A DNA stretch of 64,000 nt, from assembly GCA_963556145.1 (NCBI GenBank), contig OY744464.1, positions 1,488,001 through 1,552,000 on the forward strand, in the 5' to 3' direction. A model generated the notes under the pieces. It was given only the letters and a program-made list of their open reading frames with translations, searched no databases and was not told the origin of the DNA. Both the position numbers and the translations under genes were made by a program. Positions 1-64,000 of this stretch are shown here, in pieces. The first letter of the stretch is position 1; each line of letters begins with the position of its first letter. This stretch comes from Hygrocybe punicea. Lineage: Eukaryota; Basidiomycota; Agaricomycetes; Agaricales; Hygrophoraceae.

Positions 1-116
1 CAGCGCCAAGTCTACCTCCAAAAGGTGGATGTCAATTATCTGGCTGTTTAGCCTTTGCAAGTGTACGTTTCTCAATTGAAATATGACAACAATAGTGGCT
101 CAATTGCCAGATCTAG

Positions 117-3100
117 ATGGCTCTTGTCATTCGCCCAGATACAGTATGTGTTTGTGGCCGGCACTGGTTTTCTCATGACAATGTCCAGTGTGTTCTTCAT
201 GACATTCAGTTGTTTAGTGTCATGCTAACCTCTGCGTCATGTACAGAATGCCAGCTGTTTCCACGTCCACATCCCAACCAGCAGTCTCCCTTCCTCTAAA
301 CCTAGCCCCCAACGTGCCACCAGCAACCCTTTGGACTGGAACCCAGCCTCCGATTGCAGGCTCTGCAAATGATAGACGAATGGAGGCTGCCCGAAACCAT
401 CGTCCTACTGGTGTTCCATCCTCTCATGTACCTGACTTTTCATCTCACGGTCGTAGTAATACTGGCAACACTCGTACACGAGGCTCATCTCACAAGGCAT
501 TTCCATCGAATCGGGCTGCAAAAACAAAAGTGACTTCCAAGACATTTGAAGTTCTTTTCTTCCCTTATTCGGTATGCACACATGTCTGAGTTCCAGGTCT
601 GCTCACAATCTGGTGCAACAGCCTTTCAATAATTGTGGTCCCGAACATGCAGAGGACCCCCGTCCAAAAGAGATACGTGTTTTCTATGAGAAGCTCCCCG
701 ACCTTGTCCATCATTTCCGCTCAAATGGCCTTATGTTTCTGGTTACCCTCGATGAATCAGCCAATAACTCAATTCTCAGCCAACTCAATTCCCAAATCTT
801 CTCGCATTTCTCAATGTGCCATTTGCATTTTACATCGACAGCAACTGATATCTCGCCTCTGACTGAACTACAATATGAAAGGTTGCCGTGGTGTCTTCTT
901 GTAGGAGGTAATCAGCAATGCCAACGTGACTCTCAACTGGTCAATCTCTACAATATCCAGACCTACGCATTTACCATTGCCACTCTAATCAAAGTCTCAA
1001 CGAAACTTCCCCATCCTCTCACACCTGATGCAGCTATGATTATGCTCGGTAACGACTTTCATCTTTTCAGAGATTTCATTTTGTTAATTATCTCCATCTA
1101 GCTCCTTGCCGTGGACGAATCTGGGGTCCCATATCATCTGAATCCAAGGAACCCCACCCATGCTTTCCACCTCGTGCTATCTCTCATTTTCTCTCCCGTG
1201 ATGATCCTGATGAACAAGTAACTTGCTTCGATACATGCCCGACATACGTTGAACCTCTATTTCTGATGGATGATGGTGACCCTCCCTATCATGTCCGTAT
1301 TTCTGTGTCTACCGAGTCTATGTTGACAAACCCCCTCTCTATATATATATATCAGCTTCTAGACGACGAAGGTCCCAGTAACCATGGCACATCTGGACAA
1401 TCTCACCCGGTGATTCCATACTCAATTACATATTTGTTATTTTACTGACTTGTCAATAGTCGATTGAAATTCCTAATCCAACTGCATCTGCGACTCCCTT
1501 TCTATCGTCTGTACAATCATTCAGTAGCCCAACCAGTATCAGTCCGTCCATGACACTTGTTATGCATGTTCGGTTGTCTGACTTGCCAATAGGTCATCTC
1601 AATCCAAGTTTTTCATTCTCAACCTTTCACATTCCGCATAATCGCAATTCCATACCATCATCTGCCAGTGCAAGTACTTCAAGTTCCGCATTGTCATCAA
1701 GATCATCTCATTCTTCCCATATTGCACTGCCTACTTCTCAGATTGTTACTCGCAGCGCAACTGCACGGCGAAGCCACATTACTAACGTTATTGATCTCAC
1801 AGACGATCATTCTCCTCTTCACGAACATTCTAACCATCACAGCTGTGCCGCCTGGATTGCATATGTCCAAGATCACTGTCACCTTCCCCAAAACCTGCCG
1901 CAAGCATCCTTTGAAGCGATTAGTGTCGAAGATGGTGCATCTGCGTTGTTTTCCTACCTTGTAGCTCAGGCATCTGGTGCCCGTCCAGATGAATACACGT
2001 TACCTGATGGAGCTTCAATCCCTCACGAGTTCCCTGTTGCCAGTTTTTTCAAATGCTGGCGTGATTGGTATATGTGAGTTCTGGTACATCAGAAAGGTGG
2101 CGGTCCTAACAACCAATGATCAGTGGCGAGGGTGTTGGGACTGCCGTTGAACGAGCCGTTATCAGAGCGGCCATCAAGATGATGGTGGAGAATACGAAAT
2201 TCTGGAAACTTCTCAACAGCGATGAAGGCTACTATACCATTGCCCTTCGTCCAGGAGCCCCAGTCATCACCCGACTTCATTATTTCAAGGCATGTGGCAT
2301 GCTTTGTCTCCTGCACTTGTACATTCTCTCTGTTGGCCCCGATCCAGTCAACCCATTCCTCCTCGAATACTCCATCAATGGTCTCCCCGGCATTATGAAA
2401 ACCAGCCTTATATCAACATTGGCGCCACAAACTGCAACTCGATTGAGGTCGTGGCCTACTGATCCAAATGTCCCTTTGCACCAAGACTCCAACATTCACG
2501 ATCTTCGCTACATTGTTTCTGAGTACTTGGGTATGAATGTGAGTAATCAGTCTCCAGCTAGTTCACTCTGACATGAGTTCTGCTTAGCCCGTTGAACTTC
2601 AACTCGAATCTGTATCGCAAGAAGAGCATGTTGCGTTGACGCCCCTGATCTATTCGGGTGCATTGCTCCAAACCCACCAAGATTGTGAGCAAAATGCTGA
2701 ATTACTTGCATTTCGTGATGGCTTCAATGTCCGCATAAGTCCTAATATTCTGGCCGTCGATGTAAGTGTCTCGGAGTCTGCTATGTATATCCTAGTGTTG
2801 ATGAACCGGCAGACTTTACGAAACTCATCGGAAACCATCTTGAAAGAGGTTTATGGGCGGGTTGTCAAGTCTCCGTCAGATGTTATCAACCTCATAAATG
2901 TACATGTCGAAGACGATTTGGACGAGAATCAAGAACCGCAATCCCACAACAATCTCCTTGACCATTTCCTTCTCTGTTTCTCTCGTTACCTCCGTGGCGC
3001 TGGTCACCCAAACCATCCAAATCTTAGCCCGGACGTTATACCACCTTCTTTTCATGAAGCAGCAAAAGATGATTTAGCATTTCGTGCAAGGCGCTTCCTG

Positions 3101-3539
3101 TTCATGGTCAGTGGTAGTGAACTCTTACTGGGAAATGGACAGCATATCACTGTACGTGATTTTGCTGCTCATCATATGGTAGTCATAAGCTTATTTGGTC
3201 CATCAGATACGCCTTGTCAAGTCCTTGCCATTACGCACTCAACCTACAAATCAACAAGATCAGGTACCAGGTAGTAGGCAGGCAATTCGATCGCAAGTGC
3301 GTAGTTTGCTCTCCGTGCTCTATGTACAAACTGAATGGACAATGCAGTCTGATATTCCGTCGCCATTCTTTTTACGCACATGCATGATGGAGCTATGTGT
3401 TCCCATCAACAACGCCTCCAAGATGCTTCTCCTCGACTTCGTTCCAGATGATGATCAAACAGCCACCTCTTTTGATACCTGGGCTCATCAATCCCTATTC
3501 CAGCTTGACCATGGCAGCGAAACCTTCAACCAAGCTTGA
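117..3539 (+). CDS. HECT-like ubiquitin-ligase family protein, multi-exon (5' end uncertain)
   Basis: I read this as one gene with about eight exons and short introns. The first visible exon (117-209) carries a small Cys/His cluster (CVCGRHWFSH) and splices in phase to a Pro/Ser-rich exon beginning MPAVSTSTSQ. A middle segment (about 650-1100) is unassigned. A Ser-rich linker (1550-1800) leads to the conserved C-terminal half: GEGVGTAVERAVIRAAIK near 2125-2180, then IVSEYLGMN, and a last exon with FLRTCMMELCVP near 3370-3400. The order resembles the HECT E3 ligases that are expanded in Agaricomycetes, where the Cys of an RTC/HTC motif forms the ubiquitin thioester. In-frame TGA ends the gene at 3537-3539. 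If functional it would attach ubiquitin to unknown substrates. Exon joins between 560 and 1500 were not all verified, so frameshifts are possible. The HECT call is family resemblance only. Confidence 0.5.
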
Positions 3540-5418
3540 TGCTCTGCCTTTGCATGTTATCGCCATAATCTTTCCATCACAGTGCCACTTGTATGCTGTC
3601 TTTACCCGTAAACTGTCCTTACGCATGCAATCACGATTCACAATTAATGTCCATTTGCACAAACGAGCAATTGAAAAACAAATTGAACACGCTACTACAT
3701 CTTCTACTAGTAGTCTCTCTTGGTAGGCCCTCTCTGCTGTGCTGGTCGAATTGTAACCGAGGCCCACATCCTTTCGACGATTGGATTCATCAGAGAGGAT
3801 AACACTGGCGCACTGGCATCATTGCTGTATGTGATTGAATAACAAAATCGACTTTAGAATTCAAACCTCTCACCGAGATTGGGCAGAATCACTTCGCTCC
3901 TGAGGCTGACTGGTTTGGATCTCGGACTCAGGTAGGTCAGGTTTGGCTAGTAACGAGCTCAATCCTGAAGGCGCAAAATACCAGGATCATAGCACAGTAC
4001 CTTTGTCACAAGTGCTCGAGTCCGACGGCATGGTTGTGGTGAAGATTCCACTCACAGATGGTGGGCTTATGTACCCTGCCAGTGCTGCATCTCGATTGGA
4101 TCCACCAAGAAGGAGTCGTGTTTGCACAGATCCGAGGGTTTTCGAGGTGAACGTCTTCCTGCACCGGCATGGAATTCCTAAAATGGTGCCGAAAACTGCC
4201 TCGCAAACGCAAACGCAGTTCAACACACCCGCGTACAACGCCAACGAGGGTGCAACGGTTAGGGAGTGGGGCAGAAACGCCCAATGCTGGGGCCAACGCC
4301 GCCAGAGAGACACCGCACCCTCATGTGTGGTTACCACACCTTTACAATAGGCCCAGGCACCTTGCCCCATTGCAAACGATACCACCATGGTTCACAACTC
4401 GAACCACCCCCACACACCTCCATTGATGGAAATGGTGCCACGTACCCACAATGACGAATTCTACCACAACTGAGCCGGTTGCCCTCACGTCCCACCAAAA
4501 TAACGCCAACAACGCCGGCAGTCCTTGGCGCCTCCTCTACCACAAACGGCCACAAAACATACCCTCTCTCACAAGCACCGGGTAACGTGTCACATCCACG
4601 TTCGCCCCAAATCATGCGTCTCGATAAAACGCGTCCTAAAACGCACCTCCACCGATGCCAGACCAATCCATGCCCACGCTAGCCCAAAGTCATGATGGCG
4701 CAGCCTGGGTGCCGCGGTTGTGAACGTCGAGGCCAAATGACGTCAAAACATGAGCTGACACGTTCGCAAAGCCTTGGGAGGTGAAAAAATGCGAAGATGA
4801 GGACGATGAACGACGCACTGACAGATGGAGGAGGTTGACGCGAGGTTGAACTAGGAGACGCGACGGGGTTTGGTGAATGACCGGGATGATACGCCCGCCC
4901 TTGCTAGCATTCCTTCGTCTGCCACGCATACCCAATCACCTCCACGCCATTCATCTGGGCTGAAGAGGCCGCGTTACAACCAGCTCACCACATTTCCTGA
5001 CCGTTTATCCGCCTCGCGACCTTTTGGTCATCCACTCCAACTCCCGGCGACGTCGCCACCTTGCAACGCCTTCCCGACGATTACGGCCACAAGCTGCCTC
5101 ATTCGCCCCGTATTCCCTGCTCCCACGCCTTTTTGACACCCCAGCCATGTACAACCCCATTACCACGTAAGAGTCTACATCCCTGACTGCAGATGGGCTC
5201 ATCCAATCTCACAGAGCCCCGTCTGACCTTGCGTTCGCCCGTGTCATCCTGAATTCATGGTTGCCAGCCATTTAGATCATCCAGTGGTGGCCACTGGCAC
5301 ATTCAAGGCAGTATGTGGGGTAAGAGATGACCCATTCATTACTAGCAATTCAAGGGTATATTATCGCACCGATTTTCTCAATTTGTAGTTGTAATCCAAC
5401 TTTTTCACACCGTGATGC
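3540..5418. other. gene-free stretch, GC-rich core
   Basis: Between about 4160 and 5150 the DNA is markedly richer in GC and CpG than its surroundings, which opens short overlapping reading frames on both strands. None has a recognisable motif, low-complexity coding signature or plausible intron pattern. I see no TE termini here. Confidence 0.5.
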
Positions 5419-7242
5419 ATGGCCCATGTCCCTGATCCGAGTCATGAGCCAATATCTCTGCAACTAACAAGCATACATATTGCATTTGCTCAGCTGGGCC
5501 GTCGTGTCGATGTTGCGCTCCACACTCAGATTGGCGACTACGCTCAGCTCACTGAGCAACGCAACGAATGTCTGCGACTTTCTTCGCTAGTCTTGCAGGC
5601 GAGTACACATGACGAATTGTTCACGCAAAGTGGAACTAATTTCAATTTTTAGCAAATGAACTACATCCCTAATGAAGAGCGTATCATTATTGAAGCGAGT
5701 ATTGATAACATGTTGGCATGCCTTGATAAAGCATCGCAGCTCTCCGCTGACCCTCCCGATGCACCACTGATGCCAACAGCCACTCTTACCCACACAGGGA
5801 GTCGAGGCCGACCACACATTCATATTGAACCTAGCATCCTTGCACCTGCTCTCATGCTTTGCGGTCCTGCACATCTTGCTCCAGTTTTTGGTTGTTCCTC
5901 CCGCACTGTCCGCCGCCGAGCCCTTGAGTATGGCTTAGCTGAGCCAGGACCACCAGTTTATGTGGAATATGAGGATGAGGATGGTACAACAACCTGATTC
6001 TATAGGTCGTCAACAGGTGCCGTATCAGACATAGCTGATGAAGAATTAGACAAGATTTTTAGACAACTCCTTCATATATTTCCAACGTTTGGACGGCGTA
6101 TGATCAATGGCCATATACGTCATCTTGGCCATCGTATACCGCGAGCTCGCCTGGAGGCGGCATATTTTCATGTCCATGGACCTTCGACCTCCTCTTTTGG
6201 ACCTCGTCGCATACAGCGCCATGTGTACTCGGTGCCAGGTCCAAACTCCCTTGCGCATCATGACGGACAACATGGTATTTTTGACACATTCTAGAAATCA
6301 GTAACGATTCTAATGCCTAGCTTATTCAAGGCTTGATACAATGGAAAATCGTCATCCATGCCTTTGTTGATGGCTTTTCATGGCTAGTTACTGGTATCAA
6401 AGCAAGTAACAACAATCACTCCCAGACTGTGCTCGATCTGTTCTTGGATCTTATTTGTGTGCATGGGATTCCCAGCCAAGTTCGTGGAGATCATGGGACA
6501 GAGAATCTTCTGGTTGCTGAGTACATGGAAAACTACCGTGGCATGGAAAGAGGATCTTACATTTGGGGTCGGTATGTCAATTTAGTCTTGACAATGATTT
6601 CTATTCATCATCCACCACAGAAGTGTCCACAACATTCGTATCGAGCGACTGTGGTGTGATGTTACAAGCGGCTTTGGTGCCAAATGGAAGATGTTTTTTC
6701 AGAATCTTGAGCTCCATGATGGTCTCAATCCAGATCTTGATGCACACATCTGGCTGCTACACTATCTGTTCCCTCCTGCGATCAACCAGGATGCACTTGA
6801 TTGGGCAGAGGCTTGGAATTCTCACCAGATAACCATTCATGGAGAGCGACAACGAAGTCCTCGTGATATGTTCTTCTTTGGAATGCTTCAGAATGGCCCT
6901 CGTGGATTGGATGGGATTCAGGATGCTCCAGAGGAGGAGATCGAGAACCTGGACGAGTATGGGATAGACTGGGAAGAATACGATGACAACCGCATTCGAA
7001 ATCACCACATCACAGAAAACCATCTTGATAACGACAACCCCAATGACAACCCTTTCTTCACTCATCGTCCTGAGCAGCTGTCTCATGTTGCTGTTGAAGT
7101 ACCAAACTCTCCTTTTACTCCTGATCAACTTCAGATTATCAAAGACCGACTTTCTAGGCTACCACATTTCAGCTTGCGTAGCGTGGAAACACAACGGTTA
7201 CTTTGGATAGATGCATTACACATTTGTAGTACCTTTACTTAA
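5419..7242 (+). pseudogene. DDE integrase-core (rve-like) protein with one in-frame TGA
   Basis: This matches an abundant Agaricomycete integrase-core family. The first exon starts MAHVPDPSHEPISLQ and ends at a GC-AG intron (donor GCGAGT after ...LVLQ). The second exon has a helix-turn-helix-like segment (HLAPVFGCSSRTVRRRALEYG). The reading frame continues through TGA (5995-5997) directly into FYRSSTGAVSDIADEELD, so the stop replaces a sense codon, probably CGA. After introns at about 6276-6331 and 6573-6621 the catalytic core follows: first Asp in HAFVDGFS, second Asp in RGDHGTEN, Glu in NIRIERLW. The C-terminus is acidic and ends at TAA 7240-7242. Apart from the TGA the gene is open and the DDE residues are present. 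Inactivation is therefore recent, or readthrough occurs. No terminal inverted repeats were found around it. Confidence 0.75.
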
Positions 7243-8560
7243 ATAAATGATTACTCCAAGTCCCTGGCGGCATGGCCTGTGGTGTGTAGATTGTCTTGGG
7301 ACATGGGGGACTGCTGTAACAGGGTAAGATCTCGCTACTTTACATTTCTAAATAAGGAAATCCCCAACAAAATATTTTACAGTTGACGAAAATTTTTACT
7401 ACGATGAAGTTTTTTTACCATGACGAAAATTTTTACAACAACAAAAAAACTGACAATGGGAAATAAATGAAACAAAAAAATGATGAAGAAAAAAAAAACT
7501 ACAATGGTTTTCTATTTTCAAAAAGTTGAAATCAATTCTTATCTGTCAAAGATTATTATTGCTACGTCAAAATATTACCTTTTAAGGCAAGCCGTGTGCA
7601 AAATCTAGTGTAACCAAGCGAAAGTTTGTGACCGGAATGGAATTTTATTATTGTCCAAAGAGTCCCCTCATAAGTCTCAGTCTTATTAAAACCGAGCCTA
7701 AATAAATTTAGGACTCGGAAATCTGGCTGTAGACCGCCCTCAATCGCTTGATCAAGTAGAAAGTTTAGAGCAAACCATGACAGCAATAATCAGACCTTTT
7801 TTAAAATCGTCCATGTCTGTCGCCCTTTTCAAATCCCTTTTTGTTTGCATCTTTACTTTGTATGTATTTGGACCCCCCCCATCTCTGTCAAATCCCTTTT
7901 ATCACTAGGTCACTCCCCGACTTCATCGCGTCCTCCTACCTCCATTGTCATCAATAACTTTCCGTTTGTCCACCGTCCATCGACCTCTCACACTTTTACA
8001 TGATTACTCAAATCCTTTTTATCACTAGGTCCCTCCCCAACTTCATCCCGTCATCCTACCTCCATTGTCATCAATAACATTCTGTTCGCCCATCATCCAT
8101 CGTGCATCTCCCTCACCAACTATTCCAGGCATTTCCCATGTATCAGTTCCACTTTGAACACCATCAGTGTCCACCGCAAACTCCTTTTCTTCCCCTTCGG
8201 GTGTTTCACTTCTCCACGGACCGGTGAGAATGTGTATGTGAGCTGCCCCTCGATTCTGTCTCTCCAGTGTTATACAAGGTGTGGGTGGCATTTACGGGGG
8301 CCCTTTCTGTGTGGGCCCGCCGTCTTATTATGATGGGTGTTCGTTTCGGACATATGATCCCAGCTCTTTCTGATGTCATTCATGACCTTGGCACCTTTCC
8401 CTCCAGTGTTTCCCTGCCTCCTCTTCCTGTTGCTGCCAATCATAATAGCCTCCGAATGTTTCGATGACACTTTGCCCAGATTTGACAACACTGAGAGCAT
8501 TGTGCCTCACCTCAACAACACCCAGTCATCAAGATTCATAGTTTCCCGTTTACTCTTGTG
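7243..8560. other. gene-free, AT-rich then pyrimidine-rich
   Basis: It starts with A/T-rich simple sequence (7370-7520, runs of A and T with repeated GACGAAAATTTTTAC). The rest is CT-rich and contains a 120-bp tandem duplication. The short ORFs show no coding features. Confidence 0.5.
7888..8110. repeat. tandem duplication, 120-bp unit
   Basis: Two copies begin TCAAATCC(C/T)TTTTATCACT at 7888 and 8008. They share the following text (CTCCCC, ACTTCATC, CTACCTCCATTGTCATCAAT) with scattered substitutions, so the duplication is not brand new. Confidence 0.8.
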
Positions 8561-8576
8561 CATCAGCAAATCAGCA
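8561..8576 (+). repeat. left terminal inverted repeat of the Plavaka element
   Basis: CATCAGCAAATCAGCA, the exact reverse complement of 14874-14889. It is itself built of two near-identical AATCAGCA units. Confidence 0.8.
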
Positions 8577-8610
8577 TTTTGTCTGAGAACACTGAGAGAC
8601 CTGAAATTCT

Positions 8611-8686
8611 CTGAACCATCTGAACCATTTCTGAACCATCTGAACCATCTCTGAACCATCCGAACTGTCTCTCTGAACTGTCTGAC
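8611..8686 (+). repeat. subterminal repeat array, CTGAACCATCT type
   Basis: At least five imperfect copies of CTGAACCATC lie head to tail, followed by CTGAACTGTCT. The same words recur in the same orientation near the other end (14810-14832). CACTA-like transposases typically bind subterminal arrays of this kind, so this is the likely transposase-binding region. Confidence 0.7.
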
Positions 8687-8789
8687 GTGCAAAATAAGAT
8701 ATATAATATATAATATAATTAGATAGAAGTGGAAGTTAAAAGGCAATCTCGTTCGCATGATGATCAGCAAACTTGTTAACGTAGTATGA

Positions 8790-11700
8790 TCAGAAGGCTC
8801 CCAGTGAATTTGAAAAGGTGATATGACGAGGAAGGAACTCCTCCCCAAACACCAGAACAAGCAGGGCTCCTCGCAGAATGCATTCAGTATGAATGACAGC
8901 TTGAACTGGTGTCCCATTGTGATCCCGGTCCGGCTCAACAATCCACATCCCAGTATCTTCACAAGGGGCATCACCAATTGTAGAAAACCACTGCACTAAT
9001 GCACATGGGTATTGCTTCGCTTCGTGAGTGAACCTAAAGAAGAATCGGACACGGGCAACATGCAAGCTACGCATTCCTTCCAGGTCTGAGTCCTTCGTGA
9101 TGAAAATACAGTCATTCCGCGGCGCGCCACCATACCAAGATGCTGTTGCCCGAATCCTCTCACAATACATGCCCCCAATCCCAGATGGGTCACTGGGTGC
9201 ATAGAACTTAGCAACTGCTGACGGGACAACATAAATGCGGCTTCGAATGAGGGGACATTGGTCAAGGTCCACTTCTGCTCCAGGTAAGATAGCATCCGGG
9301 TGCAGTTGATCATAAAGGAATCGGCGCATGAGCTCGGGGAGCCCTGGAAGGTCAAGTTGTTCTATGAGAGAATGCAGCTGACGAGGATACTGAGATTTGG
9401 GTGCTGCCGACGAAGTAATTAGTTACCGAAATTTGCCTTCAGCCAGGAGATTACACACCCGAACGAATTGCCAAAGTAACTTCTGCAGAAACATGGGGAC
9501 CCAGAACAGCACCCGCATCAGCACCATTTAGTTGAACGTCCAGCGGGACCGGTGTAACCTCAGTTGGATCTGGAGGACGACCACGGATGTCAATGCCAAG
9601 CATCCCTCGTTCCATAAAATCAACACGAGATGCGGCCAATTTATCAAGCCGCTGATTGGTAAGGAGCATTTGCCCGAGTGCTTTGTGATGACTTGAACGG
9701 CGCCAAGGTTCCTTGACGGCTTTTATGTGTTTAGACTCTGTTATCGACGAGCAAAGTCCATTGAGTGAGCCGAACTGCTCAATAACCCATCGATAGTGGA
9801 CCAAAGAATGCTGCCTCGGCAATGAAATGCCATCTGGGCAGACACCCTCAACCTCAAAGATCACTTGATCACGATGAAATCGGGCAAGGGCATCATCCAC
9901 AGCTGCTAAGCTTGCTTCTGTATGGACAGAACGGCGAACGAGGTAGCAGAAATCTAGAAACACCGCTATTGCCCGAACCATTTGGGCAGGTACATGGCTG
10001 GCAATTGCAGGGAGATATACCTGAAAAGGAACATTAGCATAAACCGCTCATTGTTAGACATTGTACAGATACTTTCATAAGGGCCTTGGAATCGTCTCCA
10101 GTCCATTGTGCAAAGCCTCGGCCCTCTGGGAAACGCCGTAAGCCAGGAAAAGGTGGCACAGCAGCAATCCTGAGTCAAAAATGGGACATTAGCGGCAAAA
10201 AAATAAAATAAATGGAAAATGTACCGGCGATCAATGTCAGCCAAGATTCTAGCCGCGCCAGCTGCACCATGTTTGATTTCTAGATACTCATTGACCCAGG
10301 TGACCAAATGGTCCTTAAATGTGCCCTTAATGACCTGGTGGAGAAGATCGGATGTAATAAGTTCATGTATGTCGGCGCGAGGGAAGGATGCTGTGAAGGG
10401 CTGGCAATAATTTTGAGTTAGCATGCCATGGAGGTCAAGATAAGAAGGTGAATGCATACCGTAATGTCGCCAACTACACCAAAGTCCTTCCACAGCACTT
10501 TGAGATCAAATTCCTCAATAAGCACAGCTGAGTAATCTTGGGTGCGATGGAGGCCTTCGCCGTCCAGATTCTCTGGTATAGCTGTGCATCTTGAGTTGAT
10601 ACAAGTCAGTATCCGACTGTGCAGAGGAAAATCACCAACTTAACATACCTTGGGCACCAACCCTGAACGACACATGAAAGAAGTACTTGCTCGGGATAAT
10701 CCGCAATATAAGGGCCAATCCCATATACTACTCGACGATAATGACCATCGGGACACAGCGTGATCTCTGGTGTAGTCATGCCTGAGCGGAGCGGTTCCAA
10801 TATTGCGGCCAGAGATGAATGAAATAGTTGACGGCGAAATTTCCGAAATGCTGGGTCGGCCTCGTATTCCTTGTCTGCTATAGGCAGGTTCTGTCAATGA
10901 TCAACACATCTAGTTTGGATCACGTACTTTTGGGTATGGCAAGAAATCCTAAAATAGAAACTGCATTTTGGTGAGCGCGTCGGGTACTGCTGTGGACATT
11001 CCCCAAGGAAGCATACAGTGGGTAATATTGAATGTTCCCTGTACCAACCGATACCGTTGTCTTATCGCTGCCCAATATAATCGGAACAAACATCGCTCCA
11101 TGGGCATCATCAGATTCTGCAATAATATCCTGAAAATGGCATGTTAGCATGGAATTCAGCCGGGAAAAGAAACCACACACCGCCTGACGCCAAGCCCAAT
11201 TACCAGACATCAGGTTTGTCCACCTCCGCTTCCCATTCTCATCGAAATCTTGATATGGTGCATAATCGATTTCGTCTTTGAAATCTGGGTTGGCGAGTTG
11301 GTTCTGGATCACCAGACGTGGATTGCGGTGCCATACTTCATACTCCGTAGTCATCCATGGTGGGATATTATCGACAGGTTGTCTGCCAGCATATGAGACG
11401 GAAAATGAGTCCCATGGTGCATTCCCGAGAGTGGTTGAGTCAATCAAGTCATAGAGATGCTTTTTGCAAGTAAAAGGTGGGGTACCACTGTGGTCGGCCC
11501 ACATGTCCATAAGATCATTAATCTGTTCTCCTGGCATCTGGTTTCGACGGAAAAGAAAGTCTGCAATCTCAAATTCAGAGCGAGATGCGTAAGGTGAAAA
11601 GTCATTAGAAGATTTATTCTCTGGAGTTGGTGGCATAAGAGAATCAAGGTAATTTCCATTCCTGTCACAAGAGATTCCTGGATAATGTGTTAGGAAAATA

Positions 11701-11984
11701 AATGACGGTGCTTAGAGGATGTACGTACCATCAAGAATTGGATGCCGTTTGTGGGAGCCTGAATTAGGAGTGAATGATTCCGAGTCTCCATCTCCGTGCC
11801 AGTTCTCATCCATAAACTCTCGGTTGGCATCAGTCTGAATGGGTGGAGATCGTCGAGGTTGTTGTAGTATTGGAGGATGAATGGAATTCTTATGTTGCGT
11901 GTAACCAGAGCGGTTTTTGAAACTCCTGTTCTTGCCTTTACACAACCCCAGGTTGCAAAAAAATGTGCGAGATTGAGCTGACAT
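8790..11984 (-). CDS. Plavaka transposase (intact-looking)
   Basis: The first exon (from 11984, MSAQSRTFFCNLGLCKG) carries a C2H2-like zinc finger (CNLGLC...HKNSIH). After the intron at about 11668-11727 come conserved Plavaka blocks: FEIADFLFRRNQMPGEQIND, PPWMTTEYEVWHRNP and MFVPIILGSDKTTVSVGTGN. These are followed by FPRADIHELITSDLLHQVIKG, VHYRWVIEQFGSLNGLCSSI and a C-terminal region ending SNSLGAF at TGA 8790-8792. I checked two exon joins (about 11727/11668 and 9467/9413); both keep frame with GT-AG introns. The protein cuts and pastes the element by a DDE-type reaction in the nucleus (family knowledge; I did not place the three acidic residues). It is transcribed away from the partner gene starting at 12097. 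Confidence 0.85.
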
Positions 11985-12096
11985 GTTGATGGCAGTACAA
12001 GACGGAGTGGCAACTACAGTTGAAGGCGATGGCCCCAGGCCAGTTCAAAGTCCCTGGATATAGGACTTTAAAAACAAAAATAAAAAGTCGAACGAC
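11985..12096. promoter_or_regulatory. short bidirectional promoter region of the Plavaka element
   Basis: Only 112 bp separate the start codons of the transposase (minus) and the partner gene (plus), so transcription of both must be driven from here. There is no clear TATA box. Confidence 0.45.
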
Positions 12097-14480
12097 ATGC
12101 ATACGTCAGCGCAACAAACCACAACTCCGTCAACAATGCCTCCTCCACCCAAGATTCGTGCCCAGACTACTGTCACTAATAAGCAGGTCAAAAAACCTCG
12201 AGGACAAAAGCAGAATACTCACCTGGAGTCGGAATCTGTGGCTCCACCGCTTGAATCTCTTAAGCCGGCTAGCAAAGTCCAAGCTACTGACACGTCAGCA
12301 GCTGGATCCCAAAACCAGCGTCCACGACGCGCCAATGCAAATCTTCACCCGGGGTTGCCTGATGTCAAGGTAACGAAGCCGCGAAGAACCTCTGCACAGG
12401 TCCTTGCCGACAAAATGGCAGCTCTCGCTAAAAAGAAAGAGAAGGAAGATGCTCTTGCTGCATCAAGGGAGGCAAGCATAAAAAGAGTAGCCGCAGTCGA
12501 AGATGGGATGGTTGTTGATGAAGAGAAAAGGACAGCTGAAGCAGCTCGGCCACCTGCAGGAAAGGTTACTAAAAATCTTGCTAAACGTTTACCCCCAGTA
12601 GTTGAGAACAACAAAGTCACCACGGAAACTGTCGACATGGACTTACTTACTGAAGACTCGGATCGCAATGTGCCAGCCCTTGTGTTTCCGAGCAGGGTGC
12701 TTGACCCTGATGAGCAATCCCAGGCGCTGATTACCCCAGAGAGGCTCGCCCTCCGTGTCCGTTATGAGGAGGAGGAGGAGACTGACGCGGGTGCTGGTAT
12801 GGGCCTTCAGGAGAATGGTACGTTATTACTCTGGACAGTGCAAACAAATACTGACGTGTACAGTACTCCTAGATCGGGACTCTGAAAGATTAGTCGATGT
12901 CGATTTTGAAATGGGTGAAGTGGCCAGCACGAAGAAAAAAGGCGTCAAGGCTGCGGCAGCCATTCCAATCGATAACGATGGACCAGCCAAGGTGAAGGAG
13001 AAGAAGGTTCACGTATCAAAGCAATCGCAAATCCAATCAGCACGATTAGTAAGGCCTCTCCTTAAAAGGAAACTTGAACATGAGGTCGACGAGCAAGTAT
13101 CCTGAATTGATTTACCTTGCGATTCCTGATGCATGCTTCAGTTCTGTGAAGAAAGTCAAACACGCAAACCCGGCAGGAATCCTCCCAAAATTCAAAAATA
13201 GTGCCGCAAAGGCACCTAACTTATGGGCTAAAGCTGTCACTCCTAGCCACTTCGATTCTGACCCTCCTCGCCAAACTGGCTCATTTGGAGGGAATGCCGA
13301 TGGTTATGACAGTGCTACCGACATGTATGGTGGCCTTATGGATGAGGATGAGACTGCAGAGGGGGCGGCACAGCCGGTTGTCAAAATGCTAAAAGGCATT
13401 CCAGTATGTATAACCATCTCCTGATTTCCGGTTGATGGGTTACTGAAACATATCATTCTTGTACTCGCAGTCCATTGCCAAAATCACAAGGGGTGCGCCT
13501 GCCATCAAAGTCGAGATGGAAGATGTCGCGCACTCCGGCAAGTCCAATACTCGGCTCTGTGCAAGCAACCTTCCGGTTGACATGAAGAACAATTGGGCCA
13601 ACAAGTTCTGTCCGCTCTGGCGCAACTTCCTCGGAACGCTCAATGACCCCTGGGATACCGACGACCCCACAATTAGAGCAGAAATGCAAATCTGCTTCGA
13701 CTCAATCTTCCCTAACAGTGAACAGGGTACAATTGAGCCGACTGATGTTTTCTTTTCAGTGGTTTGTCATTTGAGTCCTCGTATACTCTTACTAATCATG
13801 AATATAAAGGCTATGCAACGGTTTTATGACTGGAGGGCGAAATTTGCGAAGAAGGCTGTTAGCCTGCTTGCCGCCTTCTTTGAGGCTGAAGATGTTGCAT
13901 CAAAATCTTCTGAAGACAAAAAATGGCGTGCCGATTACGCCAAGTGGGCCCTTGGGCCTGGGCTTCCGTTTTTATATGTCAACGGAGACCCCTCAGTATG
14001 TTTTTTCACAAATCATACCCATGCTGATCTTGTACCGTGAATTTTTAGATTAAGCAGGACACATTTAAATCAGAGTTTATCCTCAAGCTTTTAGCCATGC
14101 ATCTTGCTGATACTGCGAGTGCACCGGAAGAATTTTTGGTGAATGAACCCCCACGTGCAGCACTGATATTATCACTCACGGCGGTGAGTATTTTTGACAG
14201 TAACTGACCCATGAGCTGACCTCATACCCAGCTCGAACGTGCTCTGAAATACATGATATCTGGGACATCAACATTTGGTAATGACAAAGCGGCAGATAAA
14301 TTCTCGGAAACAAACTGGTACCATTCAAGCAAGAAATACGCGGCCTATGTGGCAAAGATTGGCCCGAAAACATGGGCCCAGATAATGCAGGGTGCACATG
14401 GCACCAAGAACGCCAGGTCAACCAAGACAACAGCAATAGATGATGGCAACGAGTGTGCAGAAATATCAGAACTGGAGTGA
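12097..14480 (+). CDS. Plavaka-linked second protein, unknown function
   Basis: The protein starts MHTSAQQTTTPSTMPPPPKI and has a long Lys/Ala/Glu-rich, probably disordered and coiled N-terminal half (AALAKKKEKEDALAASREAS). After several short introns comes a conserved globular C-terminal part: WANKFCPLWRNFLGTLNDPW, RFYDWRAKFAKKAVSLLAAF, WALGPGLPFLYVNGDPS, SEFILKLLAMHLADTASAPE and SGTSTFGNDKAADKFSETNW. It ends AEISELE (TGA 14478-14480). I recognise the C-terminal part as a family repeated many times in Agaricomycete genomes but know no function. It lies inside the terminal repeats and shares the promoter region with the transposase, so it is probably an accessory transposition factor or a regulator. 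Its basic N-terminus would suit DNA binding. Exon boundaries are approximate. Confidence 0.7.
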
Positions 14481-14809
14481 AGTACATGATTTATCTCGAA
14501 AGCAAACTGCCACTCATATTTTTCGTAGAATTAGATTTCTTTTCAGCGAAGTCGGGGTGGCAGTGGCGAGTTTGCTTGCAAAATCGTGAGGGGCAGGAAC
14601 CTGGTTAGACTAGTATAGCATGGACACAATCGTATTGTATGCGAGCCGTTTTTGAAAAATATGATTCTATTTTTGAATCTACTACAGTACTGAGCATCTA
14701 CCGAAATACTACTGGAATTGATCTGATGCCCCTCTGGTCCAGTTGAGGGTCATCTGATTGTAGTCTGATGTGTCTGGTCCAGTGGGGGATCTACTGACAT
14801 ACCTGGGTG

Positions 14810-14889
14810 TCTGAACCTATCTGAACTGTCTGCCACAGACACTACCAGACGTCACCAGATCCTTCAGTGGAATTGCTGATTTGCTGATG
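14810..14889. repeat. right subterminal repeats and terminal inverted repeat of the Plavaka element
   Basis: CTGAACCTATCTGAACTGTCTG at 14811-14832 matches the left subterminal words. The inner motif CCAGATCCTTCAGTG ends at 14869, and the 16-bp terminal repeat TGCTGATTTGCTGATG lies at 14874-14889. Confidence 0.75.
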
Positions 14890-14996
14890 TGGCTCGTATT
14901 CGAACGTTGAGACACAGACAAGCATCAGGAAATTGGGGGGAGGCTGGTTTTTCCACGCTGAGTTGATAAGTGATCTTCATGTTGCAGGCAACTCAC

Positions 14997-16110
14997 CATG
15001 CTATACCTAGTTTTATCTATAGTTATAATGAGCCTGAAATTATTCCAGATAATGACCATTGACTACCGCATTGGCAAATATGTGTCAAGGTATATAATGT
15101 CTCTGCCAGAATTATACACGTTGACAATTACATGGCTAGGTCAATGCCAGCATGACAGTCATCTTCATCAGGAAATCAGTGGGAAAATGATATGTGATTA
15201 CAATCTCAGATCTGCCATATAATTTATGTCACACTTTATCATTATGATGACACCTTAATCAAGCCAGGTAATCCTAGGTGACAATGGTAGAAATACATCA
15301 TGTTAAGCATCTTGTCACTGGATGTGCCATTGGTTGCAAGTATGACACAGGTATGCCATTTATCTTGCAAGAGATAATTCCAGGTGTCCACGGTGAAAAA
15401 CCATCATGTAATTCAGGTTGTTACCAGATGGGCCATGGACCATAAGTATATACCATTTAGTTGGCAAAGGTTCCACTGGTGAAAAATCGTCAGGTGAATC
15501 AGATTGTTACTAGATGGGCCATGAACCACATGTTATATCATTCAGGGAATCAGTGGGAAAATGACAAAGCATTACAATAGCAGAGCTGCAATATAATTTG
15601 TATCATAGTTCATCAATATGACGACACCTTGATCAAGCTGGATAATCCCAGGCTACAATGGTAGAAACAAATCATGCTATGCATGTTGCCCTCAATGTGC
15701 CATTAGTTACAAGTATGTCACAGGTATGGCATTTATCTAGCAAGAGATAATTCCAGGTGTCAACTGTGAAAGAACATCACATTAATCAGATAGTTACTAG
15801 ATGGGTCATGAACCATAAGTGCATATCATTTAGCTGCCAATGGTGAAAAAATGTCATGTCAATCAGATTGTCACTGGATTCACCATATGTAGTTGGCAAA
15901 GGTACGGGTGGTGAAAAACTATCATGTCATTCAGGTTGTTACTGGATGCACCGTGAAGCTCACGTATATTATCATTTAGTTGGCAAAGGTTGTAATGGTG
16001 AAAACTTATACAGATTGTTATCTGATGCACCATTAACCACTTGATATATCATTCAGCTAGCAACAGATAGTCATGATGCTCATTCATCATCAAAGATAAT
16101 GCAGGTGCAT
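14997..16110. repeat. decayed tandem repeat field
   Basis: A unit of about 370 bp is repeated: text from about 15172 (GAAATCAGTGGGAAAATGA) recurs from about 15546, followed in both copies by ATATAATTT, GACACCTT.ATCAAGC and GCAAGAGATAATTCCAGGTGT. Shorter units around GTTACTAGATGGGCCATGAACC also recur every 90-100 bp. No gene is present. The leading part (15010-15120) is also found at 61.25 kb. Confidence 0.7.
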
Positions 16111-16308
16111 CATAGTGGATATATCAGTCAGGCGGACTTTCCACATCAGTGTCAGGAAAATTGATACTTGGAAACGATTGTTGTTTTGATTTCGCTACGG
16201 GGGTTAAGGACACATAGTTCTCATAGCAATCCAATAATAACACAAACATCGATGCGAAGGACAAGTTGGACAACAGGGTATCAAGAATGGTATGACGCTT
16301 TCTCACCA

Positions 16309-19300
16309 TCAGGACTGGGTGGGAACTTCAACAACCTCGAGTGCACCCTCAGCGAGTCTTTTGGCGAGTCTCCTCTCTTTGATGCAGGCAAGGGCACTAT
16401 TGGCCACCGGAGTCGGTTCCTTGTATGTGTGAGGGAAGATTTTTCTGTGTGGGAATTCAGTTTAAGTTTGAATAGAGCACAAAGAAAGCTTACCGATTCC
16501 ACCAATTAAGGAGGTCTTGAACCTCATCCTTTTCAGATGGTTCCTGGAGAAGGTCGAGAATGCTGTTGTAAAACGTTTCCGAGTCGGTGACTAGATCTGT
16601 GCGCGAAAATGTGCTGGAGGAGCACAACGCAAAGCGAACCTAGGTGACACCGTCAGTTGCAATTATATTCAGAAGCAAGAGACTCACCTGCGTAGTGATG
16701 TATGCCAAAGAGGCCTTTGTGACATTAGTCATACCGTGAATATAGGCATTCCCGGCTCTGGTTGCTTTTACTTCCTCCTGTTTGACGGAACTTGGTGACG
16801 TGAAAACATGCTTGAAGCCCTAACATAAACGTGTCAGGAGATGACAATGACAATGATATCAACATACCGTAATCAAGAGCTGACTCCGCAGGAGCCCATT
16901 CCAGGGGTCATCCGGATCGTACGCTAAATTGGCGTAGAGGAAAAGAGGCCATTGATCCCCACGGACCTGCATCTCACCACTCCGGAGCTTCTCTTTGATC
17001 CTGCGATGTGTTCAGAGTCATGTAAAAGGCAAAACATATAATTGATTGAGATACCCAGCTATAGACCAGTCTAAGCCTGCCGGACATAGCAACGCACCGG
17101 TCCTCTCATGATGGAAACCATGGACACTCTTGACCTTACGATTGATGGGAGGGTAGGGAATAGCACGGGTTACCCGCGGTTTTTGTACGGGTTTTTGTTA
17201 ATGAGGGTATAGCTGTTGATTTTGTGATCGAAATGCACTAATTTTTGTGTCAAACGGATAAGAACTGAGTGAGATATGGCCAATACAAGATATAGCATCC
17301 CATCACAACAACTGATCCTATACTACTCTGATCTTTCCAAAAAATCTTGAAAAATCCGAGTTTTTGGAGTTTTTCAAGATTTTTTGGAAAGATCAGAGTA
17401 GTATAGGATCAGTTGTTGTGATGGGATGCTATATCTTGTATTGGCCATATCTCACTCAGTTCTTATCCGTTTGACACAAAAATTAGTGCATTTCGATCAC
17501 AAAATCAACAGCTATACCCTCATTAACAAAAACCCGTACAAAAACCGCGGGTAACCCGTGCTATTCCCTATGGGAGGGTCAAGTGTTTGTCCCGGCGGGG
17601 CGATCCAGTCGACAATGGCGCTCTTCAGCCCTTTCGTATCGTCAGCGCGAGCTCCATTTATACCACCGTCCACCTGCACAACTGCCCTCTTTTGGCTCCT
17701 TTTATATTTAATTATGGTAACGAGTTCTCCCATGTGCTCGCCTGTCAACACAACCCCTTTGCCCCCCTTTTGCTTTGGTGGAAAAGGTGACAAATACTCA
17801 ACTTTGACATCAGCGCTCCGATGATCCCCAGCATTACCTGTCCAAAAGATCGCCACAGTCTTTGCATCAACAGGCCCACATGGTCCGAAGAAGCGGTCGA
17901 GCTCTGTTCGAGCCATGCGGCCATCCCATCTTCCCCATTCATATTTTGGACCAAAGCGGACGCAGATATGTCGATGTCCTAGCTTCCTCCAAATATTTGG
18001 ATTTAATAAGAAATCACCAGGACGTTCTAATAGCTTTGTAAGTTTATATCATTATAAACAGTATTTGAACATCTAACCATATGAAGGGGGAGAAAAACTT
18101 GTCCAGTGACTTTCATGTGGTAAAGAATGCACAGGATCCCATGCTGGATCAGTCTCGACGTTGCCATTCCCTACCACATCCAGAGGGGGAGTCTGTTGGC
18201 GTGTGGGAGCAGCCTCAAGCCGGCGTGTCTGACGCCAAACTTCAAGTACACTGGGCTCTGGCATGCAACCATCTAAAAAACATCCTGTTGTCCTTATAAT
18301 GAATAAGGAATTAGTGCCATAACGTCCTAACAGGAGTGAAATTTACATGGAAATGACATCGACCCTTCTAACTGAAGACGTTTTGGCTGATCCTGCAAAA
18401 TAGGTACTGACTTGATCCAGGTTGCTACTTCTGACTTCACCCACATAACCCTTCATGAATCCATTGGTGACAAGGACCATTTCACCGATCAACGGATCCC
18501 GAGCATCACGCATAGTTTGAGGATGCAAAGCAGAAGATGACGACAATGAAATGAGATGGGTAGATTCACGATACGTCCGAAGGTACAACTCTGAAGAACG
18601 GACCTAGGAATGCAGGATCTAAGAAAATAACTCATTGTAAATGAAATCCTATCACCTCATCCCCCATCTTGTCCTCTGCGAAGGTGACATCCACTTTGCT
18701 TGCTAACACAATTATGCCATGTCATCCTTTCTCCCTTCCTTCGCAGACCTCGACACTATCTCCTACTTGGAAATACCGACACAGGTCATCAATAGAGAAG
18801 GATTGGTGGTTCTGCTCTGGGCTGACACTTTCCAAGGTCTGTTTTGAAGTTGAAAGGAGGTCGATCGTCGCACTCCATTTGCTGAGATCCAACGTGATAA
18901 TCTGGCCCAGTAGCTGTCGTAAAGATCCATGCAAAACCTTGACCTTGTCTCCTGGCGACCACAGAGTCATCACACTTGCTTTCCGGATCGAAGTTGAAAT
19001 CTGGACACGAAGAGGAGGGTAATTGGCATGACAGAAGGGAATCATTTCACTAAAAGCCAGGCTTGCCTCCACCACAAGCTGTGTTGGAGCAAATGGCTGC
19101 GCAAGCAGACCATTATGGAAAGTAGCAGAATTGACAGTGGACGTAACGATGCCATCAATGTCCGTGCATTGGGCCTGGCTGTGGTCGAAAACTCTAGCGG
19201 TGAATTTGAACATTCGCCGCTGCTTCTTGCTCATCGTTCGGTATTCAGGTGGGTAGTCGGCATCGGATTGGGGTATTCGTGGTATTAATAAAACAGTGGT

Positions 19301-20086
19301 AAAGCCATCTGGGCTTGCCTGCATGCTCGCAACGATGCCAAGATCGTTGAAATATCTTGCTAGCTTATTGCGGGTGGCTTTAATCCGTACCCAAGTGCCC
19401 ACTTGAAATTGATCTCGCCGCATCACGGCATCTGATAGGAAGCGGTGTTCTTCTGCGGGCAAGTACTGGGCATCGCATATCAATGCAAGTTCTCGGCATA
19501 CTTCATGGAGGACCACAATGTTGTCACAGCTTACGAAGAGGAAACCTGGCATTGTTGGCAAATGTGACACGTCTTTGATTTGTGTATACGTGGCCATATG
19601 TTCGCAAATGTCGTTCTCCAGACCAGACTGGAATTTGGTGCGTCAAGAATATTATATGCAACAAAAAACATCACGACTTACATGAACTTTTAGAATCCAA
19701 TAGTGTTGTGGTGTATCGTCTATCGTGACTAATTCAGTTGACTGTGCGGAATAACGTGCCGCTAAACGCTGCACAATTTGATAGTTGGCCCCGGCTTCAT
19801 GCTGAGGAGTGAGGAGTGACGACTCGGAAGTGACATGAAAATCCTGAGTGGTCAGATCCTCCCCGCATATCCATTCTGGGAACTTGTCAAAAAACACTGA
19901 GGTTACGAAACAAGGTGTGTTACCATCGATAGTTTCATCATCACCACTTTCCTCCGAGTCCTCCTGGTCTTCTTGATCCGCACCAGCTTCGGCTTCAAGG
20001 TCAAGGTACAGACCACACTTCGAAGGGGACTCAATGAGAACTCAAGCGAGACGGTTGGATGTACTCACTGCGCTCTTGAAAGGCAT
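16309..20086 (-). pseudogene. SPT5-like KOW protein joined to a fungal unknown domain, split by a MITE
   Basis: The reading starts near 20086 (MPFKSA), then an acidic stretch (CGLYLDLEAEAGADQEDQED). A central exon (19597-18722) has an NGN-like start (GFLFVSCDNIVVLHEVCREL) and KOW-like turns (WSPGDKVKVLHGSLRQLLGQ). Further KOW-like segments are IGEMVLVTNGFMKGYVGEV (18.5 kb) and VVLTGEHMGELVTIIKYKR (17.75 kb). At ...PPGQTLDPP a MITE (17154-17570) interrupts. If the MITE and one target copy are disregarded, the frame runs straight on into a different conserved domain: FHHERTGALLCPAGLDW, WPLFLYANLAYDPDDPWNGL, HVFTSPSSVKQEE and VTDSETFYNSILDLL. It ends VPTQS at TGA 16309-16311. SPT5 proteins contact RNA polymerase II during elongation; these short, variable relatives are an expanded fungal family of unknown role. 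With the MITE in place translation stops at 17512. Confidence 0.6.
17154..17570. mobile_element. 417-bp hAT-type MITE with near-perfect hairpin
   Basis: It begins TAGGGAATAGCACGGG and ends with the reverse complement. Essentially the whole length is one inverted repeat, with a short centre near 17355-17370. It is flanked by an exact 8-bp direct repeat TGGGAGGG (17146-17153 and 17571-17578), the target duplication size of hAT elements. The arms are almost identical, so insertion is recent. It lies inside an exon of the SPT5-like gene. Confidence 0.9.
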
Positions 20087-20238
20087 GTCGTCTTGATGGA
20101 AATGTAACTGTGATACGCAAACTTGAAGTTCAATCTAACAGGTGAACTATTTGAAAGACCAGAGAGGAAAGTTTATTGCGTAATACCGAGTCCCTTTTAT
20201 AGTGAATGCAAATGCAAATGTCACGTGACTGCAAGTTG

Positions 20239-20858
20239 CAGCGAGTATTGGAAACACAATTTCTAAATGGTGGCTGTGCATTTCTGAATAAGGAAGCTGC
20301 CGAGAACCCGAGGTTTGATGAGCATATTACATAAGATAGATGTAATCCATATATGGCTACACCACATGACTTAGCGTGACAGACAGTAAAATGACAATAG
20401 ATAATGGTTAAGGACAATAGAAAAACAGGTGTTGCAGAAAAAGATTTAGAGGGCACTTCAAAAGGGGTTGGTGTATTTAAAACCATGATTTTCTATGAGA
20501 TGAAGGAGGAGATAAGCATTCAGTTCCAATGTTACACAGCATGTCACAAAGCATCACACCAGCTTCTCTTGATTAAACTACTGACCTCCTCCTTCACCTC
20601 ATAGAAAATCATGGTTTTAAATACACCAACCCCTTTTGAAGTGCCCTCTAAATCTTTTTCTGCAACACCTGTTTTTCTATTGTCCTTAACCATTATCTAT
20701 TGTCATTTTACTGTCTGTCACGCTAAGTCATGTGGTGTAGCCATATATGGATTACATCTATCTTATGTAATATGCTCATCAAACCTCGGGTTCTCGGCAG
20801 CTTCCATAACCAGAGATGCACAGCCACCATTTAGAAATCGTGTTTTCAATACTCGCTG
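20239..20858. mobile_element. foldback element, arms about 278 bp
   Basis: The left arm (20239 to about 20515) and right arm (about 20581-20858) are inverted copies; both encode the same spurious frame beginning MVLNTPTPFEVPSKS on opposite strands. The inner 240 bp are nearly identical, while the outer 40 bp have diverged. The spacer is about 65 bp. I found no clean target duplication. It sits about 150 bp upstream of the SPT5-like start codon. Confidence 0.85.
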
Positions 20859-21098
20859 AAAATGGCTGTAAGCTTGCTCTTTGTTGACGGCGTCGCTGAG
20901 CATCGGTTGAGCAGGATAAAGCATTCATGGGAATATACGATGCTCATTTCATAACTATTGTACAATGCATTGATATAATGAGAAACGAGGGAGTTGTGGT
21001 TGTACTGCACCCTAGTGGAGTGATCACGATTTTCTATTGGGCATAAATAGATGAATCACTGGCACTGAATGAGACAGATTGAAATCTTACCCTTTGAT

Positions 21099-21642
21099 TC
21101 AGTCCAGGATCACACCTAGGTAATCCGCAATCTGTTGTCTTCGAACAGCTACTGTGGGAGCTGGGTTTGGGGGTAGCATCGGGAGACCAAGATTGTTTGC
21201 GGCTGCTATGCAGTTTGCGGCTGTGGCACCAAATCAGTATTTCCTGCTCATAGAAAGTACAATACATACTTGTAAATCCAATCAATTCCTCATGAGTCCT
21301 TGGTGCTGGTGCTTGGAGTAGGCCTTGGAGTCCTTGCAATGGGGCACTCCGACCAGCACTGGAATTTGCAAGGCGCATTGGCATCAAATGTTGGCTAACA
21401 GCATCTTCATGAGACATGCAATAATGCCATGTAAAAACATACACTCACGTTTGGTCAATCCTATCAACCGTGGCCTGGATGCCATCAATTTTGGTGCTTA
21501 GTTGTTTGATAAGGTCCGATAACTCTCGAATATTATCCCCAGGAGGTGGAATGTTTGGGATGAGCTCAACCTGAGTGATTACATCCCTAAGACCATTAGC
21601 AAGCCGATGGAAGTCGGGCTGGGGCTGAAGGACTTCAACCAT
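21099..21642 (-). CDS. small fungal protein, coiled N-terminus, unknown function
   Basis: There are three exons with two short GT-AG introns whose joins I checked in frame. Exon 1 is MVEVLQPQPDFHRLANGL to ...IDGIQATVDRIDQ, exon 2 has MRLANSSAGRSAPLQGLQGL, and exon 3 has NNLGLPMLPPNPAPTVAVRR and ends YLGVILD at TGA 21099-21101. Exon 1 looks like an amphipathic coil (LSDLIKQLSTKIDGIQATVD). The pattern of a coil followed by LGLP.LPPNP and a basic helix RRQQIADYLG recurs in small Agaricomycete proteins often seen near transposons. I know no function. Confidence 0.6.
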
Positions 21643-22784
21643 GATGGTAAAACGAACAAGGTGTGACTCACTCTCTTTTTGTCAGCCTTCTCAATTCAAC
21701 AACCGACACATTCCGACTCGGAGACCCTATAAGACAGGCCCGATACCAGTATCAGTGGACAATAGAATAAAAAATTAATAATATTTTTGAATGGAAAGAA
21801 ATAATCATATCAACACAAACAACATAAGTTATATTCAATGTGTCTAGGTGTTTATTTGTCAGGGATTGACTAGAGACTGTTGACTGTAGCAAGCATTTAC
21901 AGGAAAGCTGGGAGAGTGGAATCAAAAAAAAATCTGCCCTGCGGGGCGTGTTATAGTGTTTCCAAATAAATATCCCATGCAGTAACTAAGGAAAATTGGA
22001 GAAAATACTTTCCAAAGCCATCTTATTCTCAGAATTTTTCCAGAATATTCTCGAATGTATCTAAAGAGAAATTAAATAATCTAGTGAGAAAGTGACAAAA
22101 AGAAGTTATATTTTTGTGATACACTATGCAAATTTCCTGGTGTCTTCCTTTTCTATTCAAACTTAACCTGTTAGCTCTCTCAATGCAATAATGGTATGTT
22201 CTTCCCTGTGGCCTTATGCCCACACAAACAGTCTTCCTGTTTAATGATTGGACAAAATATTGTATTATTTAAAATCCCTTGCATTTATGAGAATTTTGAA
22301 AAGTACAAATGCATTTAATCAACACTGTCATTGCACCATTCAAGCACCATATTTTTGGGATCACTTCTGAGAGAGCTAGATTATTTTTCATCAGACTCTG
22401 TTGCTTTGACTCGGAAAGGAAGCTTATGTAAGCGATTTTTTTCAAACTCAGTATCAGAATCGCTATCGTCCACTGCTATTAGTAACGAGCCATAAGACAT
22501 AAGACACCCAATTGTAATTGGGATCTCCAAGGGCCTGTCTTTCGTGTAGGCACAGTTTCTATCGCGAGAATTAATATAGCAAATTCCGAGTTGATAGCAA
22601 ATTCCAAGTCGCTTTACGGAAATCCGTAGTTGTTACAGCTTATTTCACATACGTTCGCTGTCTGCCGCAGCATGGCTTCCAGGAGGAAGGTCGTGCTCAA
22701 CCCCAAGGTTGCACACAATCCGTGTCAATCGCTATTCATTCGCAGGCTTGGATCATCAATGAATCAAAATGCATAGCCATACGG
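21643..22784. other. gene-free, AT-rich
   Basis: No ORF with coding features, no terminal repeats and no recognisable RNA gene. AT-rich throughout, especially 21760-22120. Confidence 0.5.
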
Positions 22785-22821
22785 TTACAGTAGACGGTAA
22801 GAATATATGAATAACACGACT

Positions 22822-23430
22822 TCATAAAACTTCAACCTGCTCCCCAATCCGATATCCGGGAAGGCCGCTGTGGAAGGGTGAGGGGGATTTAGGTTTGGAA
22901 CTGACTGGCGACGAAGGTTGGGATGGAGAGGATCTGTAAGATGAAGATGTCTCATGGGATGAAGGGGATTTGTGGAATGAAGAGAAGTTATTGGTGTGAG
23001 TGACCGGCTCGCCGATGTCATCTTGGGAAGTCTCCAGTGACATTTTGAGGATTTCGTACTCCATTCAAAGTAGGACGAGTTTTTGTTTGATTAGCTTATC
23101 CTCCGTGACTCTCGTGGCGGCGCACATCCCACGAAATTCGGTCAGTTCATGCTGGATTGGCGGTGAAGGAGGTCGGGATGAATGGAAGTTGTGGGACGAA
23201 GGGAAGCCTTGTGGCCGGGCTGACTGAGTAACTGGCTGAGTGCTGGTGTTGGGTTTGTATTCTATCTGCAGCCCTGATTTGTTGATGATTTCGTAGTCCA
23301 TCCAAACAAGAATAAGCCTCTGCCTAACCAAGGTCTCCTCCGTAGCTCTCGTAGCGACACAAATCTGACGAAATTTAGAGAGCACTTCTTGCAAATGATG
23401 GTGCTGGGACCGGGGCCCCATAGTAAACAT
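22822..23430 (-). pseudogene. unknown protein with internal domain duplication and nonsense codon
   Basis: The N-terminal part contains LSKFRQICVATRATEETL and RLILVWMDYEIINKS. After a Pro/Ser-rich linker the same block recurs as LTEFRGMCAATRVTEDKL and KLVLL-stop-MEYEILKMS. The stop (TGA, 23065-23067) sits exactly where the first copy has Trp, so TGG has become TGA. A Ser/Pro-rich tail ends GYRIGEQVEVL. The two copies are also alike at DNA level, so this is a tandem duplication of about 250-300 bp within a gene. I do not recognise the family. Confidence 0.55.
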
Positions 23431-23767
23431 CCACTAAATAATTAAGTTAGCTAATCACGGAAGCACGCATTGAGTTACATACATGGAGATGATCTGTTAT
23501 GGGTGTATATTCCAGCTGAACCACTGGCCTCGGGACAGGTATGGACATGAAATTGTGATCCATGGCAGCTACTGTTGTCGTGGTGGAACTAAGGAAGGGG
23601 AAATTCCGAAAACTGTCACTTACACAATATTAATATATCATGATTGTTTGCCACAGCCAAATAGGCTCTTGATCCCTACGTGGGAAAATCGGGGATCGAT
23701 CTGATCAAAATACTCATCCATAACCATCCCACATCATGTGACAACAAAATTGCTGTAACCACCATAA

Positions 23768-24065
23768 AATGTAAATTATAAACCTGCTGAGGGAAATATG
23801 AAAAATGTGAAACATATGTAAATTAGAATTTGTTTAAGGGAAGGGCTAGATTAATTTTAACTTATTTTTTGGTGCTGTATTCAAGGAGGAGATAGATTTT
23901 TGGCGACCAAAACATGACTTTTGGGCTGAAACTGGCACCAAAAATCTATTTCCTCCTTGAATACAGCACCAAAAAATAACTTGAATTTATGTACCTCACT
24001 TAAATGCATTCCAATTTTCGTAGGTTTCACATTTCTCATATTTCCCACCAAATTTATAATCCAAG
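23768..24065. mobile_element. hairpin MITE, about 300 bp
   Basis: The inner arms are nearly perfect (TTTTTTGGTGCTGTATTCAA at about 23876 and its complement ending near 23982). The outer arms are still alignable (GGGAAATATGA.AAATGTGAAAC on the left, its complement near 24028-24050). No target duplication was identified. It contains no gene. Confidence 0.7.
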
Positions 24066-24263
24066 AAGAACAGATTGTTGTGTGGGCTGACTCCTGAAAC
24101 TGCCAGCTTTCTATAGATATCTTGTCAGATCCCTGGGGGACATTTGTTCAAGACTTTCAGTCCTGGTCTTTAGGGAAGATTGGAACAGGCTTTAAATTAC
24201 AATTGCTGATGCCAACAAATACGGAGATAACGCCTTGTCAAATATCATAGCAACATGTACTAT

Positions 24264-26108
24264 CTAGTCAAAGAACCAAGTTGCTTCTACAGTCACCGGA
24301 ACTGGGACATTCCGCACCTGAGTCTCTAAGACATTGTACATGGGTTCCAGCGAACCCTGTGAAAAGCTAAACTCCACAGAAGCTGCATATTCCCTGTCTG
24401 TCGCCTTTTGAGTAGCAAGAAGAAGATAATAAACCTGCAGGATAGTTAGCAGAGTAGTAGACATGCGGATGGTGAGAGTACTTGCACAAAGAGAAGAAAG
24501 TTGCAGGACATTGGGATGAAGCCTATTGCCGTAGAGGTACAAATGAACAGAAAAACTACTTTCCTTCCCAGTGAATAGTCGGACTACAGCAGCCAACAAT
24601 GGACTTCCCCATGGCGTAACTTTCACCGGCGAAATGTTCTTGTTGACAAAGTCGAGGAAGTGGCCGGTCGTAAGTTGATCCCACAGCTCGGAGCAATTGC
24701 CAAACTCTCCCGCTTGTATTCGGGTTATGAATTTCCTTTCCAGTTTCGTCCTCAAGGTGTTTCGTGCCTTTTGAAGTGCTACCTTGGTATGCATGATGAA
24801 CTGGTCCAGGATGGCATTGGGTAGTTTGGAGGCGTCTCCAAGCACATACTCTTTCCCTCCAGGTGTAATATATTCTTGTCACATGGAAATGAAGGCATTA
24901 GATCGCATACACTGCATGAAGTGCCACTCACTATCAGGAATCCAAGCATGATCCTGTTTCTCAGTCCTCAGTAATGTGAGAGCGTCCAGAACATCCCTCT
25001 TTATGGCAAGCTTTAGTTCGTCGTCTGATGGCCAGATTGTACGAAGTGGCCATTTCTCGCCAATGATTTCAGACACTTTATACTGCAATAAATCCCACCC
25101 ATCTGGTAAAGATTCGGTAAATTGATGTCGAGTTTTTCGGACTTTGCTGGGCCCTATATTGAAATAAATTTGGTCAATTATTAATTATGGAAAGCTGTCG
25201 TACCGGCAGATGACATTGATAGCTGGGGTGGATACCAAATTTCCGAGGATCCCAATGAGCCGGAAACAGAAGCTGAATCAGACGCTGAATTGGCAGTCAA
25301 ATCATTGTTAATTCAAGCACATACTGGAAGGCCCGTCATCAACAAATCGCTGTGGTTGCATTTCTTGCGGCCAGAATCGCCCCACGGGCAAAGAGGAGCT
25401 CATGGCGGATAGGCCCGTGACTTCAGGTTGATATGGAACAATTGAGGATCGAATCTGGCTGGCATCTAGCTGGTCGTGTGTTCTGGATTGGGTGGAGAAC
25501 AGCGAAGCTACATTGGTGGTTAGATCATGATTAGCAAGATAAGTAGGGTAGATACCATTGGGCAACGTAAACAATGGGGTGTGACGGGTCATAGCGATCT
25601 CCGGATAACTTTCTGTGGATTCAGTTGGGTCGTCCAGGGTTCGTGGTCGGATCTGGCCTGAGAATGCCATGGAGCCCATATCATTTTGATGGTTTGTCCG
25701 GGTTCGTGTAGAGAGTACCGACGCTGCACTGAGGTCAGATCAATTCAGGGAATGCCAGTAGGTTTCGTACCCACAAGCGGCATGAATGTTGATGCCGTAT
25801 AATCCATATTTGGAGTCTCTATTGAAGCCTCGATGCCAGCAGACAACGGAAACGTTGTGTCATAGGCTATTGGGGTTTGGGACTGGTTTGGGATTGTTTC
25901 CGCTGAGAATGTGGGGTTGGTATTGATGATGTCTGTTAAGTCGGTTTGTTGATTGAGAAAATCCGTGACTTCGGACATGTCGGTGAATGCTGGCCATTGT
26001 AGTATCAACTTATAGGCATGGGATGGCAATTCTGAATCACGTACCACTCAAGTCGAAGTCATCGACCCCAGGCATAAAACTTTCGTCAAAGTTGGAGTTG
26101 GAAAACAT
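24264..26108 (-). CDS. fungal DUF6532-like protein
   Basis: It starts MFSNSNFDESFMPGVDDFDL (ATG 26106-26108), with an intron directly after. Long Ser/Thr/Pro-rich exons (25745-26047 and 25308-25679) carry no domain. The C-terminal half is conserved in character: KVSEIIGEKWPLRTIWPSDD, ALQKARNTLRTKLERKFITR, VTPWGSPLLAAVVRLFTGK, ending VPVPVTVEATWFFD. The layout of disordered N-terminus, long helices and a GSPLL..V motif before a final helical part resembles DUF6532 proteins, which are multiplied in Agaricomycetes and of unknown function. Five or so exons; boundaries near 25200 and 24870 are approximate. No disabling mutation seen. Confidence 0.5.
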
Positions 26109-27240
26109 GACCTGCACTAGCCTCGCCGTTCGTGTAATTAAATACCAAATTTCCCCCCAAATTTCTTGTGGGAAAACAAGGGCCATTGCAACTCAACGTA
26201 ATCATAGTCATGCAGAACCTGAAAAATTCAATCACCAAAGTAGGCACGTCTAACGGTACGAAGAACATACTGTAATAATAAAGTTTCCATTTGTAGTGAA
26301 TTGAATTCATTCACCAAATTCCCACACATTGATTCACTACAAATGGTTTAGTAGGGCGTCGTCTCTGGATGCTTTCTGTTAGCGTTGTCCCGCCGGGATG
26401 GTCTAGTAATTTAGCCAGTGAGGCCAGACTCTGAAAAATTTATGGCTTAGTTCTCAAGTTACGGGCCTGAGTAACCCCGTTATTTATTCCACGGTAGAAA
26501 TAATGATGTGAATGTGATAGATGACAGTGCTAGTGCAGTCAGTGCATAGTGAAGACTCGGAAATACCTGTTCGTCAATCAAAATTCTCCCGTCTAGTCGC
26601 AAGGAGGCTCCTCCTGGATATGCCATCGATCCTTCCGCCGGTCCTGTGCTTTGCTTCCAAGCCTCTACCCGCCTCCCCATCCCTTCACTCTCTTCCACCG
26701 CAAAATACCTCAAGTCCGTACATCCTCTCATTCTCTTCCAGGAAGTCCACCATCACTGCATTCCTATGCTCATCTTTAGCCACTGAGTTCAAGTTCCAAA
26801 CTCACCCAGACCAGCCAGAGGTCAAAAACCTTGGTAAAGCGAGGCTGCTTATAAAATTAACTGCTTGTGGATGGACGCGTACACCTGCCTGAATCACATC
26901 AACCGTTAGGGTATGGTTTATGCCACTTCCAACTGGTTGGATGTACGTAGCATCTTTTCAAGTTTGAGGATGATCTCGCTTGGCTGATGTTTTGATCCTT
27001 GTCGCATACTTCTGCATTGGTCCACCTTGTTATCTGGTGAATCGTCGGTGGTAGGTTCCAGAGTTCGCACAAGCAGATTCACCCACTACCATCCTGCGGT
27101 TCTGATTGGTGATGAGTGGAGTGTAGATAGTTGTAAATTTTATCGCTTTAACAGAGCTTACTCTCGAGTAAGACAATCTATTGGCAAATCTCCCTAACTA
27201 CCACTGAAACGGTATAAGAACTCAGATTGGTAAGAAACAG
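26109..27240. other. gene-free
   Basis: Only short unsupported ORFs. A short direct/inverted match (ATTCACTACAAATGG near 26328 and CCATTTGTAGTGAATTGAAT near 26287) makes a small hairpin with no other TE feature. Confidence 0.4.
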
Positions 27241-27336
27241 CTAATTTTTTGTGACAGGAGCAGGCTTGGCGAACAGGATGGGCAACTGAGCAGAGAGTAA
27301 CAACATGAAAGCGAAAAGTCTCACGCAGCCCATCAT
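27241..27336 (-). CDS. possible tiny secreted peptide or signal-peptide remnant
   Basis: A 31-codon frame, MMGCVRLFAFMLLLSAQLPI then LFAKPAPVTKN and stop, reads as a good N-terminal signal peptide with hardly any mature part. A CTATAAATG box lies just upstream. It may be the first exon of a lost secreted protein or chance. Confidence 0.25.
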   Translation of the reverse strand: MMGCVRLFAFMLLLSAQLPILFAKPAPVTKN

Positions 27337-27938
27337 ACTGGCATTTATAGTGAACGGACTTGAATGGAGTTTCAATAATTGGCGGAGCCTAAAGATATGT
27401 CCAAAAATAGCACATTCCCTGTATAAGTGCCACAACTCGCCGAAAACATGAAAAACGGGGGAGGGACTCACCTTAGTATTGTCACTAAGTTACAAACCGC
27501 AAGCACGCATCGTGCGCAGGTTAAAAGTGACAACCTTCCACCCCCGCAGTCCACATCGGACGCAGATGGGTGGGTATGAAAAAGCAAATGGCCACGATTG
27601 CGCTATATATATACGTACAAAGCGATCAACGGCGCGTGATGCGAACGCGAATCCAAAAAACTGAGTCACATGATCTGTCAGATGATCGCAAAGCGCCGAG
27701 CTTAATTGTACCTGTTTGACGACTCAGGCCGATCTCTGGCGAACGGCGCAGAAAAATCCCTAGTCACTCCGAGTCACCGCCATGTTTACTGTCTTCAATC
27801 ATGTCACATCCGCGCTCAATAATATACTGCATCTCATCAGTTCTTCTCTCTGCAACACTCGTAGTCATCACCACTGGCACTTGCTCCAACAACTGACCTG
27901 ACTGCAGGCCGTGTTCACAGTTGATATGGACTTTCGAG

Positions 27939-28555
27939 ATAATGTCCTACGGCAGGCAAGTACTTCAAACAGTTCATTTCTCCATTCTTTTCCGAGAAAA
28001 CAAGCAGAATATACAATCTATTTGGCACTATATTTGGGACAGCAAGGAAGGCCGACCTACAATCCATTTTGTGAGTCTTTTTCCATCACTTTGCCCTCAA
28101 CCTGACCTTTGTTACAAGCCTGAGACATATTCGTCCCTCTTCCCGACAGCCACTCTTCGCATATTTCTACCGATGAATTTGGTGTCTTCGCACCTCTCGC
28201 AGAACTTCAGGCGTGGCAGCAGGTTCGTCTTGTCTTACACTATATGTCGTGGCTGGTAAACTCACGCTTCTCAGGCTGCCCACAAAATCGGTGCACTTTC
28301 ACTGCCTTGGCGGTTGAATCTTTATTCATTCCCCACTCGCTAGCTTGCATTGAAACAACAATGTCGTACATCCCGAACGCAATGACAGAAGGTCCAGATG
28401 AACTTACCGAGAAGATTCGCAATACCATGGTGGCTACCATCTTCGCATTCGCCCTCCCCCCCAAAGACCCTCGACCCGCACTACAACAATCCGACGATCG
28501 TGAACGTGTCATGGACTGTCTGGTTTTCTATGCAGAAATTGATCGCCTCATTTGA
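27939..28555 (+). CDS. unrecognised short multi-exon gene (weak)
   Basis: Possible exons are 27939-28070 (MSYGRQVLQTVHFSILFREN), 28120-28224 and 28274-28555 (MTEGPDELTEKIRNTMVATI to FYAEIDRLI). They are separated by short stretches with GT and AG ends. I do not recognise the protein, and the joins do not all keep frame by eye. Confidence 0.25.
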
Positions 28556-28659
28556 TGACAAAAACCGTCTGTTACTGAAAGGCGCTGCGGAGAGCGAACG
28601 TGCACACCTGCCATTGTTCCCTCCATATCTCAGACCTGGGATTTAATTTCCAAGTGTTC

Positions 28660-29359
28660 TTTAGGTCTGGTTGATTGCGTGGTGGTGTGATAGTCTGTGC
28701 CGGAGCGTCGGGATATGATCATTGTTAATTTATAACGCCACATGTTGTTTTCTACGTCGACTATTCACGTGAGCCTTCACGTTCTGTTTTGCTCAATGTT
28801 TTGTTGATCTACACGTCAGTCAGGTCAATACGTGTGAGCTGGTGAATGCTGGCATCTACAAGCTTTCGTTGAAGTACTAATTAATATTTGTCCATACCAT
28901 TGACACATCATAAGCAGATTGGGATGAAGTTTTTGACTTGAGGAATCGAAATAAACATGGCGGCATGGCCCAATGGTATCATTTTAGTGCATACCGTAAA
29001 AAGCTAATAAGAATGATGGAAGAAATCAAGCTAGGCATGTAGGACAAAGAAGAAGGAGAAATGAAACAGAAAAGGAGGCAAGATGGGAAAGGGAGGAAAG
29101 GGAGAGCTAAGGGAGAGATGGGGAAGAAAGGGTTGCCTCCAAATATGGATCTCCAGAGTGGGTGATGACCTAAGATGGCCTAAATGTGGTTAAGCAGCAC
29201 GGTTTCTGCATGGATTGGCTAGCAATCTTAGGAAGGAAATGAATGTGAAGGTGATGGAACGCAGATATAAATTAAAAGTTGTTATGAGCTGAGTGACGAC
29301 GAAGGAGTTCACGATTAAACGTATGGGACCAAGATTTCGGGGCGTCTCCGATATCTAGA
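28660..29359. other. gene-free
   Basis: Contains a purine-rich tract (about 29020-29140, GAAGGAGAAATG, GGAAAGGGAGG). No gene or TE terminus seen. Confidence 0.4.
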
Positions 29360-29890
29360 TCAATCACCACTAGCACCGGTTAGATTGATGACAACTTCAG
29401 CTGGAGCAGATTCCTTGGGACGGCCCGGGCACTCATGCTCCTGAGCCGACCCTCTGGTCATATACGTGTGGCAGACTCGACACTTCGTAAAAAGACCATG
29501 AAACTGGGCTTCTGACAAGCCCATCCCGGCCGAACCGTGCAAGGAAAGCAGTAATAAGAATTCGTATTTTTTCCTCAGCGCGCAGGAAGAGGGCTGGAAT
29601 GATTGAATGGTGGTCGGATTGATGTCTATAAGTATTTCATTCAAATAAGTGCATGTTTCCATCGATGATTGACCCACCATCATAGGACTGGTTTCCAACA
29701 CCGCAGAGACCATTGCAAGGGGTGGCTTTGGCATTCCTTGCTTCAGCTGCACCTAAATATTGGCAATGACTGATGCGTTTAACTAACCAAGATCTGACAA
29801 AAGCAGACTTACCATGTTGGCCATGAAAAGTCGCCGCAGAACCCAAGTTTTGAGCTGGGTGGTTGTCGTCCTCATGAAGAGGTTGCAACT
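29360..29890 (-). CDS. C-terminal exons of a fungal Cys/His zinc-binding protein
   Basis: Reading minus strand, WVLRRLFMANM joins across an intron (about 29757-29814) to VQLKQGMPKPPLAMVSAVLE, then CTYLNEILIDINPTTIQSF, LSEAQFHGLFTKCRVCHTYM and HECPGRPKESAPA. It ends LTGASGD at the stop near 29360. The CxxC...HxC set looks like a small zinc-binding motif. The whole pattern (RRL.MANM, QF.GLF..C..C, terminal IDLTG-like) recurs in Agaricomycete proteins of unknown function. The upstream exons towards 30.6 kb are not clear to me; an ORF at 30033-30581 on the same strand may contribute. Confidence 0.45.
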
Positions 29891-30687
29891 GTTTAGTTCC
29901 CATTAGCATGGGCATTCAGGTTTCTGATTGGTCTTACTGTCCTCAAGGTAAAGATAGCACTGGGATTCCTCCGAAGGATTCGATTGGGTCAACATCGCAA
30001 TGTAGGTGACTCAGGTGTGTTGGGGCGCGTTTTTATACCACGATTCGACGCCACAAATCTTCCGATTCATTGCAGACGAGGGGATGTGGGGGCGGTGCGA
30101 TTTTGTACCAGAGGCATCTGTTGTAGGGGAAGGTTGTAGGGGAAGGATGGAGGGGAAGGCCCTCGGCATAACTGTGACCTTTAAAGGCCCTGGGTTCAAC
30201 TTGAAGTCCTAGAATTTTCAGTTGGTCGGTCTTCAGGTCCATACCAAATATAGGACACCGAAAGTGCTCAACATGTTGCCATGCAACGCTGACCGCTATA
30301 TATATGCATAAGTTGATGCTTACCATGAAGGTACTGACCGAAATACCGGAATAATGCACCCGAAGCGTGTGGTCCGCTATAAAAGGAATAATTGTGGTAT
30401 TTTGGGTTGCCTCCGCTCCATTAGTAGTAAGGTAGGATTGCTGTGATTGAACATTGTGAGACTTATACGCTATGCGCGGAATTTGCTCTATTTTTAGGCT
30501 CGGCCAACTTATCTGAAAAAAGTCAGTAAGAAAGTGCTGAAAATGTGCAATTACCAATAGAGTAGCTGATACATAGCTCAAACCGTCAACGTGGCCGCAG
30601 CAACTAAACTTAAACGTACAGTTTTCTCAGCGTAAAGGTTAGTTGAAATGAATAGGACATACTATTTACAGCCTGTCTGGATGTGCA

Positions 30688-30715
30688 GGCTCCAGGCTCC
30701 AGGCTCCAGGCTCCA
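30688..30715 (+). repeat. microsatellite, four copies of GGCTCCA
   Basis: Four exact heptamers in a row, in otherwise gene-free sequence (29.9-30.9 kb). Confidence 0.9.
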
Positions 30716-30894
30716 GGGAAGTTTCCTGCCTGAGTTAGTTTGGTAATCATCCTCTCTATTTTATGCTTGATTCAAGTTGGAGGTTTCAGTACAAAAACAC
30801 ATTTCTGCAATTGTAAAAAGGTATCTCATAGCCTTCAGACGTATTCGTGATTGTGGGACATATTGAAAGTAAAAAAAAGATGCTATGGAATAAT

Positions 30895-32306
30895 TCAAGG
30901 GCAGCTCATCCCAAACTCATCCCAAAGCGACTGGTGCGTAAAATAAACCACAGAAACTCGTTGCCCCCCCTCCCAAACCTCAACCTCATGAGGAAGAATG
31001 TGTCCACGAATGTAAACTATCGCTCCAGGCTCATATGCCAGCCTGAGGTTTAATCGCGGGATCCACATATATCCTTTTTTGCACCGACCTAGAACCATCA
31101 GGGGAACCCAGGCTTTCGGGGGATCAGTGGTGTCTGCTTGCAAGCAGGTTTGCCTGTTGAACATGATCGCCATACCCTCCATCAATGAGGGGTTAATTGA
31201 ATCCAGAGCTTGAGCGAAAGCGTATTTCTCGTGAACTGCCTTTCTCAATTTTGCTAAGGCTTCATACTGAGGTAGATCGAGATGCTTGAGAATGGCATTG
31301 AGTCTATGTGACGCCAAACAGAAAGCGTGCTTGAGGTTCATGGCCATTGAAAACTGTTTCCCGCTCTTGATCATGTCCCTGGATGCGACGATAGGTTCAT
31401 GCTATGCGATGTACATCATTAAATTCAGCGTAACCTCAGTCTTCTCAACGATCTCACCTTGTGCCCAATTCCATGCCAACCTGAGACCAACTTTACGATT
31501 CCGGTCATTTCACCCTTTTTTTTGATATATGAATCTTTTTTATCGCACCTGTTCTTGTCGGCTGCGTTTTTAGGTATTTTCGGATCCACTGCTCTTCCGA
31601 AATGTTCCATCGCCCAGTATAAGAGTTCCTGGGTGACGTTGAACAAGATAGGTGTTATTACTCAATTTGCTAACTTACATGGCCTCGTTTCCCCAACCCT
31701 TCAGGCAAGTGCAGCACTATGGCTTGTTTATCCGCACTCTTAGCAATTCGTGGTTGGTTATCTAACCACTCACGCAAAGGCTCAGGATGTATTCCGGCAT
31801 CAGTAAGAGGTACTGAGAAGCTATCAGAAGGAGAACGGACTGCTTCCTCAAAATTAAACGACTGGAAGGTGACTAAATTTCCTGTTCAACCTAAATAAAC
31901 GAGCTATATGTAACCTAGCTCACCTGAGTTGTCGCCGGCCTTTCTCACAAGGTTCTTCATCTCTCGCTCAAAGCTTTTGCAGAGCTTGTGTTCCATACCC
32001 CCTTTACCGCGATTACCGCGAGACTGGCTAGAATCAAACATTTATCCTACAAGAATGGTACTATCCCTAGCATTCTCAGGCTTACTTTCTATTATAACGG
32101 GTTCTTTTTTTTGGTGGTTCCCCCCTAGCCTCCTTCTCCTCCTCCTCCTCCTCCTCTTCCTCTCCCTCCGTCAAATTGTCATCCACAAGATTCTGGGAAC
32201 CAAATATTTTGATTCTATCCTCATCCCACTCCATCAACTGGGATATATTATACGTATCACAGTCGGCACTAGCCCCACCAGCATCAACTGGGTCTAACTC
32301 CTCCAT
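30895..32306 (-). CDS. TET/JBP-like 2-oxoglutarate/Fe(II) dioxygenase with altered iron motif
   Basis: Five exons with clean GT-AG introns. Exon 1 is acidic (MEELDPVDAGGASADCDTYN, then a poly-Glu run and PPKKRTRYNRK, a possible nuclear signal). Exons 2 and 3 carry SQSRGNRGKGGMEHKLCKSF and FSVPLTDAGIHPEPLREWLD. Exon 4 has ELLYWAMEHFGRAVDPKIPK. Exon 5 holds the double-stranded beta-helix signature: FNRQTCLQADTTDPPKAWV, IPRLNLRLAYEPGAIVYIRG, LPHEVEVWEGGQRVSVVYF. The last His and the Arg fit the distal His and 2OG-binding Arg. The HxD motif reads QAD, so the first iron ligand is Gln (codon CAA). TET/JBP enzymes oxidise 5-methylpyrimidines and are transposon-associated in fungi. This copy is probably inactive or altered. 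The family call is from pattern, not alignment. Confidence 0.5.
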
Positions 32307-32408
32307 GACAAAACGTGAAGTCGAGGAATGTTGCCAAAACCTTGAGAAAAAATATTGAGTGAGTTGGAGTTGAGTGACACGGACGAAACGATGAAGAGTG
32401 TGGTAATT
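31799..32408 (-). repeat. left copy of an inverted duplicated 5' gene segment
   Basis: Promoter, exons 1-2 and part of exon 3 of the dioxygenase gene. It is matched in inverted orientation by 57012-57571, with about 85-90% identity by eye. Differences include a longer poly-Glu run and an extra stretch before the start codon on this side. Homology stops sharply after CTTACTGAT (this side) and CTTACGGAT (other side). Confidence 0.8.
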
Positions 32409-32823
32409 GTCTTACTGTGAAGATTTACTGTAGTGGCCAAAAGCAAGTGCGAAAAGTCTTACCTAAGCGGATTGGTCAAACAGTCATAGTGAATGGAGTT
32501 CCAATTGCTCGGAGCTTTTCGGGAGTGAGTGACTCAGTTCACTATAAAGTGCCGAAAGATTCACACGAGTTCTCTTTTCCGGTACTACGCAACTTGAAAC
32601 TCATGGATAAGAATATCTGATTGTATTAGTAGTTTGCTATATGTATCAACACTAGATGCAACTTGTAATCGACTGACATTTGCAAAACGAAGTCATTGCC
32701 GCAGCGGGTTAACACAATAAACTTTGCATAGATTTGCTCCGTCGAGGGCCTGGAGCCAGTAAGTAGGTCCACTCGACAATTCCAAATCCCTGCATCTTGA
32801 CTTTGAGGCTTTGGCCCACCCAG

Positions 32824-32987
32824 ATGGATCGTGGTTCCTCTTTCGGCCAGGTCTGCTCCTGCGGAAGGGAGTTTACACAGCCTGGGTCTCTTAGGAACCA
32901 TCAGAAGACGTGCAAAAAAAGCAAAAAGAGATTGACAATCGCTTTGGCCAAAGCAAAAGAACTTATCGCAGGAAGGAAATGGAGAGA
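32824..32987 (+). pseudogene. 5' exon of a Plavaka transposase gene, cut by the Helitron
   Basis: MDRGSSFGQVCSCGREF opens a C2H2 finger (C11, C13, H26, C30 by my count), followed by the basic helix KKSKKRLTIALAKAKELIAG typical of Plavaka N-termini. After RKWR and two bases of the next codon the Helitron 3' end begins (32988). The codon and frame are completed exactly at 52532. The element's own terminal repeats were not found between 32409 and 32823. Confidence 0.75.
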
Positions 32988-33019
32988 CTAGTGGGGTGTG
33001 GGCCATTGCTTTGCATGGC
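32988..33019 (-). terminator. Helitron 3' terminus: hairpin plus CTAG
   Basis: Hairpin GCCATGCAAAGCAATGGC, then CCACACCCCA, then CTAG with T following. In Helitrons this structure marks the end point of rolling-circle replication. Confidence 0.8.
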
Positions 33020-33056
33020 ATGTTACTCATCCCTTCTTTTAGCAAGAGAACACATA

Positions 33057-36000
33057 TTAAGATTGAGCATATATAAACAGTACAGCATTATTACCATTAC
33101 ATGACAATAAATTAATATTTGAAAAGTCATCTATATCACCTTCATTAATACAAATTGATCTGGTTGATATACCATCATGAAACCATACCATACTGTTGAT
33201 GAATATGCGGGCAGTAAAATGTGCATCACCAAAGTACACAATTCCTCTCAATGTGTAAGCAGTGGATATGTCATCAATTGACAAGTTTATAACTTGACTA
33301 ATTATTAAATTCTCAATAGAGTCAACTGTAAACATGATTAGAGGTGGAATTTTGTTAAATGCAATAAATTTAGTAATCTCTCCCCAACACAATTGACATT
33401 TGTGCCGTTGTCTATTAACTATGATTTGAGCAAGACATGTTGAGATTGTTCCAGAAAATGAATATGAACAATGAAAGATGGCGTCACATCTATCATTTTC
33501 CAGAATGGTTATGTTTTCACAATTGATACATTTAAGACAAGTTGAAGTCATTGGTTCATTTGCTTTCATTATATAATGGGCCAAATCACTTATGGCAATG
33601 CCAACTTGACCATAAGGAAATATTTCGGGTTTATCTTGATGCAATAAATGTCTGATTGTATTTCTAACTGTTTCTAAATCTGTTGTGTGATTCTTGGATC
33701 GTTTGAATCCTAAGCTCAAAATCTTTAATATTTCATTGATGCTATTGAATCTTTTTTTCCAACTTGATGGATCTTCATTCCATATTGCTAGTAATATTGT
33801 AAAGAGTGAATCATAAGCACAGCTCCAATCTTCCGCATCCCATATAAACCCTTTTGGTTCATTTAATTCAATAGTACTTGTTTTTCGTCTTTTTTTCACT
33901 ATGGAAGATGAACTTACAACTTGTTGTAATTTTCGTTTTTTATTTTGCAATACATTGGCCGTCGAATTTTTATGAGTGACAGTGATTGGAACAGTTCCTT
34001 TTGCAGGAACAAAGTTGAGGTTTCTGAAATCTGCCTTTTGATTTTTGTTCATATGTTTAATTAATTGCCATGGAGAGGGCTGTGTTGTGTATTGATTTAG
34101 TTGCTCCGTGGCTTTCCATGCGATAGCATGATGAATGTTTTTTGGAATATATGACTTTCCTTTCCATTTTCTAAATTGATCAATGATAGAATTTCGCTGA
34201 TCTCCTTTGACATGGTCTGGTAAGAGTCCTTGATATTTCAGTTTGGTAATCTCATCAAGCAGTTCTAATTCTCTGAATTCCTGCCTGAGATATCCAGAAG
34301 CACCCCCAGTAATTACTTTAGGATCAAAGCCTTGCATGATGATAGTTCCTGCTGCAGAAGCACTTCTTGATAAGCAAGTATAATAGGATTGGTGGTTTCT
34401 ACAACTACTGAGGTCAACTACATTGTTAGGACGAGTACGTCCTTGACATGCATAATCAGTCATTGCAAAATTAGGTAGTACCAACACTTGTTCTCTTGAC
34501 AAAGATATCACATCATCATTGGGTAATGAGCACATGGTGGAAGTGACATGTTTTGTAATCGGCACAACATTTTCAGGAAGTCCTTCTATGTTAATTTTTT
34601 TTGGAGGATTCAATAATCTGACAAATAAAGTGTCCAGTACAGTTTGTTGCTCAGGACCTATTGCACTCTGCCAACCCACAACTATGCCCTCTGCTCCTTT
34701 GGTAATGCAGCACTCTGTTGCATCATTGTTCCTCAGCATCACTGGCATGCCTACACATAAGTCCAATCTTCCTGGTATATGATCAGAGGATGATGCATGT
34801 GGTTGGCTCCAAAGTAGCTTTTGGAGTGAAGGTTCCAATATCTTTGTGTGTCGAATAGGATCCAAAATTGTTGACATGTGATGAGATTTTCTTTTGCTAT
34901 TGGAACTAGTAGGATCATTCCATCTGTCTATGGAATAGAATGATGTTAATGGTCTCCTATTTTCAGCAGCAAAACGTTGAATACCAAGTTCATTGATTTT
35001 GTCTTTTTGTGCATTCAATGCAGTTATAACTGACACATTCCTGAATTTCTTTTGGGCTAATTTTGGATCATTTGGACCTTTTCCTGCAACACGTGTACGA
35101 AGAAATGCAATATCTTTGGGAGTACATGCTTTGTATCTCATGTTTTCCAAAGCAAGCCTCAGTTGGACATCTTCTTCTGACTGATTGGTTTGTCTCATAT
35201 TTTCACGTAATATAACAACTGTTGTTATTTGATGCCAAAGAGCTTTGCCTATAGCCGCTTCCTGATTTGCTATAGTTTGACTGGAATTGATTTGGACACC
35301 AACGGTTCCAGAGTATAAAGGAGCACCACTCATAGCTGGTGGAAGTTGGCCAAAATCTCCTGCAAATATCATATTAATGCCACCAAAGGGTTCATCATAA
35401 ACACCACGTGCTTTTGCACACTGAGCACTGATTTTATACATATCTCTGCAAGATAACATTGACACCTCATCAATGAAAATGTAATCCACACCATCAAGAT
35501 TGGCACGTACTTGTGCAAGGGAACGAGATGATCCTCCCTGATTAATTCCAAGAATAGAGTGATATGTGGATCCATTTACAAGGGCAGCAGCACCACCGGT
35601 TGGTGCAAGAACCACAAATCGATGATTTTCGTTGTGTTTACCAAAAAAACTAGTCAATGCTTTGATGACTTGTGATTTCCCTGTGCCTGCCATCCCACCA
35701 AGATACATGCGTAGCTTATCAGAACCGTTAATCAAGGTAGAGTGATTCGCAATGATATGAAATGCTCTCTTTTGGTCAGTGTTCAACTTGTAATCATTGA
35801 TAGTTACATCAATAAGATGACGATCAGCTCTGTTTGCAGGAATAAACATATGGTTGATGTATGCTGCATCCACTATCTTGACATCATTATATTGAAAATT
35901 TCCCAATTTATTTATGGTTGCTGTGTTGGTTGGTAAATTTTTATTTCTGTCATCGATGATTTCCTTTTTCTTTGCAAGGACTGCAGTTCTCCACAATTTT

Positions 36001-39000
36001 GCTGATTGTACTACAGGTGGTTCTATAGGTATCAACGGTCCTATATCTGGGGTACCATCAATACAATCATCGAGCCACCCTGACCTTTTCAAAGTTCTTT
36101 CAGCTATCAGCATTTGATCTTTCCTCTTTTGTCCTTTTTGACCAAGTTTCAGGAGTATTTCCGTGTCATTATTGTCTTCATCAATATTGTTGTTGAAGTC
36201 GTCGCCATTAAATGCAAATTCAGCATTGTGCATGTCATCCAGTTCATCAAGACCATTTGAGGTCGCCCATGAATACCTTATATTTGCAGTATTATTCTTC
36301 TGACGTTTAGCAGAGAAATCATCTCTTGCATCCAAACATTCATACCGCAGACCAAAGTATTTCATGATCTCTAGTTCTCTTTTAGAAAACTCGTGGTCTA
36401 TAAAAGCATTATCCCATGTTTGTAATTTACTTTTGAGTTCTTTGCCACTTCTCCATGGCTTGAAAAACGTTAACATTGTACAACAATAATCTTCTCGATC
36501 ACCATGGTCAGCCCTTGGCAAAGTGTTTGGAATAAAATTAGGAACTATGAAAGGATCATTCCCTTTCATTTTGGCATGGTGGGTAAGATATTGTGGATGA
36601 TTGGGATGTAAAGTATAATCATTTTCAAATTTTGTCAATTTATTAAGATCAACTTCATTTGTTTTATCAGCTATTTCTGTGCCTGCATGTCTATTCAAAC
36701 TATCAGGTTTTGGAATTTCATCTATCTCCATGAGTATATCATTATCAACGACATCAGACAAGTTGTCATCACTGGAATAGTCAACATTAGTAGGTTCAGT
36801 GCAAGAGTCAGACAAATCATCACAGCCTAGATTGTCAAAAATTTGGTTTTGCACTGGTTCTTTTCTGGCCCTTTTGGTCTTTGTTTTGGTGCGTCTTTTC
36901 TTTGGTTCCATAGTGGCAAGACGTATCCAGTCATACAGTGATACATTATCATACAAGGCGGGTCTGAACATATAATTATTTACTTTGGAAAGTCCAATGT
37001 ATGCGCCATTATTCTTACCAATAACAACCTTTTGTGCATTATTTTGGTCTTCACATATATTAGGAATTTCTTCATCAGACCATGCACTGATAACCTCTTT
37101 AACATAAGATCTCCAAAAGAATGGCACGAATTTATGACTGGTGTAGTGATCAGGATTTCCAAGGACATATAATGAAGCCATTGGAGCACCAATTTCCATT
37201 TTGGAGGTGAGTGAATTGACTATTTGTGTAAACAGCTTTCTGACTTTGTCTTTTCTTTTCAGGTCGCCACCAATCATTTCGGAATTCTTATCAAAAATAC
37301 TTTTTATCACTTCAAAAATGCTATAGGTCTTCAAGGAGAATTTTGTAATATAATCTGTTATGTATGCAACTATGGCCTTTATAGCAGTACCTGATAATAA
37401 GCTGGTCACATCAGAATTGCATCGTAGCATATATGTAACTTCAGGTGTCACCGTGTTCATCCAAGGTTCACCATGCTTGAGGTTGAGAGCACCAGTGTTA
37501 GGTTCTACAAAAGTTTGTTGAAAGATATCACGGGGAAATCGTCGTTTACATTCACCTTTCGAATTAAGACAGTATGGCTTTTTTTTGCCATCATGCCTGT
37601 TATGTACATTTAATCGCAATAAAAGATCATCTACAACATCTTGAAACCTTTGCCACCATGTTGATCTTTTGTTGTGATATTGACAATTCATGGAACAATT
37701 ATATGATGGTGGATCTGGCATGACACATGTTGGTGGTTGATATTCAGGTTTCGACATTGTCTGTTCCATTTTCTGTGATACCTCATCTTTAGAACCTGTC
37801 ATGAATTGTCCTACACACAAACTTTCCAAATATTCCACTAATCTTTTCTGAAAGTCAGAATTTTCACCCATAATTTTGTCACGTATTTCCTGAGGTGTAA
37901 GGCATCCCTTTATCCACAACAGCATATGAAGATGCAAGGTAAGACGTCCTTGTTCCTCTACCGTTGCATAATAACCTGATGTGTTTCCATACAGGCCAGG
38001 ATGAGATTCATTTATTCCTAATATATGTTTGATGAACATTTCAGTAGTAAAGTGAAAAAAGCGGGCTCCAGCAACTGGATTGTTTGCAATTAGTTTGTAA
38101 CAATCCTGGGGTAGACGTAGTTTAGGATAAAACTTTTCTTTGTTGTCAGCATAATATAAGCATAGTGGGTGATTGATGTCTGCAGGTGCAAAAGTGATAA
38201 ACCAAGTCGGAGCACCAATATAGGATATCAGAGACCAAATCTCATTTCGCATGTATTTCTTGTTAGTAATTGAACCTTTGACCTGACCAGCTACGTGATC
38301 CAGATCAGAAATGAGTTTATAGCATGCTTTCTCTTCTGATGTATCTGGTTTGACTCTATCACCTCTAGATAATCTTTTAGAGAGGTCATCCAAAACAGCT
38401 GTATTGATATTCATCAGGCGATTTGCAATATCGTTGAAATTATGTTTATTAGTCAACAAATATCCTCCGGTTGTACTGTCTTTGATTTGTTCTTGATTGA
38501 ATGCAATCAATGGAAAATAGGGATCGGTTTGAAATCTTTTGTCATGGTACATCAGGAGATGTCTTTTGTGCATCATATCACTGATGCTTAAAACATCATT
38601 GTCTATGCTGCTAATACCACCCAAGCCATATGGAAATAGGCAGGGAAACATCATAGGATATAACTGAGGATTATTAAAGAACGATTCTGGATTTCTAGCA
38701 TGGCTTATGGCAAGAACACCACCATGGTCATCTATCAAGTGCTTGGTCGCTCTAGCTATTAATGCCTTTGGACTTGTAATATCTAGATTTTCGCCAGTTA
38801 CTCCACTAACAACAAAGGGACAAGGCCCATCTTCCACACCATCTTCCACTTCATTGTCAAATGCACTAGTGGCTTCTGGTTCCTTATTTGTGTCTGCTGG
38901 TCGATATGCAACCACAACAGGAATTCCATGATCTGGATATTGTGCTAGATTTTCATAGGAGATATCTAAATCATAGTAATCCATGTGATTCAATTTCAGC

Positions 39001-40802
39001 CATTCTAAAGCTGCAGAAACTCGCCTTCGGCGAACCAATAAAGGCGTTCGCTCCATGTCTTCTGGAGTTGGTCTGGCAGGACCAGTGAAAATAAACGCTA
39101 GCACTTCATCAAGTTCTTTAATTGTTGGAGGCAACCGTTGATATATCTTTGGTGTTGGGTTTTGAAACATGATGGCATTTGCTTTCATTTTATGCATCCC
39201 AGAGGAGACACGAACAATACATTTGTTGTGACGAACACGGGCAATCAAAAGTTGTTCAGCAAATGTTAGATTTTGAAGTTGTGCAGGAATTCTTCCCATC
39301 CAAAGTCCATTCGCCAAAGCATATTTGGGAGTTTGGCCTTTATTCAGACTGAGCACACATGGTTTGCATATCCATTTACATGTGTCATCTAGCACTGGAC
39401 CTTTGATATCCTCTATTGGATCAGAACAATGATATTGTTCACATCTTGTGATTCCCATATTGTCTCTAGTTAATATTTTCAGATTAACCTTCGTCTTTGA
39501 CAATAAAGACATGTTTTTCAATGCAACCAATTGACCACATACAGCACACCCACTTTCTTGGAAACATTCAGGTGATGTATCTCTGCACCAGTTGCTGATT
39601 ATGGTTTCCTTCAATTCAATAGATGGAGGAGGAGGAGGAAATAATTGCTCATCTGACTTGTCCAATTCTTCTTTCATTTGAGCCTGAGTTTCTTCTTTGC
39701 CGCACTCATTTGTTTCTGTCATTTTTTGTCTTCTGTACCACTGTTTACACAGGTCTTTATGTGATTTAATATCATGCACATGAAAAATAGAAACATGAGT
39801 ATCACAAGCTGAACAATTATGCCTCATTAATGCCACAGATAGATCTTGTCCATGTAATCTTCGTAATGTCTTTGACAAATATATACCATGTATTGTTGTT
39901 ATTTCACCAATATCCTTCACTGTCAAATTTGGCAGAAGTTCATGTAAAGGCATTTTAACACATGCATATGTTTTTCTATCTTCATATAAAGTGTTGGCTG
40001 TTTGTTCATCAATATGCCCCACATATTCGAATAATATGTCAGAATCATGGTTGATATTATTAGACGGTAGCATAAAAGATTGAAGAAAGCTAAACTTGAA
40101 TGTTGGTATTCGTTTACCACCACCAATGTAGTCATATCTATGAACGAAATTTATATATAAAGATTTAAACAAGTGTCCGAATAAATTCAAATTGAACACA
40201 ATTATGTTTGAACGGCTATGCCGTATTATGAAACATAGTGTGGTCCACAGCAACGTTGCATGTGATAGAGAACTAGTAATACAATGAAATAAATATGTTT
40301 TGAAATCATGTCGTCTCAATAGCGATCGCATGAGCAATACTTTGATCATTTTACAACGACATTGGACAGTGATAGGTTTGAGAAGACAATACAAAGCAAA
40401 GAGATATTTAGGAGGTAAGAAATATCTTCTGGCATATTGAATAGAACGTATTCGCATTTTGAAGGCGCTATTTTTAAATGTAGTCCAAACGAATAATGGA
40501 TCGACTGTCAAGTTATCTTTTGTTTCTTTTGTTATTCCAATGATCTTTACATATAGTGTTGCATTTATTTGCATCAATATTGTTGCATCGCCCTGATCTG
40601 GGGCCAACTCATGTTCTATGAGTTTTCTTTGAAAAACACCCAATTCTTGGGTCAAGGTCGATATCACAGGACATGAAATTGGTTCAGGAGAGATATACAT
40701 AAGTTTGTCTTGGCATAGTTGTGGAAACAATGTTGCATTTGCAAGGAAATATAGATAAGTCAAACATGCAATGCAGACACGGATGATGTTGTGGGGATTC
40801 AT
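33057..40802 (-). CDS. Helitron Rep-helicase with C-terminal USP-like cysteine protease domain
   Basis: A single uninterrupted ORF of 2581 codons, AT-richer than its flanks. The N-terminus has Cys/His clusters (HNCSACDTHVSIFHVHD near 325 and ECFQESGCAVCGQLVAL near 415). The Helitron helicase-like Rep region has the HUH motif LTLHLHMLLW near residue 955. A Cys-rich segment then precedes a Pif1/RecD-like helicase with Walker A GGMAGTGKSQ near 1702, Walker B FIDEVSML near 1774, GDFGQLPPAMSG, and late motifs MTDYACQGRT and YTCLSRS. From about 2320 a further domain carries EDWSCAYDSLFTILLAIWN (candidate catalytic Cys), paired CxxC segments, and YFGDAHFTARIF near 2522 (candidate His), matching the Cys box/His box layout of ubiquitin-specific proteases. 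Rep nicks and joins ssDNA and the helicase unwinds it. The protease role is unknown. Confidence 0.9.
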   Translation of the reverse strand: MNPHNIIRVCIACLTYLYFLANATLFPQLCQDKLMYISPEPISCPVISTLTQELGVFQRKLIEHELAPDQGDATILMQINATLYVKIIGITKETKDNLTVDPLFVWTTFKNSAFKMRIRSIQYARRYFLPPKYLFALYCLLKPITVQCRCKMIKVLLMRSLLRRHDFKTYLFHCITSSLSHATLLWTTLCFIIRHSRSNIIVFNLNLFGHLFKSLYINFVHRYDYIGGGKRIPTFKFSFLQSFMLPSNNINHDSDILFEYVGHIDEQTANTLYEDRKTYACVKMPLHELLPNLTVKDIGEITTIHGIYLSKTLRRLHGQDLSVALMRHNCSACDTHVSIFHVHDIKSHKDLCKQWYRRQKMTETNECGKEETQAQMKEELDKSDEQLFPPPPPSIELKETIISNWCRDTSPECFQESGCAVCGQLVALKNMSLLSKTKVNLKILTRDNMGITRCEQYHCSDPIEDIKGPVLDDTCKWICKPCVLSLNKGQTPKYALANGLWMGRIPAQLQNLTFAEQLLIARVRHNKCIVRVSSGMHKMKANAIMFQNPTPKIYQRLPPTIKELDEVLAFIFTGPARPTPEDMERTPLLVRRRRVSAALEWLKLNHMDYYDLDISYENLAQYPDHGIPVVVAYRPADTNKEPEATSAFDNEVEDGVEDGPCPFVVSGVTGENLDITSPKALIARATKHLIDDHGGVLAISHARNPESFFNNPQLYPMMFPCLFPYGLGGISSIDNDVLSISDMMHKRHLLMYHDKRFQTDPYFPLIAFNQEQIKDSTTGGYLLTNKHNFNDIANRLMNINTAVLDDLSKRLSRGDRVKPDTSEEKACYKLISDLDHVAGQVKGSITNKKYMRNEIWSLISYIGAPTWFITFAPADINHPLCLYYADNKEKFYPKLRLPQDCYKLIANNPVAGARFFHFTTEMFIKHILGINESHPGLYGNTSGYYATVEEQGRLTLHLHMLLWIKGCLTPQEIRDKIMGENSDFQKRLVEYLESLCVGQFMTGSKDEVSQKMEQTMSKPEYQPPTCVMPDPPSYNCSMNCQYHNKRSTWWQRFQDVVDDLLLRLNVHNRHDGKKKPYCLNSKGECKRRFPRDIFQQTFVEPNTGALNLKHGEPWMNTVTPEVTYMLRCNSDVTSLLSGTAIKAIVAYITDYITKFSLKTYSIFEVIKSIFDKNSEMIGGDLKRKDKVRKLFTQIVNSLTSKMEIGAPMASLYVLGNPDHYTSHKFVPFFWRSYVKEVISAWSDEEIPNICEDQNNAQKVVIGKNNGAYIGLSKVNNYMFRPALYDNVSLYDWIRLATMEPKKRRTKTKTKRARKEPVQNQIFDNLGCDDLSDSCTEPTNVDYSSDDNLSDVVDNDILMEIDEIPKPDSLNRHAGTEIADKTNEVDLNKLTKFENDYTLHPNHPQYLTHHAKMKGNDPFIVPNFIPNTLPRADHGDREDYCCTMLTFFKPWRSGKELKSKLQTWDNAFIDHEFSKRELEIMKYFGLRYECLDARDDFSAKRQKNNTANIRYSWATSNGLDELDDMHNAEFAFNGDDFNNNIDEDNNDTEILLKLGQKGQKRKDQMLIAERTLKRSGWLDDCIDGTPDIGPLIPIEPPVVQSAKLWRTAVLAKKKEIIDDRNKNLPTNTATINKLGNFQYNDVKIVDAAYINHMFIPANRADRHLIDVTINDYKLNTDQKRAFHIIANHSTLINGSDKLRMYLGGMAGTGKSQVIKALTSFFGKHNENHRFVVLAPTGGAAALVNGSTYHSILGINQGGSSRSLAQVRANLDGVDYIFIDEVSMLSCRDMYKISAQCAKARGVYDEPFGGINMIFAGDFGQLPPAMSGAPLYSGTVGVQINSSQTIANQEAAIGKALWHQITTVVILRENMRQTNQSEEDVQLRLALENMRYKACTPKDIAFLRTRVAGKGPNDPKLAQKKFRNVSVITALNAQKDKINELGIQRFAAENRRPLTSFYSIDRWNDPTSSNSKRKSHHMSTILDPIRHTKILEPSLQKLLWSQPHASSSDHIPGRLDLCVGMPVMLRNNDATECCITKGAEGIVVGWQSAIGPEQQTVLDTLFVRLLNPPKKINIEGLPENVVPITKHVTSTMCSLPNDDVISLSREQVLVLPNFAMTDYACQGRTRPNNVVDLSSCRNHQSYYTCLSRSASAAGTIIMQGFDPKVITGGASGYLRQEFRELELLDEITKLKYQGLLPDHVKGDQRNSIIDQFRKWKGKSYIPKNIHHAIAWKATEQLNQYTTQPSPWQLIKHMNKNQKADFRNLNFVPAKGTVPITVTHKNSTANVLQNKKRKLQQVVSSSSIVKKRRKTSTIELNEPKGFIWDAEDWSCAYDSLFTILLAIWNEDPSSWKKRFNSINEILKILSLGFKRSKNHTTDLETVRNTIRHLLHQDKPEIFPYGQVGIAISDLAHYIMKANEPMTSTCLKCINCENITILENDRCDAIFHCSYSFSGTISTCLAQIIVNRQRHKCQLCWGEITKFIAFNKIPPLIMFTVDSIENLIISQVINLSIDDISTAYTLRGIVYFGDAHFTARIFINSMVWFHDGISTRSICINEGDIDDFSNINLLSCNGNNAVLFIYAQS

Positions 40803-41890
40803 GAGGATTTGTGACAGTAAGAGGAAACACCGCCCATTTAACTAGTCAAGTGGTTCGGATCATGAATAACAATTAACACAATGGGATTGATCATATGACA
40901 TTATATAATTTGTAAGCTTTTCCCAAAACACCATAAGGCGTGCCTGAATCTTTAGAAATCTGTGTTTACTTTTTTTATTCCATTCTATGTTCCTGTGACA
41001 TGCCTTGATACAGGCCAAAAATGCATCTGTATCATGAATAGCTGCCTTACGATCTTATTAGGGGTCTGGCTGACAAGACATTGATCAAACCGACTGAGAA
41101 GAACAATGGTACCCCCTTTTAAGATATTTTGTGGATTTAATCTTCAGAGTCTCAGTGATATTTATTTCTGGCTTGCTCAACAGACAAAACAGGTATTGAA
41201 GTTGAACAACCAGGCTGTTTGACAACTGTGCATATTTGACAATTGCTTGGTAATTCATGGAAATTATCATTGTTCTTCATCCTTGTCAGAAATACATTGT
41301 CATTTTTATGGAGCTGTACGTATCATTCCCACACAAGTATACTGTATTATTCTGGTACCAAAGAGTCATAGCTCCCCTTGGAGTGACAGTTATATCTTCC
41401 ACTACAAGAGGGGGTTTTGTTACTCTTGTATCATTGTATCCTCATTTAATAGGTCCATAAAGTTCGTGATTCTGGTTTCTTACATATATTCAATTTGAAT
41501 TTTCATTAGCCCGAATGAGAGTCATCTCAGGTTGTCCTTCTCAAGTTGAGTGTGTAGGTGGTTGTACAACTGAACTGAAAGTAATGCATTCACCAGGATA
41601 TATTTTAGACAAACAGATTTTCAGTCAACAAGATTGATGCCTTATGCTGTATCTATGCTCACTATCATGCTCAATTCTTATGGTCATAGGACAGTAACAC
41701 AAACCATTTTTAACGGAGCAAAAAGAAATACATATATAGAAACTGTACAAATGTTAATAGTAGCGATGTATGAGGAGGACATTTGAGGGCACAGATTGTC
41801 ACCAAGTTTCCAGAAATCAACGACTGGGATACAGTTTTTTTAGTCAAATATAATGAATACTCCACAAAAGAAGGACTTACTCCTCCAAAA
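40803..41890. other. Rep-helicase upstream region, gene-free
   Basis: AT-rich, with no coding ORF. It should hold the promoter of the Rep-helicase gene (minus) and the 3' end of the next gene. Confidence 0.5.
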
Positions 41891-43814
41891 TTAAGGCCCG
41901 GGATCAAGTTTGGATGTCGATGGCTTGGGAGATGAAGGCCTCGTTTGGCTTGGAGTAATGGAGAGTAGGATTTCGGGTGGAACGATGTTGCTCCAATCCA
42001 CATCCATTGATGAAGCGCTGGGCTCTGCAGGGGTCGATGACTGGTGGCGTGACGATGCACGCGTATTGGGACGGAATCCTAGGACATGGAGAAGATCAGA
42101 ATTGGAATATATACAGCCTATGATGTAATGTTGAAATACATACCCAGAGTCGGAGACTTCTTCGGTGGCTTCACCAGGTTGAGTTTCTCTACGATAATGC
42201 CCGCTTGCTCCGAAGCAACATCCAATTTCCTCCTCTTTGCCATCTCGCCATCCTCGTGACCATCGCTGGGAGACATCTTTTCAGGTTTGGGAGATCCGTC
42301 ATCGTTGTCCATGGTTATATCATTATCAACATCCAACAACCCCGCCCACTCTGGTCCTAAAATGTCCAACTTCGCGGATTCCGGTGCCACAACATCCGGC
42401 TCGGGGGCGATGGGTGGCTTAATCTCCATTGTCAATTTCTCCGATGCCGATTGCCGGGTTGTGCACGACGACCCAATTTCAACAGCGACTGCGAGATGTC
42501 AGTGCATTAATCATAACAAGGTGAGCAACGTACGCATTTGGGCCTTAGACCGCTTCTTCTTTACCGGGGCTACGTCCTCCTCCATCTTTATGTCGTCTAT
42601 ACATGAATAAATGTGTTGGATCATCGTTTTGATATTCGGAATTCAATAACTCACCCTCATCGTCGTCCTCGGCTTTGGACTTGATTGTGCGCTCTGTCAT
42701 GATGAAGGGTTTGCATGTATGACAATCACAGACAATGAAAGTACTTACTGGACTTGGGCTTGGGCTTGGGCTTCTTTTTGTCCTTCTCGGACGAATTGTC
42801 TGCGCCACCTGAATATTCAATAGATCTATACACCACTATGGTTGAAAATTTGTACAAACCAGCAGAAGATGCCTTCTGTTTTTTGACCGATTTTGACTTG
42901 GCTTTGCCCTTGCCCTTGCCCTGGGCAACTGGCTCCTCTGCAAATGTACTATATCATTAGCACAATCACACATGTAATTCTAGATCACACCTTCATCATC
43001 ATCTGCCACATCAGAATCGACGAGGACACTATGTCCTTTACACCAAGCAATAACATGACCGATGATCTCGAGCTTTGTGGCATCCGGAAGCCCACCGAAT
43101 GACCAATTTGCCAAGGTTCCGCTGTGCCATGCTGGCACAGATTCATCGTATTTTGCCCAATCTATGATGCCAGACGTGAGAATTCATTTGGCCATAAATA
43201 CATATATACTTACCTAGATCCTCGGGCTTGATCTCGGTGTTCACAGCGCCATGTTGAATCAAAGCCGATGGAGAATGTTTCCCGACATAAAATTCTTTCA
43301 GGAGCCAATCATCGAAGATCTTGCTTCGCCAGTCACGGGTAACCTCGTTTGCCCGTTTCGCCACCAAGACTTCTGCCCAAATTTCGTCCATGACGGTGTC
43401 GGTATACTTGAGGTAATCCCGAAGTGAATCGGTCCCTTCCTTATCATTTTTGACGTAGTCCGGCGAGTAGTTGGGTGCCTTGTTGTATGCGATGGCTGCT
43501 GTCGCGTAGATGTACATATCCATTTGATAAATCAAGCGACGGAGCGGTTCCTCGTATCGTTCGGGGATTTCGCGCCATAACTCACCTCGGGCGGTGGCAT
43601 CGTGGGGGTGTGTCTTCAGTACATAGAGATTACGAGAAAATACGGGAATGGTGCCGGATTCCTTGTTGGGTGCCGGAATCTTGGGCGGGACCATGTACTG
43701 GATTTGGAAGATGCGATGTAGCTCCTGCAGCTTTTTGGGCGGCGCATCAGGCCAGTACTTGAAGGCGGCGGGATTGACAGCGGGAGTCGAGGTTTTGACG
43801 ACTGGCAAGGACAT
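41891..43814 (-). CDS. Helitron cargo gene A: lysine-rich nuclear-type protein, unknown
   Basis: The first exon runs from MSLPVVKTSTPAVNPAAF (ATG 43812-43814) through a globular part (WPDAPPKKLQELHRIFQIQY, ERYEEPLRRLIYQMDMYIYA, RSKIFDDWLLKEFYVGKHSP). Then come about six very short exons rich in Lys, Glu, Ser and Gly (GKGKGKAKSKSVKKQKASS, EKDKKKPKPKPKSS, ETDDIKMEEDVAPVKKKRSK). A Pro/Asp-rich exon (MEIKPPIAPEPDVVAPESAK) follows, and a last exon ends PSTSKLDPGP at TAA 41891-41893. Its exon phases agree where checked. Charged runs suggest a nuclear, chromatin- or nucleic-acid-associated protein. I do not recognise the globular domain. It is divergent from gene B, with a repeat-containing spacer between them. 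Confidence 0.6.
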
Positions 43815-44224
43815 GGTAGATGAAATAAAAGTTTTTTGGTCGACGTGTGAGGCGATTTGAGAGCAAAAGAAAAGGGCGGATTTATTACTCAACGCTCCAG
43901 ACTATGAATACAGATGTCACGACCACGTGACCAGATCAATCGCCACATGTTCGACCTCATGTTCGGCTTCTTTGCATGCATAAACAACAGATCTATTTAT
44001 TTATGTTTTTGATGTGGCTCGAGCTTAGAAGTTGTCCAAAGCTAGTAATTGCACGCAGAAAACCGACATGTGCAGCGTATGGAATATTTTTCAGTTGGTA
44101 AGGCAATAAATCGAGTTAATTCGTTCGATGAATATTCACGGACTGGTCCGTTGACGGAAAAGCACAACAAGTCTGACTTGTTGGATGGATGTAGAAGGAC
44201 TAGATATACTACAACAAACATGTT

Positions 44225-44495
44225 GTTGGGTGTGTTCGGTCACCGGACATGTTTGGTGGATGTCAATGTACGACTAGATATACTACACCGAACACATCGA
44301 ACATGTTCGGTGTGTTCGGTGGAGATGTTCGGTGGATGTCAACCAATGGTTGTGACTGGATATACCACACCGAACACATCGAACATGTTCGGTGTGTTCG
44401 GTGGAGATGTTCGGTGGATGTCAACCAATGGTTGTGACTGGATATACCACACCGAACACATCGAACATGTTCGGTGTGTTCGGTGGATATTGCTC
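44225..44495. repeat. 82-bp tandem repeat with nested palindromes
   Basis: Two full units start at 44324 and 44406 (GATGTTCGGTGGATGTCAAC) and are nearly identical; a diverged unit precedes them. Each holds the near-palindrome CCGAACACATCGAACATGTT followed by CGGTGTGTTCGG. It lies in the intergenic region between the divergent genes A and B, so it may act on both promoters. A related palindromic stretch is at about 51338-51400. Confidence 0.85.
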
Positions 44496-44738
44496 TTTCA
44501 AGACATTTAAATGATTACATTGCTGATCAACGTGTTTGGCACGTGTTCGTTGTTTTATCATTGCCACTCTTGTCAGGTGACATAATTCCGACGTCTTATA
44601 ATTAGAAGGTTTGTGGAATCGTCACCACCCGCTATCAACCACCCTGAAAGTAATCAATCATTAAGGTATTGATGTATTAATGATATCTGTGTCTGTTCCT
44701 CATACCATCCATCCGAAATCCTGCCTAGGTCCACAAAC

Positions 44739-46561
44739 ATGCCATATAAGAAGGAACTTGGTTATGAACTTTGCATGCACATCTGCCCTGGTCGAAAATG
44801 CGACTCTCCAAAAACGAAATGTCTTTTGTGGAAGAAGGAAGGCAACTCCTGCCAAAGACATGTCGGATCCGCACACCAACATCCCAAATGCGTTTCGTCT
44901 GGAATTTGTCCGCAGTCGGTATGTCTTGGTCGCAACATACGTGAAAATTCGCAGGGTGTCCGCAATGCGACGGCCGCGGAACTTGATCTCCTTCCACGCA
45001 AAAGGCTATCATCCGACTCTGAGATGGAAACATCATCTGACTGTGAAACGGAACCGCCAACCACCGTAAGCAACAATGAACGCCGTATAACCACATTAAG
45101 CAACAATGACGGCCGTGTTTTCAAAATCCTTTTTATCCTTGACCCAACAACTCGTATCGCGAGCAAAGCCGCAGCCATTAACGATCTTGCATTCGTCACC
45201 ACGACCATATCCGACATCGAACTCGATACCATTGCCCATCTTGATGGTTACGTCCATATCATCAAGTCATACAAGAGTCGCTATTCAGCATGTATTCAAG
45301 AATGGGTAATGTCTATTGTTTAATTTGTGGATTGTTGATACTGAAACATATTTCACAACAAACAGGTTTATATCGGAATACGACTACATCATGAGGATGG
45401 AGCCCGGCGCTTCAATGTCAAATACATATTTTGGCCCGAGTTCCTTCATGCAATACTTCGCCATCAAGACAAAGGCGATACGTGGCAAAAGTTCGCATCG
45501 GCAGATTGTGTATTTGGTGGTGTGGATATGGGAATGTCATACATGTAAGATTGACATCGCTTTAATTAATTCTGCTCCGTTTTCGCTGCATTATACTGAT
45601 GTCTTGACAGCGGTAACCAATACGGATTGACACTGGAAAATGTGTCGATTTTCATGACTGGCATGGACGAACTCTGTCGAACGGCACACATCTGGCCGCC
45701 TCCGAAGCAGATGAACACGGTCCATTCAAAATGGATACAAAATCAAAACTTGCTTCATGTCGCTTTGAATGTAACGCATATGATACGCCCTCAAGCAAAA
45801 TTATTAAATGATGGCGACCAATTCCCACCGAATATTGTCTTGAAACGGACACACAGCGACACCGGTCATCACGTCCTATTACCCGGCGACGCCAAGCGAA
45901 ATTGGGAATACATGCGCAATAACTGTGAGGTTCCAGGTTCACGTTGGTTTGGGCAAACGTACATCGAACCACTGAGTAAGATGGGCAAATGGCGTGTGTT
46001 TCTAGTTGGTGGAAAGGTCGTGTATACGGTGCACACCCTGTACAACAAGGAAAGCAAGTCCTGGAAGTGGGATATCGTCTCAAGTTTCTATACCTTGGAT
46101 GAGTTAAGGTGAGTGCCCTTCATTTTCACTTGTCATATCATATGTATGATTGTCTTAACTTTGTCAGAATATTTCAAACGCAGGGGACTCTATTGAAGAC
46201 GGTGGCGTGCAATCCGGACAGGGGTGCCATTTCTATTCGAGAGCAAGGCAGAAACGAGTTCTTCGACTTTGTCCAAAAGACCTATGAAGGGCTTTATGCG
46301 ATAGAGTCCAATATGGTTGGTGGAAAACCATCGATGAGTGTTTTTTGCCGTATGGACATATCGCTCATTGTGGATTCCAAAACGGATACTGTGTCCTATT
46401 TCGTGAACGAGGTGGAACGTTATCACACATGCAGCCTCTGGTCGAACATGAAGTCAGGTCCGAAATCCGTTCGAGCACCCATTGGCTCATTAGCAGACAC
46501 TTTTGCAGGGGTTTTCTATAAATGGTTGATTGACATCAAAGGTCCATACTCATATTTGTAA
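44739..46561 (+). CDS. Helitron cargo gene B: ATP-grasp-like protein with N-terminal Cys cluster
   Basis: Four exons. Exon 1 (MPYKKELGYELCMHICPGRK) has many Cys (CPGRKCDSPKTKC, CQRH, CVSSGICPQSVC), probably metal-binding, then an acidic/Ser linker and FKILFILDPTTRIASKAAAI. Exon 2 (VYIGIRLHHEDGARRFNVKY) and exons 3-4 give the C-terminal catalytic-like core: NIVLKRTHSDTGHHVLLPGD, SRWFGQTYIEPLSKMGKWRV, FLVGGKVVYTVHT, SVFCRMDISLIVDSK and VSYFVNEVERYHTCSLW. The order K..(G-rich)..Q.YI....WRVFLVGG..F.R.DI....NEVE is that of the ATP-grasp fold (Lys for ATP, Asp and Asn-Glu for Mg). Substrate unknown. Start ATG 44739; stop after GPYSYL. No lesion seen. Confidence 0.6.
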
Positions 46562-46648
46562 TATTATCTGTACAGTCAATGGATCGGTTCGCGTTTATTT
46601 CACAAAACAGACATAAGATACAAATATAAATGATGCTAAGTGGAGCAA

Positions 46649-48696
46649 TCATTTCGGCACTCCCAAGACCATGACCCATTGCACATTGAGTGAAATGCTC
46701 TTCATCATGTCATCTACACGCTTGAATGTATTGATGGTGTGTCCAACAACGACACAGGATCCTGCAGGGATATTGTGCGGGAAGATGGGTAGTTGCTGGA
46801 GCGATATGAGAGTGGACGTGAAGTCCGCTTTGACTTTGCGTGCATCATAGATGGGCACTGACAACACATACTTAAGATATCAATTTATATTAGACGACCG
46901 GATGCTTACCAATATCGTAAAATGATAGAGCGGCCTTATGATAAGATGGAGTGGGTCGACGAGTGAATGGACTAAGTTGTACATTTTTGGATGTCGATGC
47001 CTCTATGAAAATCGATTAGGAATTACAACTAAAAATGATTAATGCACAAACTGGGAGATGTATCCATTCCACTTGCTGTGGTCGTTGAGAAGGACACATA
47101 GTCCTTATACAGTTGGGCCCGAAATTCGGACTCGCGAATCACCATTCCAATAGCACCGACATATCGCTCCCATTCCCCTTGAAGTAGTGCACCCTGTATA
47201 ACCTTGACCGGCTTTGTATTGCCACCAATCTTGGGCTCATCGAGAAAGCAGGACTCCACTATGATGACCGATGTAAAGATCGTCGGCATTCCACCTCCGA
47301 CTGCATGAAAGAAGTTGCGACCAAATGCACCAGTGGAGATATGGGCAGGGTTATCACGAGAGAGATTAGAGTACCTCCCAGATCTATCAAATGTAATGGC
47401 GGAAACCAATAACCTATATTATATCCAATGAATCGACCAAATTGACCTCAAATTGCTGTTCAAATAACGTACTTTCTGTTGATCTTGTAGATGTCAGTGA
47501 TGATATCACTGAACTGTGGGTTGCCATTCCCAATTGCACTGGACCAGGATACCATTGCTGCTGCCCTGAATGGTTATGAGTAAATGACAAGGGTATAAAT
47601 GCAATTGCATACTTGATATTGACACAGTCTTGGTAGGTGTCAACAAGTTGAGGATCCCTCGTGCCAATATCGGACTCATCAACGTTCGGAGATGGTAAGC
47701 TAGATTCACGACATCTACATCAAACACCACGGTGTAATAAGATCCAACACACCTGGTGATCTGCGTCAGTGCATAGGTCAGATCTCCTTCATCGCCACTG
47801 GAGCCTTTATCATCGTCGGTATCATCGAGCATGATGGCCTTCGTGGACTTCGACTTCTTGGATGGAGTATTAGAAACGCTGTTACAATTAATGAATGAGA
47901 ATATTCATATCGGCACGTAAAATACACACGAAATTGGCTTATCGGGGTTCTTCATCAAGGCTACTTTGCGACGATGCCTAAACAGTCAAACGATTTGTTT
48001 GAACAAATGGATATGTCTATGATAACCGAACAACTCACTTAGAACCGTAATCCTCTTCCTCTTCCTCTTCCTCCTCTTCCTCACCGTCTCGTGATTGATT
48101 AGATGCAGCTTTCAATTTCTTGGTGGGGGAAGGCGTTTTACTATAGATAACCTGTCAATGATGAGACAATACCTATGAAAAATATTTACACATTGTCGTC
48201 ATTGTCGGTGACATTGGGAGATGACATTTGACGTTTCTTTCCACTGTAACAGATTGATATCATGGTGGATATATTTGATATTGAAACACTAACACGTCTT
48301 TAACGTTGCGAAACTTGACGGAATGCCTAGGAGGATATTGATATTTGTTAACTCATATTGGATAACAATGATATGTGATTATAGATACCTTGTGAGCATT
48401 GACGGTGCCATTACACTGCCAGTGCTTTGAATACTGATGGCATCATCATTAGCATCAGACAAAGCCACACTGTCCATTGGTCAAAAATAGATAACGATTA
48501 AAACGATGACACATACATATCATCATCAGCCCAAGTCTTGATGACCTTCTTCCACTTCTCGATTGTTGCAGAAGGCCGTCTTTAGTGCATGCAATAGAAA
48601 CTTCAGTTATACCGAGTAAAATAGGGATGCATACATGGTGGCCTTGGATTTTGCTTTCGAGTTTGATTTCGTGGCGGTGGACTTCTTGGGAGGCAT
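46649..48696 (-). CDS. Helitron cargo gene C: acidic/basic N-terminus plus conserved C-terminal domain, unknown
   Basis: It starts MPPKKSTATKSNSKAKSK (ATG 48694-48696), followed by seven or so tiny exons: RPSATIEKWKKVIKTWADDD, RHSVKFRNVKDV, a poly-Glu run before DYGSK, and SVSNTPSKKSKSTKAIMLDD. The larger exons then form a globular part: TDIYKINRKLLVSAITFDRS, GRNFFHAVGGGMPTIFTSVI, FLDEPKIGGNTKPVKVIQGA and QGEWERYVGAIGMVIRESEF. The last exon is VPIYDARKVKADFTSTLISL to IPAGSCVVVGHTINTF and ISLNVQWVMVLGVPK, with TGA at 46649-46651. The beta-rich ending (VPIYDAR, SCVVVGHTINT, N.QWVMVLG) recurs in Agaricomycete proteins of unknown function. An OB-fold/ssDNA-binding role is only a guess. It converges with gene B (88 bp between stop codons). 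Confidence 0.6.
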
Positions 48697-49126
48697 TGGA
48701 GAGCGGTAAAAGTTGATGGAATAGTGGATATCATCTCCACTCACGCTTTAAATCACTCAAAAACAATAAGCTATGAATTTAAGATGAATCGGTGAATCCA
48801 AAACTTCAACAATAACATCAGAGGATCCACCATTGGCACATGCTCATATACCAAACGAGGCTTCTTGGGCCATGTACTCCATGCAAAGCGCAAAGGTATG
48901 CATGAAAAATGGATGACTGTCCACATGATATTCGCCACAAGTTTATACTGGTAGATTTCATGAATTGTTGACAAATTCAATTAAAGTTAGGAATGGAGAC
49001 TAAACAAAAAGGGGTATTCATAAAACAAAAATGCATAATGCCAAATTAAGAAACATGGGGTATACTAACAGATATTGATGCATAATGGATAGGGGCTAAT
49101 TTTAATGCTGTGCACACATATACTGT

Positions 49127-50614
49127 GATGCAGAATTAATGCGGAAAAGCTGGAGTACATGCTTGACTATACCATATCCAAACCAGACAGCTGACAACCA
49201 ACATTATGTGGTGCATTTGAAAGACATGGAAAGGATCCGTATTATGCAAAATGACGCAAACTTCAATATTGAAGAATGCAATACAAAAACAAAAGCAAAA
49301 CGGATCCTGAAAGCTATCATCACATGGACATCAAAAGCCAATATGGATATGATCGGTGATGGTGGAAGATATAATCCATGAAGTGGACGAAATTGTGCCA
49401 CGCAATATACATCTCACCACTGCTTTGTACGTGATGGACAACTATTACAACTTCAAGGGTGCATGTTAGCAATATCCACCATATATATACTGGCTAGTAT
49501 TTGACACCAAATTGACAGCTGAACATCTGCAGGAAATCATATCTGCACGCTTAGACGATGATGAAAGTCAGCTTGCGAAGGCCACAAACGTAAGTCATTG
49601 GATTTGAAAAGGTATATCATATTGACCGCATTGCCAGATTGCAAATGTCAATATTGTGCATGTTGACTCTCCAAATTGCTGGAAGTTTACACTTCCAACC
49701 AATGATGAATCCGAACATCAAGAATTGGTATTAAGTTTGCAAGCGATTTTGGTGGCGAAAGATCTTCCACCCATAACAACCAGGTATGTGCTAAATTCGT
49801 ATCAATTCCTTGAATACCATTCTGATGAATCACTGCAATAGTCAACCAGAACGCCGAACGCCCTTCATACGTCAAAGCATAGTCGTAACTGGCCTTGATA
49901 CAACGGGCTTTCAATCCTATATCGATAACCTTCGGATTCTGCACCAGAAACTGGCTCGTCAATTTCCTGACAAAGCAATGCAAGCTTTTACGCCTTCTAC
50001 ATACATGGATTACATGGCACTCGCAATAGGAACCCGATATTTCACTGATCGCCGACATGACAACACTTCCTCTCACATTCCATTCGAGTATGTCATCGAT
50101 CCAAAAGGCATATTAACCTCACTTGCGAATTCCCGCTACTTTCATGGCCAGGACAATTGCGTACTTTATTACAAGTTGAAGTCTGATAGAAATCGACATT
50201 GGTGAGTGACGATGAATTGGGATCACATCCCTACTGATGGAAATATTTATTAGCTTCATTCCAACAAACCCAACTTGCTTTAGAATCGGTGATATAGTGG
50301 AGGTTCAGTTTACAATATCGGCAGTTCCGGTAAAGAAGGATAAATTCAAGATGATTCTGAATCTACGGTCATTGGCACTAGTAGACAGTGACTTCACAGA
50401 GGTAACACTTTAATACATCAAGAATTAAACGAATACTGATGTATATTCTCAGGAAGCAACTATGATTCGCAACAAGACAGCTTTGCCTACACCAACTACA
50501 CAGCCCAGAATAGCCATCAAACGGCATGTTGGGTATGTGGAAGAGGGTAATGATGCAGAGGGTGTTGTGGAAACAAGGCAACGCTTCTATAATATGAATA
50601 TAGACCAATGCTAA
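49127..50614 (+). CDS. Helitron cargo gene D: fungal family with FRIGDIVEVQ motif, possibly damaged 5' part
   Basis: Supported exons are: a segment containing YIYWLVFDTKLTAEHLQEII (about 49470-49589); NIVHVDSPNCWKFTLPTNDE (about 49638-49782); QSIVVTGLDTTGFQSYIDNL to MDYMALAIGTRYFTDRRHDN (49842-50201); then FRIGDIVEVQFTISAVPVKK and LRSLALVDSDFTE, ending FYNMNIDQC at TAA 50612-50614. The joins at 49782/49841 and downstream keep frame. Further 5', a frame reading IIHEVDEIVPRNIHLTTALY meets TAG at 49467-49469 just before the first clear exon, so the start is uncertain and this end may be decayed. I recognise the C-terminal pattern (R.GDIVE.Q......K..K....LR...L.D) from repeated Agaricomycete proteins. 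Its beta-rich look might be an OB-fold, but that is unproven. Confidence 0.5.
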
Positions 50615-50700
50615 TGTATAATATTGTATGTGTACTCAACCCGTTGATATGTTACAGCTGTTTTGCTATCTGATGGCAGCAACTGCACCTTTTTGAATCG

Positions 50701-51172
50701 ATTGAGAAATTTGGACTTGGTAGAATTTTGGGTGCTGTGTTTTGTATCTCATGAAATACTATTTGGATTAAGATGGTTATACAGGGAAGTTGTACTATGT
50801 CTTGAGGACTATCTACGCCTGTAATTACATTTGAACAATATTTAGGATATAGTGAGTTGTTGATGAAATAAAAGGTAGACCAGTACTTTTTGACGCCCAA
50901 AATGATACTGTCAAATTATGACATCGAAAGAGCTCATATGAAGAAGACTGGAGGGAGAAGGTTGTTCATCTTTTCAAGGCCTAGAAGTACATATACCATA
51001 TTCTTCTCTATTTTTGTCCTTTGAGCCGTCATTGCATCTGTACTATGTTTGTCTGTCACTAGGCTCGAAATACAACCAGAATCATAAACTGTATAACCAT
51101 CTTGATCCAAGCAGTATTTCATGAGATACAAAACACAGCACCCAAAATTCTACCAAGTCCAAATTTCTCAAT
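50701..51172. mobile_element. 472-bp non-autonomous element with 84-bp inverted arms, inside the Helitron
   Basis: The left arm 50701-50784 (ATTGAGAAATTTGGACTTGG...) is the reverse complement of 51089-51172, with few mismatches. The 304-bp centre has no ORF of note. Target duplication not resolved. Confidence 0.8.
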
Positions 51173-52531
51173 GTGCCTTTTTGCTGAAAAGATGAGAATG
51201 AGCTATTGAAAATCCATTATCTACCTATAATCCAGATTTAATGTTTGCATATTCTCTTTGTATCACCACTGGATAGCTAACTATATCCAATGTTCAATGT
51301 GTACTGATCACATATGACAATAGTAACCTGAACATATTGACCGAACACATTGACCGAACACACCGAACATGTCCAATATGTTCGGTTTGTGGTCCATGAA
51401 ACTGAATTACAATTCATTGTACAAATTCAATCAAACTACCTTTACTTCGCATATGTGATGCATAACCTTTTGTTCAAAGACGTGTCATATTAACTGGACG
51501 AAATCTGCAGGTACAACAAGCATATTTACTCCTTTATATCTAAATTGATGACGAAATTCACTGCTGTACTGAGAAGCCTATGTTGCTATGTTCCTGCATT
51601 GATACCATTGGATTGTATCTTGGCCCAACCTTCACTTCTTCCCATCCTGCCATAAATATGATGCTTTGCTATTTAATAATTGCTTTCCAATCATATTATT
51701 TTGTTCTGGCATGATTGGAGCTTCTCTTGAACTAATTATGTTCCTTGTCCTTGTGTCTGGATCTCGAATCATTATGCAGTTGACTGCATTTATTGTACTA
51801 TTTTCGTGTCCTTTGATGAAACATCAACAAATTATACACCTCACCCTTATGAGCCCATTCAATGAATACATTGAAACAGCATCTGGGGTACCAATGTGTG
51901 AACTCCATAGTTTCTCAATGTTGATAGCTCTGCTTGCACTTTCTCTGCTTCAATATGGGATGTCAAATATGGCACATAATGCACATCCAACAACTGTCCA
52001 GACTTTTATTTCTGCTATTATTTGTGCAATTGCAATGCCCCGGATTCAGGTAGGGACATCTGCAAAACACTTTGTGCCGAAAAATGATGAACCCGCTGGT
52101 TAAACCAGTGTTAAACCTGTTCCTTGTGATTCCAATGTACATAGCTGTTATATGTATCTGTAAACAAAGATATCATATCTGGTTCATTCAGTCTATATTG
52201 CACTGGCAATTCCTCAGAATACAGCAGGGATACTAGTTGGACAATACAGAACTCTCAGTACTGTTCAGACAGGTTTTCAACTCATCCATATGTCATAATG
52301 CACATTACACCAACAAAGAATACGATTATTGTCATGAAGTCGACTTAGCAGTGGACTACACTTTCCCAACTTGGCACCTTTGATCTGGTGACCTTATTGT
52401 TCTTGCTCATTTGAGACAACAAATTCTCACAGTTACAAAGTCAGCAGTCACACGGTTTCAAATTTATTCACAGGGCTTCAAAATTGTTCCCACAGTTTGC
52501 AACAATTGTTCCCACGGCTTGGCAAATTAGA
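51173..52531. other. Helitron 5' region, gene-free
   Basis: Contains a palindromic patch related to the 44.3-kb repeats (51338-51400, CCGAACACACCGAACATG) and a hydrophobic ORF (51666-52103) without an ATG start that I do not believe is a gene. Near the 5' end are three short repeats of the type CACGGNTT/CACAGTTTGC (52450-52520). Confidence 0.5.
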
Positions 52532-55500
52532 GTCTGACCCTGAGTTGAAAAATCCACCGTATAGAACGATTCCCTTATAGGGACTCGTAAAAACATCCAC
52601 TGAATCAGAAGCTGTACATGCGAATGTCAGCAATGACCATTTCGTACTGGGCTTCGAATTTGTGGAGGTGAAGCCGAACACCTTTGAAGGTTTCAACGTA
52701 GTTCCCGTTAAAGCTGACTCTGTCCAGGTTCCAGTGACGTCCCCTGCAAGTGATGCCCCCCCTGATGAACTAAGGCCTGCGAAACGCCATCGACAGCTTC
52801 CAAGTCGTTTCCGTGTGCCCGGTTGGGAAATGCACCATAAAAAACTCCAGGATGTTCTCCCCCAGCCACCTCCTGCACTCCCTCCTGCAGGCTGGGAAAT
52901 CGCAGCTTCAACGTCCCAACAAGCATTGCAATCACCACCGTCCGGGTCCTTCTCTTTGTCTGGTGACCCAATTAGTAATTCCGAGTCATGTAGGGGTCCA
53001 TCTACTAGTCGGTGGACTTCGCAGGGTGCTGGAGACAAGCCATAATTCATTTGGCTTATTTCGACGATATTTCTCCCAACGATTTCCATCTCATGATCCT
53101 GAAAGTGAGGTAGACATCTCAAGCCTTTCAAATATCGTTAACTCCAAAACAGAACCGCCGATCCCGACTTATGGCCCGTATCTCAACAAGAACTCATTCC
53201 GCTTAGGCGAGTGGTATTGGAATCATGGCGTTCAGAAGTCTCAGGCAGACTTTAAGGAGCTGGTGAACATCGTTGGCGATGTTGACTTTCAACCTTCAGA
53301 AATCCAATCTGCAAATTGGGACAAAATCAACCGACAGTTGGTGGAAGGAGATTGTGACAAAGGCGAATGGGTAGACGAAGTAGCCAGATGGGTGACCTCA
53401 CCTATAAATATCTCCATACCATTTCACCGTTATACACAGAATCCTGGCCCCCAAAATTTCGTGACCGGCAATTTCCACCATCGTTCTTTAGTTTCCGTCA
53501 TTCGGGAAAAACTCTCTAATGAGAACGACACCGCCCATTTCCACTTTGACCCCTACGAACTTCTCTGGCAGCCTCACGACAACCAAGATCCTGTTCGCGT
53601 CCATGGCGAATTATACACTTTACCGGCATTTATAGAAGCTCATAATGCCTTACAGGAGTCTCCCGGTGAACCGGGCTGTGAAGTCCCTCGCGTCATCATT
53701 GCTCTCATGTTCTGGTCAGACAGTACTCACTTGACAAATTTTGGAAAAGCAAAATTGTGGCCGCTGTACCTGTTCTTTGGCAATGAATCAAAATATCGTC
53801 GGGGAAAACCATCCCGCAACTTGTGTGAACATGTGGCTTATTTTGAAACCGTACGCGCTTTATTTTCTTCAAAATTTTCATTCTCACTGTGTATGTAGCT
53901 GCCTGATTCTTTCAAAGACTTTGCCACCACGTACACAGGCAACAAGAAGCTGAAGTCGCACTTCATGGCCCACTCTCATCGCGAACTTACTCACGCTCAG
54001 TGGGTAATACTTCTGGATGATGACTTTGTCAATGCATATGAGCATGGCATTGTGATCAAGTGCTGTGATGGTGAATGGTGCAGGTTTTATCCTCACATCT
54101 TTACGTACTCAGCGGACTATCCTGAAAAGTGATATTTTCGCTCCTGCAATTTCTAGCTATCTAATGTAGTAATGGTACCAGGATTCTTATGGCTACTATT
54201 CGAAACAGGGGAATATGTCCATGCCCTCAATGCACTACTCCCTTATCAAAGATTCATTTAGTTGGCACAAAACGTGACCGAATAACCAGGACTAAACTGG
54301 CTCGCGTCGACAATCATCAACGCCGACAACTAGTTTCTACCACACGAAAGGCCATTTATCAGCTGAATTTCGATGTTGACAGTGCACCTATAGAACGCAT
54401 GCTGAAACCGCAATCTCTAGTGCCCACTTCCGTAAGCAATTGACCTTTGTGAGATTTGCCGTCACTCTGAATTTGTTTATTGTAGAATGCCTTTTCTGAT
54501 AAGCTGTCCAAATTTCAGTTCAACTTGTTTTTGATATTTGTGGTTGATTTATTGCACGAGGTTGAACTGGGTGTATGGAAGGCCCTGTTCATCCATATTC
54601 TCCAGATCCTGGAGGCTGTTGATGAGAACCTTTTGTATGAACTTGACAGACGGTTAGTTTACTATGATTCTAATGGTGATGTCATATTAAGCCTAGCAGC
54701 TTTCGATTGGTGCCAACCTTCGGGAGGGATACCATTCGCCGTTTCAGATCCAATACTTCCGAATTGAAACAAATGGCAGCGAGAAATTATGAGGATTTTC
54801 TACAGGTAGGTCACGCCATATTTACAGTCTTTGTTATATTACTTGGAGAAGTTGCTAATCATTTTGGAAGTGTGCCATCCCAGTTTTTGAAGGCCTTTTG
54901 CCAGAACCACACAACAGAAAAGTCCTTCAACTTTTGTTCACGTTCACGCACTGGCATGGCCTAGCGAAGTTGCGGATGCACACCGATTCCACACTTGCAA
55001 TACTTGATGACGAAACGACAGTGCTAGGAAATCAGCTTCGCGGTTTTCAATCGACTACTTGTTCCTCCTATAAGACCCATGAACTCATGTGTGAGATGAA
55101 GGCTAGGGAACGCCGTGAAAGAAAGAAAACTAGCTCATCAACCCACCAGCAGAAGTCTGGAGGGCGCCGACCCAAAGAGCTGAACCTGCAGACTTACAAG
55201 GCCCACTCATTCGGAGACTACGTATCCACCATAAAGCATCTTGGTACTACTGATTTCTTTACATCAGCGATCGTGAGTTATCCACCGATTACAAGTGCTT
55301 TAGAAGGCCAACTGTCACTATAACCGCAGGGTGAGCTGGAGCACCGAAACTCCAAAGGAAGATTCAAGAGGACAAGCAAAAAGAACTTCGTGGGGCAATT
55401 AACTCAAATCGAGCGTCGACAAAAGCATATCAGACTTATTCGACGGAAGATAGTTGAAACGTCATCCCCCGTCGCGAGAAGTGAACGTGTCCCGGCCAAT

Positions 55501-56667
55501 CCTGAGGCCCACCACCACATTGGTGTCACAGAAAATTGTCCACAGCATTTTGGTTCATTTTTACGATCACATGATGGCGATCCAGCCGTATCGGTAGGCC
55601 CGTCCCATTCAAATAGAATAATAATGTACCATCCTTCAAGCAGGACTTCTGGATGAAGCTCAAAAAACATTTGTTATCTCGCATCAAAGCTACGCAGGCA
55701 GATCTTGATCCATCGTCCTCTACTGGCCTTGGAGATGTCTCTGAGACCAATTCCACTGCAGAACTCGACAGAGTTTTCTTCAAAAAAGATTGCATGTATA
55801 AGCACAACATCATGAGGATCAATTATACCACATACGACGTATGGTGTGCCCAAGATACCATCAACCCCAACACGGATCATAGAGACATAATATTACTCTC
55901 TGCCGAGGATTCCGACTCCCCCAATCACCAGTACGCCTATGCCCATGTCCTTGGCATCTACCATGTAAATGTTATATATGCTGGATCCAACGAGTCAAAT
56001 TTTGGGGCCCAACAAATGGAATTTCTATGGGTTCGGTGGTTCATAAATACGATCAACGAGCCAGTGCAGAGAAGCTGGGATAGGCGGCAACTCGATTGCT
56101 TACAGCTTCTACCCATAAATTCTGAAGATGCTTTTGGGTTTGTCGATCCCGCCAACGTGTTGCGCGGCGCTCACTTAGTGCCGCGCTTTGCCAAGGGAAG
56201 ACAACATGCGGATGGCAAGGGGATCTCGGAGTGCGCTCGGGATTCCCAGGACTGGCGTCAATATTACGTGGGCCGGTGAGTAGTCATCAAACAGAACAAC
56301 AAAGCCTTATTTGCCCCCTAGCTTTGTTGACCGAGATATGGTGATGCGCTACCACTGGGGCTTTGCAGTGGGTCATGTTTATGCTCAGCGGCGACACAAC
56401 GGAAGTGGCATTGATCCGCCTTACATGAGTAACATCGAGGAAGCTATGAATGACGACTCGGAAAATGATGGGGTTGACCAATGCCAGGAAGACGACATGC
56501 CCACCGAGGAGCACAATGTCGGGTCAGATGATGATAGCAACATCGAATTCCGGTCTGACTGTAACAGCAGCGACTCTGACAACATCGAGGAATCTTGCGA
56601 TGATGTGGATTCTTTGGCATTTGACGAGATGTATGGCGACTTACGGAACTATGAAGTGTATGATTGA
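52532..56667 (+). pseudogene. Plavaka transposase, main body, downstream of the Helitron
   Basis: It continues the exon at 32824-32987 in phase: SDPELKNPPYRTIPL, an in-frame TAG (52578-52580), then GLVKTSTESEAVHANVSND and RPAKRHRQLPSRFRVPGWE. A change of frame is needed near 52990-53050 before NSFGLFRRYFSQRFPSHDPE (small frameshift or missed intron). Then the Plavaka core is complete: RLGEWYWNHGVQKSQADFKE, NFHHRSLVSVIREKLSNEN, PRVIIALMFWSDSTHLTNFG, LWPLYLFFGNESKYRRGKPS, CPCPQCTTPLSKIHLVGTKR, VVDLLHEVELGVWKALFIHI, TFTHWHGLAKLRMHTDSTLA and EFLWVRWFINT. The last exon is FVDRDMVMRYHWGFAVGHVY with an acidic tail and MYGDLRNYEVYD. About ten exons. The gene is dead through the Helitron, the TAG and probably the frameshift. 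Terminal repeats were not found. Confidence 0.8.
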
Positions 56668-57011
56668 TCTGTGTAGGTGTTTTCGCTTCTTTGCCTTATA
56701 CTACTCACCCCTATAACCCACTTACTTCACATCTTCAATGCCATTTCTTCTCGATATAATTCGCCATTTTCCTGCACATGCTGACTGCCTGTCATCTATA
56801 TATTGAATGCTATTGTCCTTGCCAACAAATTTTTTGCCGGTGGTGAGAGTGAGACATTTTCCAACAGTCCACGGTCCACTTATCTGACTTATTCCTGCAG
56901 GACCTCACTTTTCCAGATAGCCACCAAAGTAACGAGTGAGCATCATTTGTTCCTAATTTTGTGACTTAATAACTTTTTTTTCCCCACCGCGCCCAATTCT
57001 CCCAATAAGCC
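56668..57011. other. gene-free spacer between Plavaka gene and duplicated segment
   Basis: Should contain the right end of the second Plavaka element; I could not match any terminal repeat to the left side. Confidence 0.4.
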
Positions 57012-57571
57012 AATTACCACTCTTCATCGGTTCGGGTGTGTGTCACTCAGCTCCAACTCACTCTACATTTTTTCAAGGTTTTGGCAGCATATGGAGGAGT
57101 TAGACTCTCCAGCTGGTGGGGCTAGTGCTGACTGTGATACTTATGATATGTCCCAGTTGATGGAGTGGGATGAGACCAGAATCAATATGTTTGGTTCCCA
57201 GAATCTTGTGGACAACAATTTGATGGAGGGAGAGGAGGAGGAGGAGGCTAGGGGGGAACCACCAAAAAAAAGAGCCCGTTGTAATAGAAAGTAAGAAGGC
57301 CGGTTATAGTACCATTTTTTCAGCATAAATGTTTGATTCTAGCCAGGTTCGTGGGAATCGTGGTAATGAGGGTATGGAACACAAGCTCCGCAAAAGCTTA
57401 GAGCGAGAGATGAAGAACCTTGTGAGAAAGGCCGGCGACAACTCAGGTGAGTTAGGTTACATATAGCTCGTTTATTTAGGTTGAACAGGAAATTTAGTCA
57501 CCTTCCAGTCGTTTGATTTGGAGAAGGCTGTCCTTTCTCCTTCTGATAGCTTCTCAGTGCCTCTTACGGAT
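57012..57571 (+). repeat. right copy of the inverted duplicated 5' gene segment
   Basis: Matches 31799-32408 in inverted orientation, including about 80 bp of promoter, exon 1 (MEELDSPAGGASADCDTYDM), intron 1, exon 2 (HKLRKSLEREMKNLVRKAGD) and the start of exon 3 (FSVPLTD). Confidence 0.8.
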
Positions 57572-59681
57572 CTGAAGGCTCGACTCAATGTGAGTCTTCT
57601 TCTGCGTTTCTGTTTGTTCTTTAATCAACCAACTCAGGGACTGACTGTCTTGGGTGAGGTCAATGTGACGTGCGATGCTTGGCAAGCTGGTAACACAGAT
57701 GGATATTTCGCTGTTACGGGACACTGGATTGAAGAAACAGCACCGTCACAGTGGGAACTTAAAAGTGCACTTCTCAGTTTCACACGTGTAAGCAATGCAC
57801 ATAATGGGGAGCAGCTAGGCCAAGCGCTTTTTAAAATCCTGAAGCGTGTTGGTGTCAAACATAAAGTAAGTAGTTCAGACTATGCTCCATGCGCCGGTCA
57901 CTGAACACTGTCATAAGTAGGCCATGTTACATGTGATAATGCATCCAGTAATCCAGGGATGCTTCGTGAGATTGCGGCTCACATCAAGGTTGAAACGGGG
58001 AAAGATTATCGGTGGCGATCTAGGAAAATCAAGTCAGTGGACACAACAAATGTGCCGGTCTATCTATTTCTTATATTTGATTCAGCTGCCTCGCCCACGT
58101 CATAAACCTGGCAACGCAAGCACTTATCAGCACCTACAGCAAGTCACCACACTTCGACCCCAACAATCCTGAGGCTCATATCCCACTGGAGCGCGATGAG
58201 ATCGGTCAAATCAGGGCCATTGTTGTTAAGGTATGTTGTTACCTACCTAACGGCCATCAGGTTAATCGTGTCAGCAGGAACATTCATCCGCAAAACGTAA
58301 AGAAATATGGAGAACCGTTCAAATCAAGGCTGGGGTTGCCCACCCGGTTCAACTCATTTTGGACATGAAAGTGAGATGGTCGTCGACCTATTTGATGTTG
58401 GACCGTGCTGAACGGCATAAGGAGGCAAGTTGTCATTTGCTCAACACATTACCCACTCTCTCATATCCCGCAGCGTATTGATGATTTCGTGGAGGAATTG
58501 CGCTGGGAAGAAAGTGATTCCACAGGATGCAATAAGATCCGGGAACTGAAGCTGACACAAGAAGAATGGGGGCGTGTTGCTCCATTCTTGTCTCTTCTCG
58601 CTGTATGGTCTAATTCATCCTGTGATTCGTTTGCAATCTGACGCTGCCATAGCATGCCGACAATGTGCAACAGTCGTTTTCATCAGATAGGGCTTGTACA
58701 CTGCAGTTCGCCATCCCAGCGCTCGAAGCGCTGCACAAAGTGTGGTCAAGCCGTGCTGATCGTCCAAAGTACAGTCGATTCGCCCCTGCATTACAAGCTG
58801 CGTGTTCGAAGATTGACACATATTATACAAAGTCATCGGACACAATGGCATATATCATGGCTATGGGTGAGTCAGTTTGTGACCCCACTAGACAGTTCTG
58901 ACGATCACTAGTCCTTGATCCCGGACAGAAACTCAGCTATTTCAAGAAGCACTGGCCTCCAGAACTGCAAGCCGATGTAGTGAAATGCGTGGAAGAAGTG
59001 GTGCGTAAACTAATGTGTTGCTATGTCTGCTTGATGTGATAACCGAGTGGTGATTCGCAGTTCCGGGATCACTTCCTGATACTGCGTGGCCAACCAACCA
59101 CGAAGTCATCAGTGCTAGCTGTCAAAAACAAGCTCGGCAAACTTCTGCGAGAGCTGAGCGATGACGAAGACGCAGACGACATGGATACGGCATCAGCAGT
59201 GCCTGAAGACCCCAGTCGGCCTTGGATACACGATTTCCGCGCTTACATTGATGTTATTGAGCACATTCCAGATGGATGGAGTTCAATCAAGTGGTGGGGT
59301 GTATGTTTCGAACAGCATTTCTCATTCAGGGTCAAAGTTGACATGTTGCGTCAGATTAATGCTAATTGTTACCTCGTGTGGGCTTCGCTAGCCCGGGATT
59401 ATCTTTCAATAATGGCAAGCTCTGTTTCTAGTGAGTGTGCCTTTTCTCAGGGCGGAATAACAATCAGCAAAGGCCGGAGTTGGCTCAAAGGCGACATCGT
59501 CGAAGCGCTACAATGTGTTAAATGTGCTATCAGGCATGACCTTCTGTTCCATGAGCCAGCACCCAGTTCAAGCTTGGAAGCAGAGTTGGATGACGAAGAT
59601 GAGGAGTCTGGAAGTGAAGACAGATGGGATTTGCTGTTGATTGACGAGGATGACAACGCGGCTATAGCAGATTCTGATTAG
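57091..59681 (+). CDS. chimeric hAT transposase with dioxygenase-type N-terminus
   Basis: Exons 1-3 copy the dioxygenase 5' exons (acidic MEELDSPAGGASADCDTYD, PPKKRARCNRK). At FSVPLTD the text switches in frame to LKARLN and, after an intron, to a hAT transposase: GLTVLGEVNVTCDAWQAGNT, GYFAVTGHWIEE, VTCDNASSNPGMLREIAAHI, CLAHVINLATQALISTYSK and LDMKVRWSSTYLMLDRAERH. These are followed by FAIPALEALHKVWSSRADRP and the hAT dimerisation region LARDYLSIMASSVSSECAFS, ISKGRSWLKGDIVEALQCVK. D in VTCDAW and the CLAH/W blocks fit the RNase-H-like hAT core. The usual SSERAFS has Cys for Arg. The acidic tail ends ADSD. The intron before VGHVTCDN lacks a clean splice solution by eye, so function is doubtful. 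Confidence 0.7.
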
Positions 59682-59711
59682 ATACTGTTTTACTACTATC
59701 TTGTAATAAAA

Positions 59712-59821
59712 GCCCCGGCTTAAGCCTGGGCCAGGCCGTGGCCATTACTCACGGCTTGGCTTGTTGTTTCTGAGAGCCGGAGCCGCTACAGGCCGGGCCA
59801 AAGCCGGGGTTTCCATCCCTA
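59712..59821. repeat. 3' subterminal and terminal repeat of the hAT element
   Basis: A GC-rich inverted stretch (GCCCCGGCTTAAGCCTGGGC ... GGCCGGGCCAAAGCCGGGG) ends in TTTCCATCCCTA at 59821, i.e. TAGGGATGGAAA read inward, a typical fungal hAT end. CTCAACCT follows and would be the 8-bp target copy. No matching 5' end exists near 57.0-57.6 kb. Confidence 0.6.
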
Positions 59822-59943
59822 CTCAACCTACAAGTCCGTGAATACACCCCAAACGTCATTGAACCCTCGTTTGGGCTTGGCCGTATCTTATATACATACA
59901 ATAAATTCTTTTATATATCGTTCTGCAAATAATAACATTGGTA

Positions 59944-60308
59944 TTATTGTGGTTCCCTCACATCATACTTTGACAAATTGATGGTGATTTCACCAAGTGT
60001 CTCCACACGAACGCGGACGCGGTGGTTGCCCTTGCGGCAGAATGAGCATTGGATTGGCTGTCATGCAAAAAAATTCACCCAATCCAAGGCCTGGACGTAA
60101 GTCCCCGTTCGCCATTTGTCGCTGTAACGGACTCTGACGGATTGTCCTCGCTGACACCGTGGACGTCAGTACACGCGTATTGGAACGTCTCGATCACATA
60201 CCAGGAACCGATTGTCCGCGACAGAACGTTGAGCAGACTAGGAGGTAATTATTGAATATATATACAAATATAACAAAAAAGACTTACTTTAACTTTAGTT
60301 TTCGCCAT
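59944..60308 (-). CDS. small unknown protein with CxxC motif
   Basis: It starts MAKTKVK at 60308, followed by an intron (about 60240-60287). A middle part reads CTDVHGVSEDNPSESVTATN, and the end IQCSFCRKGNHRVRVRVETL, GEITINLSKYDVREPQ stops at TAA 59944-59946. Three tiny introns are needed and their joins are not all certain. I do not recognise the function. The CSFC pair alone is not enough for a zinc site. Confidence 0.4.
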
Positions 60309-60830
60309 TAGCGCAGAATACACAATTTGTAAGGTGGGAGTGGAAGTAGAGGAGGGTGAGAAGATAGGATAAGTGGTGAAGTGGGCGAATGTCAACAATG
60401 ACAGGAAAGAGCACGAGAACGACGATTTGCACCGAAACCGCCGTCCCAGATGTCCCAAAAACTGCCTCGAACATTGGAACCAGCGGCTGGGCACACAGTA
60501 ATGAAGGCGACGAAGGAAATGTGGAGGACGCTCGTGTCCGGCGCATTGCGCAAAGCACAATCCACTTTACAAGTCTGGACCGCACATTCGGTAATTGCTA
60601 ATTCTGTACTAGTATACGACTGGAGCATTTTGTTGCGAGGAGTTGCAATATTACTCTGCAAAATTTCTCTGACATTACAGAAAATATCGCCGACGGCGGT
60701 TCGCAAATTTTTGATGAGTCGTTGCATGTACCCAAACCTCAGGGGAAGAGGTAGCCGTTCTAGAGCGGGTGTAACTTTCGAAGCACCGAGTGCAAATGTT
60801 GATTTGAATATAATATAGCCTTGACTTATC

Positions 60831-61150
60831 ATGAATATAGATGTTGCTGTAAAATCTATCAAAATGCTATAGTATTATAACCGCTGGCCCACACACTACC
60901 TGTGACACCTTACGCTGTTGAGACTAGATCATGCATGTGCCATTACTTGTCATGACTGTAGATGTTGTTCTGAAATCTGTCAAAATGCTAATACAAGATA
61001 TTATATTATAACTGCTGGCCCACACACTACCTGTGACACCTTATGCTGCTGAGACCAGGCCATGCATGCACCATTACCTGTCATTAATATATGTCTTGCT
61101 GCAAATCTGTCAAAATGCTAACACAAGATATTACATTATAACTTATGGCC
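60831..61150. repeat. tandem repeat, about 121-131-bp unit, 2.5 copies
   Basis: Units start near 60831, 60952 and 61083. They share ATCTGTCAAAATGCTAATAC, GCTGGCCCACACACTACCTG, TGACACCTTA and CATGCATG. No gene is present. Confidence 0.8.
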
Positions 61151-61250
61151 TAATTGTGTATTTCTGATAATTTTGGGTCATGCCTGATTGGCACTGTCGG
61201 CATTGTTTTACTGATGACAAACTCCGCCAACCGTTACCAGCTTCTAAATG

Positions 61251-61440
61251 ATTTCGTGATGTTATTTATGGTTATCATGAGCCTGAAATTATTGTAGCAT
61301 ATGATTCATTATACCACATTGGCAAGTATGTGTCAAGGTGTATAATGCTCTACCAGAATTACACACTCTGACCAATTGCTCCAACCTGATAATCCTTTAT
61401 ATATAATTCTCATCAGGAAATCGGAGTTGATAATTGATGG
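61251..61440 (+). repeat. dispersed repeat shared with 15.0-15.2 kb
   Basis: GTTAT(C/A)ATGAGCCTGAAATTATT, CATTGGCAA.TATGTGTCAAGGT and CCAGAATTA.ACAC occur in the same order and orientation here and at 15020-15125, followed in both by ATCAGGAAATC. Confidence 0.75.
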
Positions 61441-62422
61441 GTGGCACCAATTTGCAATAGCTAAATTAACTGATAAAATTTGAAGACGGATTAAGCCTAC
61501 TCAGACCAGTTAAGTCAAAAGGTGTTTTCCTAGTCTTGTAGAATACAATATAAGCCATTATGACAAACCTCTAATTATTCTTGTGAAATACCAATTTTTT
61601 ACAGTCCTGAACACCTCGCGAACGCCGTGCGCGCCTCAATGGAGGCGGCCATACTCGTTCGCGAGGTGTTTGGTTTGGGGAGGCAGGGGCAGCAAGAGAG
61701 GGAGGGGACTTGTGTCCTCGTTCCCTTTCCTGTTTCCCTGGTTCCATCTGTCCTTGTTGTCGGCCTCGTCACCATCACTGTCGTCGTCGTCATCGTCGTC
61801 ACATTTGTCATCCTGCTCATAGTCATCATCGTAGCAGAGCACAGGTCAGAGATGGGGGGTTGGGCTACGTACCTGGGCCAGTAGGTGGGCGCACTACCCT
61901 CCCAGCATTGCTCTCCATCGCTGTCGTTGCTGTGTGAGTAGGGTGGTGGTGGCAATCGTGAACGAAGCTAGTGGCGGCGGCAGCAGTGGGGGTGAGCGAG
62001 AATGAGACAGGACAATAAAAAGAAAAGAAAGGGAATTTCGTGCCTGGTCCGAAACGCGCAAACGCACAAATAATAAAAGTGCTAACCACTCACTTGATAT
62101 TAAACAAAATTTACGAGAAACGACTAAGCACTGAATGTTCCCTTCTCCACCCTCGACCGTTCATTTGCAGTTATCGCCTTGTGCTGAAACTGAGAGCGGT
62201 TTATTCTCAACCAATGAGCAGAATACAGAACCGCTAGAAATGGATCACGGATGTTACTGTATACAAAAAAGTCCAAGGATAAAATACAAATATACACCTT
62301 CGTCACCAGAATTGTCGTTTCAAAATTACTAGTGTGTCACCCTAGAAACTCCTTGTTAGTCTGTGTTACATCTGTCAGCACAGAAATCAACTGTACTCAC
62401 CTCAACATCCGACAAATGATGG
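61441..62422. other. no clear gene; possible exon fragment near 61614-61720
   Basis: On the plus strand, after a TTTTTTACAG acceptor-like site, the frame EHLANAVRASMEAAILVREV then FGLGRQGQQEREG looks protein-like but has no supporting context. The following CT/CG-rich text (GTCGTCGTCATCGTCGTC) is simple sequence. Confidence 0.3.
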
Positions 62423-62757
62423 TTAAGAATAGACAACCTCCGTGAATTTCACTGTCAAACTACCTCCAAGTCCCTGCTCCGCCATACGCTCAGTCACACT
62501 TGTATACGTGTTGTGTAGTGACGTGAGTCCCATCTTTCCGAGCCCATTCGACGGTGAGGTGCCCACCATAGCGATCGTGGCCGCTCTCTCCATGCCAGCC
62601 GATTGGCCTGAAAACAGTAAGTCGATGCCAAAGAAACAGAGGAAACATACCTGATGGAGGCAGCTTCGACACCACATTTCCAGAGGCGTCATATTTCATA
62701 ATGTTGGTGAAGTGGCGTTTCGGCAAATTTTCGTTTAGCGAGTTGTCTGCTGTAGAG
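62423..62757 (-). CDS. small two-exon unknown protein
   Basis: Minus strand: ADNSLNENLPKRHFTNIMKY and DASGNVVSKLPPS, then a GT-AG intron (about 62605-62650). The next exon is GQSAGMERAATIAMVGTSPS, NGLGKMGLTSLHNTYTSVTE and GLGGSLTVKFTEVVYS with stop at 62423. The join keeps frame. The 5' end is uncertain; MLSLSTILWNGLYS (ATG 62788-62790) lies upstream in another frame. Function unknown. It would fit a small soluble protein. Confidence 0.4.
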
Positions 62758-63184
62758 ACCGTTCCACAGGATAGTTGAGAGTGACAGCATTGTAGAAAGG
62801 TCGAAAGAAAGATGGTGAGTCGAGAGCAAGGTGGTGAATGGAGAGCAAGGTGATAATAGGTAAGAGGAGAAATGAGTCAATAGGTGCTATTAGAGATCAG
62901 TATCATACCAATTTTTCCCGCCATTTCAATATGATTTCGAATATAATCGCCAGGTCACCTGTGATGGCGCCAGCTAGCGCGGCGTGTCATCGCCTCGTCC
63001 TCTTTCGAATCAAAATCCGGTGGGCTTGCAGAGTGAAAGATAGACGCACCCGACACCGACGACAATTGATTCAGGTAACTCAAGCACAGACTGCGCTTCC
63101 ACGTCGGGAACAAAGAATGATGGGCGATAATAGGAAACAGGAGCAGATCTCATTTATGAAATATAGACTTGTCCGGTATCAAGG

Positions 63185-64000
63185 TCAGTCATAACTTGTG
63201 AGGTCTAGCTCTCGTAAATCACCATACATCTCCTCCATTGCTAATAGATGATCACTAGAAATGTCCGAGTCATCATCCTCTGCTGCACCACCACCTTCAT
63301 GATCACTGCTATCTGGTTCATCGAAGTCTGAGTTGTCCAGCTCCTCAAACTCTGCCGACAACTCGTCACCCTAGTTCTCCTCATTGCCTTCACCATTTTC
63401 ATCACCTTGCAACACACCGGAGTTGCCAGCACCGTGTCAAGATTCCTGTGTTGGACCTTCGTTCATGTCTGCATCCTGCATGCATCTTTCTCCGACCTGG
63501 GAATGGGAAGCGAATGTATGGCTGTAGACATGTCCCACAGCATGACCCCAGTGGTATCGCATTACCATGTCACGATCAGCGAAGCTGCAATCCTATGTTC
63601 AACCACCTCAACAAAAGAAAGCCAATGACTCCACTCACCGGTTCACATAGTACATTTGCCAATCGTTAACATCGCTTGCGCATCCTGAGATCCCCACTCC
63701 GTCTGGGTGGCGCTGCCCGCTGGCAAATCATGGGATGAGATGACACGAACGTAGAATATGGGCAGGATCAACGAAACCAAATGCTTCCTCGTCATGTAGG
63801 CTTGGAAATTGTAAACGATCAAGCTGGCCAGCGTCCCAGCCAGTCTGCACTGATACTTCCCTGATATTCTCAAGCCACCGTACCCACAGAAACTCCATGC
63901 AGCAAGGACGATAATCCAGCATTCCAGGGCCAGTATATATGATGTTGACGTGATATATACCCAGAATACGAGCATATTTATATTGGTGAACGGAAGAGTT
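63185..64000 (-). pseudogene. C-terminal fragment of a third Plavaka transposase, decayed
   Basis: It closely follows the C-terminus of the copy at 55.65-56.67 kb: CMEFLWVRWLENIREVSVQ, EEAFGFVDPAHILRSCHLIP, then TGA (63728-63730) where the other copy has Arg, FASGQRHPDGVGISGCASDV, an intron, and FADRDMVMRYHWGHAVGHVY. Two more in-frame stops (63437-63439 and 63371-63373) fall in the acidic tail, which ends MEEMYGDLRELDLTSYD at 63185-63187. The rest of the element lies beyond the window edge. Confidence 0.8.

Follow-up and report, generated by a model that had tools for sequence, protein, structure and literature searches.

Several described Helitron systems come close to the locus studied here. 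HELPO1 of Pleurotus ostreatus measures 1.5 to 13.7 kb, encodes a RepHel of about 1400 aa and carries one to four extra genes placed downstream of RepHel; one of these, capB, has also been reported next to RepHel in a small number of further basidiomycetes (PMC4289320). FoHeli of Fusarium oxysporum, a Helitron2-like element of about 5 to 11 kb, has asymmetric terminal inverted repeats (PMC5148889). In animals, Helentrons bear a deubiquitinase domain of VTD or OTU type together with an AP endonuclease (PMC9741609), and fungal TET/JBP Helitrons carry an accessory enzyme gene that is found in several transposon lineages (PMC12730594). In the literature covered by our search, outside which lay most subscription journals, neither a ubiquitin-specific-protease (USP) fold in RepHel nor an exchange of gene blocks between Helitrons was found described. 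Within the same literature no paper on the present case was found for giant Helitrons, ATP-grasp proteins with a Helitron or mosaic Helitrons, and for deubiquitinases with fungal Helitrons nothing on this case was found besides PMC9741609.

The present element lies in a 64,000-nucleotide stretch of Hygrocybe punicea DNA (contig OY744464.1, positions 1,488,001 to 1,552,000 of the forward strand), hereafter the window. We propose, with a probability of roughly 85%, that it is a single Helitron of the autonomous type, 19,603 bp long, in a Plavaka gene, member of an amplified family, with a USP domain of its own and four genes of its own that are exchanged as blocks. It resembles HELPO1 in its basidiomycete RepHel, its hairpin-bearing 3′ end of the form CT[A/T]G and its extra genes, but differs in its 19.6 kb, in a RepHel of 2594 aa with a predicted USP-fold domain, in the position of the four genes upstream and in the 5′ end TTACGAG (compared with PMC4289320). 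With FoHeli it shares hairpins at both termini (FoHeli1/2), apparent recent activity and self-insertion, proposed in that system, whereas it differs in its terminal sequences, in its CTAG 3′ end and in showing no clear asymmetric terminal inverted repeats (PMC5148889). A deubiquitinase-like domain within the Helitron ORF recalls animal Helentrons, but the fold predicted here is that of USPs and Pfam gave no AP endonuclease (PMC9741609). The locus is also like TET/JBP Helitrons in being a fungal Helitron with accessory genes, the set here being A-D (PMC12730594); the Pfam scans gave no TET/JBP match. The element and its flanks are as follows.

32988..52590, minus strand: the Helitron, 19,603 bp, with its 5′ end at 52590 and its 3′ end at 32988
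32988..32991, minus strand: 3′ terminus CTAG, then target T on the Helitron strand
33002..33019, minus strand: 3′ subterminal hairpin of 18 nt, 10 nt from CTAG
52566..52588, minus strand: hairpin of the 5′ terminus (Helitron strand: ACGAGTCCCTATAAGGGAATCGT)
32824..32987, plus strand: Plavaka N-terminal coding exon in the left flank (ATG at 32824; A32987 is the target base)
52591..53898, plus strand: Plavaka continuation in the right flank (PF18759, E 6.8e-11, in ORF 52774-53898)

At the 3′ end, CTAG begins at 32988 and is preceded by A32987 on the plus strand, in agreement with the earlier note on this DNA, which had described CTAG, 10 nt and an 18-nt hairpin at this position. That note had placed the 5′ end at 52531, with a TC terminus and a C before it that was read as a non-canonical junction. 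This border has to be moved: the sequence common to 29 of 29 other loci (fetched with window positions 52332-52650) runs through 52590 (...GACTCGTAA) and diverges beyond, and the true 5′ terminus reads TTACGAG, not TC. The comparison covers the best 40 of 370 candidates, a choice biased toward long matches; all 40 reach at least base 52590, and one of the loci compared (L009), being the window itself, was excluded from the 29. On its own strand the Helitron starts TTACGAGTCCCTATAAGGG... and finishes ...CCCCACTAG, with a hairpin at both ends. The earlier view of one large insertion is retained, its size being 19,603 bp instead of 19,544 bp.

All 29 other upstream loci were collinear over positions 39300-43000, at 99.0-99.84% identity to the window; these loci were chosen by their match to 40800-41500, reach 43000 and leave out L039, which represents the window. 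Collinearity also extended far into the 5′ part in three cargo loci, save internal indels and one duplication, and of the 41 exact 5′ ends listed on contigs C1-C3, 16 have an exact 3′ partner 18-22 kb away. Together, these results show that 32988-52590 is a single unit that arose by one insertion, and they bear out the description of one Helitron of unusual size that has an intact Rep-helicase and is nested in Plavaka. The earlier note had named family members ending near 41 kb on the 5′ side as evidence that would speak against it; none occurred among the 29 other loci.

The Plavaka N-terminal exon does end at 32987 and the body resumes on the right, as had been claimed; both the exon and PF18759 were seen. 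Five Plavaka paralogues were retrieved with joined flanks (77-84% identity), and in 5 of 5 the left exon joins the right exon directly (GAAACCTTCACYGAATCAG). Joining at 52532 retains 59 bp of Helitron and adds 20 codons, one of them TAG, which are absent from 5 of 5 paralogues; the in-phase frame from 52532 lies inside the Helitron, since the shared sequence extends to 52590. The A-run at the true junction counts four in the window and three in all five paralogues, so that the Plavaka frame is off by one and the restoration claimed earlier does not hold. The frame shift would be explained if this copy had acquired one additional A, whether ahead of the insertion or later. A second Plavaka transposase ORF was observed on the minus strand at window positions 10920-11711 (PF18759, E 1.2e-57).

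An A precedes CTAG (plus strand) in 18 of 18 distinct left flanks, window included. The 30 distinct right flanks, which include the window and the short member L090 described below, have T in 15 cases, C in 14 and A in one on the plus strand; the base before the element on the Helitron strand is accordingly A, G or T. The sole A is that of the window itself, whose site, A^A on the plus strand, breaks the pyrimidine rule. One copy (L035/L077) is inserted in another copy at window position 37348 (GATTATA^TTACAAAA); both borders are readable, the window serves as the empty site, and target duplication is absent. For two further self-insertions, L028 at 37599 and L006 at 43992, a single border was visible.

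These features place the element in the Helitron superfamily: Helitron_like_N and PIF1 helicase in one ORF, a 3′ CTRR end with a subterminal hairpin, and no target duplication at the one self-insertion, L035/L077. The canonical 5′ TC terminus of Helitron1 is not present, the 5′ end being TTACGAG, and of the A/T insertion of that class the left A is constant and the right base varies as given above. Helitron2/Helentron elements typically insert between T and T, which was found here in 1 of 30 flanks; genome-wide, six exact 5′ ends are followed by a purine, every one an A, versus at least 100 exact ends. The C-terminal AP endonuclease of Helitron2/Helentron elements had no Pfam match in the 2594-aa ORF. 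A candidate asymmetric terminal inverted repeat 35 nt from the 3′ end (8/11 and 9/12 matches) gave shuffle p values of 0.10 and 0.04, the best of six repeat lengths tried; with p ranging from 0.04 to 0.70 over the six, it was rejected as a clear feature.

With at most two mismatches, the 34-nt 5′ end (34-mer 52557-52590) had 269 matches and the 33-nt 3′ end 349 genome-wide matches, the reversed control giving 0 for each. The Helitron family of Hygrocybe punicea is recently amplified, with hundreds of termini. Copies sharing the ends, which the earlier note had proposed to look for, occur with the 3′ hairpin-CTAG end as described and with the 5′ end at 52590 instead of 52531. For pairing on C1-C3, each of the 41 listed exact 5′ ends was assigned the nearest same-strand exact 3′ end of 89. 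Because 13 of the 41 have a spacing of 22-45 kb, 6 of 2-5 kb and 6 of more than 45 kb (unpaired within 45 kb), unit-length elements, those 16 at 18-22 kb, are a minority of ends; 56 of the 89 exact 3′ ends had no exact partner. Same-strand RepHel-upstream pairs 5.8 to 9.9 kb apart were also observed (C2:6334081/6343954, C3:6185430/6192320, C34:2744587/2750396 and C35:5963447/5972903) and may account for some elements of 26-30 kb. L090 (C1:5085900-5088100), 2.0 kb long and non-autonomous, has related termini, and no counterpart of its interior was seen in the window; it shares the ends alone, 237 bp at 86% on the 5′ side and 203 bp at 72% on the 3′ side. Unique variants among the copies, counted on both strands, comprised C to T at 94 of 998 CpG versus 50 of 5633 other C sites. 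Such CpG-focused decay suggests cytosine methylation of the family.

Two features describe the RepHel protein.

33057..40841, minus strand: RepHel ORF, 2594 aa, intronless, with DUF6570, Helitron_like_N and PIF1
33057..33875, minus strand: C-terminal USP-fold domain of RepHel (predicted fold and match)

The best 18 of 1662 first-look RepHel candidates, window included, all had the full 2594 aa at 99% identity or more, and 14 of these 18 frames are free of stops. Residues H970, H972, Y1160, Y1164 and GTGK (1719-1722), which we take to be the functional motifs of RepHel, were invariant across 42 aligned proteins. Over the 1572 codons covered, unique variants comprised 26 synonymous and 58 non-synonymous changes and 2 stops (pN/pS 0.58). 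The C-terminal domain has, by prediction, a USP fold, and the positions of its putative catalytic Cys, His and Asp, so designated by resemblance to USPs, were invariant in 15 aligned members. No USP Pfam match was obtained for the window domain or the 15 members, and sequence searches with the domain returned nothing convincing. Matches of the domain to uS3 (E 0.0002) were judged to be chance, in contrast to the fold result, and one pattern match in viral contigs was unconfirmed as a RepHel relative.

The 11.7 kb upstream of RepHel hold four further predicted genes.

42140..43814, minus strand: gene A, a spliced model of about 470 aa; 3′ end approximate, splicing predicted
44272..44487, no strand: 82-bp tandem repeat separating gene A from gene B, within the A/B type-boundary interval
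44739..46561, plus strand: gene B model, 545 aa, four exons, hand-built with GT-AG introns; ATP-grasp-like
46649..48696, minus strand: gene C, an intron-rich model of about 460 aa; splicing predicted
49434..50614, plus strand: gene D model, about 298 aa; splicing predicted

A simple exon-chaining gene finder, whose reversed control reached at most 8.3, scored the models at 33 (D), 62 (C), 83 (B) and 126 (A). Its models were over-extended, for B at the 3′ end and for A at both ends; gene A is the minus-strand model of score 125.8, trimmed to the MSLPVV start. An antisense plus-strand model over gene A (43062-44510, score 27.5) was not accepted as a gene, nor were weaker models with scores of 3 to 13. 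Since 27.5 is close to the score of D, score alone is no proof of a gene. Metagenome relatives of gene A had 88, 70, 92 and 42% identity. Gene B and two partial metagenome relatives (44-48%) gave sub-cutoff matches to RimK, GSH-S_ATP and R2K_3 (E 0.0038 to 0.19). Genes A, C and D had no clear Pfam domain, and a PDB search with gene C gave weak, low-complexity-like matches alone. Synonymous and non-synonymous unique variants numbered 10/12 for A, 8/4 for B, 4/6 for C and 0/2 for D, corresponding, from small counts, to pN/pS of 0.34 (A), 0.14 (B) and 0.45 (C). Values of pN/pS from pairwise comparison with the window (1.75 for A, 0.15 for B, 0.48 for C and 1.72 for RepHel) were discarded, as they count window-specific changes repeatedly.

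The genes were then compared between elements by genome searches with one exon each, in which the best 150 of 242 (A), 246 (B), 282 (C) and 352 (D) candidates were scored; type counts are for this reason lower bounds, and absent neighbours mean little. All identities are relative to the window, and neighbours were linked by distance and strand. Among the best 150 of 246, gene B fell at 93-100% (113), 79-92% (13) and 57-63% (24); gene C formed classes of 91-100% and 79-83% (best 150 of 282) and gene D of 83-100% and 68-71% (best 150 of 352). The scored rows contained 108 B-C pairs (86 of type 1-1, 18 of type 1-2, 4 of type 2-2, none of type 2-1) and 119 C-D pairs (90 of type 1-1, 29 of type 2-2, none mixed). 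Elements in which all four genes were found numbered 75 among these rows: 66 of type 111, 8 of type 122 and one of type 222. In the 122 elements, eight in number, B reaches 95-99% but D 68-71%; in the single 222 element the values are 59% for B and 69% for D. Three 122 elements with both exact termini measure 19,356, 19,283 and 19,349 bp.

Gene A at 94-97% adjoins 8 of the 14 scored B rows of 57-60%. Among the 7 divergent B rows on C1-C3, only two, C1:1038524 and C2:303649, have an exact 3′ end some 12 kb away, at 12.2 and 12.1 kb (11.75 kb in the window); gene A is there at 95 and 96%, and stretches of RepHel about 1 kb long show protein identities of 94.7 and 96.1%, respectively. The A/B type boundary falls in the interval 43,814 to 44,739, which contains the 82-bp tandem repeat; indels at or near this repeat were seen in three fetched copies. 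The B-C, C-D and A-B type combinations indicate that the blocks RepHel-A, B and C-D have separate histories within one element architecture. Genes B-D or C-D also occur twice in tandem at C35:1921192/1927505, C34:147490/153232 and C40:1672977/1678414 (spacing 6.3, 5.7 and 5.4 kb), which look like internal duplications. A third gene B type of 62-63% was observed at C3:7763366, C35:5615502 and eight more places; the scored rows show no gene A beside it.

The 19.6 kb might instead be a composite, in which a short Helitron of about 8 kb with RepHel only, and a 5′ end near 41 kb, sits beside unrelated repeats. RepHel alone does fill the first 7.8 kb, and fungal Helitrons of 1.5 to 13.7 kb are on record in PMC4289320 and PMC5148889. 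Such a 5′ end is contradicted by the collinearity of all 29 other loci across 39300-43000, to which the three collinear cargo loci and the 16 of 41 exact 5′ ends paired at 18-22 kb have to be added, and we consider the composite extremely improbable. Genes A-D could also be recent captures of host genes, carried unused as passengers: Helitrons are known to capture genes, A, C and D have no recognised function, and near-identical copies fill the scored rows, hiding any parental host copies outside Helitrons. However, gene order is kept where B is at 57-60, C at 79-83 and D at 68-71% to the window, with frames mostly open, and pN/pS of gene B is low, so that passengers seem unlikely.

The type combinations might further reflect unequal evolutionary rates in place of exchange, C and D diverging strongly while RepHel and A do not. 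Only three combinations (111, 122 and 222) were found, which leaves the four-gamete test unsatisfied, and the complete 222 element is a single one. But one set of rates cannot yield both B at 95-99% with D at 68-71% in the 122 elements and B at 59% with D at 69% in the 222 element; we regard this account as a little less probable still than that of passenger genes.

In the reading that we prefer, a single autonomous-type Helitron with genes of its own, the element would have inserted into a Plavaka transposase copy without target duplication. RepHel would recognise the 5′ hairpin end (TTACGAG) and the 3′ hairpin with CTAG, carry out rolling-circle transposition and join the new copy mostly into R^T sites. 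The USP-type domain may shield the transposase or strip host ubiquitin marks. Genes A-D would be the element's own genes and not chance captures, and related lineages may swap the blocks A, B and C-D by recombination, conversion or template switching between elements. We lean slightly towards a wider view, that of a fungal lineage of giant five-gene Helitrons in which the order of RepHel, with its USP-type domain, and genes A-D would be fixed over deep divergence and 5′ accessory blocks exchanged between lineages, giving mosaics with one pair of termini, like modular phages.

If the proposed reading is true, rolling-circle transposons of eukaryotes can exist as stable elements of several genes, with accessory functions of their own, and Helitron genes can be shuffled as blocks. 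The USP-like domain would then be a third kind of deubiquitinase-like domain, besides the VTD and OTU domains of animal Helentrons (PMC9741609). Hygrocybe punicea offers a natural system for testing Helitron activity, target choice and host silencing, because it has many near-identical and some self-inserted copies, 14 of the 18 scored RepHel frames are open, and the copies show CpG decay.
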